Assembly: GCF_004353525.1 (NCBI RefSeq)
Contig: NZ_CP085524.1
Span: 3,183,001-3,247,000 of the forward strand
Direction of reading: 5' to 3'
Source: Zhaonella formicivorans
GTDB taxonomy: Bacteria > Bacillota > DUOV01 > Zhaonellaceae
Length of the DNA: 64,000 nt
The notes below the pieces were generated by a model. The model searched no databases, was not told the origin of the DNA, and worked only from the letters and a program-made list of their open reading frames with translations. Position 1 is the stretch's first letter. Every line of letters begins with the position of its first letter. Below, piece by piece: positions 1-64,000 of the stretch. Position numbers and translations under genes: made by a program.

Positions 1-1
1 A

Positions 2-391
2 GCTGCCAGCGTTTGGGCTATGCTTTTTGTCATTTTTTCCAGTATCAGCATGAAAGCCAAAATGATCCTCAGCCAGCCCGAGTTGCTCCTTATTTCCCTG
101 GTCGCCTTAGTCGTCTTTTATCTGGCTAATTTCCTGGTAAGTACGCTGGTAGGCCGTTGGACCATGGACAGGGCGGACAGTTTTGCCCTGGTCTACGGTA
201 CGGTGATGCGGAACCTTTCAATTTCGCTGGGGATTGCGGTGACTGCATTTGGTGCCAAAGCTGCCTTAATTGTTACCCTGGCTTTCATTATCCAGGTGCA
301 GGGGGCAGCCTGGTACGGCAAACTGGCGCAAAAGTATTCCTTCTTCCCTGAAAAAGGGGTTAAAATGGCAGCCCCCGTACAGGAAGCCTGA
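2..391 (+). CDS. C-terminal part of a bile acid:sodium symporter / ACR3-like transporter (5' truncated by window edge)
   Basis: The frame is open from the first bases of the window, so the gene starts upstream; only about 129 residues are visible. They form hydrophobic helices, including an ILSQPELLLISLVALVVF-type segment and a GTVMRNLSISLGIA stretch followed by a helix containing AFGAKAALIVTLAF. This pattern resembles the last helices of the BASS/ACR3 superfamily of ion-coupled or arsenite carriers. The tail after the last helix is short and polar. The substrate cannot be told from this fragment. The family call is from pattern memory, not an alignment. A strong hairpin follows the stop codon. 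Confidence 0.6.
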   Translation, partial: AASVWAMLFVIFSSISMKAKMILSQPELLLISLVALVVFYLANFLVSTLVGRWTMDRADSFALVYGTVMRNLSISLGIAVTAFGAKAALIVTLAFIIQVQGAAWYGKLAQKYSFFPEKGVKMAAPVQEA

Positions 392-404
392 CTGTTTGTA
401 CGGC

Positions 405-450
405 AAGCTAAAAGGGAGATTGGGCATGAGCTTAATCTCCCTTTTAGCTT
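405..450. terminator. Perfect 17-bp inverted repeat between convergent genes
   Basis: Positions 405-421 are exactly complementary to 434-450 with a 12-nt loop. It lies between the transporter stop (391) and the stop of the minus-strand S-layer gene (466), so it can serve both. Neither side has a clean T run, so termination strength is uncertain. Confidence 0.6.
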
Positions 451-465
451 GGAAAACTTGAATTA

Positions 466-2637
466 TTAATATACCCGGTTCTTCTCCAGCTTCATAAATC
501 TCACGGTAATTACGCTGGCTTCGCCTTTTTTCACTTTAGTCTGTGGGTTCCAGTTGGAGCCGTCGCCGGTCATGAGCTCCAGCTCGCTGGCAATTGCTAC
601 GTAGCCCAGGTAGCCTTTGGAGATCTTATCTACATCCTTGTAGTTGTTTAACTTGTAAATATCGAGAGTGGCAACTTTATCCCAGATAAGCATTCGGGTT
701 AAGAATTTGGCCATTTCTTCCCTGGTTACGGCAGCTGTGGGGTTAACTTCTTTTTCCAAAATTAAGCCCATTTCTTTGGCCCGGCGGTAATAAGGGTCAT
801 ACCAGTTGCCTTCGGTGGCGTCTGAAAGGTAGCCGTTATTGATTTTAACCAGCATTTTCATTAATTCGGCTTGGCTGATTTCGGCTTCGGGTTTGAACAG
901 CCCGTCATTTACTGTCAACATCCCCAGTTCGTTTAGGGTTTCGATATCCTTTGCAGCCCAGTGACCTTGAATATCGGTTATTTCGGGGTTTGCCTTCTCC
1001 TTCAAAGGCTCGCCGTTCCAGCCCAGCTTCTGGCCCGTAACTGCGTCAAAGCGGAAGCTTTCAATGGGGGCCAGTTTATAGACCAGGCGCAGGTTTCTGT
1101 CCCGGTCCTTGATGTACACCAGGTTCATGGGGTTTTTAGCAAAGAAATCTTCAGTGAATTTAGCTTTATCCAGCACATTATCCTTTTGCGGAAATTCCAC
1201 ATCCAGGAAGCGAATACGGAAATTGCTCAGCTTACCCGTGTAGCTGTTAACCGTAGCATTTACATAATTATTAGCAAAAGGAATGCCGTCTACAACCCGC
1301 TCGTACCTGAAATAGTAACTGGGCAGTTCCTTTTCCGGGGCGTCCCCGAATTTGAGGCGCAGTTCATAGTCAAAATCCTGTTGCGGCCGCAGGTTGTCAA
1401 CTACTGCCGGGAAGTTTTCCTTAAGGTAATTTTGCACTACTTTTTCCGCTTCTTCCCGGGTTTTAATCACAAGGGGCTTCTGCTCCGTTTTTTGCCCTTC
1501 GGACACCGGCTTAGCATAGTCTTCGTTGAAATCGAAAGCTAGCACTTTTCCTGTCTTAGCATCCACTTCCACGCTGGCCCAGCCATAGTGGTCCTTTTCC
1601 TCCACGTTCCAGTTAAAGCTCCATATTTTCAGTTCCGGGAATTCCCAGTCCCTGAACAGCTGGGCACCGCGCAATTTAAAAGTAGACGGCAAATCTATGG
1701 CTTTTTCTGCGATGGACAGTGCTTCCTCCTTGGAGATTACATCCTTCAGCTCATCAACCGCCTTTTGCTCGTAGGGCTCAAGCTTCGATTCGGCGGGATA
1801 AGCACCTCCGGCGCCTCCCATATCATACATTTCTTTAAAATAGGGATAAAACATTTCTTCCCTGATTATCTCCCCTGTCAGAGCATCAATATTCACCTGG
1901 TAGGGGTTGACTATTTCGTAGATCAGCTTTACCTGCTTTGGAATTCTGTTCTCGGAATAGGGTTTAAAGTACCTTAGTTCAATACCGAACTTGTCATTGA
2001 AAATCTTTTGGGCATCACTGGGGGAAAGTTTGGCTTTAGCGGGAGCGGCGCTTAAGTTTTCCCAGTTTACCCAGAAATTGCGGACCTCGCCTGTCTGCCC
2101 GTTGATTTCCATGTTGATGTTATTGGCGGGGTATTCAATTCCATTGATCACACGGTTAAATTGATAGGAATGGAATACAGGTGCGCCGTAATAAATTTGC
2201 TGGTTAGGTTTTAGGACTATTTCATCAGCTTTGGAAGGAGCCACTTTCTTGATGAAATCCAGAGCAATTTTTTCCCCTTCTTTTTTTGTGATTTTTGGCA
2301 GGCTGCTTATTTCCCCCTGGTAGTCCTTGGAACTGTAGTAACTATAGCCTGCCACTTCACCGGTAGTGGCATCAATCCTGACATTAACCTCCCCGTAAGT
2401 ACCCTCGTTGTTTTTGCCGGGATACCACCGCAGGGACCAGACGTCGCTGAATTCATTTTGTTCGTAGCTTGAATCAAACTGGTCATATTCTTTGGGAATT
2501 TGGAAAAAGCCTTTGGCAATTTCGATGGCTTTTTCCAGTGTTATTGCGCCTGCCGGTTGCTCTCCGGCAAAAGCAGCTGCCGGCAGCACGGAGATGAGCA
2601 AGCTGATAATCAGTAAAACTGCAAAACTTTTTTTCAC
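466..2637 (-). CDS. Secreted YcdB/YcdC-like (PepSY-type) protein with C-terminal S-layer homology domains
   Basis: The product is about 724 residues. It starts with a clear Sec signal peptide (KKS, then a long Leu/Ile/Val core, then AAAFAG). Several repeats follow in which a helix containing 'EKAIEIAKGFF' or 'EEALSIAEKAI' precedes beta strands ending in 'VDAKTGKV' or 'IDATTGEV'. These are typical of YcdB/YcdC and PepSY-like exported proteins. The last ~175 residues hold three SLH motifs (around GHWAAKDIETL, WYDPYYRRAKE and KDVDKISKGYLGYV), which normally bind the wall-attached S-layer polymer. Start choice: an AGGAGG site at 2642-2647 lies 6 nt before GTG 2640 and 9 nt before GTG 2637. The longer ATG frame to 2670 would place extra charged residues before the signal peptide. 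Function beyond surface attachment is unknown. Confidence 0.85.
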   Translation of the reverse strand: MKKSFAVLLIISLLISVLPAAAFAGEQPAGAITLEKAIEIAKGFFQIPKEYDQFDSSYEQNEFSDVWSLRWYPGKNNEGTYGEVNVRIDATTGEVAGYSYYSSKDYQGEISSLPKITKKEGEKIALDFIKKVAPSKADEIVLKPNQQIYYGAPVFHSYQFNRVINGIEYPANNINMEINGQTGEVRNFWVNWENLSAAPAKAKLSPSDAQKIFNDKFGIELRYFKPYSENRIPKQVKLIYEIVNPYQVNIDALTGEIIREEMFYPYFKEMYDMGGAGGAYPAESKLEPYEQKAVDELKDVISKEEALSIAEKAIDLPSTFKLRGAQLFRDWEFPELKIWSFNWNVEEKDHYGWASVEVDAKTGKVLAFDFNEDYAKPVSEGQKTEQKPLVIKTREEAEKVVQNYLKENFPAVVDNLRPQQDFDYELRLKFGDAPEKELPSYYFRYERVVDGIPFANNYVNATVNSYTGKLSNFRIRFLDVEFPQKDNVLDKAKFTEDFFAKNPMNLVYIKDRDRNLRLVYKLAPIESFRFDAVTGQKLGWNGEPLKEKANPEITDIQGHWAAKDIETLNELGMLTVNDGLFKPEAEISQAELMKMLVKINNGYLSDATEGNWYDPYYRRAKEMGLILEKEVNPTAAVTREEMAKFLTRMLIWDKVATLDIYKLNNYKDVDKISKGYLGYVAIASELELMTGDGSNWNPQTKVKKGEASVITVRFMKLEKNRVY

Positions 2638-2856
2638 CACTACATTCCTCCTTACTTTGGTTTCCAGCATATAGACTCCAAAAGGGTGCCAAAAGTTTCA
2701 TCAACCAGCAATTTTTATTTCGACTTCATATGTCTAACTTCCGACTTTCTTTTTCCGACATTAGACAAAAGCAGTTTTTTTTCCCGAAGGATTTTTTTCG
2801 CAGGACATCCAATAATTCTCCTGATTTTTGAAGATAACGGGGAACGGGGTGTTTTT

Positions 2857-4803
2857 GTGAAAAAGACAAGGGTAAAAAGCAAAAGTAAAACTAGAAACAA
2901 AAAGACAAAAAATGAAAGAACTCTGGAAATTGTAATAAACGGGCAGTTGGACAGCTTAACTGATCATCTTAAACAACTACTGGCCGCGTGCTCGCTGGAG
3001 ATTGATAAACTAAATCTGAAGTTAGCCAAGACGCTGACCGATTATCCTGTGGACAGGCTTGCCAAGAATCTGGCGCGGGTACTCTTGCATAACCCCTGTT
3101 TTGTAGAAAAAGATGGAAAATGGACGGTGGATAAAAGGGGACAGGAAACAAATGACCCGGTTTACCAGTGGCTCAGCACCGTGGCCCACCCTTTGAACTT
3201 CCATGAGTTGAAAAAAATTGCGGCGGAAAATTCATTTCAGCTTGGACAGGAAAAGGATCTGGTTTGGGACAGCCGCTTTATCAGGTTAAAGAACGGCAAG
3301 TGGGCTCTAAGCACCTGGCGGGTCTTGACCAAGGTAAGCAGCAGCCTGATTAGTGCCATTTTGGAATGCATCACTAAAAACGGGCAGCCCCTCAGCCTAT
3401 TGATGCTGCAAAAGGAGCTGGGCGGCCAGGTAAGTGCTGAACTGCTGCAGCAGGCGGTTAAGGAGGACGGGCGACTGATAGAGGTCTGTCCGGGAATGGT
3501 TTACAGTGCCGAGCTCTACAACAAAATGATTGCAGGTTTAACAACTGCGGATCCCCTGGAAGTCTTCAGGCAGGCAGAAATCAATGTGCTGCAGGAAGCG
3601 GAACTGATGCTTATTATCAAAGATAACCAGCCCAACAAGCGGCAGTATATCTTATCTTCCGATGACCTGGAAAAGGGTAAGCTCACTTTAACCAGGCGGC
3701 TGGAAAAAATTTTTCGCGATTTTCCTGCGGAATGCTATCTAAATTTCCAGCTAAGTGGCAAAAATACTGGTATCTGGTACCTCCGGGAATTGCATGTCCT
3801 GGTAGGCTTTGCAGGCTGGTTCAAAGCAAACGGCTTAGAACCGGGACATATTCTGGAACTCAGTTGGACAGTAGGTGATCTGTTGCCAACCTTTACCCTG
3901 GATTTTACCGGTGAAAGGGAAGCAGAAGTCTACAGCGAGGGCGTGAGGGTGCAAAAATTAGCCCGAATTTGTCAAACAGCCGGGAAAGAGCAGCTTGACC
4001 TGGAAAGGGCGCTAATTTTAGTGATGGAGCTTTATCCCCAAGGCTTACGCGTGACAGATTTGGAAGCAGCCCTAAAAGCCATGGGAATCAGTTCCACCAA
4101 CTTGGAGCCGGTGCTCAGAGCTTATCCCTTCTTTGAAGAGTTGGAGGGCGAAGTGTGGCGCTGCAATCCTGCCATGAAAGACAGGTACTTTCAGTTTTTG
4201 GAACAGATCAAAAAAGCCCAGCAGGAGCTGGAGAAAGCCAGGCAGGAGGCTGCCGGCAGCCTGGCGGAGGCCCGTATCTTGCAGCAGGAGAAGGAAAGCC
4301 TGCAGGATGAGCTGGTTTACTTGCAAAACCATTACCGGGAAGAGCAGGCTCTTTACCAGCAAAAACTGAGCGAACTGGCGATGCAAAACGAGCATTGGCA
4401 TCTGGAAAACGCCAGGCTGAAGGCTGAATTAGGCAAGATGCAGCAGCGTGAAGAACAGCTCATCCAGGAGATGGAGGCACAAAGCCAGCAGTTAGTGAAT
4501 TTACGCCAGGAGAAAAACAAGTTAAAAGTGAAAAATGAACAGCTGGAAAACAAAATGTTGCAGTTACAGAGCAGTTTAAACCGTACCATTGAGGAGGCCG
4601 AGGCCGAAATAGTTCGCTTGAAAAAGCAGCTGCAGGAAAAAGTAAGTCAACTGGACAGCATGCAGTATGCCAATCAAGAGCTGCAGCGCAACTTAGCCCG
4701 CTTGCATGAGGAAAGAAGGGATATGAAGCGCAAGCTCTCTTTCTGGCCGGTGCGACTGGTCATATCTCTCTTTGCCCTGGGCAGCCGGAAAAGCGCTGGT
4801 TAA
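2857..4803 (+). CDS. Hypothetical protein with N-terminal winged-helix-like repeats and a long C-terminal coiled coil
   Basis: I do not recognise this family. I prefer the GTG at 2857 (Val-Lys-Lys-Thr, Lys/Arg rich) because the upstream in-frame ATG at 2686 would add a stretch that reads like promoter DNA. From 2857 the product is about 648 residues. The first third has short helical units of the kind seen in winged-helix domains (LAKNLARVLLHNPCFVEKDGKW; later LSLLMLQKELGG). A further unit near residue 400 reads LRVTDLEAALKAMGI. From about residue 440 to 625 it is a continuous Glu/Gln/Lys-rich heptad coiled coil. It ends with a short hydrophobic patch (VRLVISLFALG) that could touch the membrane. 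A scaffold or DNA-tethering role would be a guess. It is a single gene with a strong terminator directly after it. Confidence 0.7.
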   Translation: MKKTRVKSKSKTRNKKTKNERTLEIVINGQLDSLTDHLKQLLAACSLEIDKLNLKLAKTLTDYPVDRLAKNLARVLLHNPCFVEKDGKWTVDKRGQETNDPVYQWLSTVAHPLNFHELKKIAAENSFQLGQEKDLVWDSRFIRLKNGKWALSTWRVLTKVSSSLISAILECITKNGQPLSLLMLQKELGGQVSAELLQQAVKEDGRLIEVCPGMVYSAELYNKMIAGLTTADPLEVFRQAEINVLQEAELMLIIKDNQPNKRQYILSSDDLEKGKLTLTRRLEKIFRDFPAECYLNFQLSGKNTGIWYLRELHVLVGFAGWFKANGLEPGHILELSWTVGDLLPTFTLDFTGEREAEVYSEGVRVQKLARICQTAGKEQLDLERALILVMELYPQGLRVTDLEAALKAMGISSTNLEPVLRAYPFFEELEGEVWRCNPAMKDRYFQFLEQIKKAQQELEKARQEAAGSLAEARILQQEKESLQDELVYLQNHYREEQALYQQKLSELAMQNEHWHLENARLKAELGKMQQREEQLIQEMEAQSQQLVNLRQEKNKLKVKNEQLENKMLQLQSSLNRTIEEAEAEIVRLKKQLQEKVSQLDSMQYANQELQRNLARLHEERRDMKRKLSFWPVRLVISLFALGSRKSAG

Positions 4804-4834
4804 AAAGCGGTGTCTTTGGCTGGACACCGCTTTT
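4803..4834. terminator. Bidirectional intrinsic terminator
   Basis: A 12-bp stem (4803-4814 with 4823-4834) has an 8-nt loop and ends in T4 on the plus strand and in the matching A/T run on the minus strand. It separates convergent genes ending at 4803 and 4837. Confidence 0.85.
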
Positions 4835-4836
4835 GG

Positions 4837-5541
4837 CTAATTCTCCTTGTTCTCTTTGATTTTGGCAACCTGCCATCTCTGGGGGTACTTCACTGCAGGA
4901 ATGACCACTTCCTGTTTTTGTTCTATCTGGGGGTAAATCGAAAAGGAATTTAGGTTATCGATAATGCCTCCGGTGAAGGTCAGTCCTTTTTCCAAAGTGT
5001 TGGCATCGCCGATGGCTTCAATCACAATGGGGTAATAAAGTCTTTCCCCGTCAACAGTGTTGTAAAAGGAATAAGCATCTTCCACCTGGGCAATGGAAGT
5101 AGTGGCTATGATCCGGTGGCCATTGATCGCGATTGCTTCGGCGCCGGAAGCCCATAATTCATTGACTAAGTCAACCAAGTCCACGGCCAAAACAGCTGAT
5201 TCCCCGGAGATAGTTAACGTAATGCCTGGGCCCTTGGCCGGCAGTAAGCCGTTAATCAACCGCAGTTTATCCAGATCTTTTTGTACGTTGGCGAAGGTAC
5301 TCTTGCCCAGGTTAGACTGCTCCATAAGTTCTCTGTACTGTCCGTTTAAAAGCTGGATCTCTTGTTCCAGCTTAGCGCGTTTGTCGTTCAGGTTTTTCCA
5401 CATGGCTACCAGGTCCTCTTCTTTCATGGATTCCAGGGAGTCAAGCAGTGTTTGCTGGGTCCTGAACTGTACCGAGAGGAAGATGCCCAGCACAAAGAGC
5501 ACCAATGTTACCGCAATCTGCCAGTTTTTCAGTTTATTCAT
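4837..5541 (-). CDS. DUF881 family membrane-anchored protein (second paralogue)
   Basis: From ATG 5541 the product is 234 residues: one N-terminal membrane helix (WQIAVTLVLFVLGIFLSV), a coiled-coil segment (residues ~35-75) and the DUF881 core. Core motifs include GPGITLTISGE, DLVNELWASGAEAIAINGHRI and YPIVIEAIGD. The ATG lies inside the 3' end of the upstream paralogue, overlapping by 8 nt, with GAGGAAAG just before it, so the pair is probably translationally coupled. An ATG 33 nt further upstream gives a poorer start. DUF881 genes are usually near cell-division or wall genes in Bacillota. The molecular function is not established to my knowledge. Confidence 0.85.
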   Translation of the reverse strand: MNKLKNWQIAVTLVLFVLGIFLSVQFRTQQTLLDSLESMKEEDLVAMWKNLNDKRAKLEQEIQLLNGQYRELMEQSNLGKSTFANVQKDLDKLRLINGLLPAKGPGITLTISGESAVLAVDLVDLVNELWASGAEAIAINGHRIIATTSIAQVEDAYSFYNTVDGERLYYPIVIEAIGDANTLEKGLTFTGGIIDNLNSFSIYPQIEQKQEVVIPAVKYPQRWQVAKIKENKEN

Positions 5542-6283
5542 TGTTGCTTTCCTCCTGTTCCTGTGGCTGGGCATGGACGGGGGAATAGCTGCCTTTGTAG
5601 GCAGGAATCACAATGTTATCCTCTTTGATAATTTTGACCGGAAAATCATTCTTCTTTAGATAGGAATAATCTATTCCATTGACAACTCCTTGCTCAAGTT
5701 TCTCCGGATCGCCGATGGCCTTTATTTCGTAAGGGGGTGCCATGCGGGTGGAGTTGACCAGGATGACGGTTCCCACACAGCGGATGTTGCTGGTGGTCAC
5801 GATGCGCTGGTTGTTGACGCTGATTGCTTCAGCGCCGGCATTCTTTAAATCATTTACTACATATAATACGTTTTTGTCGTGGATAATAAATTTTTCCGGG
5901 TTATATGTGGACAGGTCCGATGTTTTGGCAGCCTCGGCTCCTTTGGCATTATCATCCAGGACTACAATTACGCCGGGGCCTTCTACTTCGGTGAGGCCGG
6001 CCTGCATTTTCAGGGTTTCCAGCTCTTGCTTTAGACTTGCCATCCGGTCTTCACCGCTGATTTGCTCTTTCTGGATGGCATCGATCTGTTCCCGCAAGGC
6101 AGCAATCTTCTCTTCCAGGGCGTCTGTTTCTTTTTCCAACCCATCAATTACGGAGATAAGATTGTTGGCTTTTTTGCTTGCGGCTTCGGCCCGGACGGCT
6201 TGTTGGGTTTTAAACAGCGTAATCAATAGAACGCCGGAAATCAAGCAGATGACTGTTAAATATAAATGCCATTTTTTAACCAT
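5534..6283 (-). CDS. DUF881 family membrane-anchored protein (first paralogue)
   Basis: The product is 249 residues with the same plan as its downstream neighbour. It has an N-terminal membrane helix (LYLTVICLISGVLLITLF), a coiled coil (residues ~35-85, LEKETDALEEKIAALREQ) and a DUF881 domain with VEGPGVIVVLDD, DLKNAGAEAISVNNQRI and YEIKAIGDPEKLEQG. The two proteins clearly share ancestry but differ in most positions, so this is an old tandem duplication. AAAGGAG sits about 9 nt upstream of the ATG. The operon is divergent from cdaA, sharing the 256-nt intergenic space 6284-6539. Confidence 0.87.
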   Translation of the reverse strand: MVKKWHLYLTVICLISGVLLITLFKTQQAVRAEAASKKANNLISVIDGLEKETDALEEKIAALREQIDAIQKEQISGEDRMASLKQELETLKMQAGLTEVEGPGVIVVLDDNAKGAEAAKTSDLSTYNPEKFIIHDKNVLYVVNDLKNAGAEAISVNNQRIVTTSNIRCVGTVILVNSTRMAPPYEIKAIGDPEKLEQGVVNGIDYSYLKKNDFPVKIIKEDNIVIPAYKGSYSPVHAQPQEQEESNNE

Positions 6284-6539
6284 TCCGGTTCAACTCCTTT
6301 ATCACTATTTTAAAGTAAGTAGATGCCAGGGGCAACCTGTATGCCGGTTCCAATTTTGCTCTATATTTTCAGTAATTTTTAAAAGGTATTTTTTAGGCTT
6401 TTGTCGAAACTGCAAATAAACCTACCTTAATTTAGTAAGCCGTGATAACATAATAATAATATACTAACTGAGTTAAACAAAGGCAAATTTTTATTACATT
6501 ATTCATAGAAAAATCTACCATCAAACTCGGAGTGGAAAG

Positions 6540-7370
6540 ATGTTAACCAGGCTCTCTATTTTGCCAATCGACAATATATTCGATTTAATCTTGGCTTTAA
6601 TCGATATCGTAATCGTGGCTTTTGTCATTTACCGTTTTATGATGTTGATTAAAGGGACCAGGGCCGTTCAATTGCTTAAAGGGTTGGCCGTACTGGTCGT
6701 TGCTTCTTTTTTAAGTAAGATGCTGGGACTGCAGACTATCCAGTGGATCCTGGAGCAGGTGCGCCTGGCCATTGTGGTTGCGCTTCCTATTGTTTTCCAG
6801 CCTGAACTCCGCAGGGCCCTGGAACAGTTAGGCCGGGGCAAGTTTTTTGCCAGGCCCATCACTTTTCTGGGGGAAGAGGATATGTCCCGCTTGATCAACG
6901 AGTTGGTCAGGGCAGTACAGATCCTTGTAAAGAATAAGGACGGAGCTTTAATTGTCATTGAGCGGGAAACCGGGATTAATGATTTTATTGAAACGGGTAT
7001 TAAACTGGATGCCGTAGTTTCAGCTGAGTTTTTGGTCAATATTTTTGTACCGAAAACACCCTTACATGATGGAGCAGCTATTGTCCGCGGGGACAGGGTG
7101 ATTGCCGCGGGCTGCTTTTTACCTCTCACCGACAGCCCTTACCTCAGCAAGCAATTAGGTACCAGGCACCGGGCTGCGCTCGGAATAACTGAAGTTTCAG
7201 ATGCAGTGGCCGTAATTGTTTCGGAGGAAACCGGCACCGTGTCAGTTGCAGAAGAAGGTAAGCTCACCAGGTATTTGGATGAAAAGAACTTGCGGGAGCT
7301 GCTGGAGAACCTGCTCATGCCCCGTAATGTGCAGACATCAGGCAGTTTTTGGCATTGGAGGGGTAAATAA
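6540..7370 (+). CDS. cdaA: Diadenylate cyclase CdaA (c-di-AMP synthase)
   Basis: The product is 276 residues, the usual CdaA length. Three membrane helices occupy residues ~14-85 and the DAC domain follows. The catalytic DGA motif is at 177-179 (LHDGAAIV) and the RHR motif at 209-211 (GTRHRAAL); both are intact, so it should condense two ATP into c-di-AMP. GGAG lies 7 nt before the ATG. The stop codon overlaps the start of cdaR by one base (TAATG). Known biology: CdaA is the membrane c-di-AMP synthase of Bacillota and is commonly encoded with cdaR and glmM, the latter binding and restraining it. Confidence 0.95.
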   Translation: MLTRLSILPIDNIFDLILALIDIVIVAFVIYRFMMLIKGTRAVQLLKGLAVLVVASFLSKMLGLQTIQWILEQVRLAIVVALPIVFQPELRRALEQLGRGKFFARPITFLGEEDMSRLINELVRAVQILVKNKDGALIVIERETGINDFIETGIKLDAVVSAEFLVNIFVPKTPLHDGAAIVRGDRVIAAGCFLPLTDSPYLSKQLGTRHRAALGITEVSDAVAVIVSEETGTVSVAEEGKLTRYLDEKNLRELLENLLMPRNVQTSGSFWHWRGK

Positions 7371-8293
7371 TGCACAGGTTTTTTAAGACTAATCTGGCCT
7401 ACCGGATTATTTCCATATTGCTGGCGGTTATTTTATGGATGTGGGTCACTACCGAGAAAAATCCTACTCAGGAAAAAGTATTACAAGTTCCTTTGGAAAC
7501 CAGAAACCTGGCCCATGACTTGATGGTGGCCGATAAACCTGACAGCGTCAAAATTAGGATTGAAGGGCGCAAGAATCTAATCGATAATGTAAATTCCAGG
7601 GACATCAGGGCCTTTGTCAATCTCCAAGGGGCTACTACCGGTCCCAACATCAAACCTGTAGAAGTGGCTCTGCCTGTGGGGCTGCAGCTGGTCAACGTAA
7701 ACCCTTCCCAGGTAAGTGTGGCTATTGACCAGATTTCTGAGGCCCAACTGCCGGTTGCTGTGCTGGTGCAAGGGCAGACAGCGCCGGGTTATACCAGTTT
7801 GGAGCCTTCAGTTACACCTACGGAGGTCATAGTCCAGGGCCCGAAAAGCCTCCTTGACGCAATTGACCAGGTTTTTGTAGAGGTTACATTAGATGAAAGT
7901 CCCGAAAGCCTCAAGGAACAGCTGCCGCTTAAAATAAAGGATAACAGGGGCAGGCTCATTCATGACATGCTGAGAACAAAGCCGGAATTTGTGGAGGTCT
8001 ATATTCCGGTTTTAAAGGAGACACCCAGCCAAAAGCTTTTAGTTAAGCCGGCCATAATCGGTAAGCCTGCAGCGGGATACAGGATCAAAAGGGTGGCCGT
8101 GGAGCCTGACATTGTAGAAGCTTATGGGCCATACCAGAGCCTGGCAACGCTGGATTACCTGACTACGGAATCAGTGCTGGTGAGTGATCTTGCGTCTGAC
8201 TTAATCCAGGAAGTACCGGTGATTACTCCTGATGAGGGGATTACCACCCAACCCAAAACGGTGAAAGTGGTTGTGGAAGTGGAAAGAGAGTAA
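7370..8293 (+). CDS. cdaR: CdaR / YbbR domain protein, regulator of CdaA
   Basis: The product is 307 residues. An N-terminal membrane helix (AYRIISILLAVILWMWV, residues ~9-26) anchors a long extracytoplasmic region of consecutive YbbR repeats, recognisable by patterns such as VKIRIEGRKNLI, VIVQGPKSLLDAI and IVEAYGPYQSLATLDYL. It starts in a one-base overlap with cdaA, with GGAGGGG 7 nt before the ATG. In Bacillus and Listeria the homologue binds CdaA and modulates its activity; the same role is inferred here from synteny and domain plan. Confidence 0.93.
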   Translation: MHRFFKTNLAYRIISILLAVILWMWVTTEKNPTQEKVLQVPLETRNLAHDLMVADKPDSVKIRIEGRKNLIDNVNSRDIRAFVNLQGATTGPNIKPVEVALPVGLQLVNVNPSQVSVAIDQISEAQLPVAVLVQGQTAPGYTSLEPSVTPTEVIVQGPKSLLDAIDQVFVEVTLDESPESLKEQLPLKIKDNRGRLIHDMLRTKPEFVEVYIPVLKETPSQKLLVKPAIIGKPAAGYRIKRVAVEPDIVEAYGPYQSLATLDYLTTESVLVSDLASDLIQEVPVITPDEGITTQPKTVKVVVEVERE

Positions 8294-8316
8294 AAGGGCC
8301 GCAAGCGCGGCCTCAG

Positions 8317-8447
8317 CTTGTAGACAAAGCCCACATGTATTATTTCGCTCTGGACAAGCTCCTACGCCTTTGACCTGCAGCACCGCTGCCGACGGCTGTG
8401 GAAACCAGTCCCGCTCCATAATACATGTGGGCTAACTCGTTTACAAG
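8317..8447. other. Long intergenic inverted repeat, candidate structured RNA or small palindromic element
   Basis: Positions 8328-8343 are perfectly complementary to 8418-8433 (16 bp). The pairing continues imperfectly outward (8317-8322 with 8442-8447). The 74-nt interior is GC richer and has its own short complementary blocks, for example CTGG near 8350 with CCAG near 8405. A shorter GGCCGC/GCGGCC hairpin just after the cdaR stop may terminate that operon. No ORF is convincing here. I cannot match it to a known RNA family by eye. Confidence 0.5.
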
Positions 8448-8537
8448 GGTGCACATGCTGGGATATTAACAATGAGCATGACAAATGCTATACTTGGCTG
8501 TAGATTGCTTTCACATTTATGCAGGAGTAGGTATATA

Positions 8538-10178
8538 ATGAATATACGCTTGGAAAACGTCAAAACCGGCATTGATACTCCCCGGGAGGAACTGCTGAAA
8601 ATAGCTGCCAAGAAGCTCAGAGTGCCGGAAAAGAGTATCAAAAGCCTGGCTATAAAAAAACAATCCCTGGATGCCAGAAAAAAAGAAAAATTAGCATTTG
8701 TGTATTCTTTGGATCTGGAATTGGCTGACAAGGAGCTGGCGAGGCAGCTCTTGCGTAAGAAGATGCCGGGTGTAGCGCCGGCGGAACAACCTTCACTCAA
8801 GCCCCTGGAGCGGGGAGCGGAGCGGCTGAAATTGCCCCCTGTAGTCATTGGAGCCGGGCCGGCAGGATTATTTGCCGCCCTGAAACTGGCCCAACTGGGG
8901 TATAAACCCGTAGTTCTGGAACGGGGCAAAAAAGTGGAGGAAAGGCACCGTGACATTTCTCTGTTCTGGGAAACCGGACAGCTAAATCCGGAATCCAATG
9001 TGCAGTTCGGTGAAGGAGGGGCCGGCACTTTTTCCGACGGCAAGCTGACCACCAGGAGCAAAGACCCCAGGGTGGCGGAGGTGCTGCATACTCTGGTGGA
9101 AGCAGGAGCTCCGGCAGAAATAACCTACTTCCATAAGCCCCATTTAGGCACTGACCGGCTGCGGAAAATTGTCTGCAATTTGCGGCAAAAACTGCTGGCT
9201 TTAGGAGCTAAAGTGTTTTTTCAAGCTACAGTGACTGATTTATTTTTTGAAAAGGGCCTTTTAAAAGCTTTACAAGTTAATCATAAATATGAATTGCCTG
9301 CGGAAGTGGCCGTTTTGGCTACCGGCCACAGCGCCAGGGACACTTTCGCCATGTTGGCCGCAAGGGATTTGCCCGTTGAACCCAAGCCTTTTGCCATAGG
9401 AGTAAGGATCGAGCACCCGCAAAGCTTTATTGACCGGGCCCAATACGGCAGCTACGCCGGTCACCCCGGCTTGGGGGCGGCAGACTACAAGCTGACCTAT
9501 CAAAGCGAAAAGTACAACAGAGGGGCTTATTCCTTTTGTATGTGTCCGGGGGGTTACGTGGTAGCCGGTTCATCGGAGGAAAACACTGTTGTTACCAACG
9601 GCATGAGCGAGTACAGGCGTGATTCCGGGGTGGCCAACAGCGGCTTAGTGGTGACAGTGGGCACCAAGGATTATCCTGGCAATGACCCCCTAGCGGGAAT
9701 TGCCTTTCAGAGGATTTGGGAGAAAAAAGCATTCGAGCTGGGAGGGAAAAATTATCACGCTCCTGCGCAAAAGGTGGAGGATTTCCTGGCGGACCGGTCC
9801 AGCACAGACTTGCAAGGTGCTGTCGCCCCCACTTATAAACCCGGTGTAACCCCGGCTAACCTGCGGGACTGTTTGCCCAAAGAAGTTGGTGAAGTATTGC
9901 ACGAGGCGTTGTTGGACTTCGACCGGAAGATTAAGGGATATGCAGGTAAAGATGCCCTTTTGACAGGGGTGGAAACAAGGACTTCCAGCCCCATTCGCAT
10001 CCGGCGCGGCGACGATTACCAGGTAATAGGCTTGAAAGGCCTTTATCCCGCCGGGGAAGGCCCGGGTTACGCTGGAGGTATTGTCAGCGCCGCCGTTGAC
10101 GGGCTGCGGGTTGCGGAAGCAATCATTACCACTTATGCTTTACCTAGTGAGGAATATGATGTGATGTTTGATTTTTAA
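8538..10178 (+). CDS. NAD(P)/FAD-dependent oxidoreductase (COG2509-type uncharacterised dehydrogenase)
   Basis: From ATG 8538 (AGGAG 10 nt upstream) the product is about 546 residues. A ~95-residue N-terminal domain typical of this family precedes the Rossmann FAD-binding motif GAGPAG at 105-110. Further family features are the NVQFGEGGAGTFSDGKL stretch and a C-terminal GEGPGYAGGIVSAAVDGLRVAEAI segment that closes the FAD site. An ATG 66 nt upstream is less likely because no ribosome binding site precedes it. The substrate is unknown. In Clostridia this gene often sits between the cdaA-cdaR block and glmM-glmS, as it does here; that is context, not proof of a linked function. Confidence 0.88.
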   Translation: MNIRLENVKTGIDTPREELLKIAAKKLRVPEKSIKSLAIKKQSLDARKKEKLAFVYSLDLELADKELARQLLRKKMPGVAPAEQPSLKPLERGAERLKLPPVVIGAGPAGLFAALKLAQLGYKPVVLERGKKVEERHRDISLFWETGQLNPESNVQFGEGGAGTFSDGKLTTRSKDPRVAEVLHTLVEAGAPAEITYFHKPHLGTDRLRKIVCNLRQKLLALGAKVFFQATVTDLFFEKGLLKALQVNHKYELPAEVAVLATGHSARDTFAMLAARDLPVEPKPFAIGVRIEHPQSFIDRAQYGSYAGHPGLGAADYKLTYQSEKYNRGAYSFCMCPGGYVVAGSSEENTVVTNGMSEYRRDSGVANSGLVVTVGTKDYPGNDPLAGIAFQRIWEKKAFELGGKNYHAPAQKVEDFLADRSSTDLQGAVAPTYKPGVTPANLRDCLPKEVGEVLHEALLDFDRKIKGYAGKDALLTGVETRTSSPIRIRRGDDYQVIGLKGLYPAGEGPGYAGGIVSAAVDGLRVAEAIITTYALPSEEYDVMFDF

Positions 10179-10434
10179 AATCCACCGCAGCACCGTCAGA
10201 GGCTGAAAAACCGTAACCAATTGTATCGTTGCTGCACTTTTTGATAAGCCGTAGAGCTCTATGTGAAGAGTTTGATTGTAAGCTGACGATCAGCGGACAC
10301 AAAGGCACATTTTTGAGATGGCAAGAATATAGTTAACATAACTACGATTTAAGCTGCCAGCTGATGGCTGATGTAGCTGACAGCTGATAGCTAACATGCA
10401 TATTTCCTGCATGTAGACGAGAGGAGTTAATGTT
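10179..10434. other. Intergenic region with short AGCTGA-type repeats and a small hairpin
   Basis: No gene is visible. Positions ~10350-10395 contain four near-copies of a CAGCTGATGGC-like word in a row. The GCATG...CATGC segment at ~10396-10415 can form a small hairpin just upstream of the glmM ribosome binding site. Significance is unclear. Confidence 0.35.
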
Positions 10435-11766
10435 ATGGGAGTTTTATTTGGTACGGATGGAGTACGGGGCGTAGCTAACAAAGAACTGACCCCTGAACTG
10501 GCTTTTAAGCTTGGGAGGGCTGCAGCCAACCAGCTGGCCAAGGACAGCAAAGAGGCCACCATTGCGATTGGCAAGGATACCAGGATTTCAGGAGACATGC
10601 TGGAAGCTGCTTTAACGGCGGGTATTCTCTCTGCCGGAGTCAATGTTTACCGGCTGGGTGTACTGCCAACACCCGGTATTGCCTATTTGACCAAAAAACT
10701 GGGAGCTACCGCTGGCGCTGTCATTTCTGCTTCTCATAACCCGGTGGCTGATAACGGCATTAAGTTTTTTGACTCAAGGGGCTATAAGCTCCCCGATGAA
10801 GTGGAAGAGCAAATTGAGGGCATGGTATTAGCAGAAGAGGATACCGCTCCCAGGCCCACAGGAACAGAGGTTGGCAGAATAATTGAAGTGGACAATGCAG
10901 TAGAGATATATGCTGACTTTGCTAAAAGCACTTTCCAGGGGAGCCTGGCAGGGTTAAAAATCGTGGTTGACTGCGCCAACGGCGCCTCCTATAGAGTTAC
11001 ACCAATGGTCTTACGGGCTTTGGGCGCGGAAGTAATTTGTTTACATAATAATCCGGATGGTACTAATATCAATCTAAACTCCGGCTCAACCCACCCGGAA
11101 AGCCTGATGGAGGCAGTAGTTATGCATAAGGCCCACCTGGGCCTGGCCCACGACGGTGATGCCGACCGGGTACTGGCTGTGGATGAAAAGGGCAACCTGG
11201 TGGACGGGGACCAGATTATGGTCATTTGCGGCTTGAGGCTGAAAGAAAAAGGGCTGCTGAAAAATAACACCGTTGTAGTTACCGTTATGAGCAACTTGGG
11301 ACTGCACCAGGCATTGAAGAAAGCCGGAATAGCAGTGAAACAGGTCAAGGTGGGAGACCGTTATGTTTTGGAAGAAATGGTCAGGAGCGGGGCAAGTCTG
11401 GGAGGCGAGCAGTCGGGACATATCATTTTCCTGGACCATAATACCACCGGCGACGGACTGATGACGGCACTCCAGCTCCTTTTGGCAGCAGTTGAAAGCG
11501 GGCAGCCGCTCAGCGCTTTGGCGGCCCGGATGAAACGTTTTCCCCAAGTCTTGGTGAACGTACGGGTGCAGGATAAAAAACAGGCGATGGAAAACCCGGC
11601 TTTTCTTAAAGCCATCGAGGAAGCTGAAGCTACCTTAGGGGAAGAAGGCCGCATCCTGGTCCGTCCCTCCGGCACGGAACCCCTCATCCGGATTATGGCT
11701 GAAGGGCCTGAACAAGGCCAATTGGAAGAAATAGCAGAGCGGCTGGCAAGTATAATCAGGGGCTGA
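10435..11766 (+). CDS. glmM: Phosphoglucosamine mutase GlmM
   Basis: The product is 443 residues and starts [12 protein letters not shown], the signature N-terminus of GlmM. The phosphoserine loop SASHNP (residues 98-103) and the metal-binding DGDADR loop (~237-243) are intact, as is the C-terminal phosphate-binding RPSGTEP motif. The enzyme interconverts glucosamine-6-phosphate and glucosamine-1-phosphate for UDP-GlcNAc and wall synthesis. GAGGAG precedes the ATG. It precedes glmS, which supplies its substrate, and follows cdaA/cdaR; GlmM is a known inhibitor of CdaA in several Bacillota. Confidence 0.97.
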
Positions 11767-11888
11767 TGGCCAATGCAGCCGTCAGCCTTCAACTGAGAGC
11801 CTTAGCCAAATCTTTCCAGGGTTCGGAAGGAACTAAATCTTGTTTCAAAACGTCTGAAATAATGTTATGATTATTTTTGTTGCATATA

Positions 11889-11952
11889 AGTCACCGGTCG
11901 CCGGTCCCGGTTTGCAGCGTGCAACCGGGGACCCAAGCCAATGGGCGGTGAT
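11889..11952 (+). ncRNA. Strongly folded leader segment upstream of the glmS ribozyme (unknown RNA element)
   Basis: A multi-branched fold is readable. An outer helix TCACCG/CGGTGA pairs ~11891-11896 with 11946-11951. It encloses a long hairpin (about 11903-11933, GGTCC...GGACC with a TGCA/TGCA top) and a small CCCA/TGGG hairpin (11932-11945). The closing helices plus two inner hairpins suggest a three-way junction. It is in the same untranslated leader as the glmS ribozyme. I could not match it to a riboswitch class with confidence. Confidence 0.4.
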
Positions 11953-12021
11953 AGATACTCTGGAATGGAGGTGAAACTGGAGCTATTTCCCTTTAGCGTA
12001 AGAAATGGAACATAAAAAAAC

Positions 12022-12206
12022 AGAAAGCGCCAGAACCACATGTTGGGTGCACCGACATGAGTCTAACGACTGCCGCCACCGGCGGCATGGTTGACGAGGA
12101 GGAGGATGATCGAAATTTCGGCGGGTGTCCTCCCGGTCGGCTACGACCGCAAAGGCGGTACAAACCTAAAGAGCAATCTTTAGCACAAATACTGCCGGGT
12201 AGCTAA
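12022..12206 (+). ncRNA. glmS ribozyme / riboswitch (GlcN6P-responsive self-cleaving RNA)
   Basis: The conserved core of the glmS ribozyme is present in order: AGCGCCAGAAC at 12026-12036, GTTGACGAGGA near 12090, ATCGAAATTTCGGCGGGTG near 12109-12127, and ACTGCCGGGTAGCT near 12191-12204. The known cleavage point, just 5' of the GCGCC segment, falls between 12026 and 12027. It lies in the leader of glmS, the standard location. With glucosamine-6-phosphate as cofactor the RNA cleaves itself, lowering glmS mRNA levels. Confidence 0.95.
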
Positions 12207-12213
12207 GTTCCGT

Positions 12214-12246
12214 TTCCTTACGCTTTTTTCAAATCAACGTAAGGAG
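12214..12246 (+). promoter_or_regulatory. Hairpin that can hide the glmS ribosome binding site, in competition with an upstream helix
   Basis: Bases 12215-12222 (TCCTTACG) are complementary to 12238-12245 (CGTAAGGA), with a further G-U pair, a 15-nt loop and the AAGGAG Shine-Dalgarno (12241-12246) inside the stem. The same left arm (12207-12224) is also complementary to 11995-12011, upstream of the ribozyme cleavage site, over 16 pairs with one bulge. The two pairings exclude each other. Confidence 0.55.
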
Positions 12247-12256
12247 TGAGTGGAAA

Positions 12257-14080
12257 ATGTGTGGTATTGTAGGATATTTAGGCAAAAAGCAGGCAGCTCC
12301 CATTTTGTTGGGAGGGTTGGAGAAATTAGAGTACAGGGGCTATGATTCCGCGGGAATAGCTGTCTTAGCGGACAGTAGCTTGGAAATTGCGAAAACAGTT
12401 GGCAAATTGCAAGTATTAAAAGATAAATTAGTGGATAATTTACCCGCAGGCTACATGGGAATAGGCCACACCCGCTGGGCTACCCACGGTAAGCCTTCCG
12501 ATACAAATGCCCATCCTCATACAGGATGCAGCGATGCTTTTGTGGTAGTGCATAACGGCATCATTGAAAACTACCAAAAGCTGAAAGAATGGTTGATTAA
12601 TAAAGGACATACTTTTAAGTCCGAGACAGATACCGAGGTGCTGCCCCACTTAATTGAGCATCACTACAAAGGTGATTTGGCAGCTGCAGTACAAGACATG
12701 GTCCGTTTATTGGAGGGTTCCTATGCCTTGGCCATAATGAGCACCAAAGAGCCGGACAAAATAGTGGCAGTGCGCAAGGACAGCCCGCTGGTTGTGGGCC
12801 TTGGACAGGAAGAGTATTTCCTGGCATCCGACATCCCGGCAATTCTCAACCATACCAGGGAGACTTACATCCTGGAAGATGGCGAAATGGCTGTCTTAAC
12901 TGCAGATGGCGTTACCGTATATAATTCCCTGGGAGAGAAAATTGTTAAAGAAATTTTCCATGTACAGTGGGATATCCAGGCAGCCGAGCGGGGCGGTTAC
13001 CCCCACTTCATGCTGAAAGAGATCTTTGAGCAGCCCCGTGCAATAAAGGATACGACTTCCGGGCGCATTAACGATGCAGGAATTGTGGACTTAGGTTTGC
13101 AAATGACCCCGACAGAGATTGCGAAGTTCGAAAAAATTGCGGTGGTAGCCTGCGGGACTGCCTCCTATGCCGGTATGGTAGGCAAATACGTGATGGAAAA
13201 GATGTTGCGCATACCGGTTGAAGTGGATATTGCTTCAGAGTTCCGCTACCGGGACCCGCTGGTCGACGAAAAGACACTGGTGCTGGTAATCAGCCAGTCC
13301 GGGGAAACAGCAGATACTTTAGCTGCTCTCCGGGAGGCCAAAGCAAGGAAAGCTAAAGTTGTGGCAATTACCAACGTGGTAGGTAGCTCCGTTTCCAGGG
13401 AAGCTGATGAAGTGATTTACACCTGGGCCGGGCCGGAAATTGCCGTAGCTTCCACTAAAGCATATATTACGCAGCTGGTGGCTATCTATCTTTTGAGTAT
13501 GCACCTCGCCCAGGCTAAAGGGATGATTTCACAGCATGAGGCGGAAGAGCTCGCTTTAGCTATAAAAAAATTACCTGAGTTAGCTGATGAAGTACTGGGA
13601 CAGGCTGCAAATATTGAATTGTGGGCTAAGAGCATTGCCAAATGGGAAGATGCGTTTTTCATTGGCCGTGGTATAGATTTCGCTGTCGGCTTGGAAGGAG
13701 CCTTAAAACTAAAAGAGATCTCCTACATTCATGCTGAAGCTTACGCTGCAGGCGAACTTAAACATGGCACATTAGCCCTCATTGTAGACAATATCCCGGT
13801 AATTGCCCTGGCAACCCAGGAAGCACTTTTTGATAAAATGGTCAGCAACATTAAAGAAGTAAAAGCCCGGGGAGCCAACGTCACCGCCGTAGCTTTCGCA
13901 GGGAACGAAGAAATTCAAGCATCGGTGGATCAGGTAATTTACCTGCCCAAAACTCTGCCCATCCTGGCCCCGGTCCTCACTGTAATACCTTTGCAACTCC
14001 TGGCCTACTACGCCGCCGTCGCCAGAGGCAGCGACGTGGATAAGCCACGGAATTTGGCCAAGAGTGTTACGGTGGAGTAG
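12257..14080 (+). CDS. glmS: Glutamine--fructose-6-phosphate aminotransferase (isomerizing) GlmS
   Basis: The product is 607 residues, full length. Cys2 of MCGIVGYLG is the glutaminase nucleophile. The N-terminal Ntn-hydrolase domain (to ~residue 220) contains GHTRWATHG and the HNGIIENY motif. Two SIS domains follow (CGTASYAGMVGKYVME; ISQSGETADTLAAL; IGRGIDFAVGLEGALKLKEISY). The C-terminus ends DKPRNLAKSVTVE as in other GlmS proteins. It makes glucosamine-6-phosphate from fructose-6-phosphate and glutamine and is controlled by the glmS ribozyme in its leader. AAGGAG lies 10 nt before the ATG. Confidence 0.98.
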   Translation: MCGIVGYLGKKQAAPILLGGLEKLEYRGYDSAGIAVLADSSLEIAKTVGKLQVLKDKLVDNLPAGYMGIGHTRWATHGKPSDTNAHPHTGCSDAFVVVHNGIIENYQKLKEWLINKGHTFKSETDTEVLPHLIEHHYKGDLAAAVQDMVRLLEGSYALAIMSTKEPDKIVAVRKDSPLVVGLGQEEYFLASDIPAILNHTRETYILEDGEMAVLTADGVTVYNSLGEKIVKEIFHVQWDIQAAERGGYPHFMLKEIFEQPRAIKDTTSGRINDAGIVDLGLQMTPTEIAKFEKIAVVACGTASYAGMVGKYVMEKMLRIPVEVDIASEFRYRDPLVDEKTLVLVISQSGETADTLAALREAKARKAKVVAITNVVGSSVSREADEVIYTWAGPEIAVASTKAYITQLVAIYLLSMHLAQAKGMISQHEAEELALAIKKLPELADEVLGQAANIELWAKSIAKWEDAFFIGRGIDFAVGLEGALKLKEISYIHAEAYAAGELKHGTLALIVDNIPVIALATQEALFDKMVSNIKEVKARGANVTAVAFAGNEEIQASVDQVIYLPKTLPILAPVLTVIPLQLLAYYAAVARGSDVDKPRNLAKSVTVE

Positions 14081-14153
14081 GGCGCGAAAAAAGGGGTTCC
14101 GTTTAGGGAGTGATAAGGGGAAAGGGTTAAGGTTCAAGTCATAATGAAATAAC

Positions 14154-14209
14154 AAAGGGATAAGTGCAAAGCCTTGAAAAGCAAGGTTTACGCCACTTAT
14201 CCCTTTTTT
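14154..14209 (+). terminator. Intrinsic terminator of glmS
   Basis: A 13-bp stem (14154-14166 with 14194-14206) encloses a second hairpin (AAAGCCTTG/CAAGGTTT) and is followed by a T run ending at 14209. Confidence 0.9.
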
Positions 14210-14651
14210 CCTTTTATCCTTGATCCTGCCCATTTCGAACAACTTTTTACAGACAAAATAGAGAGGAATTTGAAAAAGAATATGGAAATCAGTACTGATT
14301 AACTGAAAAACTTTATTTCCTCCCATAAAATCCCATGCTTATTTTAAGCGGGTTGGAGGGGAGGAAACGGAAAGGTTTTTTGAAATTAACAACTGGAGGC
14401 ATTTGGAAATGGCTTTCTTATAATTATTAATGTCTCCTATACTGAGCTTTGTTATTTTGAAAGCCTGGCCGAAAGTATTATTTGACAATTAGTCATCTGC
14501 TGCGCAACATGGTTTATACCTATTTTTTCACTCTTGATAAGGACAAAGAACGGCGGATTATTCGATGCGGCAGGCAGGACAAGCCTGGAATAATGGATTA
14601 AGTTGTATAAGTTTTTAAAATATGAAGTGGAATAAGAGAGGGGCTGAAAAA
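14210..14651. other. Intergenic region at the left edge of the defence island
   Basis: No gene is visible in these ~440 bases. A TTGACA at about 14481-14486 could be a -35 box, but no well-spaced -10 follows. The region marks the change from core genes to the accessory island; I see no tRNA gene or direct repeat that would define an integration site. Confidence 0.5.
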
Positions 14652-17600
14652 GTGAAAACCTTGTTTGAACTCTGTAGGCCGAGAGAGAGCGTCTTTGATG
14701 AAACGCAAAGGGATGATGTCTTAGATCTAACTGATTTAATTGAAAACCGCATCGATCCCCAGCGCTTTTTTGAGGAGAACTTCCTAACTCAAGGGATGAA
14801 AGTCTTATTGGAAACTGCTTTCAAGCGTTTCCACAGGCAGGGATCGACGGGCCTGATAAAACTGACCCAATCCATGGGCGGCGGTAAAACCCACAACATG
14901 ATTGCCCTAGGACTTTTGGCCAAGCATCCCGAGTTAAGGCAGAAAGTAATGGGGGATAGATTCAGAGACAGCCATCTGGGAAAAATCAAGGTTGTGGCCT
15001 TCACAGGCAGGGAAAGCGATGCACCATACGGCATCTGGGGAGCCATTGCCGAGCAGTTGGGTAAGAAAGAAGTCTTTAAGGATTATTATACCCCTCTGCA
15101 GGCGCCTGGGCAGACAGCCTGGATTAACCTTTTAAAGGGAGAGCCGCTCCTTATTTTGCTGGACGAGTTGCCTCCTTACCTGGAAAACGCTAAAGCGAAA
15201 ATGATCGGCGATTCGAATTTGGCCACAGTGACAACTACAGCCTTGGCCAATCTGTTCAATGCTTTGGGCAAAGAGGAGCTTTCCAACGTTTGCCTTGTTA
15301 TTTCCGACTTAAAAGCCACATATGAGAGCGGAAGCGAGTTATTGCAGTCATCTTTTAAGGAACTGGAAAACGAGGTCAACCGTTCTGCTTTAAACATTGA
15401 GCCAGTAAGCAGCACATCAGATGAAATCTATCACATCTTAAGGAGAAGGCTTTTTAAGGAGCTGCCTGGGGAAAGTGAAATAAATGAAATTGCTAACGCC
15501 TACAAACAAGCCGTCCTGGAAGCGAAACAAATGGGGTATACCAATCTATCCCCAGAACAGGTTTTTGTGGGGATTAAAGATTCTTACCCATTCCACCCTT
15601 CCATCAGGGACTTGTACGCCCGCTTTAAAGAAAATCCAGGCTTCCAGCAGACTAGAGGCCTCATCCGCCTCATGAGGATTATCATTTCCCAGTTATACAG
15701 AGGAGACAAGCCAAAGGCCCAGGAGAAGTATCTGGTTAATGTCTATGTTTTTGACCTCAACGATCCAGAAATGCTTACAGCCGTGACCCAGATTAAACCT
15801 TCCCTTGCTAACGCCATTGCCCATGATATTGCCTCCAATGGTAAAGCTGTCGCCGAAATTGTTGATGCTACAATGAACGAAACCTGCATGCAGGATTTAG
15901 CTAAGTTGGTTTTGGTTGCATCCCTTGCCGACATTCCAAATGCTCTTCTGGGGCTTTCCTTGCAGGAAACAATAGGGTATTTGTGCGAGCCAGGGAAGGA
16001 CATTACGCGGGTCAAAAGGGCCCTGGATGAATTTGTCATGCGGGCATGGTATCTCTTTACTGACAGGGACGGCAGGATCTTTTTCAAAAACACCAAAAAC
16101 CTCATTGCCGAATTAAACTCGCTGGTGGATTCTTACGATAACGAAAGCGCCAAAAAAGAATTAAGGGCTTTTCTGGAGGAAAAATTTAAACCGACCGTAG
16201 GGGATTGTTATCAAAAGGTGCAGGTCTTCCCAGCCGTGGATGAAATCAGCCTTTCCGAAGATAAGGTACTCCTTGTGCTTTTCGAACCCTATACGGGAGG
16301 CTCGGGCCTACATCCAGACTTACAGAAATTCTACGAAAACGAACGCTATAAAAACAGGGTGATGTTTTTATCAGGCACAAGAAGCACCATGGATAAACTC
16401 TATCACGCTGCCAAGGAGCACAGGGCGATCAACCAGATTATTGCCAGGATGGAAGAAGAAAAAGTGCCCGAGAACAATCCCCAGTACCAGAAGGCTCTGG
16501 AAAAACGGGACAGGATCAAGCTGGAGCTTTTGCAGGCAGCCAGGGAAACCTTTGTGCAGCTCTACTACCCTGCCAAAACTGGGCTGTTAAAGGCTGACTT
16601 CTTTATGGAATTTACAGGCAATGATTATAACGGGGAAAAACAAATCAGGGATGTCCTTTTGCAGAGGCAGAAATTTACCGTTGATGTGACGGACGATAAC
16701 TTCAGAAAAAAATGCGAAGACCGTTTATTTACCCAGAAGGAAATGCGCTGGAGCGATATTAAAGATCGGGCGGCCACCAACCCTGCCTGGCAGTGGCACC
16801 TACCGCGGGCTCTTGATGATTTAAAAGACGACATGCTGAAAAAAGGTATCTGGCGGGAGCACGGCGGCTATATTGAAAAACCACCGTTCCCGAAAGAAAA
16901 AACAAAGGTTTTGATTCAGGAACTTCGCAGGGATGACTCAACGGGAGAGGTGACCCTGAAACTTATCCCCCAGTATGGGGACAAGGTTTACTACGAAGTC
17001 GGGGCGCCTGCCACGACGGCTTCCAACCTGGTGGAGAATTTAAACGAATTTAGGACACGAGAACTTAAACTGTCGTTTTTGTGCGTAGACAGCACAGGAG
17101 GACATGAAACTGGTGACCCCGTGGAGTGGCAGAATAAAATCACCCTCAAATACAGGGTTTTTGACAGAGGTGATGATAAGGTCGTGGAACTTCTGTCAGC
17201 GCCCGCCACCACAATCAAATATACCACGGACGGCTCAAATCCCAAAGAATACGGCGGTATTTGCGACGGTGAGATTATCGTTCCCAAAGACTCTGCCTTT
17301 GTTTTGGCAGTAGCGGAAGCCCAGGGCATTTATTCGGAAACCATCCAAATAAAGATAGATAGGACAAAAGGAACTAGCATTACCATTTATAAAGATAAGC
17401 CTCTTAAACTGTATAAAAGGTGCAAAACCAGCGATACGGCGGAAACCTACCACGAGCTCGGCCTCTTAAAGAAACATGGCGCAGAACTCTCCGATGTGAT
17501 TGTAACCTTGTACAGGGTTGATGATGGCGGCGGTGAAAAAGGCTGGATTGAGCTGACCATTGATTCTTCCCTGAAAGTGGAGATAGAGCGTTTGGAAAAC

Positions 17601-17762
17601 AGCATTGATGCCGTAAGAAATAATTTCATAGCTGATGGTAAAGTGAACATCAGCCTGGAATACGGCACGGCACGGTTTGCCACGGGGCAGAACTTTATGG
17701 ACTGGGTGGCCACGAAGAAAAAATCATTGCAAGATTTTAAGGAACAGGAGATTGTACAATAA
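14652..17762 (+). CDS. DUF499 domain ATPase (anti-phage-associated)
   Basis: The product is ~1037 residues from GTG 14652, chosen because GAGAGGGG lies 8 nt upstream and the sequence then begins VKTLFELCRPRESVF, the usual DUF499 opening. An ATG 30 nt upstream has no ribosome binding site. Walker A is SMGGGKT (residues ~74-81) and Walker B LLILLDE (~166-172). Long helical regions follow, and a C-terminal section of beta-rich repeats includes TIKYTTDGSNP, a chitobiase-type C-terminal-like sequence. DUF499 proteins are large P-loop ATPases found next to DUF1156 methylases and helicases in defence islands. Its stop codon abuts the next start. It probably powers or gates the methylase-helicase complex; that role is inferred. 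Confidence 0.87.
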   Translation: MKTLFELCRPRESVFDETQRDDVLDLTDLIENRIDPQRFFEENFLTQGMKVLLETAFKRFHRQGSTGLIKLTQSMGGGKTHNMIALGLLAKHPELRQKVMGDRFRDSHLGKIKVVAFTGRESDAPYGIWGAIAEQLGKKEVFKDYYTPLQAPGQTAWINLLKGEPLLILLDELPPYLENAKAKMIGDSNLATVTTTALANLFNALGKEELSNVCLVISDLKATYESGSELLQSSFKELENEVNRSALNIEPVSSTSDEIYHILRRRLFKELPGESEINEIANAYKQAVLEAKQMGYTNLSPEQVFVGIKDSYPFHPSIRDLYARFKENPGFQQTRGLIRLMRIIISQLYRGDKPKAQEKYLVNVYVFDLNDPEMLTAVTQIKPSLANAIAHDIASNGKAVAEIVDATMNETCMQDLAKLVLVASLADIPNALLGLSLQETIGYLCEPGKDITRVKRALDEFVMRAWYLFTDRDGRIFFKNTKNLIAELNSLVDSYDNESAKKELRAFLEEKFKPTVGDCYQKVQVFPAVDEISLSEDKVLLVLFEPYTGGSGLHPDLQKFYENERYKNRVMFLSGTRSTMDKLYHAAKEHRAINQIIARMEEEKVPENNPQYQKALEKRDRIKLELLQAARETFVQLYYPAKTGLLKADFFMEFTGNDYNGEKQIRDVLLQRQKFTVDVTDDNFRKKCEDRLFTQKEMRWSDIKDRAATNPAWQWHLPRALDDLKDDMLKKGIWREHGGYIEKPPFPKEKTKVLIQELRRDDSTGEVTLKLIPQYGDKVYYEVGAPATTASNLVENLNEFRTRELKLSFLCVDSTGGHETGDPVEWQNKITLKYRVFDRGDDKVVELLSAPATTIKYTTDGSNPKEYGGICDGEIIVPKDSAFVLAVAEAQGIYSETIQIKIDRTKGTSITIYKDKPLKLYKRCKTSDTAETYHELGLLKKHGAELSDVIVTLYRVDDGGGEKGWIELTIDSSLKVEIERLENSIDAVRNNFIADGKVNISLEYGTARFATGQNFMDWVATKKKSLQDFKEQEIVQ

Positions 17763-18332
17763 ATGGCGGAAAGAAGAAGGACAATCGGTTTTGGTTTTGA
17801 TCCTTTTGAGTCGCAGCACCATTTTTTAGTGGTTATTCCCCGCAGTAATGACGGGAAGGTGATTATCTACGAACGCTTCAAGTGGCAGGAGGACGCAGAG
17901 GTCCATACTATTGATTATACCATTGACAGGCCGAAAGTGGAGCTGGGCAAATACAAATGGAAGCTCATCGAAGATGCCCTGAAGGACGAATTCAACAGCA
18001 GGCTGAAAAAGGAAAAGCTGCCCGTTGGCAAATGGCATATCGGGCAGGTACCTGTCCAGCGTCTTTTTGGCAAGGAAATGGTGCTTTTGGCCTGGGCCAT
18101 TGAGGACTGCGACCCGTCGGTCATCCCGACGGCGATAAAAAACTGGCTGGGTTTAAGCCCCGAGGAGCGCTGGTGGCTTTTTACCATGACCAATGCCGCC
18201 TCGGGTGGGCTGAATGACAAACGTGGCTGGCGCAAGGCGGTAAGATATGCCCTTACCGAAAACCCCGTGGAAGAGTCCAATCGGCAGATGGAGCTTTTCG
18301 ACCTGCTGATCGGCAGGAAAATAGATGACTAA
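17763..18332 (+). CDS. DUF3780 domain protein (anti-phage-associated)
   Basis: The product is 189 residues with no catalytic motif that I can name. The sequence is rich in aromatic and charged residues (IGFGFDPFESQHHFLVVIPR near the start; LSPEERWWLFTMTNAASGG near residue 140). DUF3780 proteins are encoded between DUF499 and DUF1156 genes in several defence islands, matching this position. The ATG directly follows the TAA of the DUF499 gene, with AGGAG 12 nt upstream, and the 3' end overlaps the methylase start, so the three genes are co-translated. A structural or adaptor role is likely but unproven. Confidence 0.85.
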   Translation: MAERRRTIGFGFDPFESQHHFLVVIPRSNDGKVIIYERFKWQEDAEVHTIDYTIDRPKVELGKYKWKLIEDALKDEFNSRLKKEKLPVGKWHIGQVPVQRLFGKEMVLLAWAIEDCDPSVIPTAIKNWLGLSPEERWWLFTMTNAASGGLNDKRGWRKAVRYALTENPVEESNRQMELFDLLIGRKIDD

Positions 18333-21267
18333 AAGAGGCGGTGTGAGGATGGCTTATTCTGAGCAATCATTTATAGAGGTGCAATTCCCAGTATCAAAGG
18401 TATCCAAGGAAAGCTATAAGGAAAGAAAGGCAAATTTAGGACAGACCTTGACGGGACTTGGCAAATGGTGGGGCAGAAAGCCCCTCATCCTTATTAGGGC
18501 AGCTTTGCTGGGGTTGTTAATGCCTGCCAACGATAACCCCAAAAAGGATCGGGAGATATTTTTAAAAATCCTGACCATGGACGAAGCAGGACTGTGGCTG
18601 AGGAAAAATAAATCCATCCCAATGCAAGAGATCTATGACAACCTCACCCCAGGGGAGAGAAAAAGGTACTTTAAAGAAGAAAGTAATGGTAAGATATCTT
18701 ACCGCAAAGATATAACCAGGGAAGAAAAGGAAAACCTGCAGCGGCTGGTCTTCAACAGGCTGTCTTATGACCAGAAATTAACTTACTGTGTAAGGCCTGA
18801 AGAAGTGGACAACCTCCCCGAAACAGAATGGAAAAAGATCAACGAATATCTTGGCACAAACGCCTCAACCCTTCAGGAACTAGTGCAGGAACTTGGCAGG
18901 AGAAGGTTCGGCAAAATCCCTGTGGTGGGTGACTGCTTCTGTGGCGGGGGGAGCGTCCCCTTTGAAGCGGCAAGGATGGGCTGTGATGTTTATGCCTCTG
19001 ATTTAAACCCCATCGCCATGCTTTTGACCTGGGCAGCTCTTAATATCAACGGTAGTTCCGAGGAGGAGATCACAAGCTTGCGGGCATTTCAGGAGAAGAT
19101 CTTTGAACTGGCCGACAAGCAAATTACCGCGTGGGGGATCGAGCACAATGAAGAGGGACACAGGGCAAACTCATATCTTTACTGCAATGAAACGGTCTGC
19201 CCCGAATGCGGCTGGCGAGTGCCTTTAGCTCCTTCTTGGGTGATTGGCAAGGGGACAAATACGGTAGCTATTTTAAAAGAAAACGCAGATAAAAAAGGGT
19301 TTGATATTGAAATAAAATCCGATGCCACCAAGGCGGAAATGGGGCAGGCGGAGAAGATGGCGACCATCCAAGACAGCAGTCTTTACTGCCCCCACTGTAA
19401 AAATACCACCCCTATAACTGCTATCCGCAGGGACAGAAAGCACGATGATAGAACGGTGGAATACGGCCTGCGCCGCTGGGAAGCCCATGAATTTATCCCC
19501 CGCCCCGACGATGTCTTTCAGGAGCGGCTCTACTGTATCAGGTATAAAAGGGAGTATGTGGATGAAAAGGGAAACGTAAAGACCGAAAGATATTACACCG
19601 CACCCACCGATGGGGCTCTGGAAAGAGAAAAAAAGGTGGTGCGGCTCCTTGAGGAAAGGTTTGCGGAGTGGCAGGAGAAGGGGTATATTCCAAACAGCAG
19701 GATTGAAGAAGGGGACGAAACCTCGAGGCTAATGAGGGAAAGAGGCTGGACTTACTGGCACCAGCTGTTCAATCCCAGGCAGCTCTTGGTGCACGGGCTG
19801 CTGATGGAACTGATTGATCAGTATGCGAAGACGAAGAAGGAGAAGGTTGTGGGGCTGCTGGGGGTGAATAAGTGCTGTGACTGGAATTCAAAATTAGGAG
19901 TATGGCATTCAGGAGCAGGAGTAGAGAATTCACAAAATACATTTCTCAATCAGGCTTTAAATACTCTTTTCAATTATGGGACCCGTGGGTTAACAAATTT
20001 AAAAAATAGTTGGTTATTTTCTATGAACAACTTTACCATTAGATATAATATCAATGTTTTAACAACATCTGACGCTCGTCAAATTAAAAATATAGCAGAG
20101 ATCTGGCTTACCGACCCCCCTTATGCTGATGCAATAAACTACCATGAACTATCAGAATTCTTCCTCGCCTGGGACAAAAAGATGCTCCTCGATATCTTCC
20201 CCGAGTGGTATGCCGACAGCAAAAGGGCTCTGGCGGTAAAGGGGACGGGCGAGAGTTTTAACCAGAGCATGGTGGAGATCTATCGGAATCTGGCGGAACA
20301 AATGCCCAAGGACGGTATGCAGATTGTCATGTTTACCCACCAGAATGTAGGCGTGTGGGCAGACTTGACCCTGATTCTCTGGGCAGCAGGATTAAGGGTT
20401 ACGGCAGCCTGGAATATTGCCACGGAAACCGATGCCAGCGGCCTTAAGCAGGGCAACTATGTTAAAGGCACTGTGCTCCTTGTGCTGCGCAAGCAGACTT
20501 CCGAAGAAACAGCCTATCTCGACGAGCTCTATCCCGAGATCGAGCTGGAAATAAAAAGACAGATTGACAGCATGCGGGAGCTGGATGATAAGGAAGATCC
20601 CAATTTCAGCGATACGGATTACCTGCTGGCGGCCTATGCGGCTTCCCTGAAGGTACTGACTTCATATAGGCAGATTGAAGACATTGATGTCAACTACGAG
20701 CTTTCCAAGACCAGAGTTTCTGGAGATGAATCCCCTGTAGAGAAAATCATCAACGAGGCGGTAAAAATAGCTTACGACTATCTGACGCCCAGCGGCTTTG
20801 ATTCATATCTCTGGAAAATGCTGACGTCCGAAGAAAGGTTCTACATCAAAGGGCTTGACCTGGAAAAAGACGGCATCTACCAAATCGGGGCTTATCAGGA
20901 ATTAGCCAGGGGGTTTGGGGTAAGAGAATACAAAGACCTCCTTGCTTCCATCCGTGCCAATCAGGCGAGGCTTAAGACTGCCATGGAATTCGGCATGCGC
21001 GGCTTGGGCGGTGCCGACAGCTTCAGCAAATCCCTGCTCCGCAATGTGCTGGCGGCTCTACATCAGGCGATCAAAGCCGAAGACACCATACAGGGCAGAA
21101 ATTGGCTGAAAAACGAACTGCCCAACTACTGGAGCCAGCGAAACACAATCGTAGAGATCCTTGAATTTATATCCGCTTTCGAAAATATAGAAAATATGCC
21201 CCACTGGAAGGAAGAGGCAAGGTATGCCAGGCTCCTGGCCGAACTTGTAAAGAATGATAGTGTATAA
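18325..21267 (+). CDS. DUF1156 DNA methylase (anti-phage-associated)
   Basis: The product is 980 residues from ATG 18325, overlapping DUF3780 by 8 nt. GTG 18343 and ATG 18349 are alternative starts, the last with AGAGG about 10 nt upstream. The N-terminal DUF1156 block (FPVSKVSKESYKERKA, GKWWGRKPL) is followed by SAM-binding motif I at ~202-210 (GDCFCGGGS). Two CxxC zinc pairs come next (CPECGW, CPHCKN), and the catalytic motif IV is DPPY at 597-600. A DPPY motif fits an amino-methyltransferase making N6-methyladenine or N4-methylcytosine. Bases ~19890-20108, just before DPPY, are far more AT rich than the rest, suggesting a recombined segment. It probably marks self DNA for the accompanying helicase and ATPase. 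Confidence 0.88.
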   Translation: MTKRGGVRMAYSEQSFIEVQFPVSKVSKESYKERKANLGQTLTGLGKWWGRKPLILIRAALLGLLMPANDNPKKDREIFLKILTMDEAGLWLRKNKSIPMQEIYDNLTPGERKRYFKEESNGKISYRKDITREEKENLQRLVFNRLSYDQKLTYCVRPEEVDNLPETEWKKINEYLGTNASTLQELVQELGRRRFGKIPVVGDCFCGGGSVPFEAARMGCDVYASDLNPIAMLLTWAALNINGSSEEEITSLRAFQEKIFELADKQITAWGIEHNEEGHRANSYLYCNETVCPECGWRVPLAPSWVIGKGTNTVAILKENADKKGFDIEIKSDATKAEMGQAEKMATIQDSSLYCPHCKNTTPITAIRRDRKHDDRTVEYGLRRWEAHEFIPRPDDVFQERLYCIRYKREYVDEKGNVKTERYYTAPTDGALEREKKVVRLLEERFAEWQEKGYIPNSRIEEGDETSRLMRERGWTYWHQLFNPRQLLVHGLLMELIDQYAKTKKEKVVGLLGVNKCCDWNSKLGVWHSGAGVENSQNTFLNQALNTLFNYGTRGLTNLKNSWLFSMNNFTIRYNINVLTTSDARQIKNIAEIWLTDPPYADAINYHELSEFFLAWDKKMLLDIFPEWYADSKRALAVKGTGESFNQSMVEIYRNLAEQMPKDGMQIVMFTHQNVGVWADLTLILWAAGLRVTAAWNIATETDASGLKQGNYVKGTVLLVLRKQTSEETAYLDELYPEIELEIKRQIDSMRELDDKEDPNFSDTDYLLAAYAASLKVLTSYRQIEDIDVNYELSKTRVSGDESPVEKIINEAVKIAYDYLTPSGFDSYLWKMLTSEERFYIKGLDLEKDGIYQIGAYQELARGFGVREYKDLLASIRANQARLKTAMEFGMRGLGGADSFSKSLLRNVLAALHQAIKAEDTIQGRNWLKNELPNYWSQRNTIVEILEFISAFENIENMPHWKEEARYARLLAELVKNDSV

Positions 21268-21281
21268 GCAGGTGAAGGGGA

Positions 21282-23993
21282 ATGATTTATCGGTATTCTT
21301 CCAGACGAAAAAAGTTGGATGAAGCATTCTTAAATGAAAAGTTAAAAGGAGCGCTGAGCTACGACAGGATTGCGGGTTATTTCAGTTCTTCCATCTTGGA
21401 GATAGCGGGTGAAGCCCTTGAAGAAATCAAGGGATGTGTCAGGGTTGTCTGCAACGCAGAAATGCAAAAGGAAGATGCTGTTACGGCCAGCGCTGCGGTC
21501 AATGCCATGCGGCGGGAGTGGTGCAGCAAAAAGCCCGAGGAAATATACAGCAGTGCCCCTAGAAGATTGAAAAAGCTTTATGACCTGATTAATAGCGGAA
21601 AACTCCAGATCAAAGTGGTTCCCAACGATGTCTTCGGCCTTATCCACGGAAAGGCAGGAGTCATTACCCTAAAAGATGGGAGAAAAACATCTTTTATCGG
21701 CAGCGTAAACGAAACTTATACAGGCTGGAAGTTAAATTACGAAATCCTCTGGGAAGACGATTCCGAGGAGGGGGTAAAATGGGTCCAGGAGGAATTCGAT
21801 TATTTCTGGAACAGCCCCTATGCTGTCCCACTGGCGGACTTTATCGTTGAAGATATCAAAAGGATCTCTGAACGGAAGGTCATCTATTCAGTAGATGAGT
21901 GGAAGGCAGACCCAGAGCCTGCTTCTGCTGTTGTTGAGGCTCCCGTCTACCGTCAGGAGTTGGGACTGTGGGAACACCAAAAATATTTCGTAAATCTGGC
22001 CTTTAACGACCACAAAAAGTACGGGGCAAGGTATGTGCTGGCTGATATGGTCGGGCTGGGCAAGACGGTCCAGCTTGCCTTATCGGCCCAGCTCATGGCC
22101 TTTTACGGTGACAAACCCATCCTGGCTATCGTCCCCAAGACCCTTTTATGGCAGTGGCAGGATGAGGTTAACACTCTCTTGGATATGCCCTCGGCAGTCT
22201 GGGACGGCAGGGAATGGGTGGACGAAAACGGCGTCAAGTACCCTGCCAGCGACGACGGAGCTATCAAAAGGTGCCCCAGGCGGGTGGGCATTATTTCCCA
22301 GGGGTTGATCACTGCCAATTCGGAACAGATACAGCACCTTTTGAATATGGAATACGAATGCGTCATCGTCGATGAAGCCCACAGGGCAAGAAGAAAGAAT
22401 TTAGGCCCTGGCAAAGAGGATGAAAAACCAAACCCCAATAATTTGCTGAAATTCCTCCTTGAAATCTCCAAACGCACCAAAAGCATGTTGTTGGCTACTG
22501 CTACCCCTGTGCAGCTGTATCCCATTGAAGCCTGGGATCTTTTAAACGTCCTGGCCCAGGGCAGCGACAGTGTGCTGGGCAGTCCGTTCAGTATGTGGAG
22601 AAGATATCCTGTCAGAGCCATTAACCTGATCATGGGCAAAGAAAGCCTCGACCGCTTTGATAAGGAAAACTGGGAATGGATCAGGAATCCTTTCCCGCCT
22701 GCTGCCGAGGGTGAGATGACCTTTGGACGCATCAGGCGGCAGCTCGGCATGGCTGATGATGAATTTGTCATCAAGCCCGAAGCGAGAGAACAGTTAAGCC
22801 GACCTGACCAAAGAAGGATCGGGAGAATAATTGATGATAATTTTATTACGGAACATAACCCTTTTATCAGACATATAGTGCGCAGGACACGGGATTTCCT
22901 GGAAAACACCATCAATCCCGAAACAGGCGAGCCGTATCTGAAAAAAGTCGAGGTAGAATTGCTGGGGGAGAGCGATGAGGAAGCCATTGTCTTGCCGCCG
23001 TATTTGAAAGAAGCCTACGGGTATGCGGAAGAATTTTGCGAACTCTTGCAGAAGAGGGTAAAGGGCGGCGGATTTTTAAAGACTTTGCTCTTAAAAAGGG
23101 TCGGCAGCACCATCGTTGCAGGCAAAAACACTGCAGAAAAAATGCTTGCTAACTGGGGCCAGGTTATTGATGAGGAAGACTATGAAGAAGAGGATATTGC
23201 AGAAGAAAAGGCCCTGCAGAGCGAAATCAAAAACATAACGGATGAAGAAAGAACCTGCCTGGTGAAATTTATTGAAACCCTTAATGCCAATAAGGAAAAA
23301 GACCCAAAATACAAGCTGCTGCTCAAACTTCTGCTCGAAGATAATTGGATCGGACGGGGCTGCATTATCTTTTCACAATATTATGATTCTGCCTACTGGG
23401 TGGCCGAGAATTTATCCAACGACCTGCCTAATGAAAAAATCGGTATTTATGCAGGCGGAGATAAATCAGGAATATTTATCGGCGACATTTATGAAAAACG
23501 GAGCAAGGAAGAAATCAAGCAGATGGTAAGAAGGCGGGAACTGCGGGTTTTGGTAGGTACAGACGCTGCCAGCGAAGGGTTAAATCTACAGACTTTGGGT
23601 TCACTGATAAACCTTGACCTGCCCTGGAACCCTACACGGCTAGAACAGAGAAAAGGCAGGATTCAGCGTATCGGGCAGGTTTATGACAAAGTTTTTATTT
23701 ACAACATGAGGTATAAAGGGTCGGTGGAGGACAGGGTGCATTCTCTCCTTTCCGAGCGGTTTGCCAATATCTACGGCATGTTCGGGCAGATTCCTGACGT
23801 TTTAGAAGATGTCTGGATTAATGTTGCACTAAATGATATTGAGGAAGCAAAGCGAAGGATTGATGTCATTCCCAAACAGCACCCTTTTGAATTAAGATAC
23901 CATGTTCATGTGGGCAAAGTTGACTGGGAAAGCTGTGCTAAGGTGCTGGACGGCAGGGAAAAGCGGAAGCATCTGATGGCAGGGTGGAAATAA
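21282..23993 (+). CDS. PLD-like nuclease domain plus SNF2/DEAH helicase (anti-phage-associated)
   Basis: The product is 903 residues. Residues ~1-190 resemble a phospholipase-D-like nuclease domain: a single HGK motif, then a GSVNETYTGWKLNYE block. A superfamily 2 SNF2-type helicase follows, with motif I DMVGLGKT (~252-259), motif II VDEAH (DEAH box), motif III LLATATPVQ, motif IV IIFSQYYDS, motif V VGTDAASEGLNLQ and motif VI LEQRKGRIQRIGQ. All helicase motifs appear intact. It starts 14 nt after the methylase stop with AGGTGA ahead of the ATG. In this gene set the helicase is the likely DNA-translocating effector; the PLD domain may cut DNA, although only one HxK is visible. Confidence 0.88.
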   Translation: MIYRYSSRRKKLDEAFLNEKLKGALSYDRIAGYFSSSILEIAGEALEEIKGCVRVVCNAEMQKEDAVTASAAVNAMRREWCSKKPEEIYSSAPRRLKKLYDLINSGKLQIKVVPNDVFGLIHGKAGVITLKDGRKTSFIGSVNETYTGWKLNYEILWEDDSEEGVKWVQEEFDYFWNSPYAVPLADFIVEDIKRISERKVIYSVDEWKADPEPASAVVEAPVYRQELGLWEHQKYFVNLAFNDHKKYGARYVLADMVGLGKTVQLALSAQLMAFYGDKPILAIVPKTLLWQWQDEVNTLLDMPSAVWDGREWVDENGVKYPASDDGAIKRCPRRVGIISQGLITANSEQIQHLLNMEYECVIVDEAHRARRKNLGPGKEDEKPNPNNLLKFLLEISKRTKSMLLATATPVQLYPIEAWDLLNVLAQGSDSVLGSPFSMWRRYPVRAINLIMGKESLDRFDKENWEWIRNPFPPAAEGEMTFGRIRRQLGMADDEFVIKPEAREQLSRPDQRRIGRIIDDNFITEHNPFIRHIVRRTRDFLENTINPETGEPYLKKVEVELLGESDEEAIVLPPYLKEAYGYAEEFCELLQKRVKGGGFLKTLLLKRVGSTIVAGKNTAEKMLANWGQVIDEEDYEEEDIAEEKALQSEIKNITDEERTCLVKFIETLNANKEKDPKYKLLLKLLLEDNWIGRGCIIFSQYYDSAYWVAENLSNDLPNEKIGIYAGGDKSGIFIGDIYEKRSKEEIKQMVRRRELRVLVGTDAASEGLNLQTLGSLINLDLPWNPTRLEQRKGRIQRIGQVYDKVFIYNMRYKGSVEDRVHSLLSERFANIYGMFGQIPDVLEDVWINVALNDIEEAKRRIDVIPKQHPFELRYHVHVGKVDWESCAKVLDGREKRKHLMAGWK

Positions 23994-24025
23994 TTATTAT
24001 TGGTAATTAGGGGGCGATATTCTAA

Positions 24026-24958
24026 ATGTTTAAAATCCATTTTTTAAATGTAGGTCACGGCGATTGTGCTTTAATACAATTTCCTGAAAGGACGATACTA
24101 GTAGATATAAATAATGGACAAGCATTGGACGAAGAAACTAAACAGGAGCTTATGGAACAATATGGTATTAGCAAATATGAACTTTTATTTAAATCTTTTA
24201 GTCAAGTGCTTTTCGAAAAAGGATATAATATTCCGCTATGTAATCCTATTGAATATCTGAAAAATCAGGGCATTAATTCAATTTTTCGATTTGTGCTGAC
24301 TCATCCTCATATGGATCACATGTCTGGTTTGTATGATCTTGTTAAAAAGGGACAGATTTCAATAACAAATTTTTGGCACAGTGGCGTTGATGTAGAAAAA
24401 CCAGATTTTGAAGAAACAGAATATAAAGAAGAAGACTGGGATACTTACATTGAATTAAAAAACTCAAGTAATAATCCAAAAAATATTGTTAATAATGCTG
24501 GTGACACTGGTCAATATTGGACAGATGATGGAATAGAGTTACTTTGTCCCACTCCAGATTTAAAAAAATTAGCTAAGGAGAAAAATAATTGGAATCTGTT
24601 AAGTTATGTCCTATTGATAACACATAAAGGCTATAAATTTATTTTAGCGGGCGATGCAGAAAAAGAATGCTGGGATTATATTGTTGAGAATTATTCTGAT
24701 AAAATATCTAATATTAACATATTAAAGGCCGCACACCATGGTAGGGAATCTGGTTTTCATGAAGATGCTGTGAAGTTAATTAACCCTGAATACACAATTG
24801 TTTCTGTAGGGAAAAAGCCCGATACAGATGCTCATAACAAATATAAAAAGTACACAAGAAAGAAAGTTCTATCCACGAGGTATAGGGGAAATATTGTAGT
24901 AAGCGTTGATGATAATGGAAATGGCAGTATTGATTGGCAGTATCATAAGGACGATTGA
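24026..24958 (+). CDS. MBL-fold hydrolase (ComEC/Rec2-like metallo-beta-lactamase domain), AT-rich accessory gene
   Basis: The product is 310 residues and is a single metallo-beta-lactamase fold. The N-terminal strand VGHGDCALIQFP is typical of ComEC-type hydrolase domains. The metal motif HxHxDH appears as THPHMDHMSG. Later ligands are AGDAEKECW and AAHHGRESGFH. It has no signal peptide or membrane helix, so it is a cytoplasmic stand-alone enzyme, unlike ComEC. Base composition drops to about 25 percent GC (counted over 24421-24480), much lower than the helicase gene 32 nt upstream, so it was acquired separately. Its neighbour at 24970 shares that composition and follows after 11 nt, so the two form a unit. 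Confidence 0.85.
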   Translation: MFKIHFLNVGHGDCALIQFPERTILVDINNGQALDEETKQELMEQYGISKYELLFKSFSQVLFEKGYNIPLCNPIEYLKNQGINSIFRFVLTHPHMDHMSGLYDLVKKGQISITNFWHSGVDVEKPDFEETEYKEEDWDTYIELKNSSNNPKNIVNNAGDTGQYWTDDGIELLCPTPDLKKLAKEKNNWNLLSYVLLITHKGYKFILAGDAEKECWDYIVENYSDKISNINILKAAHHGRESGFHEDAVKLINPEYTIVSVGKKPDTDAHNKYKKYTRKKVLSTRYRGNIVVSVDDNGNGSIDWQYHKDD

Positions 24959-24969
24959 AGGTGATAAAT

Positions 24970-25695
24970 ATGAGTGGGAAAATACCTTTGAGAATAGAAC
25001 AAGCATTAGATTTAGTGTTGGCTTTACCCGCCCATAGGTCAGGCAATCAAAACCACGCCAAGTTTGGGCACATGTTGATTGAAGAATATTTTATAAAATT
25101 GAGAAGTGATTATAAAGAAGATGAAAATGCATATATTTATTTAACTCATCTTTTCACAGCAGTCGCTTCTGCTGTTAGGGCTTTTTCTGTTCAACGGGAC
25201 ATCTTTCAGACAAAATGGAATACGTTATGTGCGGTTAAAAATAGCATTATAAATAGAGCTAATAAAATGGAGAAGTACTCCCCTTTTAATGGAGTGAACG
25301 GTAAATTAATATCCCTTTTTATCTCGTTAAGTTCCAGTGGTATAATAACAAAGCCAAGAATTAATAATGTTCAAGATATACTTATTTTCGTTTATTTAGT
25401 TCCGATATTTTTTGTTATAGCTATGTTTATTTTTGATTTTGTTTTAGATTTATATCGGGATAAACTAATAAGAAAAGCTGAAAAAACCCTAAACCAAAAT
25501 GTGGTAGAAATATGGCAAGAAGAAAATCATGCTCAATATAAATTAATATTGAAGAATTTTTTGTTAATTGCAATTGAAATACATAAAAGACATTATCCTA
25601 ATGAAGAAATTTTTGAGGAAGATATTGATAAATTAAGCAAAGAAGAATTAGAACAATATTTAGATAAAATAATTGAAAAACATCTCGCTTTTTAG
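24970..25695 (+). CDS. Unknown membrane protein paired with the MBL-fold hydrolase
   Basis: I do not recognise this family. From ATG 24970 (GAAGGTGAT 7-9 nt upstream; a TTG at 24955 is a weaker alternative) it is 241 residues. The first ~125 residues are soluble and helical. Then come a weakly hydrophobic segment (LISLFISLSSSGII) and a strong membrane helix (ILIFVYLVPIFFVIAMFIF, near residue 150). An ~85-residue C-terminal cytoplasmic tail is rich in Glu/Lys with EEDIDKLSKEELEQYLDKI. A soluble sensor plus membrane helix beside a nuclease- or hydrolase-like partner is a layout seen in abortive-infection modules. That role is inference only. It is strongly AT rich. Confidence 0.6.
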   Translation: MSGKIPLRIEQALDLVLALPAHRSGNQNHAKFGHMLIEEYFIKLRSDYKEDENAYIYLTHLFTAVASAVRAFSVQRDIFQTKWNTLCAVKNSIINRANKMEKYSPFNGVNGKLISLFISLSSSGIITKPRINNVQDILIFVYLVPIFFVIAMFIFDFVLDLYRDKLIRKAEKTLNQNVVEIWQEENHAQYKLILKNFLLIAIEIHKRHYPNEEIFEEDIDKLSKEELEQYLDKIIEKHLAF

Positions 25696-25746
25696 TAAGG
25701 AGAAAGGTTTTATAGTGTTACTGACGCATCATAATGACCTGTAACT

Positions 25747-25824
25747 GCCAGTATATGGTGTCCAGAGTATGACGGACATACTGGCCAGTGACCGAGAAGG
25801 TGAGACTGCTTTGTCGCCACCTTC
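25747..25824. repeat. Two adjacent stem-loops downstream of the island
   Basis: GCCAGTAT (25747-25754) pairs with ATACTGGC (25778-25785), with an inner TGTCC/GGACA helix. GAAGGTG (25796-25802) pairs with CACCTTC (25818-25824). They sit between the membrane-protein stop and the DUF5348 remnant and look like transposon-end or terminator structures; no T run follows. Confidence 0.45.
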
Positions 25825-25834
25825 CCGGATGATG

Positions 25835-25987
25835 TTAGATTTCCACCTTGTACGAATTCCCAATCCGCAAATTGAAGCGGGCTCCCGGCATAATCACATA
25901 CCACTGATAATCGTACTCTATGCGGCAAGGAATACTGTTTGAACCGATTAATAAATCAAAAACATCTCGGTTCATTGTAAAATTAAA
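25835..25987 (-). pseudogene. 3' remnant of a DUF5348 family gene, cut by the IS30 insertion
   Basis: The minus-strand frame encodes a ~50-residue tail with NRDVFDLLIG, IPCRIEYDYQWYV and FNLRIGNSYKVEI. It lines up residue by residue with the C-terminal half of the intact DUF5348 protein at 36133-36360 (ECFEIKVGETFLPCRIEIDRDWV...). The N-terminal half is missing. Upstream the frame runs into the left end of the IS30-like element, so it was truncated by that insertion. DUF5348 genes here travel with the TniA/TniB-like transposon, so this marks a lost third copy of that element. Confidence 0.6.
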
Positions 25988-26049
25988 TGCAACAGGTAAA
26001 ATACAGTAAAAAAATAAACAACCATAGTGAGAAATCATGTATGATTTAG

Positions 26050-26556
<507 letters not shown>

Positions 26557-26588
26557 GCAATGATAAACTTAGTGTAGGGGGAATTTTT

Positions 26589-26864
26589 ATGACCAGGAAA
26601 AAATACAGCGATGAATTTAAACAACAAATAGTCAAAGAAGCAATTGAGACGGGCAATATGTCCTTAGTAGCCCGGCAGCATGAAATTGCTAAATCAATGG
26701 TTGCCAAATGGGTAAAACAATATAAAAACCCTCCTGTGCAAAAAAATAATAAGGGGAAAACTGTTAATAATAGTTACTATAACGAACTTGAAACCGAGAA
26801 CGATAAACTTAAAAAGCTCCTCTACCTTAGAAATGGCGAAAAAGTCTTGAAAATTACGGTTTAG
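26589..26864 (+). pseudogene. IS3-family OrfA-like transposase fragment (OrfB missing)
   Basis: The frame is 91 residues and begins MTRKKYSDEFKQQIVKEAIETGN, the HTH of IS3-type OrfA. It continues through VARQHEIAKSMVAKWVKQYK to an ELETENDKLKKLL leucine-zipper start, then loses similarity. No OrfB with the DDE core follows; instead a 115-nt hairpin begins 9 nt after the stop. It is a remnant that cannot transpose by itself. Confidence 0.8.
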
Positions 26865-26872
26865 AATTATTC

Positions 26873-26987
26873 GTTTAACCTGTAAGAATAAAGTCTTATG
26901 GTTTAAGAAAGGGTCAAGGTCGCAACGCGGCGAAGCGAAACCTTGACGCGCTTCTTAAACCATAAGGAAATAGTCAACAGGTTAAAC
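26873..26987. repeat. 115-nt nearly symmetrical hairpin element
   Basis: Three nested helices are readable: 26873-26883 with 26977-26987 (11 bp), 26895-26909 with 26952-26966 (15 bp), and 26913-26920 with 26940-26947 (8 bp). They close on a GC-rich loop. It lies between the IS3 remnant and the HEPN/MNT module. No ORF is supported in it. Confidence 0.7.
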
Positions 26988-27189
26988 AAAGATGCAATCG
27001 TGTGAAATCATGAGAAATTAAGAAACTTTGTCCAAAATTCGGGGGTCAATCCGAATGTGCTTGGGTGGTAACAATCAAAGTACCACATTAAATTAATGTT
27101 CTACGAAGATATTGCAAAGGGCTGAAATATTAGGTGTTGTTGATGCTATAATAAAAATTAGAAAAAACAAAGAAGCATAGGGTGATAAT

Positions 27190-27498
27190 ATGTGTCCTTA
27201 TGATAATGAGATTGAAAAAATAAAGAATCAGATTATAAATAAATACACTCCAAAGGATATTATCCTTTTTGGCTCATGTGCGAAGGGCTTGGTTAAGCGT
27301 GGCAGCGACATAGATATTTGCGTAATCCTTGAGACACAAAATAAAAGGCAAACATTAAGAGAGATGCTTGTTGATATAGAATATGATGTGGATTTGGACA
27401 TAGTCATATATACACCATCAGAGTGGTCGAGATATAAAGATGACAAGGCAAGCTTTGCAAACATCATTAAAAGAACAGGGGTGAGTTTGATTGGTTGA
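27190..27498 (+). CDS. MNT-type nucleotidyltransferase antitoxin (MntA-like)
   Basis: The product is 102 residues. It carries the minimal nucleotidyltransferase motif GSCAKG followed by GSDIDICV, and a third acidic strand (DVDLDIVIY). This is the MNT partner of HEPN/MNT toxin-antitoxin pairs, in which MntA is known to modify the HEPN toxin (oligoAMPylation in the studied case). The 3' end overlaps the HEPN start by 8 nt. A TATAAT box lies at 27147-27152, about 40 nt upstream. Confidence 0.88.
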   Translation: MCPYDNEIEKIKNQIINKYTPKDIILFGSCAKGLVKRGSDIDICVILETQNKRQTLREMLVDIEYDVDLDIVIYTPSEWSRYKDDKASFANIIKRTGVSLIG

Positions 27499-27841
27499 TT
27501 CGATAAAGCATAAAGAATGGTTTGAGATGGCAAAAAAGGATATGAGAAGTGCTGAAATTTTACATGAGCATGATGCCGATAATGGGATAGTATGTTTTCA
27601 TTGCCAACAAGCTATAGAGAAATATCTAAAAGGCTTTCTTATAAATGCTACAGGAGAACTGCAAGAAGGGCATAATTTGGTTAAGCTCTGTAAGAAGGCT
27701 ATGTCTTATGATAAGGCTTTGGGTGAATTCATAAAGGATATGGCTTTTGTAAACACATATTATATTGAGACCAGATACCCTGCAGAGGATCCTCTTTTGG
27801 TAAGCAAAGAAGATGCAGAAGAATGTATTAAAATAGCGTAA
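27491..27841 (+). CDS. HEPN domain toxin partner, C-terminus cut by the IS66 terminal repeat
   Basis: The product is 116 residues from TTG 27491, overlapping MntA by 8 nt, with AGGGGTGAG ahead. HEPN family marks are HKEWFEMAKKDMRSAEILHEH at the start, CFHCQQAIEKYLKGFL in the middle and YYIETRYPAE near the end. The final codon and TAA stop (GCGTAA) coincide with the first bases of the IS66 left end (GTAAGCG, from 27838). The native last helix has therefore probably been replaced by an IS-supplied stop. The core residues remain, so activity is uncertain. Confidence 0.82.
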   Translation: MVDSIKHKEWFEMAKKDMRSAEILHEHDADNGIVCFHCQQAIEKYLKGFLINATGELQEGHNLVKLCKKAMSYDKALGEFIKDMAFVNTYYIETRYPAEDPLLVSKEDAEECIKIA

Positions 27842-27925
27842 GCGTCAAATAGCCCCCACCTAGCCCACCATCCTTCTTTATGAGATACTCTTAGCAAAAT
27901 AGAGTCGATAAAGGAGGATTTTTTC

Positions 27926-28228
27926 ATGACTAAAGAAGAACTACGAGACTTTTGGGCAGCCAGGGTAAAGGAATTTAAAGAGAGCGGCCAGAGTGCACCT
28001 GCATGGTGTGTGGCCAACAACGTAAAGCTCCATCAATTAAGGTACTGGCTTAGAAAAGAGAAACAGACATCCACTGTGACTACATTATCTTGGCTGCCAC
28101 TCAATCTTAGCGACACATGCCTTCAAACTTCTTTGTTGGTAAGGGTAGGCCAGGTCGCAGTAGAAGTCAAGTCAGGGTTTGATCCAAAATTATTAGCAGA
28201 CGTGGTGAAAGTGCTGAGTGCACAATGA
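27926..28228 (+). CDS. IS66 accessory protein TnpA
   Basis: The product is 100 residues. It opens with ELRDFWAARVKEFKESGQS and has the W-C-x-x-N HTH pattern AWCVANNVKLHQLRYWL, characteristic of the IS66 first gene. GGAGG precedes the ATG. It overlaps tnpB by 4 nt (ATGA). The protein is thought to bind IS ends or regulate transposition. Confidence 0.9.
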   Translation: MTKEELRDFWAARVKEFKESGQSAPAWCVANNVKLHQLRYWLRKEKQTSTVTTLSWLPLNLSDTCLQTSLLVRVGQVAVEVKSGFDPKLLADVVKVLSAQ

Positions 28229-28584
28229 TAGGTGAATCAAACTTGGAACGGGTTTACCTGGCCTGCGGAAGCACGGACCTTCGTAAGTCCATTGATGGCT
28301 TAGCAGTTTTGGTCAAAGAAGGATTTGAACTAGATCCTTTTTCTCCCGCCCTTTTTGTATTCTGTAACCGGAAACGTGATAAACTTAAAATCCTCCAGTG
28401 GGAGCATAATGGTTTTTGGCTTCATTACCGGCGGCTGGAGAAAGGAAAATTCCAGTGGCCGGAGAAAAACAGTACAGCCACTGTCACAACGATTACTCGC
28501 CGGGAGTTACGCTGGTTACTAGACGGCCTACCCCTTCAGCAACGTCAGGCTCACCCTAAGGTTACTGCACGGACAGTGCTGTAA
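28225..28584 (+). CDS. IS66 accessory protein TnpB (IS66 Orf2)
   Basis: The product is 119 residues. The family signature is complete: VYLACGSTDLRKSIDGLAVLV, PFSPALFVFCNRKRDKLKIL and GFWLHYRRLEKGKFQWP. It is translationally coupled to tnpA by an ATGA overlap. Its role in IS66 transposition is essential but biochemically poorly defined. Confidence 0.93.
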   Translation: MIGESNLERVYLACGSTDLRKSIDGLAVLVKEGFELDPFSPALFVFCNRKRDKLKILQWEHNGFWLHYRRLEKGKFQWPEKNSTATVTTITRRELRWLLDGLPLQQRQAHPKVTARTVL

Positions 28585-28651
28585 CCTTTTTATTTGGCTT
28601 TAAGTCTCGATTTTAAAGGTTTTTAAAGGGCCTATGTCGAATTAAAACTTT

Positions 28652-29626
28652 ATGAATAATACCGCCAAAACCATCGAAGAACTTCAAAATAGATGCGCTT
28701 TACTGGAGCAGCAAAACGCAGAACTTACCGCCAAGCTAAACTGGTTTATGGAACAGTTCCACCTAAGCCAACATCGACAATTTGGCACTTCCAGCGAGAA
28801 GACTAACCCAGATCAACTGCAGCTTTTTAACGAGGCGGAAGCGGAGGCTCAACCATCCTCAAAAGAACCCACAATTGAGGAAATTACCTATCGTCGTCGC
28901 AAGAAACAAGGGCACCGTGAGGCGCAGTTGGAAAACCTGCCGGTAGAGACCATCGAATACCGCCTGCCTCCCGAAGAACAGGTGTGTCCCTGTTGTGGCG
29001 GAGCGTTACATGAAATGAGTACAGAGGTAAGGCAGGAGCTTAAGATCATCCCTGCCCAGGCTTATGTAGTCAAACATGTGCGTTACGTTTACGCTTGCCG
29101 GCACTGTGACCGGGAGAATATTCAAACGCCCATCGTAACCGCACCCATGCCTGCACCTGTGTTGCCGGGAAGTTTAGTTTCCCCCTCAGCCATGGCTTAC
29201 ATCATGACACAAAAATATGTGGAAGGCCTGCCGCTTTATCGTCAGGAGCAGCAGTTGTCCCGTCTGGGTATAGAACTGTCCAGGCAAACTTTGGCCAACT
29301 GGATGGTCCAGGGTGCAGAACGATGGCTATATCCCCTATACGAGAGGATGCACCAGCATCTGCTAAAACGAGATATCTTGCATTCTGACGAAACTACCTT
29401 GCAAGTGTTGCGTGAACCAGGCCGCCCGGCAGAAAGCACGTCTTACCTATGGCTCTACCGTACCGGACGGGAAGGCCCGGCAATAGTCCTCTATGATTAC
29501 CAGACGACCCGGGCGAGCAAGCATCCCTGCCGGTTTTTATCAGGTTTTAAGGGATATTTGCACGTCGACGGTTATGCAGGCTATAACGGGCTGCCGGATA
29601 TCACTTTAGTTGGATGTTGGGCCCAT
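28652..29626 (+). pseudogene. IS66 transposase TnpC, N-terminal 325 codons (split by RIT insertion)
   Basis: The reading contains the leader coiled coil ([20 protein letters not shown]), a zinc-binding CPCCGG...CRHC motif, and the first two catalytic acidic residues (HSDETTLQV and [11 protein letters not shown]). It breaks after GCWAH at 29626. The raw frame continues for 34 unrelated codons into the inserted element and stops near 29728. The missing C-terminal part resumes in the same codon phase at 36620. Precise removal of the insert would rebuild a TnpC of ~518 residues. Confidence 0.9.
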
Positions 29627-29719
29627 TATCCCAGATGTATGATTATCCGAGAAAGTATGCTTAAAGCTGAAGAGATAGGTAAAGCTTTAAAACCTTCTCA
29701 GATAATCATAATGAAACAA

Positions 29720-30745
29720 TCATCGTAGAAAATCAGGCAACTCATTGTCACGGACAGTGTTATGATCTGCGTTAGCCGGTATTGAGAACCACCGCTCATT
29801 CCACTCCTTCAGATGCTTATCCACAGTATTCTGAGATATCTCAGCATAAATCTGAGTCGACTGTAATGACGAGTGCCCCAGAAAATTCTTAATCACAGCA
29901 AGCGGGACACCTGCTTCTAACATATGGCTTGCTGTCGAGTGCCTCATTGAATGGGGCGTATAACTGTTATCAATAAATAAGCCGGGATTCTTCTGCTTTG
30001 CTATCCAGACATATTTTTTGAAAATTTCTTCGATGCAGGATACGGTCATCTTTTCGTGTGTCTGGCTGGAGAATATATGCCTTTCCGGAAGCGATGCTAT
30101 CTTCCTATGATCAATGTAGCCCTTCAAAAGAGACACGCATGCATAAGAAATCCCAATTCTTCTCTTTTTATGTCCCTTTCCAGTGATGTTAAGAGAAGCG
30201 CCTTTTTCTGAGAATTGAATGTCCTTCACAGTAAGGTCACATATTTCCTGAGCCCTTGCGCCACTAGCATACATGAGACTCAGAAGTACTTTATCCCTAA
30301 GACCGATCTCATAGTGATCGTCCGGAAGCCTCAGCAGGATTGTGACCTCTTCTCTTGTGAAGATCGCCCGATTCTTATGTGTGGCCTTCTTCATCGGAAT
30401 CTTTGTGACACTGCTTCTGAATGTCGACGCAGCTGCGAAATCCCTGTTTTGTGCATAAGAGGAGAATGACGCGAGTGCTGACAGGCGCTGGTTCTTGGTG
30501 GTTGCACTACATCCTCGGGACTTTTCAAGCCACAACAAGAAGTCGATCATTGTCTGGTAATCGAGAGTCTCAAAAGATATCTGGTCAGCTGAGATACCTT
30601 TCTCCTGATACATATATTTCAGAAGCAGTCTGAAAGCTGCTTTGTACGATTTTATCGTATTCGGGCTGGCACCTACAGCACCCGGAAGGTATTCTGTTAA
30701 AAAACTGTTCAGCAGTTTAAGAAATGAGGAGGCTTTATGTTTCAT
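29720..30745 (-). CDS. RIT tyrosine recombinase, third gene
   Basis: The product is 341 residues from ATG 30745 (GGAGGTGGCGT ahead), overlapping the previous gene by 11 nt. An N-terminal SAM-like core-binding domain has the [14 protein letters not shown] pattern. The catalytic domain contains the conserved Arg in [23 protein letters not shown] (HxxR) and the nucleophile Tyr in [16 protein letters not shown]. All key residues are present, so it should be active. In RIT elements all three recombinases are thought to be needed together. Confidence 0.9.
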
Positions 30746-31715
30746 ACGCCACCTCCGGAAATACATCTGCTGAATAATCAGAGAACAGCTCCATTGCCTC
30801 GGGGAACAGTTCACTGCTGAACTTCATGTATTTTTCGGTTTCCTGCAGGCTGTCATGCCCGAGATATATGGAGAGATAAGGTACTGAATCATCAATCCTT
30901 CTCCCGGCTTTTTCTGCAGCGATAAAGGACTTGAAGACGAAAGCATGACGCATGCAATGCAGGCAGGGACCGCGTTCATGCTTTTTCCGTCCAGGAAAAG
31001 ATATCTCCGCAAGACGGAGTATCTTCTCAAACCAGTGCTGGGCATCCCTCGGCGTCATTGACTCATCTTTTCCATAAACGGGAAACAGCCAGGCATCTGG
31101 AACCCCAACGATGCCCATTGCCAGACAGTAACGTTCCAGAATCTCAGTCAACAAAGGATTCATCGGCACCAGACGCTGCTTGTTACCTTTTGTATGCCTC
31201 ATAATCAAGAACCCACCAATCAGGTCGACATCCCTCATCTTTAAGGCAAGCGTCTCTCCTATCCGGAGCCCGCAGCCATACATGAGCCTGATGACCATGG
31301 GAAACTCGAACTGAATCAGCGGATTCTTCTTTGTGTTTGAGGCATCAAGATTGTCTGCCTGTTGATATATCCGTTCCAGTTCCTCATCCGAGAAGATATG
31401 TGGGACATAATCATCAGCGACCTTGGGTATCGGAGGAATGTAAGCGGTAATCCCGATACTGTTAAGGTACTTAAGAAAAATACGTATGACTATAACCTTA
31501 TTTGCTATGGAACTGCTTTTTCCGTTCAGGGTATGAATCCAGTTATTAATCAAGGCTTCTGATACGGACTTTTCATTTGTATATCTAGCTGCAAACGCAT
31601 CAAAATCTGCAAGATAATGACAGTCATGGGCATATGCGCTCTTACTGAGTGATACCTGTCGCAAGGACAAGAAATCTTCAAGTTCTTTCCGGAAGGGGCT
31701 ATTGAATGTTGTCAT
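30735..31715 (-). CDS. RIT tyrosine recombinase, second gene
   Basis: The product is 326 residues from ATG 31715, in an ATGA overlap with the first gene, behind GGGAGG. Catalytic features are GCGLRIGETLALK (Arg I), CLHCMRHAFVF (His-x-x-Arg) and LGHDSLQETEKYMKF (Tyr nucleophile). A CxHCMRH variant and a longer loop before it distinguish it from the other two. The residues needed for strand transfer look intact. Confidence 0.9.
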   Translation of the reverse strand: MTTFNSPFRKELEDFLSLRQVSLSKSAYAHDCHYLADFDAFAARYTNEKSVSEALINNWIHTLNGKSSSIANKVIVIRIFLKYLNSIGITAYIPPIPKVADDYVPHIFSDEELERIYQQADNLDASNTKKNPLIQFEFPMVIRLMYGCGLRIGETLALKMRDVDLIGGFLIMRHTKGNKQRLVPMNPLLTEILERYCLAMGIVGVPDAWLFPVYGKDESMTPRDAQHWFEKILRLAEISFPGRKKHERGPCLHCMRHAFVFKSFIAAEKAGRRIDDSVPYLSIYLGHDSLQETEKYMKFSSELFPEAMELFSDYSADVFPEVAYET

Positions 31716-32944
31716 AACCGCCGCCTCCCTTCCAGAAACTCTTTGAAACAACCGGAAGGTGCAGGAGGCTCAATAGCATACTCGCGAAGCCTCTCGATAT
31801 CAACCCTTGCATAGTGCTTGACGGCATCAGGGTCTGTATGTCCAAGGATTTTCCGTACTACATCGTATGACACCAAATGATTTATCATTGAACTGGCCAG
31901 AGAAGAACGGAACACATGGGGACCATGCTTCTTATCAGTGATATCTATGCCAGCTTTACCGAAATATTTATTAGTCTCGAAGCGGACTACAGAAGCAGTT
32001 ATCTTCTCGAACGGGGCATTTGCCCTCAGGAATACATAAGGCTGACCCGATTCCGGCCTTCCGTTCTTAAGATAATCAGCTAATGCAGTTTTTACAGCTG
32101 GGATCATGGGAAGGACAAGAGGCTCACCCGTCTTTTCCTGTGTAATACTGATAGTGTCGTTACCGAAGTCAAGCGACGAAAAAGTGAGGTTTACTATATC
32201 GCCGGATCTCATACCAAGCCGAGTTGCGAGAAGCAGCATCGCATAATCGCGTTTCCCGATTTTGGAGTTAGTATCTATCGTTTCCTCAAAACGGTTGATT
32301 TCATCCTCTGTATAGGTACTCGGAAGGCGGAACGCTCTCTTAAAATGAGGGATGATAGTTGAGAAATCATGATTTATCAGACCGGCACAATTTAGATACC
32401 GCAGAAACATCCTAATGACAGCCCATCCGTCTTTGTTGTTCTGCATGAGGCATGCCCTGCCGATGATGGCAGCGTCCGCATCCCTTAGGTCATGGCATCC
32501 AAGGGATTCGAGATGGCAATAGAATTCCCGAAGGAAATATCTCTTTCCAATGATTGTTGATTCCCTGTTTCCATCATCCCTGCATTTCTGCAGATATGCA
32601 TCCATCAATGTGGTGTATCTTTCGGGCAACGGGGTGAGTTCCTGTTTTCGCTGGATTTGATACTCACCAACACAGTAATCATCTAATCGATGAATGACTG
32701 TATTAATGTATTGCCGGTTTCCTTTGCTGAGTACATGCGTTGAAAAATAATTATCAATAAATCTCTGGCCGACAGACGGGTCATAAGTAACGATGTCATT
32801 CTCAATCATATATCGCTCAAGCTGATTCAACTTCCGGCGATAATTATTGATAGTATCATTTCTGTAGGCCTTGTCCTGAAGTAGTTTTAGTAGACCCTTC
32901 TTCAATGAATCAAACGACTGGCATCCGTATTGTCTTGTACTCAT
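31712..32944 (-). CDS. RIT tyrosine recombinase, first gene
   Basis: The product is 410 residues with AGGAGG 5 nt before ATG 32944. The N-terminal arm and SAM-like domain (to ~residue 210) precede a catalytic domain with RLGMRSGDIVNL (Arg I), GPHVFRSSLASSM (HxxR) and LGHTDPDAVKHYARVD (Tyr nucleophile). It is the promoter-proximal gene of the three-gene overlapping operon, transcribed toward the left end of the element. Confidence 0.9.
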   Translation of the reverse strand: MSTRQYGCQSFDSLKKGLLKLLQDKAYRNDTINNYRRKLNQLERYMIENDIVTYDPSVGQRFIDNYFSTHVLSKGNRQYINTVIHRLDDYCVGEYQIQRKQELTPLPERYTTLMDAYLQKCRDDGNRESTIIGKRYFLREFYCHLESLGCHDLRDADAAIIGRACLMQNNKDGWAVIRMFLRYLNCAGLINHDFSTIIPHFKRAFRLPSTYTEDEINRFEETIDTNSKIGKRDYAMLLLATRLGMRSGDIVNLTFSSLDFGNDTISITQEKTGEPLVLPMIPAVKTALADYLKNGRPESGQPYVFLRANAPFEKITASVVRFETNKYFGKAGIDITDKKHGPHVFRSSLASSMINHLVSYDVVRKILGHTDPDAVKHYARVDIERLREYAIEPPAPSGCFKEFLEGRRRL

Positions 32945-33095
32945 AACTGCCTCCTTTCACAACAGAAATATTGAGGTACATTTCTATTGTAATAGGGGCA
33001 GGATTATTTGAGAAGAACGGTGAAAATTCAGCAGTTATACAGCCGCGCAGAATCTCCTCGGATAATCATACATCTCGGATGTAAACTTTTAATTT

Positions 33096-33123
33096 ATCTA
33101 CTCCAAAACCGGAGTAGATTTTT
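33096..33123 (+). terminator. Hairpin with T run near the transposon left end
   Basis: ATCTACTCC (33096-33104) pairs with GGAGTAGAT (33111-33119), followed by T5. It would stop transcripts entering the transposon from outside. Confidence 0.75.
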
Positions 33124-33194
33124 CATTTTCTATTTACCTTTAAGGCTAAGCATCCCTAATTTTATTTGATATAATTTTGTCAAAGTGAATTAGG

Positions 33195-33750
33195 GTGAGC
33201 ATCTTGCAAATACTTTACGACTTTAAAATCAGTATGACCAAATACATTAAACTAGGCATAGAGAATCATTTCCCGGCATTTGAAGTATGCCCTAGCTGCA
33301 AAGCTAAAGTAAAACTAAAAAGGCATGGCTTTTACTGGAGATATATACACCTCATAAAGAAGGCAGTAAAAGTACCGGTTTGCAGGTATTTCTGCCCCTC
33401 CTGCTGTAAAACTATTTCCCTGTTGCCGATCTTCCTATTACCCTACTATCAGCTACCTCTAAGAGTGATTATGAAATTAATCCAATGCGCTGCATCAGGT
33501 AAACAGGTTCTTCTAAACCTGAAACGCCAGCATCTACAGTTCATTAAAAAAAGATTTATGAATAACTTAAACTGGATAGAGGCCTTTTTTAGGGATAAGG
33601 GTTACGGCGCATATATTATGCAGGATAAAAAAAGAAAAAGCCATGAAGCTCATGGATTTGATTAACACTGCAGCCACAGTGGAAACCTTCAGCCAAAGGT
33701 TTCATAATCACTTCCTAAGAGCGTTCATGGCCCAACCAAATGCAAATTAA
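33195..33750 (+). pseudogene. DUF6431-type zinc-ribbon protein with a one-base frameshift
   Basis: Residues 1-144 carry a CxxC...CxxC zinc ribbon (CPSCKAKVKLKRHG ... CRYFCPSCCKT) like the paralogue at 37664. After a run of seven A at 33627-33633 the frame ends early (33665). Skipping one A opens a frame that continues as KAMKLMDLINTAATVETFSQRF to a stop at 33748-33750. One extra A would explain this; the shift needed is +1, not -1. It is either a real mutation or a sequencing error in the homopolymer. The family accompanies this type of transposon; its role is unknown. Confidence 0.65.
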
Positions 33751-33895
33751 TTTTACTACAAAAAGCGTTAAAAATTAAGTTAAATCTTGAACCACATAAC
33801 TTTTGCGTGGAGCCACGGTCTTTCTTCCTCTAAAATGTTTTTTGAGAGTTTCTAGCCGGCTAGCTACAAAAAAACATTATGAGGAGTAAGAAAAA

Positions 33896-35179
33896 ATGGA
33901 TGAAAAAGAAAGAGAAGCAGTTGCCCTATTTCGTTACGGCCTAATTGCGCCCATTTTAAATGGACAGGTTACCAGTCAAAAAGACTATCTAGCTCAAATT
34001 GCTAGTCACCCCCATGATGTGCCCCACTACGGCGTAAAAGAATTTGCCCCTAAAACGATAGAATTTTGGGTTAAAGCATATCGTAGATGTGGTTTTGAGG
34101 GATTAAAGCCTAAGGGTCGGTCTGATAAAGGTTCTGTAAGAAACATCCCCGAAGAATTGAAAGAAAAAATTTTGGCTTTGCGTAGCGAACATCGGGAACT
34201 GAATGTAACGTTGTTTTATGAAAAACTGGTTAAAGATGCACTCTTTTTGCCTCAAAATATCTCATACTCGACCCTATATAGGTTTCTAAAAAATGAAGGG
34301 CTGGTAGGGAAAGTAGAAACTAAATCTCCCGACAGAAAAAGATTCAGTTATGAAGAAGTGAACATACTTTGGCAAGGCGATATGGCAGTAGGCCCCTATA
34401 TTATTGTTTCCGGTAAAAAGGTTAGGACAAATCTATTTGCTTTTATTGATGATTGTTCAAGGCTTGTTCCCTATGCTGAGTTCGTTTTATCCGAGAAATT
34501 TGATTCCCTAAAGCATGTGTTTAAAGAAGCATTAATACGTAGAGGCATTCCTAAGATGATCTATGTGGATAACGGTAAAGTATACAAATCGGACCAGTTT
34601 AGCATAGCATGTGCTTCGTTAGGTATCACCTTAATTCATACCAAACCCTATGATGCGGCAAGTAAAGGGAAAATCGAACGTTTTTTCGGTACCGTACGCC
34701 AGAGGTTCTTGCCTACTTTAACTAAAGATGCTCTTACTTCAATCGAGACCTTAAACCAAGCCTTTTGGCGTTGGCTGGAGGAAGATTATCATCGAAAGGT
34801 TCATTCCGCTCTTGAGATGAGCCCACTAGACATGTTTATGTCTCAGTTTAGCCGGGTAAAAATGATAGATAACCCCAAAGCTTTGGACGCCCTTTTCTTA
34901 AAAAGAGAAAAGCGTAAGGTTAAGCATGATGGCACTATCTCAATTAATTCCTTGCTTTTTGAAGTGCCTCCCCAGTTTATTGGGCAACAAATCGAGGTTC
35001 GTTTTGATCCTGAAAAACTAGAACAGGTGTTTATCTATGTAGAGGGGAAAGAAGTGGCCAAAGCTTTGCCTGTAATTTACAGTGATAACGCCAGAATTAA
35101 AAGGGAAAAAAGGCAAAAGGAAAAAGAAGAAGCCGCGCTATCCTTTCAGGAAATGTATGATTCCAGGGAGGGAACATAA
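33896..35179 (+). CDS. DDE transposase (Mu/TniA-like, rve-type integrase core)
   Basis: The product is 427 residues with GAGGAG ahead of the ATG. N-terminal HTH domains (KTIEFWVKAYRRCGFEGLKPK; STLYRFLKNEGL) precede an RNase-H-fold integrase core. The three acidic catalytic residues sit in WQGDMAV, YVDNGKVYKS and KGKIERFFG. A Mu-type C-terminal beta barrel follows (SINSLLFEVPPQFIGQQIEVRFDP). It overlaps the ATPase by one base (TAATG). It looks complete and may be active. Confidence 0.92.
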   Translation: MDEKEREAVALFRYGLIAPILNGQVTSQKDYLAQIASHPHDVPHYGVKEFAPKTIEFWVKAYRRCGFEGLKPKGRSDKGSVRNIPEELKEKILALRSEHRELNVTLFYEKLVKDALFLPQNISYSTLYRFLKNEGLVGKVETKSPDRKRFSYEEVNILWQGDMAVGPYIIVSGKKVRTNLFAFIDDCSRLVPYAEFVLSEKFDSLKHVFKEALIRRGIPKMIYVDNGKVYKSDQFSIACASLGITLIHTKPYDAASKGKIERFFGTVRQRFLPTLTKDALTSIETLNQAFWRWLEEDYHRKVHSALEMSPLDMFMSQFSRVKMIDNPKALDALFLKREKRKVKHDGTISINSLLFEVPPQFIGQQIEVRFDPEKLEQVFIYVEGKEVAKALPVIYSDNARIKREKRQKEKEEAALSFQEMYDSREGT

Positions 35180-35979
35180 TGTATAGAGCATTTTACTCTC
35201 TAAGCAGAAAACCATTTACCAAAGAAATTGAGACAAAGCACCTTTTTCCCTCTAAAAGCTTTACTGAATTAATGGCACGGCTTAATTACCTTAAAGATTC
35301 AAGGGGCATTGGGGTGGTAGTGGGTGAGCCTGGTGCCGGTAAAACTTCTGTCCTCAGAAACTTTGCTTTAAGCTTAAATCCCTCACTTTACAAAGTTATT
35401 TATTTTCCTTTGTCTACAGGTACGGTGATGGATTTTTACCGGGGACTGTGCTATGGGCTAGGTGAAGAACCTACCTTTAGAAAAGTTGATCTATTTAAGC
35501 AAATTCAAGAGGGAGTAACCAGCCTATTTTATGAAAAAAAGATAACTCCTGTATTTATTCTAGATGAAATGCAGTTATCTAACAACAAGTTTCTAAATGA
35601 CTTAAGCATCCTGTTTAATTTTACAATGGATTCGGATAATCCGTTTATTTTGGTATTGGCGGGATTGCCTTATCTACTGGATCGTTTAGCTTTATCCCAT
35701 AATCAGTCGTTAAATCAGCGTATTATCATGCGTTACAAGGTCACACCCTTAGATAAAGAAGAGGTGAAAAACTATATCTTACATCACCTGGAGTTAGCAG
35801 GTGCTAAATTTGAAATATTTTCTCCACAAGCAGTGGAGGCTATTGCCACCCGTTCTAGGGGATGGCCAAGACTCATCAACAATTTAGCTACTAACTGCCT
35901 GCTTTATGGGTGCCAGAAAAGACTTGAATGTATTGATGAAGAGGCGGTAATTAAATCTGCTCAGGAAGCAGGTCTTTAA
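35179..35979 (+). CDS. ExeA/TniB-like AAA ATPase of the transposon
   Basis: The product is 266 residues. It starts FYSLSRKPFTKEIETKHLF, the usual ExeA-type lead-in. Walker A is GEPGAGKTS (~residues 52-60), Walker B PVFILDEMQ (~125-133), and sensor motif LVLAGLPYL follows. Such ATPases select and prepare target DNA for TniA-type transposases. GGGAGG lies before the ATG, and coupling to the transposase is by a one-base overlap. Confidence 0.92.
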   Translation: MYRAFYSLSRKPFTKEIETKHLFPSKSFTELMARLNYLKDSRGIGVVVGEPGAGKTSVLRNFALSLNPSLYKVIYFPLSTGTVMDFYRGLCYGLGEEPTFRKVDLFKQIQEGVTSLFYEKKITPVFILDEMQLSNNKFLNDLSILFNFTMDSDNPFILVLAGLPYLLDRLALSHNQSLNQRIIMRYKVTPLDKEEVKNYILHHLELAGAKFEIFSPQAVEAIATRSRGWPRLINNLATNCLLYGCQKRLECIDEEAVIKSAQEAGL

Positions 35980-36132
35980 ACTTAAGAACTACGGCTGCTT
36001 AAAAAAACTGGGCAGATTGATAGATTAATTCGCCCTGCTGCTAAAGAAAATGGTATGTGAGGCTTATGATATGACAAAGCCACATATCCTTCACTGTTAG
36101 GCATCTGCCCGAGGAGGGAGGCTTAAATTAAA

Positions 36133-36360
36133 ATGCTAAAACAAGGTAAACTATTATACTCTAGCCAAAAGGACCGTTGGGAGATCCATGGAATAGACGA
36201 CGAACCTTTCTCTCTACACTGTGGGGAATGCTTTGAGATTAAGGTTGGGGAAACATTCTTGCCTTGTCGTATTGAAATAGATAGGGATTGGGTATTGTAC
36301 TTTGCTAACTCTATGTTTTATCTGCATCCGGCATCAAGGTACAGTGTAAGAGGGGTTTAG
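36133..36360 (+). CDS. DUF5348 family small protein
   Basis: The product is 75 residues, a small beta-rich protein: KLLYSSQKDRWEI, then ECFEIKVGETFLPCRIEIDRDW, then ASRYSVRGV. The leader 36000-36130 has two long-range stems (GGGCAGAT/ATCTGCCC and TATGTG/CACATA). It is cargo of the TniA/TniB-like element; a truncated relative lies at 25835. Function is unknown. Confidence 0.75.
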   Translation: MLKQGKLLYSSQKDRWEIHGIDDEPFSLHCGECFEIKVGETFLPCRIEIDRDWVLYFANSMFYLHPASRYSVRGV

Positions 36361-36394
36361 AAAGAGTGATTCTTGGCAGAGGAATATATGTCAG

Positions 36395-36430
36395 AATGCG
36401 GTTAGGGGCATCCTAGCTGCATTTTTTTTT
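36395..36430 (+). terminator. Terminator after the DUF5348 gene
   Basis: A 12-bp stem with G-U and mismatch positions (36395-36406 with 36412-36423) is followed by a run of T to 36430. Confidence 0.8.
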
Positions 36431-36619
36431 TGGCAAAAATCTTAACTAAAATACTGTGACTATGTGAAAAAATTTTGCCCATTTGGCTAATTTATTTCGC
36501 AAAAACCGATAAATTCAAGCTAATTTTAATCCATTTTATTTTGCAAAATGTCATCCCTTTTAATTTGCAAATTCACACTCGGATAATGGGCCTTATTCGA
36601 GAACTCGAATAAGGCCCAT

Positions 36620-37201
36620 GCCAGGCGTAAATTTGATGAAGCGCTTAAAGCGTTGCCGGTGGAAAAGCGCAACGCAGCGGTAGCCACTAAAGAGGGATTG
36701 GAGTTCTGCAACCAACTCTTTGCCATCGAACGTGAAATGCACGATGCTACACCGGAAGAACGGTACAAAATCCGGTTAGAACGCAGCCGTCCAATACTGG
36801 AGGCTTTTTTGGCATGGCTAAAATTCCAAAAGCCAAGAGTATTGCCGAAAAGTGCTTTTGGTCAGGCTATTAGCTATTGCCTCAGCCAATGGGATAAACT
36901 GACGGCCTTCTTGCAAGACGGAAGGTTAGAACTGGACAATAACCGCAGTGAGCGTTCGATTAAACCCTTTGTAATAGGACGTAAAAACTGGCTGTTTGCC
37001 AACACCCCCAAAGGGGCCAAAGCCAGTGCAACGATATACAGCATCGTTGAAACAGCCAAGGAAAATGGCCTTAATCCATTTAACTATCTCCAGTACCTAT
37101 TTGAGAAACTGCCTAATGTAGATATCCAAGATCAAAACGCATTAGATGAGTTGCTTCCCTGGTCGAGCACCTTGCCGTCAGGCTGCCGCATTCAAAAATA
37201 A
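36620..37201 (+). pseudogene. IS66 transposase TnpC, C-terminal part
   Basis: The frame continues from the split tnpC: ARRKFDEALKALPVEKRN, then the catalytic Glu region LDNNRSERSIKPFVIGRKNWLF and the tail NPFNYLQYLFEKLP. The usable open frame as isolated starts at an internal Met codon at 36653, but the homologous sequence begins immediately after GGCCCAT at 36620, in the codon phase required to join 29626. Confidence 0.9.
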
Positions 37202-37252
37202 GATTTACACAAAGCCCGCCCTGCTTCAAGGTGGGTTTTATTTTACGCTTAC

Positions 37253-37663
37253 ATAAGTAGAATGAGCGAGCCTGCCCCTTAGCCCTTTTATCTTGAACCT
37301 GCAACTATTTCTTTATCTTTATGTATTTTGCTTCTCATTCACTCGAAAGCCATTCCCGTTGGCTGTAATTCCTCCGGTATTTCGGATAAATACATTGAGC
37401 TTCGGAAAAAGCACACAGGAATAACAAGCCTTTTGAGCAGTTTATATCAAGTGGCCGCCAGATAATGTGGACCATTGATGGTAAAAAATATTTTGAACTA
37501 TTCCAAGACTCTGGTCAACGGTTTTAATTGTCGCCGCTCACCTACTATGACGGAAAGTAGGCGATTTTTTTCTTGCCCATCTTGGCGGATTGATTGCATA
37601 CTGATTGGTGGATGGCTTATCCAAGTCAGCCGACAACCACCAAGGAGGGGCGGAAAAAGAAAG
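37253..37663. other. Junction DNA between IS66 and the decayed second transposon
   Basis: About 410 bases with no convincing gene. A long minus-strand open stretch near 37260-37340 is not recognisable. The left end of the decayed TniA-type element must lie here, but I cannot fix its terminus. Confidence 0.4.
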
Positions 37664-38221
37664 ATGGAAACCTGTGTAAAGACCTATCGCATGTTAACTT
37701 TGGGAGGCTACCCTAAAGAATGGAGGCCCACAAAGTGCCGCCACTGCCAAGCCCAGGGTAAATTCCACCACCATGGCCACTTTACCCGCAAATTGTACAC
37801 TTTGGATGAGATCTTGGAGATTGTTATCTTCAGATTTAAGTGTATCTCTTGTGGTAGAACTTTTGGGCTTTTTCCACCTTTCCTAATCCCTCACCGGGGA
37901 GCAGCCCTGGACGTCCAGGAGCAGGTAGTGAGGGAAATGGACAAATGCCAGTCACTGCAGACCGTGGCGGAAAACCTCGATCTTCCCACGGAATCTTACT
38001 CAGAGAAGGGCCTCTGGCGCTGGAAGAAGGATTGGGACCGTTTGCGAGCCTCCCTGGATCCCTCCTTCTGGACAAGGGTACTAACGCATTTCCCCCACCT
38101 GCGGATTCCCCAGGGGGCTGAAAAACCAGGCACTGGCTGGGGGTGGACCTTTTTAATTTGGGAGCAAATTCGCCATCAACTGACCTCTCAAGTTGGCGTT
38201 GCAGTACCCGGGGTCGGGTAA
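37664..38221 (+). CDS. DUF6431-type zinc-ribbon protein of a second, decayed transposon
   Basis: From ATG 37664 (AAGGAGGGG ahead) it is 185 residues. A four-cysteine zinc ribbon is visible (KCRHCQAQGKFHHHGHF ... FKCISCGRTFG), followed by FPPFLIPHRGAALDVQEQVV, which matches the LLPYYQLPLRVIMKLI region of the paralogue at 33195. The last ~35 residues look out of family and run into the truncated transposase frame, so the 3' end was probably rewritten by the same deletion. Confidence 0.65.
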   Translation: METCVKTYRMLTLGGYPKEWRPTKCRHCQAQGKFHHHGHFTRKLYTLDEILEIVIFRFKCISCGRTFGLFPPFLIPHRGAALDVQEQVVREMDKCQSLQTVAENLDLPTESYSEKGLWRWKKDWDRLRASLDPSFWTRVLTHFPHLRIPQGAEKPGTGWGWTFLIWEQIRHQLTSQVGVAVPGVG

Positions 38222-39297
38222 GCGTCCGCACCCTGGCCCGGCAGCTCCGCCAGGCCGGCGCTAGTCGCAAGGAACTTCTCAACAAGTCTACATCCAGTGG
38301 TCACCGGCGCTTTGAGGCCGAAGACGTCCACGTGATTTGGCAGTCGGATGCCCAGCATACCCTCTACCTGCCCGATCCCAGGGATCCCAAGCGGAGTAAA
38401 AAGGTGTTCCTTTTTGCCATCCTGGACGATTATTCCCGTTATGTGGTCCATGCCCAGTTCTACTGGGACGAAAAGCTCCCCCGCCTGGAGGACAGCCTCA
38501 AAAAAGCTATTCTCCGGTTTGGCATCTGTGAGCAGTTCTACTGCGATAACAGCGCTGTCTTCTCTTCGGTTCACCTGGCCCGCATCTGCGGCAAACTGGG
38601 CATTCGCCTGTGCCACAGCCGCCCTTACCGGCCAGCTGGCCGAGGCAAAATTGAACGTTTCTTTCGTTTCGTGGACACCAGCTTCAAGCCCGAGGCCTAT
38701 GAACAAATCGAGAATGGGAAGATTACCACGATAGAAGAATTGAACTGCGCTCTGGCCGACTGGCTGGACGGCTACTACCACCTGCGGGTACACGGCGGCA
38801 CAGGTGAACCCCCCAAAGTCCGGTTGGCTGCCAGCCAGCGACAGCCCCGCCGCATCTCCGTTACAGAACTCATGGATATCTTCCTCTGGGAAGAAGAACG
38901 AAAAGTTGACAAGACCGGCTGTATTAAGGTTGATGGTAACCTCTACGAAGTGGCCCTGGAGTTGGTGGGCCAGAAGGTACTTTTACGCTATGACCCCTTC
39001 GACCTCTCTTCTATTCAGGTCTGGTGTGGTAAAAAGCGATATGCTGATGCTATCCCCTTAAACCTGGTCCGTTTCCATGACCGCCGGGTAAAACCAGAAG
39101 AGCCACAAAAGGTGGCACCGGACACAGAAGGAATTTCCTTCTTTCAGGCAGCAGAACATAAACGTAAAGAATCACTTGCCGGAGAGCCTCTGACTTTTGC
39201 CCCCAGGGGAGGTAATATCCATGACGAAGTAATCGAAGAATCCCATATTGCCAGAGTGCTGGCCGATTTTGAACGGCAGCGGGGAGTGGCCGGGTGA
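38143..39297 (+). pseudogene. DDE transposase (TniA-like) lacking its N-terminal ~128 residues
   Basis: The recognisable part starts at VSVRTLARQLRQAG (~38218) and aligns with the 33896 transposase from its ISYSTLYRFLKNEG segment onward. All three catalytic acids are kept (WQSDAQHT, YCDNSAVFSS, RGKIERFFRF), as is the C-terminal domain (VDGNLYEVALELVGQKVLL). The first HTH domain is gone, and no ATPase gene follows. A deletion between the DUF6431 gene and the transposase core explains both broken ends. GC content is higher than in the first copy, so the two elements are distant relatives. Confidence 0.8.
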
Positions 39298-39719
39298 CCG
39301 GCCCTCCTAAACTGTAAATGAATGGCGGCTGAATTCTCACTTAAGTGGCGTGTTGGCGGCTAAAGTCTTACGCCATTGGCGGTGAGAATCCTACTGTCAA
39401 AATTCGTGAGCGGTAACAATATCCATCTGTTATACAGTGTGCTGAAACTTTTTACCACGTTTAATATATTTGCACTTCAGCATCTTTTCCAATTGTCTTT
39501 GGCACACTATCAATAAATTACCAATCCAACCCTGATAGTGTTATTTCATAAGTATATTTAACATCTTCTGTGTATTATTTAAGAAACTTTTCATTACCTG
39601 GTATGCTCCGTTTCCTCATATTTAACTACCTATTCAAGTTAAATTAACACTTTTATGACCATGCTTATGTTATACTAAATCTTAAGGTACAAATTTCCTG
39701 TTTTGGAGGATTCGGAAGT
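39298..39719. other. Right end of the decayed transposon and promoter region of the McrBC-like operon
   Basis: Bases 39320-39400 contain repeated GGCGGCT(A/G)A and GGCGGTGAG words of the kind found at transposon ends. The remaining ~320 bases are AT rich, without an ORF, and probably contain the mcrB promoter. No clear -35/-10 pair is claimed. Confidence 0.4.
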
Positions 39720-41993
39720 ATGGTTCTTCCTGCAGCACTATCCGGCATTTTCCGTAACAAGCAAAAATCCTATAAGATGGTTCTCATCTTAACTCTCCTT
39801 GATGAGATGGGGGATACTCCCCGTGAAGTGCCCTTTTCTAAAGTTGTGGAGCGCTTTCGGCGCTTTCTAATCGACCGGGAGCGTAATAATATGCCAGTTG
39901 ATGAACCTCCGGCCTCATTGGGCCAGAGCTGGCAGAACGTAACTTTTCAACAGACGCGAAGCGTTATTGACGCACCGATTGAGGCGCTTTCTAAAATTCT
40001 CTCGGTAGACTTTATAAAAGACCGGATTAGTTTTCGGCCGGAAATTCTCAAGCAACTCAGTCCCGCAGTCATCAAAGAGTTGCGCAGTTATGCCATTCGG
40101 GAAATGGATGATTATTACCGTAATCGGAAAACCATTCCTAATGTATTCCTTAAGAATTATCTGTCCCAATTTATGAACAATTACCTTCATGCGAAGACAG
40201 AGCCCTTTAGTGGGCATCCTTTAGGAACCTTAGTCCGGCGTACAATTCCTCAAGAACTGCAAAAACTTCCTTTCCTAGATGAACGATACAAAGTACAAGG
40301 ATCTGTAGGTATGGGCAACTGGGCCACTGTACCTTGGATTGCCATTATGGATAAACGAATAACAGAATCTACGCAGCAGGGTGAATACGTGGTATACCTA
40401 TTTTCAGAAGACATGCAGTCGGTCTATTTAACATTAAATCAAGGTGTTACGGTTCCTCTACAACAGGGCAGACGAGGAGGATACGAATACCTTAAGAATA
40501 AGGTTCAAGAATTGAGAGAATTACTCCCGCTTGAATCTGTGCAAAAAGATGAGAACATTACTTTAACCTCAAGCGGCCTCGGTAAAGACTACCAGATCTC
40601 CACCATTGCTTACGTCCGCTATGAGCGGGATAACTTGCCGGATAATGAAGTACTCATTTCCGACTTGAGCAATATGATGGAGAATTACGCCTTATATGTA
40701 GAGTACAAACTGGCCAAAGAAAAGGAGGAAGTAACTGGATTGGAGATACGCTCCATGAACGTATCCAATATTATTCAGGAAGAAGAGAACTCTGAACTCG
40801 ACTATGACTCGCCGGCCGAAGCACTCGCTCACATTCGGGGTTTTATTGCTGAGCGCGGTTTTCATTTTCCCTCGGGTCTGATCGAGAACTTTTACCTTTC
40901 TTTGAAAACAAAACCCTTCGTCATTCTGGCCGGGATCTCCGGAACCGGCAAGACAAAGCTGGTACAGCTGTTTGCCGAGGCTCTGGGAGCGACGGAACGC
41001 AATGGGCGGTTTACCTTGATTCCTGTGCGCCCGGATTGGAGCGATCCATCGGATTTGCTGGGTTACCGTGACTTGTCCGGGAAATTTAAACCAGGAAAGC
41101 TCACCCGGGTCTTTTGGGAGGCCTCCAAACCATATAATCTGGACAAGCCTTATTTCGTTTGCCTCGATGAAATGAACCTGGCCCGGGTCGAGCATTACTT
41201 TAGTGATTTGCTCAGTGTCATTGAGACCCGGCGCTGGCATGAGGGGAACATCATTACCGATGAAATTGTTGCCCATGAAGACGTAAAGGACCTGGCTGAA
41301 GAAACTGGCCTGAACGAAGGTGAAGAAATAATCTCAACTCTCGGCATTCCAGAAAATGTTTATCTGATTGGCACTGTGAACATGGACGAAACTACCTATC
41401 CATTTAGTAAAAAAGTTCTTGATCGGGCTCAAACTATTGAGTTTAACGAGATTGCTCTCAATCATTTCCCGGAAATTGATGGCCTGGTTGCCCAAAGCAG
41501 TTCCGTTTTAACTCTGCCTAATTATTTTCTGCGCAGTGATTACCTTATTTTAAAGGATGCCTATGCGGGAAATGAGGAGCTGATTCAGCGCACAACCGCT
41601 CGCCTGGTGGAAATCAACCAGATCCTTGGGGATGTGCACTCCCAAATTGGGTTTCGGGTGCGGGACAATATTTGCTTTTTTATGGTGTATAACCGGCGTT
41701 TTGAACTTCTTCCTGAAGAGGAGGCTTTTGACCTGCAGCTGTTGCAAAAAATCCTGCCACGTCTGCAGGGAAGCCATTCATCCTTAAAAAGAGCATTAAT
41801 TGAACTTATGGCTTTCGCCATCGGAGAAACACTAAATACGGAAGAACTCATGGAAGATGTTTCATCCCTTTATCTGGCCTGGAAAAACACCGGCGAAGCA
41901 CCTGCAGCCCGTTTTTCCCGAAGTGCCCGTAAGATTGCCTACATGCTGCGGAGGTTGGAGGAAGATGGCTTTACCTCGTTCTGGCTCTCTTAA
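39720..41993 (+). CDS. McrB-like AAA+ GTPase with MrcB-type (DUF3578-like) N-terminal domain
   Basis: The product is 757 residues with GGAGG 10 nt before the ATG. Residues ~150-345 contain the YKVQGSVGMGNWATVPWIAIMD and VYLFSEDMQSVYLTLNQGV patterns of MrcB/DUF3578 domains, which act as target-recognition modules. The AAA+ domain follows, with Walker A GISGTGKT (~403-410), FVCLDEMNLARVEHYFSD (Walker B with the McrB-type DEMN) and GTVNMDETT (~540). The N-terminal ~150 residues are unassigned. It should form GTP-dependent rings that deliver DNA to the partner nuclease at 41965, with which it overlaps by 29 nt. Confidence 0.9.
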   Translation: MVLPAALSGIFRNKQKSYKMVLILTLLDEMGDTPREVPFSKVVERFRRFLIDRERNNMPVDEPPASLGQSWQNVTFQQTRSVIDAPIEALSKILSVDFIKDRISFRPEILKQLSPAVIKELRSYAIREMDDYYRNRKTIPNVFLKNYLSQFMNNYLHAKTEPFSGHPLGTLVRRTIPQELQKLPFLDERYKVQGSVGMGNWATVPWIAIMDKRITESTQQGEYVVYLFSEDMQSVYLTLNQGVTVPLQQGRRGGYEYLKNKVQELRELLPLESVQKDENITLTSSGLGKDYQISTIAYVRYERDNLPDNEVLISDLSNMMENYALYVEYKLAKEKEEVTGLEIRSMNVSNIIQEEENSELDYDSPAEALAHIRGFIAERGFHFPSGLIENFYLSLKTKPFVILAGISGTGKTKLVQLFAEALGATERNGRFTLIPVRPDWSDPSDLLGYRDLSGKFKPGKLTRVFWEASKPYNLDKPYFVCLDEMNLARVEHYFSDLLSVIETRRWHEGNIITDEIVAHEDVKDLAEETGLNEGEEIISTLGIPENVYLIGTVNMDETTYPFSKKVLDRAQTIEFNEIALNHFPEIDGLVAQSSSVLTLPNYFLRSDYLILKDAYAGNEELIQRTTARLVEINQILGDVHSQIGFRVRDNICFFMVYNRRFELLPEEEAFDLQLLQKILPRLQGSHSSLKRALIELMAFAIGETLNTEELMEDVSSLYLAWKNTGEAPAARFSRSARKIAYMLRRLEEDGFTSFWLS

Positions 41994-44391
41994 GGAGAGT
42001 GTGGAGCTTTTAAGAGTCGAGACGGACCTCTTTGACCTTTATATCAAGGGGAAACCTTTTCACCCTACAGTCGAGGCTCTCCACCTGCACCGTAGGCCTG
42101 AGGAGGAATGGGTTGAGGCCACCCTGGAAGTGATCCCTGTGCCAAGTTTGTCCGTGACAGCTATTAAAATCTTTTCTCCGGCTAGAGGGGAGATGGTTGA
42201 TCTGGGGGAAGAGCCGATAAAACCTTGTTTTTATGAAAATCAGAACTATGAGTTTGTCATACAAAAGAAGACCGACAAACTGCTTACTTTCTATCACGAG
42301 AACATAAATCTGCGTCAGACTGTAAAACCCCTGGGGCCAAACCTTCTGGTCGGGGTACTAAATTTCCAAAATGAAGTGGGATATACAGATCTGGAAATCC
42401 GTCTTATGGGTCAACCTGTTCTTAACCTTCGCCTGGAGATCTTTCCTTCGAAAATGGACTATCAAAAGGATTACCGGATGATCTTGCAGGAAGTGCATGA
42501 GCAAGTCTATAACCTTGCCTTTGATTTTCTGCGCAAAACCTATCAGCTAACGGGCTTGAGAGAGACCCAACATCCGAGCCTGACCGAATTTTTCACGATC
42601 CTTACGTCTATCTTTCGGCAACTTATCGGGGCTGTCGAGCGAATCCAGGCCGTGCCGCACCATCGGTTGATCCCGGTCCAGGAATTTCGCCGGGTTGAAC
42701 AGGTCAAACGGGCGGGTAAAGCGAATCTGACCTACTTAGCCAAACACTCCCATCTCTTAGTACAGGATGAGAAATATGGTGTTCTATCAATCCAGGGTCA
42801 AACCTACCGGCCCATCCGCTTAATTGAAACCGGGCGTCGGATTGACTTTGATACGGTGGAAAACCGTTTCTTAAACTGGATGATCTTAAGGATAATTTCT
42901 AAGCTCAAGGATTTACGGCGCCGGGTTTTAAGTCGGGAGCGTGTATCAGATCCTCTATTGCTGCGGCGTATTGACGGAATGCTTACTCAACTAACCCGCC
43001 TAGCTAACCTGGATTTCCTGAGAGGGGTTGGGGAGATGAAGCAGATTTCTCTCACTCTCGTTTTGCAAATGGCGCCAGGTTACCGGGATGTTTACCGTTT
43101 TTACCTCATACTAATGAAAGGATTGTCAATTCAAGGAGATCTGTTCCGGCTCTCTCTGAAGGATTTGGCCCAGCTTTATGAGTATTGGTGTTTCTTAAAA
43201 ATACATAGTCTATTGAAGCAGAAATACGAACTTATCCGCCAGGATATTATCCGTGTTCAGCGTAACGGCCTCTTTGTGACTCTGGATCGCTCGCAGAAAG
43301 CGAGTGTTACCTACCGCAATCCCCACAATGGGGAGCTTTTCACCCTTTTTTATAATGCTTTACCCACTGAAGACAGTGCCCATATACCAACCTTACCCCA
43401 ACGACCGGATAATGTCTTAGCTCTGAAAAAAGAAAACTCCACTGTGGAGTATAAATACATTTTTGATGCCAAGTATCGTTTGAACCCTGCCTATGAAGGG
43501 TCATCTTATGCCTTGAAATACGGATCTCCCGGTCCGGAAGAAGAGGATATCAATACAATGCACCGCTACCGGGATGCGATAGTTTATGAAAACTCCTCCG
43601 GTGAGTTCGAGCGGAGTATGTTCGGGGCCTATGTGCTTTTTCCTTATCCGGATGAAGAGAAATTCAGGGAACACCGCTTTTACAAAAGCATCAAGAAAGT
43701 CAACGTAGGGGCTTTGCCGTTTTTGCCGCATGCTACTAAGCTTATGGAAGAGTTTCTCGATGAGTTGATTTTGGATAGCCCGGAGAAAGCTTATGAACGT
43801 TCCACTCGTCCGCGGGGCACTGATGAGTATTTCGCCAACAAATTACAGGGTAAAAATGTACTCATTGGTTCCATGCGGGATAAAAAGCAATTGCCCCTTT
43901 GCCTGGAGCATCAGGTCTATTGGATTCCCCTGAAGCGTTTAACCCAACAACAGTCGTTTCTTTCAGAGTTGCAATACATTGGGCTCTATCAATCCCGGCA
44001 CACCTTTGGACCCAAAGAGAGCGGAATTCATTGGATAGGGAAAATCAAGTCCTGGCAGGTCGTCCGCCGTTATGAAATAAAATATCGGCGCCCGCTTCCC
44101 GGCACAGAAAACGAGCTTTATGTCCTTTTTCAGATTGAAGCCTGGCAGAAACGGCCCGTTCCTATCAAACCTGGTGGGTACGGTATTTACACCCACTTGT
44201 TCACTTCCCTGTATATGCTGGAGCGTGCCGAGGAGATTGCGGAGCTGAAACTGGAGACGGAGGAGCAACTGAAAGAGTGGCGGGAAAAACGCCGGATCGG
44301 GAAAGTTCAGGTTGAGCTTGATGATGAGTACGTGGACCGGGCAAGAGAGGTGCTTAAGGTAGAGGTCGACGGACCAGGGCCCGGTGTGTGA
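41965..44391 (+). CDS. McrC-like DUF2357 protein with PD-(D/E)XK nuclease motif
   Basis: The product is 808 residues from ATG 41965, which overlaps the mcrB end; CGGAGG lies 10 nt upstream. A DUF2357-type N-terminal region of beta strands (VELLRVETDLFDLYIKGK...) is followed by helical segments. The C-terminal nuclease core reads EYKYIFDAKYRL, in which D and the E/K context form the active site typical of McrC partners. It probably cuts DNA when the McrB ring stalls on modified or foreign DNA. The target modification cannot be inferred. Confidence 0.87.
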   Translation: MALPRSGSLKESVELLRVETDLFDLYIKGKPFHPTVEALHLHRRPEEEWVEATLEVIPVPSLSVTAIKIFSPARGEMVDLGEEPIKPCFYENQNYEFVIQKKTDKLLTFYHENINLRQTVKPLGPNLLVGVLNFQNEVGYTDLEIRLMGQPVLNLRLEIFPSKMDYQKDYRMILQEVHEQVYNLAFDFLRKTYQLTGLRETQHPSLTEFFTILTSIFRQLIGAVERIQAVPHHRLIPVQEFRRVEQVKRAGKANLTYLAKHSHLLVQDEKYGVLSIQGQTYRPIRLIETGRRIDFDTVENRFLNWMILRIISKLKDLRRRVLSRERVSDPLLLRRIDGMLTQLTRLANLDFLRGVGEMKQISLTLVLQMAPGYRDVYRFYLILMKGLSIQGDLFRLSLKDLAQLYEYWCFLKIHSLLKQKYELIRQDIIRVQRNGLFVTLDRSQKASVTYRNPHNGELFTLFYNALPTEDSAHIPTLPQRPDNVLALKKENSTVEYKYIFDAKYRLNPAYEGSSYALKYGSPGPEEEDINTMHRYRDAIVYENSSGEFERSMFGAYVLFPYPDEEKFREHRFYKSIKKVNVGALPFLPHATKLMEEFLDELILDSPEKAYERSTRPRGTDEYFANKLQGKNVLIGSMRDKKQLPLCLEHQVYWIPLKRLTQQQSFLSELQYIGLYQSRHTFGPKESGIHWIGKIKSWQVVRRYEIKYRRPLPGTENELYVLFQIEAWQKRPVPIKPGGYGIYTHLFTSLYMLERAEEIAELKLETEEQLKEWREKRRIGKVQVELDDEYVDRAREVLKVEVDGPGPGV

Positions 44392-44392
44392 A

Positions 44393-44467
44393 TGAGTCAG
44401 GGGACGGTTCCTTGATTCATTTTTTATGCTAATAGGTATAGAAATCCTTTATCTCTAAAGATACTAT
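44393..44467. repeat. 75-bp dispersed repeat, copy A
   Basis: It matches copy B (46661-46735) at 71 of 75 positions by direct comparison. The first 25 bases form a GAGTCA...TGATTC hairpin followed by a T run and can terminate the mcrC-like gene. The second half (AGGTATAGAAATC onward) recurs at 48004. Confidence 0.9.
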
Positions 44468-44610
44468 CATAAATTAATTTTATGCTATTTATAAATGGAT
44501 TTTTGGCATAGTGTAAAATAAATAATATGGACTGAATTCGGGCATCAAGCATAGCTTGTAGTAACATGCTACGAAAAGGCCATAGGAAACTCGGTAATAA
44601 AGATAAGGTA

Positions 44611-44633
44611 AAAGCAGCTAGCTACGGCTGCTT
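44611..44633 (-). terminator. Hairpin at the 3' end of hicB
   Basis: On the minus strand GCAGC stems (44627-44633 with 44612-44618) are followed by a short T run. The hairpin overlaps the hicB stop codon. Confidence 0.55.
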
Positions 44634-45053
44634 CTTAACGTTGCGTTTTGGATATGGCTCTATCCCAAGCTGCTGCTTTAATGCTGATTGAAGAGTTTGG
44701 GAAAAGTTGATTTTTTTGCTCTCGGCAAGATCATTAAGCCACTTGGGAATGGTTAAGGTTTTCTTTATTGCCTTATTGGCCATCTCTTCTCGTATAGGAA
44801 GCATATACGCTTCAATCGGGACGACAAAAGAGCCTTTACTAACAGTGATTTTTTCTGGAGCTGTAGGAGTTGGGATTTCATCGTTATCATCTTCCATCCC
44901 CCATAAATGAAGTTCCAATGCTTCTTTGGCCATTGTTATTGCATCTTCAAGTGTATCTGCTTCAGTAATACAACCAGGTAAATCGGGAAATGTAATACAA
45001 TATCCGCCATCTTCGCTTGGCTCAAAAATAGCCGGGAAAATATATTTATCCAT
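44622..45053 (-). CDS. hicB: HicB family antitoxin
   Basis: The product is 143 residues from ATG 45053 (GAGGTG 9 nt upstream; the GTG at 45065 has no site). The N-terminal HicB fold is clear: YIFPAIFEPSEDGGYCITFPDLPGC, then a helix with DTLEDAITMAKEALELHL. The C-terminal DNA-binding segment (KKTLTIPKWLNDLAESKKINFSQTLQSAL) is a ribbon-helix-helix type. It should bind HicA and repress its own promoter. Its toxin partner upstream carries a nonsense codon. Confidence 0.92.
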   Translation of the reverse strand: MDKYIFPAIFEPSEDGGYCITFPDLPGCITEADTLEDAITMAKEALELHLWGMEDDNDEIPTPTAPEKITVSKGSFVVPIEAYMLPIREEMANKAIKKTLTIPKWLNDLAESKKINFSQTLQSALKQQLGIEPYPKRNVKKQP

Positions 45054-45103
45054 GTTTGTGTTCACCTCTTAAATTTATATTAGTATTTTGTGCGCAGGCT
45101 GGC

Positions 45104-45286
45104 TTACTTGAGTCCGGCCTGCTTAAATATGCTGTTGAGTGTTCCTGGCTTTAAGTCTTTGTTATGATTGGGAATTGTGACTTTGCCTTTATTAGCCTTA
45201 TGTACCATTTGGATGTGGGAGCCTATTTGCTCTTTAATTTCCCAACCATTTTCTTTAAGTAGTTTTATTATTTATTTGGGTTTCAT
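45104..45286 (-). pseudogene. hicA: HicA toxin gene with an in-frame TAA at codon 5
   Basis: The minus-strand frame from ATG 45286 (GGAGGGAG ahead) reads MKPK, stop, then an intact HicA body: IIKLLKENGWEIKEQ, IGSHIQMVHKANKGKVTIPNH and DLKPGTLNSIFKQAGL. The double-stranded-RNA-binding core with the catalytic His (GSHIQMVH) is complete. The TAA is at 45274-45272; a single G-to-T change from GAA would create it. Unless translation restarts or the stop is read through, the mRNA interferase is not made. The short distance to hicB is normal for this pair. Confidence 0.85.
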
Positions 45287-45312
45287 TTGGTGCTCCCTCC
45301 TTAACATTTATA

Positions 45313-45341
45313 ATTATACACGTATGAATGATACGTGTCAA
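45313..45341 (-). promoter_or_regulatory. hicAB promoter with palindromic operator in the spacer
   Basis: On the minus strand TTGACA (45341-45336) and TATAAT (45318-45313) are separated by exactly 17 nt. The spacer and the edges of both boxes hold the perfect inverted repeat ACACGTAT/ATACGTGT (45318-45325 and 45331-45338). This is a typical autorepression operator for a RHH-type antitoxin. Confidence 0.8.
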
Positions 45342-46013
45342 TAGAAAATAAGTATAAATTACACGTATTGTTTGCAACTGAGACTTTGGATTGTGACATG
45401 GATTATACCAGGAGAAAGAAATATCGGCTGATGCATAAATTGTAGTAGTGTTGATGTGGGAATGACCAAGGAAATCTGGGAAAAACCACGGTTTTTTTTT
45501 AGGTAATTGTTTTTATAAAAAGGAGATGAATGGATTAAGTTGAATAATATTCAGTATTAGACAATACATGTCAAAGATTAGCTAAAGGAGAGGTCATTTT
45601 GAGCAGAATCACATGGATTGCTTTTTGGCCTTGCGCAGGGTGATTTCATGGAGTTAAAAATAACCCAAAGATAGACCAAGCTGTTTACAGTGCTAAGCAT
45701 ATCCTATCCACTTCAAAGTATATTGGGTCCTAGCATAGTCACCCCAATTCGAGCTACTTCAAAGAATGGGCCGAGCCCGGCAACGTTGAAAGAACTTCCT
45801 TGAGGCAATCCAAGACCCGCAGCATCAAGAGCATGAATCCATGCTTGAATTGGTGGGAGGTTCTTTTGACCCTGAAGAATTTAGCGTGGATGAAGTTAAT
45901 AATATGTTGAAGATGATAAAGTAAAAGTGTGGGGGATGGTGAGGGTAATGAAAATATTTATAAAAAAGTACATCCCTCACTGTGAAAAAGTTATTTAAGA
46001 AAGGTTTATTAAT
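45342..46013. other. Gene-poor region with decayed coding DNA
   Basis: About 670 bases with no intact gene. The only recognisable piece is the remnant at 45799-45924. A GGAGATGAATGG start-like site at ~45521 leads to no long frame. The sequence just upstream of 46014 supplies the LysE ribosome binding site. Confidence 0.5.
45799..45924 (+). pseudogene. C-terminal remnant of a plasmid pRiA4b ORF-3-like protein
   Basis: The 41-codon tail reads LEAIQDPQHQEHESMLEL, GGSFDPEEFSVDEVNNML and a stop. This matches the typical C-terminus of the pRiA4b ORF-3 / IS1096 passenger family (HPEHE...LEWLGGEFDPEAFD). The conserved upstream part is absent or unreadable, so the gene is dead. Confidence 0.6.
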
Positions 46014-46658
46014 ATGGTTTTGTGGGGAATTTTTATTAGTGCTTTTTTAATAGGTTTTTCAGGAGCAATGATGCCTGGGCCTGTGTTAGGGGTTACGATT
46101 GATGGCAGTCTTAAAAAAGGTTACATAGCAGGTCCTTTGGTAGTATTAGGACATGGAATCCTTGAACTTATATTAATTATCATTATGACATTCGGACTTA
46201 AAGATTTCTTTTCTAATCCGACAGTTGCGGGACTTATCGGATTATTTGGCGGTGCTTTTCTTGCATGGATGGGATATGGAATGATAAAGTCCAGTATAAA
46301 TAAGTTGGTTTCATTGGAGAATCAAGGAGCAGGGAATAGGGTAGGTATGAGAAATCTTGTATTAGCGGGAGCACTCGTAAGCGCTACGAACCCTTACTTT
46401 ATTCTCTGGTGGGCATCAACAGGTATGGAATCAATACGCCAGTCTTATACTTTAGGGTTAATTGGTGTTTTATTCTTTTTTATAGGACATATTTTATCGG
46501 ATTTTATATGGTATTCGGCAATTTCCATAGCATTTTCCAAAGGGCAAAAACTGATTAGTGATACTGTATATCGCTGGATTATTTTATTGTTAGGCATATT
46601 TATTCTAGTATTTTCAATCTATTTTTTCGGCAGCGGCTGGAAAATGCTTCAAACCTGA
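46014..46658 (+). CDS. LysE-family amino-acid exporter
   Basis: The product is 214 residues with six predicted membrane helices. The family N-terminus with the GFSGAMMPGPVLGVTI loop is present (the MxPGP motif), as are the downstream ATNPYFILWWAS helix and the GHILSDFIWYSAI segment. AAGAAAGG lies 9 nt before the ATG. Such carriers export basic or other amino acids or related metabolites; the substrate here is not predictable. It is flanked by repeat copies A and B and is therefore accessory. Confidence 0.9.
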   Translation: MVLWGIFISAFLIGFSGAMMPGPVLGVTIDGSLKKGYIAGPLVVLGHGILELILIIIMTFGLKDFFSNPTVAGLIGLFGGAFLAWMGYGMIKSSINKLVSLENQGAGNRVGMRNLVLAGALVSATNPYFILWWASTGMESIRQSYTLGLIGVLFFFIGHILSDFIWYSAISIAFSKGQKLISDTVYRWIILLLGIFILVFSIYFFGSGWKMLQT

Positions 46659-46660
46659 TG

Positions 46661-46735
46661 TGAGTCAAGGGACGGTTCCTTGACTCATTTTTTATCCTAA
46701 TAGGTATAGAAATCTTTTATCTCTAAAGATACTAT
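46661..46735. repeat. 75-bp dispersed repeat, copy B (contains an intrinsic terminator)
   Basis: GAGTCAAGG (46662-46670) pairs perfectly with CCTTGACTC (46678-46686) and is followed by ATTTTTTAT, so it terminates the LysE transcript. The whole 75 bases are a near copy of 44393-44467. The repeat ends exactly where the next coding frame begins. Confidence 0.9.
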
Positions 46736-47227
46736 TTGCTTATTCTTACTACTCAGTGTGTTCTTAATCAAAATTGTGTAGTAGTACCCCTGGCACGAGC
46801 CGGAGGAGCTTTTAAGCAAGTGACTGACATTTTACTTGCCGGTAATTTAAGCGTCATTCAGTTACCGTGCCCGGAGCTTCTGTATTCGGGGTTAACCCGT
46901 TTGCCAAAAACTAAGGAAGAGTATGATACCAAAGATTACCGTAGTCACTGCCGAAGAATTGCCTTAGAACAGTTTAAAATCCTTGAAATTTACTTAGCAG
47001 CAGGTTATGAAATTAAAGGTCTAATAGGTATTGCAAAAAGCCCTACTTGTGATACTTCTTCAAAGAATGGTATCTTTATGGAAGAATTCTTGCCCTTATT
47101 TGCCGCCAAAAATATTTCGCTTCCTGTAATAGACATCCCGGCTGACTACATAGAAGGGGAGGAGAACGGTAAGAAATTTCTTTACTCCCTACGTTCCTGG
47201 TTAACAACATCCAATTTAGGCACATAA
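46736..47227 (+). CDS. TudS-related (CD3072-like) putative desulfidase, 5' end displaced by a repeat
   Basis: The product is 163 residues beginning LILTTQCVLNQNCVV with a TTG at 46736. The family cysteines are visible: TQC near the N-terminus, QLPCPELLYSG, and SPTCDTS. TudS-type proteins use such cysteines to hold a 4Fe-4S cluster for desulfuration, here inferred by resemblance. No ribosome binding site is present; the bases directly upstream belong to repeat copy B. The natural start has probably been lost or the gene is poorly translated. Confidence 0.7.
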   Translation: MLILTTQCVLNQNCVVVPLARAGGAFKQVTDILLAGNLSVIQLPCPELLYSGLTRLPKTKEEYDTKDYRSHCRRIALEQFKILEIYLAAGYEIKGLIGIAKSPTCDTSSKNGIFMEEFLPLFAAKNISLPVIDIPADYIEGEENGKKFLYSLRSWLTTSNLGT

Positions 47228-47246
47228 AGAAAGATTACCTTGCTCC

Positions 47247-47278
47247 AAAATTCCTGATCTTTATTGACCAGGAATTTT
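47247..47278. terminator. Terminator between convergent genes
   Basis: A 10-bp perfect stem (AAAATTCCTG at 47247-47256 with CAGGAATTTT at 47269-47278) lies between convergent genes ending at 47227 and 47300. Confidence 0.8.
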
Positions 47279-47299
47279 ATTATCTTTGGTTAGTTTTAC

Positions 47300-47881
47300 T
47301 TATGCGTTTCCTTTCAGGCCGATATTCTCTGCTACTTTCTGCATACCTTTAATAGTCTCTTCAATTATAATATCCAATTCCATTCCCAACATTTTTGCCC
47401 CTTCTTCAATAATTTCTCTATTAACTCCTGCTGCAAACCCTTTTTGTTTCCATTTCTTTTTTACAGATTTTACTTCCATATCCAGTATGCTTTTGCTTGG
47501 CCTCATAAGCGCAGTGGCCGCAATCAACCCTGTTAATTCGTCGATTGTATATAATACTTTTTCCATTCTTTCCACCGGCTCAACTTCGGAACAAATTTTC
47601 CAACCGTGACTTTCTATTGCCCGAATATAATCTTCAGGCCAGTTCCTCTCTTGCAGTATTTCTCTTACTTTTTTACAATGCTGGTCAGGATACATTTCAT
47701 AATCAAGGTCATGTACTAACCCAATAATTCCCCATTTTTCCTTATCTTCTTCTCCAAATAATTCTGCAAAGTGCAATATAACAGATTCAACAGCCAGTGC
47801 ATGCCGTATAAGACTTTCATTCTTATTAAACTCTTTTAGAAGTTCATAAGCCTCTGCCCTATTTGGAGCTACTTTCTCCAT
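47300..47881 (-). CDS. HD-domain phosphohydrolase
   Basis: The product is 193 residues. The metal-binding HD pattern is present as a leading His (IRHALAVESVILH), the HD pair in GLVHDLDYE and later ESHGW and the DELTGLI acid. This short single-domain form is close to HDIG proteins of the YqeK/predicted-hydrolase kind and may cleave a phosphomonoester or nucleotide. GAAGGG lies 8 nt before the ATG. The substrate is unknown. Confidence 0.87.
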   Translation of the reverse strand: MEKVAPNRAEAYELLKEFNKNESLIRHALAVESVILHFAELFGEEDKEKWGIIGLVHDLDYEMYPDQHCKKVREILQERNWPEDYIRAIESHGWKICSEVEPVERMEKVLYTIDELTGLIAATALMRPSKSILDMEVKSVKKKWKQKGFAAGVNREIIEEGAKMLGMELDIIIEETIKGMQKVAENIGLKGNA

Positions 47882-48003
47882 CTCAAAACCCTTCTTTCGT
47901 TCAATTGGTAATATTTATAGCGATATTTATTTGGTAAATTATCTTATGTTTTTAGATTTTAGACACCACAAGAAAGATTGTCAAGTTTTATATTTGCCAT
48001 GCC

Positions 48004-48111
48004 AGGTATAGAAATCCTGTATCGCTATAGATATTATCTTAAATTAATCTTGGCTCGCTTCGTTCCTGGTTAAAAAAATCCGATTTAGGAACATAAAGAA
48101 AGATTACCTTG
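48004..48111. repeat. Partial repeat copy C joined to a duplicated tail of the TudS-like gene
   Basis: 48004-48050 matches the second half of copy A (AGGTATAGAAATC onward). 48062-48111 matches 47193-47242, the 3' end of the TudS-like gene and the bases after its stop, with about five differences in 50. This is a second copy of the repeat-plus-gene unit that has lost most of the coding sequence. Confidence 0.75.
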
Positions 48112-48150
48112 AGTAGAGGAGCTCCGGGAGGTCCAGGTTAGGAAGGGGTA

Positions 48151-48288
48151 GTGCACGACCCACTCAAACATGGTATAATTTTACAAAAGAAAAGGATTTT
48201 TGCTCAAAAATTTTTTAGAGATTTAGCCAAAGACAAAAGGTTTGCCAAAGTTAATAAAAATGCTTGGAAAGTAAATGAACCTGCCTAA
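48151..48288 (+). CDS. Possible 45-residue small basic protein or transposase tail
   Basis: A GTG at 48151 behind GGAAGGGG opens a 45-codon frame. It is rich in Lys and Phe (LQKKRIFAQKFFRDLAKDKRF ends near VNKNAWKVNEPA). A 10-bp hairpin (48276-48285 with 48290-48299) starts at its last codons. I recognise no family. It may equally be the tail of a lost transposase. Confidence 0.3.
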   Translation: MHDPLKHGIILQKKRIFAQKFFRDLAKDKRFAKVNKNAWKVNEPA

Positions 48289-48474
48289 GGGCAGGTTCAC
48301 TTATGAATAGGGGTATCAAAACAAAATCGGAGCATAAGCACCCTAGAACCTCTGATTACAGTAATTTTGGCTTTCTGTGTTTTTAAAGAAACTATGACAA
48401 TTAAGCAGCCTCTTGGGGGGCCAACAATCGATAAGAAGTTAAAAACTTTCGTAGAAGAATAATCAACTTTTCTG

Positions 48475-48502
48475 AGACCTTCCCGCGGGAAGGTCTTTCT
48501 TT
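48475..48502. terminator. Perfect 10-bp hairpin with T-rich tail
   Basis: AGACCTTCCC (48475-48484) pairs with GGGAAGGTCT (48487-48496) and is followed by TTCTTT. It isolates the promoter at 48525 from upstream reading. Confidence 0.7.
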
Positions 48503-48524
48503 AGATTGCTAACTTTCGAAAAAA

Positions 48525-48570
48525 CTTCACATTTTATTCAAACAAACACCAAATGGTTATGGCATATTAG
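48525..48570 (+). promoter_or_regulatory. Putative activator-dependent promoter of the DUF2680 gene
   Basis: TTCA occurs at 48526 and again at 48537, an 11-bp period typical of OmpR/PhoB-type boxes. An extended -10 (TGGCATATT, 48560-48568) follows, with no good -35. A second site at 49083-49128 has the same order and spacing. Confidence 0.5.
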
Positions 48571-48610
48571 GAGTAAGCAAAAATTCAAATTTTAAAAGGG
48601 GTGTAGTTTT

Positions 48611-48946
48611 ATGAAGAAAAAAATTATTTTAGTAGTTGCCGCCGCAATGTTAGTGGTAATGCTTGCTCCAACAGCATTTGCCGCCGTCAATAATCAGCAA
48701 AAGGAAGAAATTAATAAGCTTTACCAGCAGATGTTTGATTTGAAGAGGCAAATTATTGACAAATACGTTGAAGGCGGAGAGATAACTAAAGAGCAAGGCG
48801 AATATTACAAGAAGAACCTTGACTACATGCAAAAATACCAAAGTGAGTATGGCTATGGCATGATGGGACCTGGCGGCTGCGGCGGCGCTGGTTACGGCAT
48901 GATGGGCGGCTCTGGCATGATGGGCGGCTACGGACAGCTCTACTAA
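48611..48946 (+). CDS. Secreted DUF2680-like protein with Gly/Met-rich tail
   Basis: The product is 111 residues. A Sec signal peptide (KKKIILVVAAAMLVVMLAPTAFA) leads to a helical hairpin (INKLYQQMFDLKRQIIDKYVEGGEITKEQGEYYKKNLDYM) as in DUF2680 proteins. A tail of repeated YGMMG and GMMGG follows. The tail's Met/Gly/Cys content suggests metal (copper-like) or surface interactions; this is inference. AAGGGGTG lies 7 nt before the ATG and a strong terminator follows. It is near a SHOCT protein and a two-component system with which it may be co-regulated. Confidence 0.8.
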   Translation: MKKKIILVVAAAMLVVMLAPTAFAAVNNQQKEEINKLYQQMFDLKRQIIDKYVEGGEITKEQGEYYKKNLDYMQKYQSEYGYGMMGPGGCGGAGYGMMGGSGMMGGYGQLY

Positions 48947-48979
48947 AATTTCATAAGGGTCTGCATTATAAGTCTCTTC

Positions 48980-49017
48980 AACCCACTGGGCAACGCATTC
49001 TCCTGGTGGGTTTTTTT
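48980..49017 (+). terminator. Terminator of the DUF2680 gene
   Basis: AACCCAC (48980-48986) pairs with GTGGGTT (49006-49012), followed by a T run to 49017. Confidence 0.8.
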
Positions 49018-49082
49018 GATCCTGTCCACCTGCGGCGAGGCGGTGTAGGATGAAGATACGATAGGATGTTATTTCACAGAAA

Positions 49083-49128
49083 CTTCAAATTTAGACCACA
49101 AATTTTGCAAACCTTTCTGGCATACTAG
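49083..49128 (+). promoter_or_regulatory. Second copy of the activator-type promoter
   Basis: CTTCAAATTT at 49083 and TGGCATACTAG at 49118 have exactly the same separation as the matching words upstream of the DUF2680 gene (48525 and 48560). The IS downstream (49.3-51.0 kb) now separates it from the SHOCT gene. Confidence 0.45.
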
Positions 49129-49258
49129 AAATAAATTTAGCAGTTACTTAGGGATAGCTTCATTGAGTCATGCTTAAGAATTAATTCAGATAATTTGCAA
49201 ATACTAACTTAAAAAGATAGTGTTAACTAACTTATGAAAAATGCAGTTTAAGGAGTAT

Positions 49259-49318
49259 ATGGGACAGACTAAACCCAAAATGTCACCTGAAAAACGAGAT
49301 AGCCCAGAAGAACAGTAA
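49259..49318 (+). CDS. Possible 19-residue leader-type ORF
   Basis: AAGGAG sits 3 nt before ATG 49259. The frame (MGQTKPKMSPEKRD...) ends at 49318, just before the IS hairpin. It may be the start of a gene truncated by the IS or a chance ORF. Confidence 0.25.
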   Translation: MGQTKPKMSPEKRDSPEEQ

Positions 49319-49331
49319 AACAAAACACCTC

Positions 49332-49447
49332 CAACCTCTATGAAGAGCATAACAATGCGGATTCAAAGCCTGTCAAGAGGTCATTGCCTTCGAAGAAAGG
49401 CATTTGACAGTCTTTGAACCGCATGTTTAAGGGCAGATAAGAGGTTG
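49332..49447. repeat. 116-nt imperfect hairpin at the 3' side of the IS
   Basis: Nested helices pair 49332-49339 with 49440-49447, 49355-49360 with 49419-49424, 49362-49368 with 49412-49418, 49370-49376 with 49404-49410 and 49385-49390 with 49397-49402. It is probably the terminal structure or terminator of the adjacent IS. Confidence 0.6.
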
Positions 49448-49473
49448 AAGGATTAAGGGTGCTACCGCCTGTT

Positions 49474-50280
49474 CTATGGTGTTTGCTGTGACAGGATAAG
49501 CTGCTGTGATAATTCAATAAGCTTCTGCCATTTAGCAGGCATGTTTGGGATAGACTCAAGTTCCGGAATAGAGTTTAGTGGCTGCCAGTAAGTATAGGAG
49601 TGTGGGCGCAGGAAGTTGTAATAGGCTACAAAAAGTGACACATGGGTATTTGAGCCTTCCCCACTACCATAGCCGTTTGTCACCTGATAGGAGAATTTAA
49701 AGGTCCTGTTAAGGCGTTCAATAATTTGCTTAAGCCAGCGATATTCTTCCGAAACAGGATCATCATTGGTGAGTCCGAATACCTGCGTAAGGTTAAAATC
49801 CATGTCTTTAAGCATGAACTGCTGCTGTGCAAGCTTGTAGGCAGAGTAGCCATCAGCAACAAACTTTAGGGCTTGAGCGGGGAAATCTTTAAACTTAGCA
49901 AAAGCCATACGCATAGCCAGGATACAAGGACCTACATCCCTTGTATCAGATACACAATAGCCCAAGATAGATTTTTTGAGTGCATCCATAATAAACCAGA
50001 CATAATGCTTGATGCCTCTGACCTTAACGTAGGTTTCATCAGCAGCCAGGTAGTTTGTGGGTTTGTAATCAAAATTATCAACGTAAGGTTTAACCAAAGC
50101 GGCAGCAGTTTTGGCATATTTACTGACCATAACATGAGAGATTTTAACGCCGTGGATCTCCCAAAGGGCCCTGGAAGTAGCCCGTGTGGACAGCCCAAGG
50201 TTTACAAGATAGGTCAGGCAAAGACCAAGAATGTGAGGAGAAAAGTGACGAAAAGTAAAATTGACTGATCCTTTAGGCAT
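49474..50280 (-). CDS. IS transposase, DDE catalytic portion (reached by a frameshift)
   Basis: The product part is 268 residues and holds a DDE core: NYLAADETYVKVRGIKHYVWF (first Asp), LKFVADGYSAYKLA (second Asp) and EEYRWLKQIIERLNRTFKF (Glu). It ends RPHSYTYWQPLNSIPELE, typical of the C-terminus of ISs with integrase-like DDE domains. In the minus direction it follows the zinc-ribbon ORF at 50286 in the -1 frame. The sequence between them is open if read DFLKVDLNSMPKGS. The two parts form one ~470-residue transposase. Confidence 0.8.
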   Translation of the reverse strand: MPKGSVNFTFRHFSPHILGLCLTYLVNLGLSTRATSRALWEIHGVKISHVMVSKYAKTAAALVKPYVDNFDYKPTNYLAADETYVKVRGIKHYVWFIMDALKKSILGYCVSDTRDVGPCILAMRMAFAKFKDFPAQALKFVADGYSAYKLAQQQFMLKDMDFNLTQVFGLTNDDPVSEEYRWLKQIIERLNRTFKFSYQVTNGYGSGEGSNTHVSLFVAYYNFLRPHSYTYWQPLNSIPELESIPNMPAKWQKLIELSQQLILSQQTP

Positions 50281-50285
50281 ACTGT

Positions 50286-50909
50286 TTAAATCGACCTTAA
50301 AAAGTCGACAGTGAACTCGCGGTAGATGTAGTGTAGCTTAAATTTATGCTTATCTTTCTTGTATTCTTCCAGGTCTTCCGGAGAAAGGTTTTTAAGGGAC
50401 TGAAGATAAAAAGGACATTTCTTGTTCGTACACTTGTGGATATTAAATTGCTTGCGCTCCTTCTTTTTCTCAAGGATTCTGCCACAATAAGGGCAAGTAA
50501 GTGCACCGATTTTAAAGTCCTTCTTATCTTTGTTGAACCTTAGCCCGCAGACTTTGCATAAAAGCTGACCACGGCCTCCTGTATTGTCGTAGAGGTATGT
50601 ATGAGGGGCGCCGCAACGGTGGCAAACAACATCGGGAGAAACAGGGTTTTTCCCACGGGACTTAACAGGTTTAAGCTCTTTACCATGCTTAGACTTGTAA
50701 TCGTTAAGCAGCTGCTTGTAGTCAAGTTTTTCAGGCTGTTTAATAATGGGGAGCCTGTCCACAGTAAGCTTACGATACTTCGGGCTGGTGATATCCTGTT
50801 TAGGAGTTTTTAAGGGAATATTTTTAACGATAAACAAAAGTAACTGGCGAATTTGTTTAAGTAAAAATTGATTGTATAGTATCAAAAATGGTATAATTGA
50901 GTTCAACAA
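50286..50909 (-). CDS. IS transposase, N-terminal zinc-ribbon portion
   Basis: From TTG 50909 (AGGAG 7 nt upstream) it runs 207 residues. It carries two zinc ribbons (CHRCGAPHTYLYDN...CKVCGLRF and CPYCGRILEKK...CTNKKCPF) and ends FTVDFLRSI. The stop is reached just after an ACTTTTTAAGG site (A5 on the plus strand at 50299-50303); a -1 shift there continues into the catalytic ORF. It is either programmed frameshifting, common in IS elements, or an inactivating mutation. Confidence 0.7.
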   Translation of the reverse strand: MLNSIIPFLILYNQFLLKQIRQLLLFIVKNIPLKTPKQDITSPKYRKLTVDRLPIIKQPEKLDYKQLLNDYKSKHGKELKPVKSRGKNPVSPDVVCHRCGAPHTYLYDNTGGRGQLLCKVCGLRFNKDKKDFKIGALTCPYCGRILEKKKERKQFNIHKCTNKKCPFYLQSLKNLSPEDLEEYKKDKHKFKLHYIYREFTVDFLRSI

Positions 50910-50959
50910 TAACACTCTCCTTTTGGTGGATTGTTGTTTTGAACGACTCAATTATACCA
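50889..50959. repeat. Palindrome enclosing the IS transposase start region
   Basis: TGGTATAATTGAGT (50889-50902) pairs with ACTCAATTATACCA (50946-50959), and inner TCAACAA/TTGTTG blocks extend it. The transposase ribosome binding site and TTG start lie in the loop and inner stem. TATAAT-like boxes occur on both arms. Such a fold can block translation from transcripts entering from outside. Confidence 0.6.
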
Positions 50960-51081
50960 AAAACGGGGGTGTTATTGTTTTTTATTGTAAAAAAACTTGA
51001 AACCCCCGATATATAAGACTTTAGAATCTATTTTGGTGTAAATTAATTAACACTACGCTTAAAAAAACAGAGGTGAAAATT

Positions 51082-51327
51082 ATGATGATGTGGGGACCAT
51101 ACGGATGGGGGGGCATGGGCGTCTGGGGATGGATCTGGATGCTCATTAACGCCCTAATCTGGATTGGTATTTTAGCTGGTATTGTGGCTTTAGTAGTCCG
51201 ACTGCTGCAGCAGCCGGCCGCTAAACCCAGGGTGGAAGCCCCAATGGATATCTTAAAGCGGAGATATGCTACCGGCGAAATCAGCAAGGAAGAATTTGAA
51301 AGGATGAAAGCTGAAATTAAAGACTAA
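51082..51327 (+). CDS. SHOCT-domain membrane protein
   Basis: From ATG 51082 (AGAGGTG 7 nt upstream; GTG 51073 is also in frame) the product is 81 residues. A Trp/Gly-rich start and one membrane helix (MLINALIWIGILAGIVALVV) lead to the SHOCT motif DILKRRYATGEISKEEFERMKAEI at the C-terminus. SHOCT domains are short protein-interaction modules often near metal-stress or envelope genes. It lies just upstream of the response regulator. Confidence 0.85.
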   Translation: MMMWGPYGWGGMGVWGWIWMLINALIWIGILAGIVALVVRLLQQPAAKPRVEAPMDILKRRYATGEISKEEFERMKAEIKD

Positions 51328-51377
51328 ACCGGTCGCCTATGGTATAATATAGTTAGTCCGAGTACTGTTTTACCACT

Positions 51378-51407
51378 AAATCCGCCGTTATGAGGCGGGT
51401 TTTATTT
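51378..51407 (+). terminator. Terminator between SHOCT and the response regulator
   Basis: AAATCCGCC (51378-51386) pairs with GGCGGGTTT (51394-51402; one G-U), followed by TATTTT. Confidence 0.75.
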
Positions 51408-51444
51408 TAGGAAATTTGTCCGGAAAGGCGAGGAGGCGCACAGG

Positions 51445-52131
51445 ATGCATACCAAAATTCTGGTGGCAGACGATGAAGCCAAGCTGAGGCAATTGGTGAA
51501 AGCATATCTGGAAAAAGAAGGCTTTGAGGTGCTGGAGGCCAGTACCGGCAAAGAAGCTTTGGCTAAATACACCCAGGCAAAAGTAGCCATTTTGGATGTG
51601 ATGATGCCAGAGGGCGACGGCTGGCTGGTGTGTAAAGAAATTAGAAAAAACAGCAATATACCTATTATTATGCTTACTGCCCGGGGTGAGGAAATGGACA
51701 GGCTAATGGGGTTCGACCTGGGAGCTGATGATTACGTGACTAAGCCATTTAGTCCAAAAGAGCTGGTGGCCAGGGTTAAAGCAGTGCTGCGCCGTGCTAC
51801 TGAAGTGGATAAAAGTGAAGATGAAAGCCTCGTTTTTGGGGATTTAGAGATCAACAGCTATTCGCGAAAAGTCACTTTGGCAGGAAAAGAAATTGCTTTA
51901 ACTCCCAAAGAATTCGACTTGCTGTTCTTTATGGCAAAGCAGCCCAGCCGGGTCTTCTCCCGGGAACAGCTGTTGGAAAAGGTATGGGGATACGACTTTT
52001 TCGGGGACCTGCGTACTGTTGATACTCATGTAAAAAATATCAGGGAAAAAATAAACCAGGTTTCATCAACCCACAAATTCATTCATACAGTTTGGGGAGT
52101 GGGGTATAAATTCGATGCTGTCATGGCTTAA
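51445..52131 (+). CDS. OmpR/PhoB-family response regulator
   Basis: The product is 228 residues. The receiver domain has DDE near the N-terminus (VADDEAKLR), the phosphorylated Asp in VAILDVMMPEGDG, Thr in IIMLTARGE and Lys in YVTKPFSPKEL. The C-terminal winged helix (LTPKEFDLLFFMAKQPSRVFSREQLLEKVWGYDF, VDTHVKNIREKI) is of OmpR type. It overlaps the kinase gene by 17 nt. OmpR-type regulators bind 10-11 bp direct repeats, which fits the sites found at 48525 and 49083. Confidence 0.95.
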   Translation: MHTKILVADDEAKLRQLVKAYLEKEGFEVLEASTGKEALAKYTQAKVAILDVMMPEGDGWLVCKEIRKNSNIPIIMLTARGEEMDRLMGFDLGADDYVTKPFSPKELVARVKAVLRRATEVDKSEDESLVFGDLEINSYSRKVTLAGKEIALTPKEFDLLFFMAKQPSRVFSREQLLEKVWGYDFFGDLRTVDTHVKNIREKINQVSSTHKFIHTVWGVGYKFDAVMA

Positions 52132-53863
52132 AACGCGGGTAAGCGCAAAGCTGTTACTGGCCACTACCAGTTTGATGCTCATAGTCCTTTTAGCCCTTGG
52201 TATTTCCCTTTTCAAACTGTTGGAAACATTTTACCTGAACGAAAAAGCCAATAATTTATTGACCCATGGGAAGGAAATAGCGGCGCTGCTCACCAGCGAC
52301 CACCGGTCTCAAATAGCCGGTCAGGTGGAGACCATTGGCAAATTTGTCAATGCCGATGTGATGGTGGTTGACAAAACAGGCTTGGTTATGGCATGCGGCA
52401 ACAGGATGGGCATGAATGAGGGAATGCACCTGCAAACGGCTGAAGTGAGGCAAGTTTTAGCAGGCCAGCCGGTTATAAGGAAGGGTTTTCACGAGCATTT
52501 CAAGGAGCCGGTATTGACTGTGGCCATTCCTGTAGAAACGGGAAACGAGGTGATTGGGGCAGTACTCTTGTACTCTCCTTATAAGGACTTTTATGCCACC
52601 ATTACTTCGATCAAGCATTTAATATTATATACTGCCCTGGGGGCAACCGCCCTGACTATGCTCCTGGCCTTTTTCTTTTCCAATAAACTTTCCAGACCGC
52701 TCATCGCTATGCAAAAAGCCGCGTTGCAAATGTCTACGGGGAACTTTCAAGTGCGGGTACCTATCGAATCGGAGGATGAGATCGGGAGTTTGGCCCAGTC
52801 CATCAACTACATGGCTGAGAACCTGGATAACCATACCAGGGAGCTGTCGCAGCAAAAAGAGAGGTTATCCACCATCTTAACCAGTATGAGCGATGCGGTG
52901 GTTGTCTTTGATAACTCCCAAAAGGTCACGCTATATAATCCGCCGGCAGATAAGCTGCTAGGGCAGCAGTTGGCCCCGGACAAAAAATTCGGAGAGATTT
53001 TCACCACTCTGGACCCACGGGTTTGGCAGCAGGTACTGGCAGGACAAACGCTGAGGGATGTGGAGTTTAGGCTGGACGGCAAAACATTGTCAGCTAACCT
53101 TTCCCCTTGGAAAGGCCAAGACGAGCATACCAGCGGAGTCATCATCATTGTGCAGGATATAACGCAGAAGAAAAGAACGGAGCAAATCCGCAAAGAATTT
53201 GTGGCCAGCGTTTCCCACGAGCTGCGCACCCCCCTCAGCTTTATCCAAGGTTACAGTGAAGCGCTGCTTGATGATATACCCCAGTCGGAAGAAGAAGAAA
53301 AAGAATATTTGGGGATTATTAAAGAAGAGTCCATCAGGTTAAGAAGTCTGGTTGACGATTTGGTTGACTTAAACCAACTGGAATTAGGCCAGCTGCAACT
53401 GAATAAATCGGAAATCGACTTAAGCGATTTAATCAAACAAGTGGTGCGCAAATACCAGTCAACCTCGGCTAGTAGCAACGTGGCCCTTACATTTACGGAA
53501 AAAGGGGTCAGCCAGTATGTATCTGCTGATGCCATGCGCATACAACAAGTGCTCATCAATCTTTTGGACAATGCCTTTAGGCATACTCCTGCCGGAGGCA
53601 CCATTAGAATAATACTGAATTATGAGCCTGAGTGGGCGGTAATTAAGGTAGCTGACACGGGGGTGGGCATTCCTAAGGAGGAAATCCCCCTTATTTGGGA
53701 AAGGTTCTACAAAGTGGACAAAGCCCGTACCAGGCAGGGTGGAACCGGCTTGGGCCTGGCTATCGTTAAGCAGATTATTGAAGGACATAAGGGAGAAATT
53801 TCTGTGGAAAGCGAATTGAACAAAGGGACAAAATTTATTATTAAGCTTCCGTATAAAGACTAA
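52115..53863 (+). CDS. Membrane sensor histidine kinase (HAMP-PAS-HisKA-HATPase)
   Basis: The product is 582 residues. Membrane helices at ~13-35 and ~170-190 flank an extracellular sensor of ~130 residues. A HAMP domain follows (LSRPLIAMQKAALQMSTGNF), then a PAS-like domain (VVFDNSQKVTLYNPPADKLLG). The phosphoacceptor His is in VASVSHELRTPLSFIQGY. N, G1 and G2 boxes are present (LINLLDNAFRHT, VADTGVGIP, GGTGLGLAIVKQI). All catalytic parts are complete. The ligand is unknown. The nearby Met-rich secreted protein and SHOCT protein suggest envelope or metal stress. Confidence 0.94.
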   Translation: MLSWLKTRVSAKLLLATTSLMLIVLLALGISLFKLLETFYLNEKANNLLTHGKEIAALLTSDHRSQIAGQVETIGKFVNADVMVVDKTGLVMACGNRMGMNEGMHLQTAEVRQVLAGQPVIRKGFHEHFKEPVLTVAIPVETGNEVIGAVLLYSPYKDFYATITSIKHLILYTALGATALTMLLAFFFSNKLSRPLIAMQKAALQMSTGNFQVRVPIESEDEIGSLAQSINYMAENLDNHTRELSQQKERLSTILTSMSDAVVVFDNSQKVTLYNPPADKLLGQQLAPDKKFGEIFTTLDPRVWQQVLAGQTLRDVEFRLDGKTLSANLSPWKGQDEHTSGVIIIVQDITQKKRTEQIRKEFVASVSHELRTPLSFIQGYSEALLDDIPQSEEEEKEYLGIIKEESIRLRSLVDDLVDLNQLELGQLQLNKSEIDLSDLIKQVVRKYQSTSASSNVALTFTEKGVSQYVSADAMRIQQVLINLLDNAFRHTPAGGTIRIILNYEPEWAVIKVADTGVGIPKEEIPLIWERFYKVDKARTRQGGTGLGLAIVKQIIEGHKGEISVESELNKGTKFIIKLPYKD

Positions 53864-53951
53864 AAAACAACCACCTTGTTTTAGTCCGGAACATGTTATA
53901 TTTGAAAAGTAGGACTAGAAAGTTACTTTATGTAACGGAGGAGCCACGTGA

Positions 53952-54713
53952 ATGGATATAAGCCGGATAGAAGAGAAAGGTTTAAGTCAATTGGCCAAAA
54001 AATCTATCTACAAGTATATTAAATCAATGGACCTTAATGTAAGCAATAAACTTCCCAGAGAGGAAGTGTTGGCCGAAAAAATAGGCGTAAGCAGGATTAC
54101 GGTAAGAAGCGCCCTTAATGAACTGGCCTCAGAGGGGATAATATTTAGAAAGCAAGGCAAAGGTACCTTTGTCAATAAAGAGGCTTTGCAAATTAAAGTC
54201 ACTTTTAACCCCATAGATGATCTGCGCTTTGTCATTTTAAACAGTGGCTACAATGCTAAAGTGGAAACAGTAAACATAAAAGCAAGGGCCTCAACTATTG
54301 ATGAGGCGAATAAGTTACAAGTAAAACACGAAAGTAAAATCTTTGTAATTGAAAAGATTTTTTATGCTGACGATTATCCGGCAGTATACTGCATAGATAG
54401 AATTCCTGCAGAATCCCTTGAAGGCACAGTTTCCTTTGATGATATGACCACATCAATCTATGAATTTTTGAGGCTGACCCTGGGTAAAATAATTATTTGG
54501 GATAAGGTTGAACTCTCGACAATAACCAGTGAGGAGCTTCGTGCCTTAAGTCCCCACTTCAAATGCACCGATGGTAAATCTTTTTTAAACTGCGATGTTA
54601 TTAATTATGATCAGGAAGATAACCCGGTTTTATATACAAATGAATATATTGACACCAACTATATCCGTTTTAATATGATCAGGCAAAAAAAGTTCAGTTT
54701 TAAGGACAAATAG
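53952..54713 (+). CDS. GntR/HutC-family transcriptional regulator with UTRA domain
   Basis: The product is 253 residues. The N-terminal winged helix (KKSIYKYIKSMDLNVSNKLPREEVLAEKIGVSRITVRSALNEL, then FRKQGKGTFV) is of GntR type. The rest is a UTRA ligand-binding domain (FVIEKIFYADDYPAVYCIDRIP; LYTNEYIDTNYIRF). GGAGGAG precedes the ATG. It is directly upstream of the nucleoside transporter operon and is its likely regulator; the ligand may be a nucleoside or a pathway product. Confidence 0.9.
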   Translation: MDISRIEEKGLSQLAKKSIYKYIKSMDLNVSNKLPREEVLAEKIGVSRITVRSALNELASEGIIFRKQGKGTFVNKEALQIKVTFNPIDDLRFVILNSGYNAKVETVNIKARASTIDEANKLQVKHESKIFVIEKIFYADDYPAVYCIDRIPAESLEGTVSFDDMTTSIYEFLRLTLGKIIIWDKVELSTITSEELRALSPHFKCTDGKSFLNCDVINYDQEDNPVLYTNEYIDTNYIRFNMIRQKKFSFKDK

Positions 54714-55133
54714 ATTTAAAAGGTAAGGGCGGAGAAAATTTTGCAGATGCGAAAAAGTACGCCTGTTTTTTTTAAAAAAAGTAAAACTATTTGTGGGTGC
54801 TGCTAAAAGGTGGTATAAATTTTTTTAAATTTTCGATAAAAATATTGTTTTTTTTTTAGCAAAAGGTTATAATATAAATAAAGGTATTACCTATAACCTA
54901 TTACCCATTATTTGTCTGGTAGTTAACGATATTAAAAGGACTTACAAATAAAATACACAAATAAAATACATCGGGTAAATGCAGCATGACCGTAGCCAAG
55001 CCCCAGCCTATCAAGGTTGGGGCTTGATAATTTTCTGTACAACCCAGGGAGGTTGTTTTACAACGAAAGGGGTGGTCCATAAGAAATTAATTATAATTCC
55101 TGCTAATTAATCTATAAAATATGGGAGGATTTA
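54714..55133 (+). promoter_or_regulatory. Promoter and ~260-nt leader of the BMP transporter operon, with a terminator hairpin
   Basis: TTGTTT (54845-54850) and TATAAT (54868-54873) are spaced 17 bp and form a good promoter. Downstream, two imperfect copies of a GGTATTACC/ACCTATTACC word (about 54885-54912) could be GntR operator half-sites. A 12-bp stem (54997-55008 with 55015-55026) followed by a weak T run lies ~110 nt before bmpA and may attenuate. No known riboswitch core is recognised. The rest is AT rich without an ORF. Confidence 0.6.
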
Positions 55134-56165
55134 ATGGTGAGCAAAAGTAAAAGGATACTGGCATTGTTAATGGTATTTGTTTTTGCAGGTAGTCTGTTAG
55201 TTGGCTGTGGCACTGCGCAGGATAAACAGTCGGGCGAGGCTCAAAGCGAGGAAAAGCAAGAAGCATTTAAAGTTGCAGTTTTGCTTCCCGGACCCATTAA
55301 TGATAACGGCTGGAATGCTTCCGCCTACGAAGGTTTAAAATTAGTTGAGCAAGAGCTGGGTGCGGAAATCGCTTATAAAGAAAGTGTGCCTCAATCGGAT
55401 ATCGAAGAGTCTTTTAGGGGTTATGCTGCTCAAGGTTATAATGTGATTATTGGACATGGATTCCAGTTTGCCGATGCGGCTAAAAAGGTTGCTCAAGAAT
55501 TTCCGGATACTATTTTCCTGATGTCTGACAGCAAGGAATTCCAAGAGCCTAACGTTGGTTCTTACAGCGTTCTTGCTAAAGAAGCCGGTTTCCTGGGAGG
55601 CGTTGTAGCAGCTTCCTATACTAAATCAGGCAAGGTTGCTATTGTTGGGGGTCTGTCTATTCCGCCTGTTACAAATATGGTTGAAGGTTTCAAACTCGGC
55701 GCAAAATATGTTAATCCTCAAGTAGAAGCTCTTACTACAATCACAGGCAGTTTTGAAGATGTTGCCAAAGCGAAAGAAATGGCGAAGGTGTTCATTCAGC
55801 AAGGAGCTGACATCGTCATGCACCAAGCGGACCAGGCCGGTCTAGGGGTGATAGAAGCAGCTAAGGAAGCCAAAATACCTGCCATTGGTGTAATTAAAGA
55901 TCAAAGCGGTTTGGCTCCCGACACGGTGTTGGTCAGTGCCTTCCGCAATATTCCCGAAGGGATTCTTTATATAGTAAAACAAATAAAAGAAGGTAATTTC
56001 AAGGCGCAATTCTATCCGCTTGGTGTTAAGCAAGATGTTGTGGGCTTAATCTGGAACCCACAGCTGGAAGGTAAAGTTTCCCCTGAAGCCAAAGCAAAGA
56101 TCGACCAGATTATCGCCGATCTTAAAGCAGGTAAAATTGACATTGAAGCTTTGCCCCAGCAGTAA
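55134..56165 (+). CDS. BMP-family (PnrA/TmpC-like) ABC transporter substrate-binding lipoprotein
   Basis: The product is 343 residues. A lipoprotein signal with lipobox LLVGC gives a mature Cys near residue 25. The periplasmic-binding fold of the BMP family is evident: PGPINDNGWNASAYEGL, EESFRGYAAQGYNVIIGHGFQFADAAKKVA, LGGVVAASYTKSGKVAIVGG. These proteins usually bind purine nucleosides. GGGAGG precedes the ATG. A terminator-like hairpin follows the gene, so bmpA may be made in excess of the membrane parts downstream. Confidence 0.93.
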   Translation: MVSKSKRILALLMVFVFAGSLLVGCGTAQDKQSGEAQSEEKQEAFKVAVLLPGPINDNGWNASAYEGLKLVEQELGAEIAYKESVPQSDIEESFRGYAAQGYNVIIGHGFQFADAAKKVAQEFPDTIFLMSDSKEFQEPNVGSYSVLAKEAGFLGGVVAASYTKSGKVAIVGGLSIPPVTNMVEGFKLGAKYVNPQVEALTTITGSFEDVAKAKEMAKVFIQQGADIVMHQADQAGLGVIEAAKEAKIPAIGVIKDQSGLAPDTVLVSAFRNIPEGILYIVKQIKEGNFKAQFYPLGVKQDVVGLIWNPQLEGKVSPEAKAKIDQIIADLKAGKIDIEALPQQ

Positions 56166-56202
56166 AGAAAACTAACAGCCAGGGTGACTCATTCATTTTC
56201 TA

Positions 56203-56246
56203 AGCCAAGCCCCATCATAATATGCTGAGGCTTGGCTAATTTTTTA
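56203..56246 (+). terminator. Hairpin with T run between bmpA and the permease genes
   Basis: AGCCAAGCC (56203-56211) pairs with GGCTTGGCT (56229-56237), followed by AATTTTTTA. It probably gives partial termination, because the transporter genes downstream have no other obvious promoter. Confidence 0.75.
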
Positions 56247-56287
56247 TAAAAAGGCAGTCAGAAGACGGAAAGAAAGGGAGGCAAGGA

Positions 56288-57382
56288 ATGACGACAAAAA
56301 TTGATAGCAGGAAAAGTTGGGTAACGGAAAGTTTTAAGAATATGGCCTCTCCACTGGTGGCCATATTCTTTGCCTTGGGCTTGGGCGCAGTGGTTATTTT
56401 ATTTATGGGACTGGACCCTCTCAAAGCTTATGAGAATTTGCTGAAAGGATCATTGGGAAATACCAACGCCATTGGCGAAACGCTTGTTAAGACCACACCT
56501 TTGATTTTTACAGGATTAAGTTTTGCCTTGGCTAAACGCTGCGGCTTAATTAACCTTGGCGCAGAAGGACAGCTCTATATGGGTGGTTTCTTGGCTACTG
56601 TTGTAGGTATCTATCTTAAAGGATTGCCGCTCTTTATTCATTTGCCATTGGCAATCTTGGCAGGTTTTATAGGTGGTGGCTTGTGGGGAATTTTGGCCGC
56701 ATGGTTGAAAGTAAAATTCGGGGCCAGTGAATTGATTACTACTATTATGTTAAACTATGTAGCCATTCACTGGGTAAGCTATCTGGTTACCGGTCCTATG
56801 AAAGAGCCCCCGGGGAATTTCCCCCAAACACCGGCAGTGGAACTATCGGCCCAGCTGCCCAGGATACTTCCCGGAACAAGGCTGCATTTGGGTTTGCTAG
56901 TTGCTTTACTAACTATTGTTTTGTTCTATGTGTTTCTCTGGAAAACAACAGTCGGTTATGAAACCAGGGTTGTGGGTCTGAACTCTGAAGCCGCCAGGTA
57001 TGCCGGAATAAACCCTGAACGCAATGCTTTTTTGTCAATGTTTATTGCAGGGGGATTTGCGGGAATGGCTGGCATGAACGAAATTTTAGGAATACAGCAC
57101 CGGTTGTTCCAGGCATTTTCCCCGGGCTACGGTTTTGACGGTATTGCCGTGGCTTTGCTTGGGCAAAACACTCCCATTGGTATTCTCTTATCAGGGATAT
57201 TGTTTGGCATCTTACGCAGCGGTGCCAATATGATGCAGATGGCTGCCAAAGTGCCAATTGCCGTTATCTATATTATTCAAGCGCTGGTAATCATGTTTGT
57301 AGTAGGCAGCAGTATTTTTAACTTTGTTCAGAAGCGCAAAGGTTTGGCAGCTGCTGCAAAAGGGGAGGGCGTTTCATGCTAG
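56288..57382 (+). CDS. Nucleoside ABC transporter permease (YufP/BmpC-like)
   Basis: The product is 364 residues with about ten hydrophobic helices. Family motifs are FTGLSFALAKRCGLINLGAEGQLYMGG and, later, NSEAARYAGINPERN, as in BMP-linked permeases related to the ribose-type BPD_transp_2 family. GGGAGG precedes the ATG. Its end overlaps the second permease by 7 nt. Confidence 0.93.
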   Translation: MTTKIDSRKSWVTESFKNMASPLVAIFFALGLGAVVILFMGLDPLKAYENLLKGSLGNTNAIGETLVKTTPLIFTGLSFALAKRCGLINLGAEGQLYMGGFLATVVGIYLKGLPLFIHLPLAILAGFIGGGLWGILAAWLKVKFGASELITTIMLNYVAIHWVSYLVTGPMKEPPGNFPQTPAVELSAQLPRILPGTRLHLGLLVALLTIVLFYVFLWKTTVGYETRVVGLNSEAARYAGINPERNAFLSMFIAGGFAGMAGMNEILGIQHRLFQAFSPGYGFDGIAVALLGQNTPIGILLSGILFGILRSGANMMQMAAKVPIAVIYIIQALVIMFVVGSSIFNFVQKRKGLAAAAKGEGVSC

Positions 57383-58296
57383 ATGTAATCACCAACTTTT
57401 TAGCAGCTGATCTGCGTACAGCGACCCCCATTCTACTGGCGGCCCTGGGCTTGGTCTACGGGGAAAGGTCCGGAATCGTGAACATCGGGGCCGAAGGAAT
57501 GATGCTGACAGGGGCTTTAGCGGGCGTTGCCGGTTCCTATTTCTTGGGAAATGCCTGGTTTGGCGCTTTAGCCGGGATGTTCTGCGGAGCTCTCATTTCC
57601 CTCATCTTTGCCTACCTGACCATCACAGTTAAAGCAGATCAGGTTGTGGTAGGCGCGGCTATTAATATTTTAGGTTTGGGCTTAACCACCTCATTTGCCA
57701 GGGTTATGTTCGGGGTCAATACTGCACCTCCGCAAATCGATTCTTTTACACCTGTGGCAATCCCTGTATTAGCAAAAATACCCGTGATCGGGCCGGTGTT
57801 GTTTCAACAAAATGCCCTGGTTTATATTGCACTGCTGCTTGTGCCTGTTGCTCATTTTATCCTCTTTAAAACAGATATTGGTTTGAAAGTGCGGGCAGTG
57901 GGCGAACACCCAAAAGCTTGCGATACTGTGGGTATTGATGTTTACAAGGTCCGTTACGCCAGCGTGTTGGTGAGCGGTTTGCTGTCCGGCTTGGCAGGGG
58001 CTTATGTCTCCCTCGGCTTATTAAGCTTCTTTACGGAGAATATGGTGGCAGGTCGGGGGTTTATAGCTCTGGCAGCTGTTATTTTCGGAAAATGGAGCCC
58101 GTTGGGAGCGCTGGGAGCGGCCCTCTTATTCGGCGCCGGTGATGCATTGCAGTTTCGTTTGCAAGCATCCGGGACAGATATTCCTTTCCAGTTCCTGCTT
58201 ATGGTTCCGTACATCTTGACAATATTGGCATTAGCAGGTTTCGTAGGTAAATCTCAAGGCCCGGCTGCCAGCGGAGTGCCTTATAGTAAGGAGTAA
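57376..58296 (+). CDS. Nucleoside ABC transporter permease (YufQ-like)
   Basis: The product is 306 residues with multiple membrane helices. The GLVYGERSGIVNIGAEGMMLTGAL block near the N-terminus and AVGEHPKACDTVGIDVYKVRY in the cytoplasmic loop match the second permease of BMP-type transporters. The start ATG is inside the 3' end of the first permease with GGGGAGGG ahead, so translation is coupled. Confidence 0.93.
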   Translation: MLDVITNFLAADLRTATPILLAALGLVYGERSGIVNIGAEGMMLTGALAGVAGSYFLGNAWFGALAGMFCGALISLIFAYLTITVKADQVVVGAAINILGLGLTTSFARVMFGVNTAPPQIDSFTPVAIPVLAKIPVIGPVLFQQNALVYIALLLVPVAHFILFKTDIGLKVRAVGEHPKACDTVGIDVYKVRYASVLVSGLLSGLAGAYVSLGLLSFFTENMVAGRGFIALAAVIFGKWSPLGALGAALLFGAGDALQFRLQASGTDIPFQFLLMVPYILTILALAGFVGKSQGPAASGVPYSKE

Positions 58297-58317
58297 AAGA
58301 GTGGAGGGGATCATCTT

Positions 58318-59835
58318 ATGCCGGCATTTTTAGAGATGAGGAACATTGTGAAACAATTCCCCGGTGTGAGGGCTAATGATAACGTCAACTTCGAGGTTAC
58401 AGCGGGGGAAGTCCATACGCTGCTGGGCGAAAATGGCGCTGGAAAAAGTACCTTGATGAGCATCCTTTATGGTTTATATCAACCTACCTCAGGCGAGATT
58501 TATCTAAAAGGCAGAAAAGTTGATATTGTTTCCCCAAAAGTAGCCATTGAACTGGGAATCGGGATGGTCCACCAGCATTTTATGTTAATACCTGCCTTAA
58601 CTGTGGTGGAAAATGTTGTTCTGGGAATGAAATCGGGCAAAGGGGCTGTCTTGGACTTAGAAGGCGCTGCCCAAAAAATAGCCGCTTTATCCAAACAATA
58701 TAACATGGATATAGATCCTTGGGCCAAAGTGTGGCAGCTGTCGGTAGGTCAGCAGCAGCGCCTGGAGATTATCAAAGCACTTTACCGTGGGGCTGATCTG
58801 CTAATTCTCGATGAACCGACTGCCGTCTTGACGCCGCAGGAAGTAGAAGAATTGTTTGTGATGATGCGGCAGTTAACTCAGGAAGGTCATACCGTTATTT
58901 TCATCAGCCACAAGCTAAACGAAGTGATGACCATAAGCAACCGAGTAACGGTTTTAAGAGCGGGCAAGTCGGTGGCCACAGTTAACACCAAGGATACCAG
59001 TAAGGAAGAATTAGCCCGCCTCATGGTGGGAAGGGATGTATTTCTACGATTCGATAAAAAGCCATGCAACCCGGGTCAACCGGTACTGGAAATGCAAAAT
59101 ATAGAAAGTTTGAATAACAAAGGGTTAAAAGCCCTTAAAGGGCTGTCGCTAACCGTCAGGGCTGGAGAAGTGCTGGGTATTGCGGGCGTTGATGGCAACG
59201 GCCAGTCTGAGCTGGTAGAGGCCATCGCCGGTCTGCGTAAAGTGACCGCCGGTACAGTCAGAGTTAACGGCAAAGATGTTACTAATAAGCATCCCAGGGA
59301 GATCTTGGAGGAAAAAGTGGCCCACATTCCTGAAGATCGTCATAAGCGCGGACTGGTCATGGATATGTCCATCAAGGAAAACATGATGCTCATGAGCTAT
59401 TACAAGCAACCTTTTGCCCACGGGCTCTTTTTGGACTGGAAATTCATCGAAAACCACTCGGAGGAGCTTGTAGAGCAGTATAACGTCAAAACACCGAATA
59501 TTGAAGTAAAGGCCAGAAATTTGTCCGGGGGTAATCAACAGAAAGTTATTTTGGGACGGGAAATTTCCAGGGAACCCAACCTCTTAATTGCCATGCACCC
59601 CACCAGGGGCCTGGATATCGGGGCAACAGAATACGTGCATAAGAGGATTATTCAAGAAAGGGACCGCGGCTGCGGCGTGCTATTGGTATCCACCGAGCTG
59701 GAAGAAATCTTCTCCCTTAGTGACAGAATTGCTGTTATTTATGAAGGGGAAATCATGGGTGTTATAGATGCCAAAGAAGCCAGCATTGAAGAATTGGGAT
59801 TGATGATGGCCGGATCAAAAAAAGTTGCCAGCTAA
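58318..59835 (+). CDS. Nucleoside ABC transporter ATP-binding protein (double ABC domain, YufO-like)
   Basis: The product is 505 residues with two ABC domains in one chain. The first has Walker A GENGAGKS (~38-45), signature LSVGQQQR and Walker B LLILDEPTA. The second has a degenerate GVDGNGQSE P-loop, LSGGNQQK and LLIAMHPTRGLD, the usual asymmetry of this class. It starts 21 nt after the second permease with GGAGGGG ahead. Operon order is binding protein, two permeases, then ATPase. A strong terminator follows. Confidence 0.95.
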   Translation: MPAFLEMRNIVKQFPGVRANDNVNFEVTAGEVHTLLGENGAGKSTLMSILYGLYQPTSGEIYLKGRKVDIVSPKVAIELGIGMVHQHFMLIPALTVVENVVLGMKSGKGAVLDLEGAAQKIAALSKQYNMDIDPWAKVWQLSVGQQQRLEIIKALYRGADLLILDEPTAVLTPQEVEELFVMMRQLTQEGHTVIFISHKLNEVMTISNRVTVLRAGKSVATVNTKDTSKEELARLMVGRDVFLRFDKKPCNPGQPVLEMQNIESLNNKGLKALKGLSLTVRAGEVLGIAGVDGNGQSELVEAIAGLRKVTAGTVRVNGKDVTNKHPREILEEKVAHIPEDRHKRGLVMDMSIKENMMLMSYYKQPFAHGLFLDWKFIENHSEELVEQYNVKTPNIEVKARNLSGGNQQKVILGREISREPNLLIAMHPTRGLDIGATEYVHKRIIQERDRGCGVLLVSTELEEIFSLSDRIAVIYEGEIMGVIDAKEASIEELGLMMAGSKKVAS

Positions 59836-59837
59836 TT

Positions 59838-59868
59838 AAAACAGCCCCAAAAAATTTGGGGCTGTTTT
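59838..59868 (+). terminator. Terminator of the transporter operon
   Basis: A 13-bp stem (59838-59850 with 59856-59868) around CAGCCCCA/TGGGGCTG ends in TTTT. Confidence 0.9.
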
Positions 59869-60060
59869 AATCTCCCCAGTGACCGCTCCCTTGATAATTT
59901 TAAGCAAAATATTCGGCAAAGTGATAAAATAACCTTTTAGGAATGGCCATAATTTGGCAACAAAAGTATTAGAAATTCAGATGCCTTTCATGTTTTCTTT
60001 TGTATAAGTTTAGCTAGTTCTGCTTAATTTAAATGTAAAGACCAATTAGGAGTGATGAAT

Positions 60061-61149
60061 ATGAGCATGATCCAAGCACTCAATGCCCCTAGTAAATATG
60101 TCCAGGGCGTAGGCGCCTTGCAAGTGGCCGAAAAGTACATAGGAAATTTTGGTTCCGAAGCACTCATTATTGCTGACCCCTTTGTGCTAAATACGGCGCA
60201 GACTTTACTGGCCAAAGGTCTGGGCAAAATTAAATATCGGATTGAACGATTTGGTGGAGAGTGTTCTAAACCTGAAATTGAACGTTTAAAAACAATTGCT
60301 GTCAACGAAGGTGTCGACCTGATTATCGGCTTTGGTGGAGGCAAGACCTTGGATACAGCCAAAGCAGTAGCTTACTACGCAATGCTCCCTGTAGCGATCT
60401 TACCTACTATTGCTTCCACCGATGCTCCTTGCAGCGCTTTGGCTGTGGTTTATAAAGAAACGGGGGAATTTGAGGAGTATTTGCTTTTACCCAAAAACCC
60501 GGAGATAGTATTAGTTGATACTCGCATCATAGCTAATGCCCCTGCAAGATTTCTTGTGGCCGGCATGGGGGATGCCCTGGCAACGAAATTTGAAGCGGAA
60601 GCAAGCAGTACGCGGCATCTTCCCGCTATGTCGGGAGGAATAGCTACTGCCAGCGCCCTGGCCTTGGCCAATCTCTGCTACGATACGCTCATCGAATACG
60701 GGTTGACAGCCAAAACAGCAGTACAACGGCAGGTTGTAACTCCGGCAGTGGAAAGGATTGTGGAAGCTAATACTCTGCTAAGCGGACTTGGCTTTGAAAG
60801 CGGAGGGCTTGCCGCAGCTCATGCAATTCATAACGGCCTCACTGTTTTGGAGGAAACTCACCGCTATTTTCACGGAGAAAAGGTTGCTTTCTCCACCATT
60901 GTTCAGTTGGTAATGGAAAACAGGCCTACCGATGTCATTTTTGAAGTAGTGGATTTTTGTCGGTCTGTTGGTTTGCCAACTACTCTGAACGAGCTAGGAC
61001 TAGAGGGTATCGATGAGCAAAAGCTGCGCAAAGTAGCAGAAGCTGCAACTGCCGAAAATGAAACAATTCATAATATGCCTTTTCCTGTAGATGCGCAAAT
61101 GGTTTATGATGCCATTTTAGCGGCTGATGCTTTAGGTATGCTCGACTAA
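60061..61149 (+). CDS. gldA: Glycerol dehydrogenase (GldA-like, iron-type alcohol dehydrogenase fold)
   Basis: From ATG 60061 (TTAGGAG 7 nt upstream; GTG 60052 and ATG 60055 are also in frame) it is 362 residues. The NAD site GFGGGKTLDTAKAVAY and the metal-binding Asp/His ligands in GMGDALATKFEAE, GLAAAHAIHNGL and the H of THRYFHGEKVAF are present. It oxidises glycerol to dihydroxyacetone or reduces small carbonyls; substrate range in this family varies. Both ends have terminators, so it is a separate transcript. Confidence 0.92.
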   Translation: MSMIQALNAPSKYVQGVGALQVAEKYIGNFGSEALIIADPFVLNTAQTLLAKGLGKIKYRIERFGGECSKPEIERLKTIAVNEGVDLIIGFGGGKTLDTAKAVAYYAMLPVAILPTIASTDAPCSALAVVYKETGEFEEYLLLPKNPEIVLVDTRIIANAPARFLVAGMGDALATKFEAEASSTRHLPAMSGGIATASALALANLCYDTLIEYGLTAKTAVQRQVVTPAVERIVEANTLLSGLGFESGGLAAAHAIHNGLTVLEETHRYFHGEKVAFSTIVQLVMENRPTDVIFEVVDFCRSVGLPTTLNELGLEGIDEQKLRKVAEAATAENETIHNMPFPVDAQMVYDAILAADALGMLD

Positions 61150-61157
61150 AAAGTCTG

Positions 61158-61184
61158 ACCGGGGCCCTTTTGGTCCCGGTTTTG
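61158..61184 (+). terminator. Terminator of gldA
   Basis: ACCGGGGCC (61158-61166) pairs with GGTCCCGGT (61172-61180; one G-U), followed by TTTTG. Confidence 0.85.
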
Positions 61185-61425
61185 TGTGATCTTTTTCCTT
61201 CCGAATCAGCTCCCGGTTAACATAATCCCGTACAAAATTGAAATGAAAAAAAGGATTTAGCCGGTTGTTATAGAATTGTTATCTATCCGGTTTACTGTTC
61301 AGGGGAGGTTTTGCACAAGCGTATTCAAGCTGATGCTATCACCGCTTGAACCGCGATCGGATAATTATGTACTGGGACGCTACAGAAGTCCATTGAAATG
61401 CAGTAAGGTAGGACGGAGGGAAAAA

Positions 61426-62886
61426 ATGATTAAATTATCAGACGGCAGGAATTTGCCACTGGACATGCACAAAGTCAAGATTATTCAGCGTTTGCCTTTT
61501 CCAACGGTGGAGCAACGGCTGGCGGCGATCCGGGAAGCGGGGTTTAATACCTTTTTGCTGCGCACAAGGGATATGTTTCTCGACATGCTAACCGACTCAG
61601 GCACCAACGCCCAGAGTGATGCCCAACTGGCTGCTTCCATGGAAGCGGACGACGCCTATGCCGGTTCGGAAAGCTTTTACAAGCTGGCCGAGGCGGTGCG
61701 CGAAGTTTTTGGCTGTGAGTATACACTACCGGTACACCAGGGTAGGGCGGCGGAACACTTGATTGCCAAGTGCTTTGTCAAGCCGGGCCATGTAATACCC
61801 ATGAACCAGCATTTTACCACCACCAAGGCGCATTTTGTAATGGCCGGCGGAACAGTAGAAGAAATTTGCATCGATGAAGCGTTTAATACTGACAGCAGTT
61901 ATAGTTTTAAGGGCAACCTGGATATAGAAAAACTGAAAAGTTTGATTTTCAAACACGGGGCGGATAAGATTCCGTTCATCCGAATGGAATCGACGGCCAA
62001 CCTCCTGGGAGGCCAGCCCTTCTCCATGGCTAACTTAAAAGAAGTACGGGCCATCGCCGATCAATACAAAATTCCTATTATCGTCGATACCAGCCTTATC
62101 GGTGATAATGCCTATATGATCAAACGCCGGGAAGCCGGATATGAAAATCGTACAATCGGTGAGATTATCCATGAGATAATTTCCATGGCCGATCTTATCT
62201 ACATGTCGGCCCGCAAAAGCTGTACATCCCGCGGTGGCCTCATCGCAACCCGCAAAAAAGAAATTTATGATTTAATAGCACCGTTGGTGCCTGTTTATGA
62301 AGGCTTTTTAACTTACGGTGGTATTTCAACTCGTGAGATCGAGTCTATGGCCGTTGGGCTTCGGGAAATGACTGATGAGTATACAGCCGGGTGTGCGGCG
62401 GACCTGATTGAATACTTTGTTGCCAGGCTATCCGAAAAAGGCGTACCCGTAGTGACGCCGGCCGGTGGTGTCGGAGCACACATTGATGCCATGCGTTTCC
62501 TCCCGCATCTGGATCACCCGCAGTATCCGGCTGGTGCCTTGGCGGCGGCTATCTTCATTTGCTCCGGAGTGCGCGGCATGGAGCGCGGAACTGTATCCAT
62601 GGACCGCGATATAGACGGCACCGAGCTTATCTCCGAACTGGAGTTGGTGCGTTTGGCCGTACCGCGCCGGGTTTTCACCTTGTCCCACATCGAATATGTA
62701 GTGGACCGGGTGGCGTGGCTCTATAATCACCGGGAAATGATTGGGGGCTTGACCTTCGAATATGAGCCGGAAATGCTGCGCTTTTTCTTGGGCCGGCTAA
62801 AACCCGTGGCAGCCGGTAAAGCTGCATCGAACTGGGATGAAAAGCTGGCACAGGCTTTTATCCGAGATTTTTCGCTTGATATGTAA
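61426..62886 (+). CDS. Tryptophanase / tyrosine phenol-lyase family beta-eliminating lyase
   Basis: From ATG 61426 (GGAGGG 6-7 nt upstream) it is 486 residues, close to family length. PLP-fold landmarks are NTFLLRTRDMFLDMLTDSGTNA near the N-terminus and the VHQGRAAEHLI cofactor-phosphate loop. IVDTSLIGDNAY holds the Asp that contacts PLP, and MSARKSCTSRGG carries the Schiff-base lysine. The C-terminal segment GVRGMERGTVSMDRD is usual for tryptophanases. Tryptophanase versus tyrosine phenol-lyase cannot be decided by eye. The in-frame extension upstream to 61276 reads like non-coding leader, which contains a TTCAAGC/GCTTGAA hairpin. Confidence 0.9.
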   Translation: MIKLSDGRNLPLDMHKVKIIQRLPFPTVEQRLAAIREAGFNTFLLRTRDMFLDMLTDSGTNAQSDAQLAASMEADDAYAGSESFYKLAEAVREVFGCEYTLPVHQGRAAEHLIAKCFVKPGHVIPMNQHFTTTKAHFVMAGGTVEEICIDEAFNTDSSYSFKGNLDIEKLKSLIFKHGADKIPFIRMESTANLLGGQPFSMANLKEVRAIADQYKIPIIVDTSLIGDNAYMIKRREAGYENRTIGEIIHEIISMADLIYMSARKSCTSRGGLIATRKKEIYDLIAPLVPVYEGFLTYGGISTREIESMAVGLREMTDEYTAGCAADLIEYFVARLSEKGVPVVTPAGGVGAHIDAMRFLPHLDHPQYPAGALAAAIFICSGVRGMERGTVSMDRDIDGTELISELELVRLAVPRRVFTLSHIEYVVDRVAWLYNHREMIGGLTFEYEPEMLRFFLGRLKPVAAGKAASNWDEKLAQAFIRDFSLDM

Positions 62887-62920
62887 TTGCTGCCCAATTT
62901 GGGGTAGTACGCTGCACATA

Positions 62921-62962
62921 AAGCCTCTATGCGGACTATGAAAGGTCTGCATAGAGGTTTCT
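62921..62962 (+). terminator. Terminator of the lyase gene
   Basis: A stem of about 15 bp (62921-62936 with 62945-62960; one G-U) contains CCTCTATGC/GCATAGAGG and ends in TTTC. Confidence 0.8.
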
Positions 62963-63020
62963 TGGCTATTCAGGAAGTATAAATTTCACGGCGCATAAGG
63001 GCAACTAGGCGTCCGCCAGT

Positions 63021-63191
63021 CCTAAAGGACTGGAATTTCTACGCATTGTGTAAACACAACGCTAGAAATTCTGGCGCCCTAAAGGACTGGAATTTCTACG
63101 CATTGTGTAAACACAACGCTAGAAATTCTGGCGCCCTAAAGGACTGGAATTTCTACGCATTGTGTAAACACAACGCTAGAAATTCTGGCGC
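63021..63191. repeat. Three exact tandem copies of a 57-bp hairpin-forming unit
   Basis: Units start at 63021, 63078 and 63135. Each contains GAATTTCT...AGAAATTC arms around a TTGTG/CACAA inner helix and a TAAA loop. CGCCAG...CTGGCG words close the array, and CCAGTCC/GGACTGG forms another hairpin at the left edge. Because 57 is a multiple of three, an open frame runs through (63046-63294), but it has no ribosome binding site or family and is not treated as a gene. Confidence 0.95.
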
Positions 63192-63429
63192 CCTAAGGCT
63201 TGGCGCAAGCCAAGTTTTCTTTATTTCAGACTTTTATTTTTCGACCGGCGGAATAACGTCCCCTCTGCTCTTTGTGTTCATAAGGTATACGTAGGGCAGG
63301 AAAAATGACATATTGAAAAGAAGAAATTTGTTAAAATCAGACTTTAAAATCTTAACACAAATTTAATGATACTTTTGTGAAAAATGGTATATGATGGTGG
63401 TGGAGAAAATAATGACGAAGGTGGTATAA
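63192..63429. other. Intergenic region before the HAD gene
   Basis: It contains a GGCTT/AAGCC hairpin directly after the tandem repeats (63196-63211), then AT-rich DNA with GTATATGATG near 63386 that may hold the promoter of the next gene. No other feature is seen. Confidence 0.4.
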
Positions 63430-64000
63430 ATGCACAGCAATTTATCCGGCTGGCAACCGGAGGTAAAAGCCGCGTTACAAAATTTACTCGAGAAAGCACA
63501 AAACAAGTCAAACCCATATGCAGTGTTTGACTGGGATAATACCTGCATTTACGGCGATGTAACTGAAACCTTGTTTATTTATCAAATAGATAACCTGCGC
63601 TATAAACTTACCCCTTGGGAATTTTCCGGAATTTTATCGATTGCACTCAAAGACAACTTTTCTGGGGAAAGTCCTGTAGAAAAACATGCGGAGCAAATCA
63701 GCAGCGATCTGCTGGAAGATTATACTTTTCTATACGAACATTATATTGTGAACCAAAAAATGAGCTTGGAAAAAATCCGGGAGACGGAAGAGTTTAACGA
63801 TTTTAAAGCTAAAATGTTTTATTTCTATCTGCTAATCAATGATCATGCTTTTACCAAAGACAGTTTTTTATGGATGATGTATTTGTACAGCAATATGACG
63901 GCCATAGAACTAGAAAATTTGTCAAAGGAATCGATAGATTTTAATTTGCATGCGGAGCGCAAATGCCATTTGTTAAGCAGCAGTCCTGCCTTGTCCAAAA
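63430..64000 (+). CDS. HAD-superfamily phosphatase, 3' truncated by the window edge
   Basis: ATG 63430 has AAGGTGGT upstream and the frame stays open to the last base (190 codons). The HAD motif I with two Asp is FDWDNTCIYGDV at residues ~39-50. The HAD cap region follows (helical, rich in Tyr/Phe/Leu), and a possible motif II begins at HLLSSSPALSK. This arrangement resembles phosphoserine-phosphatase-like HAD hydrolases with a large cap. No signal peptide is visible. The rest lies outside the window. Confidence 0.8.
   Translation, partial: MHSNLSGWQPEVKAALQNLLEKAQNKSNPYAVFDWDNTCIYGDVTETLFIYQIDNLRYKLTPWEFSGILSIALKDNFSGESPVEKHAEQISSDLLEDYTFLYEHYIVNQKMSLEKIRETEEFNDFKAKMFYFYLLINDHAFTKDSFLWMMYLYSNMTAIELENLSKESIDFNLHAERKCHLLSSSPALSK

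Follow-up and report, generated by a model that had tools for sequence, protein, structure and literature searches.

A ComEC-like MBL hydrolase and a membrane protein of a rare family as a candidate two-gene defence module in Zhaonella formicivorans

Two adjacent genes of Zhaonella formicivorans, encoding a stand-alone MBL-fold hydrolase and a membrane protein, are tentatively interpreted here as a self-contained anti-phage (or anti-plasmid) module, acquired horizontally, that would combine a DNase with a second effector at the membrane. Among the explanations weighed below this is the one we prefer, at somewhat less than even confidence. The genes were found in a window of 64,000 nucleotides (contig NZ_CP085524.1, positions 3,183,001 to 3,247,000 of the forward strand), to which all coordinates of the following genes and features refer:

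14622..23993, + strand: Type-2 BR operon (DUF499-centred, BREX-related), 5' of the pair and judged to be outside it
24026..24958, + strand: MBL-fold hydrolase gene (310 aa), stand-alone, resembling the ComEC nuclease domain
24970..25695, + strand: membrane-protein gene (241 aa) of a family without a name; no family match, two homologues

Locus layout and composition

Both ORFs are intact, on the + strand and spaced by 11 nt, as the first-pass annotation had described for a stand-alone ComEC-like MBL followed by a membrane protein, and a match to TIGR00361 (E 1e-12) bears out the ComEC-like part of that description. Shine-Dalgarno-like sequences precede both starts (GGGGG ahead of 24026 for the MBL gene, AAGGTG ahead of 24970 for the membrane-protein gene). 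The earlier estimate of about 25-30 percent GC for the two genes was slightly low, with 32.3% for the MBL gene (GC3 24%) and 29.2% for the membrane-protein gene (GC3 23%), while the contrast drawn with the helicase gene just 5' of the pair (GC 47.5%, GC3 55%) held; the four genes 5' of the pair have a GC content of 47-52% and a GC3 of 54-64%. The pair had also been described as free of mobile genes of its own, and none was found within it; transposase fragments begin approximately 350 nt downstream. Long direct repeats marking integration were sought around the pair and none was found.

The region behind the pair (26050-29728) contains transposase remnants, namely an IS30-like N-terminal fragment, an orphan IS3-type orfA and an IS66-type gene set. 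A HEPN-MNT toxin-antitoxin pair (27190-27841; NTP_transf_2, E 4e-14; HEPN, E 2e-27) is located about 1.5 kb past the MBL-membrane pair, and three consecutive overlapping tyrosine-recombinase genes on the - strand (29720-32944) have the layout of a recombinase-in-trio element.

The MBL protein

In addition to TIGR00361, the MBL protein matched PF00753 (E 2e-6) and PDC-M48B (E 3e-26), and a profile search against the PDB returned the ComEC nuclease domain (E 4e-25). The same domain (9ic4) ranked first when the structure model of the protein (pLDDT 79) was compared using Foldseek, with an E value of 1.4e-15 and a TM-score of 0.69. The metal site and two insertions relative to the ComEC nuclease domain were located as follows:

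24122..24241, + strand: insertion 1, residues 33-72 (approximate boundaries)
24302..24319, + strand: HPHMDH metal motif, codons 93-98 (H93, H95, D97, H98)
24464..24529, + strand: insertion 2, residues 147-168 (approximate boundaries)
24653..24655, + strand: codon of the metal ligand D210
24734..24739, + strand: HHG motif, codons H237-H238

Residues H93, D97, H98, D210, H237 and H238 are invariant across 12 MBL relatives. The Mn-dependent DNase activity of Moorella ComEC requires the corresponding metal ligands, with the exception of D600 (PMC12455585); all ligands essential for the ComEC DNase are present in the window MBL (H93, D97, H98, D210, H237), and its H95 occupies the tolerated position D600. 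The protein, which consists of the 310-aa MBL only and ends in YHKDD, was found to lack a signal peptide, an OB fold and a competence domain. Insertion 1 comprises extra helices (model confidence 64-78), and insertion 2 was modelled with low confidence (pLDDT 51-56, <50 at 159-165). Judged by its sequence, the protein is related to the ComEC nuclease domain, stands alone and has all of the metal site, and we infer that it would act as a metal-dependent, regulated DNase. The earlier idea of a nuclease or nucleotide hydrolase with a membrane effector fits this predicted ComEC-like active site.

The membrane protein and its homologues

The membrane protein matched no family in Pfam, NCBIfam, PADLOC or PHROGs and is thus new to the four family libraries searched; as no known housekeeping family was found among them either, the first-pass reading of the pair stands on this point. 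The strong membrane helix already recognized in that annotation was recovered at residues 137-155. It is probably not a single helix: a weaker hydrophobic segment precedes it (residues ~111-126), and because both homologues also carry two such segments, a two-helix hairpin is the more probable arrangement. The features of this gene are:

25033..25068, + strand: HRSxNxxHxKFG motif, codons 22-33, invariant in all three known members
25174..25200, + strand: VRxFSxxRD motif, codons 69-77, conserved in the three members
25300..25434, + strand: predicted membrane hairpin, segments 111-126 and 137-155

The first motif extends to LALPxHRSxNxxHxKFG, which is common to all three family members, as is VRxFSxxRD. 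A structure model built on two sequences (pLDDT 74) is all-helical, with the hydrophobic hairpin between two long helices, and gave no significant fold match in the PDB or BFVD. We disregarded as evidence the weak likenesses to alpha-pore-forming toxins (XaxAB, AhlB, MakA; E 0.2 to 0.9, TM-score ~0.2 to 0.34), because long helices match one another by chance. No match to a SLATT model was obtained at E up to 1, and none to a protease family. The N-domain is conserved, helical and probably cytosolic, and its invariant His/Arg/Asn/Lys pattern suggests a putative binding site, whose ligand may be the MBL or nucleotides released by the MBL.

No more than three family members are known; the two besides the window protein share 27-28% identity with it. 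The first homologue, on the Abditibacteriota plasmid pIAD-21 (28% identity over 212 aa, E 7e-17, plasmid search), is encoded by the third gene of an operon, after a 6A-MBL enzyme (NF058524, 385 bits) and an E2-E1-JAB protein (NF058523, 570 bits; Prok-E2_A, ThiF, Prok-JAB). The second, in Longilinea arvoryzae (Chloroflexota; 27% identity, E 5e-19), follows a 469-aa MBL gene with a 4-nt overlap. The C-terminal segment of this MBL has a sub-threshold match (E 6e-5, 23.5 bits vs a cut-off of 26.7; L018:5232-6638) to AGS_C (PF18134), the C-terminal sensor domain of CD-NTases (PMC7288161). The pairing therefore recurs, as the first-pass reading would have it, with the same membrane family in an operon with an MBL in both lineages. 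One membrane family hence links a stand-alone ComEC-like MBL, an MBL with an AGS_C-like tail and an MBL with a ubiquitin-like conjugation protein, which suggests that the MBL and the membrane protein form the core and that E2-E1-JAB is an optional regulator.

The family is rare and patchy. A profile search of 398 genomes of the home phylum found it in 1 of 266 genera, a spurious match in genome G385 being rejected as it covers the hydrophobic stretch only. No member was found beyond Longilinea in 350 genomes of Chloroflexota, in a further sample of 219 genomes or in the phage search, and the plasmid searches returned the Abditibacteriota member only. Peptide- and DNA-pattern scans of genome and viral contigs gave one true match (Longilinea) and ten chance matches.

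Membrane partners of related MBL genes

Relatives of the window MBL adjoin other small membrane proteins in genomes G234, G188, G059 and G275, in Runella and in Staphylococcus nepalensis. The G234 MBL, 47% identical to the window MBL, shares one base with a Csx27-like four-helix gene, behind a cytosine methyltransferase. The partners in G188 and S. nepalensis belong to a second four-helix family and are mutually homologous (E 3e-23), the G059 partner is a third kind of membrane protein and is encoded upstream of the MBL, and the Runella MBL has membrane genes on both sides. Overall, a membrane gene was found on the same strand within 60 nt for 4 of 9 MBL relatives compared to 10 of 134 soluble genes of the home genome (binomial P ~0.003, limited by the small and non-independent sample of nine relatives and by a base rate from one genome, taken from 20 stretches of 20 kb). 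Allowing gaps of up to ~230 nt, 6 of the 9 have a membrane neighbour; the other three (Haloarchaea, Hymenobacter and Methylobacterium) have no adjacent membrane gene.

The membrane protein encoded at the end of a Deinococcus 6A-MBL operon is homologous to the partner of the G275 MBL (E 6e-9). Together with the pIAD-21 operon this indicates that two or more membrane families are found in loci that have an E2-E1-JAB protein as well as in loci that lack one. The third gene of a Deinococcus 6A-MBL operon was also considered as a homologue of the window membrane protein and rejected, the two not being homologous. From the homologous loci and the unrelated membrane neighbours of related MBLs, as far as comparison of sequences and gene order can tell, the pairing is recurrent, its membrane partners are exchangeable and the conjugation protein is optional.

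Two plasmid loci showed further peculiarities. On the S. nepalensis plasmid (L006:5094-7209), the related MBL gene is broken near a recombinase gene, with codons 1-119 inverted and codons 137-299 in normal orientation, and the membrane partner is intact. The Runella plasmid pRUNSL03 (L004:3537-12795) carries three MBL units in a row, consisting of an MBL and a SEC-C protein, an MBL between two membrane proteins, and an MBL and a serine protease.

Proposed mechanism

In the module that we favour, the MBL would be a metal-dependent DNase and the hub of the system, held inactive until infection, perhaps by its two insertions. The membrane protein would be embedded in the inner membrane, its N-domain facing the cytosol. 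Coupled to the MBL either directly or through nucleotides that the MBL releases, it would serve as a second effector acting at the membrane, and an infected cell would thereby lose both its DNA and its membrane integrity. In the Abditibacteriota version, the added E2-E1-JAB protein presumably joins the MBL C-terminus to targets, a layer that is absent from the window pair.

The strongest competing explanation, which we consider rather unlikely, retains the defence module and makes the membrane protein only an anchor, gate or sensor that holds the MBL nuclease at the inner membrane to destroy incoming DNA, much as the ComEC nuclease domain is placed on its DNA channel. It is consistent with the window MBL being closest to that domain and with MBLs being the DNA-cutting effectors of characterised systems (PMC12799240), and the combination of a constant MBL with mutually unrelated membrane partners is what an effector with swappable sensors or anchors would produce. 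A mere anchor, however, would have no need of the invariant polar pattern (HRSxN..H.K and VR.FS..RD), and the Longilinea MBL itself seems to bear a sensor-type domain (the sub-threshold AGS_C match). Of these models for the membrane protein, we prefer, by judgement and not as a result, a second effector as the most likely, a plain anchor or gate being less so.

The upstream BR operon and further alternatives

The four upstream genes (14622-23993) encode a DUF499 ATPase, a DUF3780 protein, a DUF1156 methyltransferase and an HKD/PLD-SNF2 helicase, and with these components the operon corresponds to the definition of a Type-2 BR (BREX-related) system (PMC12839542). The helicase gene and the MBL gene are on the same strand with a gap of 32 nt and no + strand terminator-like site between them, so co-transcription of the BR operon and the pair is possible. 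Numerous auxiliary nuclease effectors are reported to adjoin BREX and BR loci (PMC12839542), and the pair could on these grounds be an auxiliary effector that is co-transcribed with the BR operon and triggered by it. We regard this as improbable. An MBL match was found within ~1.5 kb at none of 10 other Type-2 BR loci of the phylum (helicase genes above the NCBIfam cut-off, with up to 1.5 kb per side), and three plasmid-borne BR operons had no MBL, other genes such as one for a TIR protein following the helicase. These counts indicate that the pair is an addition to the BR system. The sharp difference in composition from the BR genes also argues against the auxiliary role, as do the Chloroflexota and Abditibacteriota loci, where the same membrane family and an MBL are encoded in a single operon with no BR gene close by. 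The pair looks like an independent module, not part of the BR system, and composition, BR loci and homologues together support the separately acquired two-gene module proposed in the first-pass annotation.

It is more improbable still that the genes form a toxin-antitoxin-like pair in which the MBL neutralises a membrane toxin or removes its ligand. The small size and adjacency of the two genes, the membrane nature of one product and the many mobile elements in this stretch would suit such a pair, but the membrane partner is freely exchanged, the MBL of the Abditibacteriota operon is a member of an annotated anti-phage family, with its own regulator, and we know of no MBL antitoxins. Chance neighbourhood or a housekeeping function in competence or the envelope is the least probable explanation of all: in the same phylum, some ComEC-like MBLs are indeed competence proteins or secreted enzymes, but the pairing recurs in three phyla, the membrane family is rare and patchy, and the window MBL lacks the accessory domains and signal peptide of such proteins.

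Comparison with known systems

The first-pass annotation knew no named system with this pair. That holds insofar as the pair scores as a member of none, but close named relatives exist in 6A-MBL and the PADLOC candidate PDC-M48, neither of which was mentioned by name in the literature searched. Operon type 6a (MBL and E2-E1-JAB) was described in 2006 by Iyer et al. (PMC1779556), and NCBIfam names an anti-phage 6A-MBL system (NF058523, NF058524). It shares the MBL core with the window pair, and the third gene of the Abditibacteriota 6A-MBL operon is the homologue of the window membrane protein. The window MBL, however, belongs to another subfamily, with 41.5 bits for NF058524 against a cut-off of 220 (385 for the Abditibacteriota MBL). 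No E2-E1-JAB gene was found in the window operon or, above cut-off, in the home genome, which gave only generic ThiF/MoeB-type matches, and none of the 6A type was found above cut-off in the Longilinea genome. The MBLs of five E2-E1-JAB (6A) loci (L002, L010, L011, L013, L014) have PRAG or RVG at the C-terminus, in some cases followed by a few more residues, whereas the window and Longilinea MBLs have no such C-terminal Gly tail. Ends of this type would be expected of a conjugation tail processed by JAB, as in CBASS CD-NTases. The typical 6A-MBL loci that we saw also differ in having no membrane gene.

PDC-M48 likewise pairs an MBL (B) with a small membrane protein (A). The window MBL scores best with PDC-M48B, at 90 bits (E 3e-26), compared to ~380-410 bits for true members (L045, L047), and the window membrane protein, which is of another family, did not match PDC-M48A at E up to 1.

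The MBL pro-nuclease and protease pairs of Hachiman, AVAST, Lamassu, DRT and canu (PMC12799240) resemble the window pair in their ComEC-like MBL with two insertions, in an MBL gene just upstream of its partner and in their mobility between defence loci, but their partner is a trypsin- or caspase-like protease, in contrast to a membrane protein that matched no protease family. The MBL effectors of Hachiman, AVAST and canu are DNases that resemble DNA-uptake nucleases and are gated by two insertions; in HamM-type nucleases, the insertions block the active site until the partner protease cuts them (PMC12799240). By analogy, the two insertions of the window MBL are a suggestive parallel to this gating. 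The ComEC/Rec2 nuclease domain (PDB 9ic4) shares the fold and metal ligands of the window MBL, which differs in standing alone, in lacking an OB fold or channel and in having the insertions.

Type II CBASS is comparable by analogy only: related MBL loci carry E2-E1-JAB, the Longilinea MBL has an AGS_C-like domain and the membrane partners vary, but no CD-NTase is present among the six genes (four BR genes and the pair). A bolder generalisation, which we hold to be distinctly unlikely, is that MBL-membrane pairs form a CBASS-like class in which an MBL phosphodiesterase or nuclease would replace the CD-NTase, with an AGS_C-type sensor, E2-E1-JAB and exchangeable membrane effectors plugging in; the HRSxN..HxKFG domain would then be a receptor for the nucleotide products of the MBL that opens the membrane hairpin. 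The window pair itself is built from the same kind of parts as 6A-MBL and PDC-M48 while scoring as a member of neither, and as a system of two genes it offers a direct test bed for the role of membrane partners in MBL-based defence.
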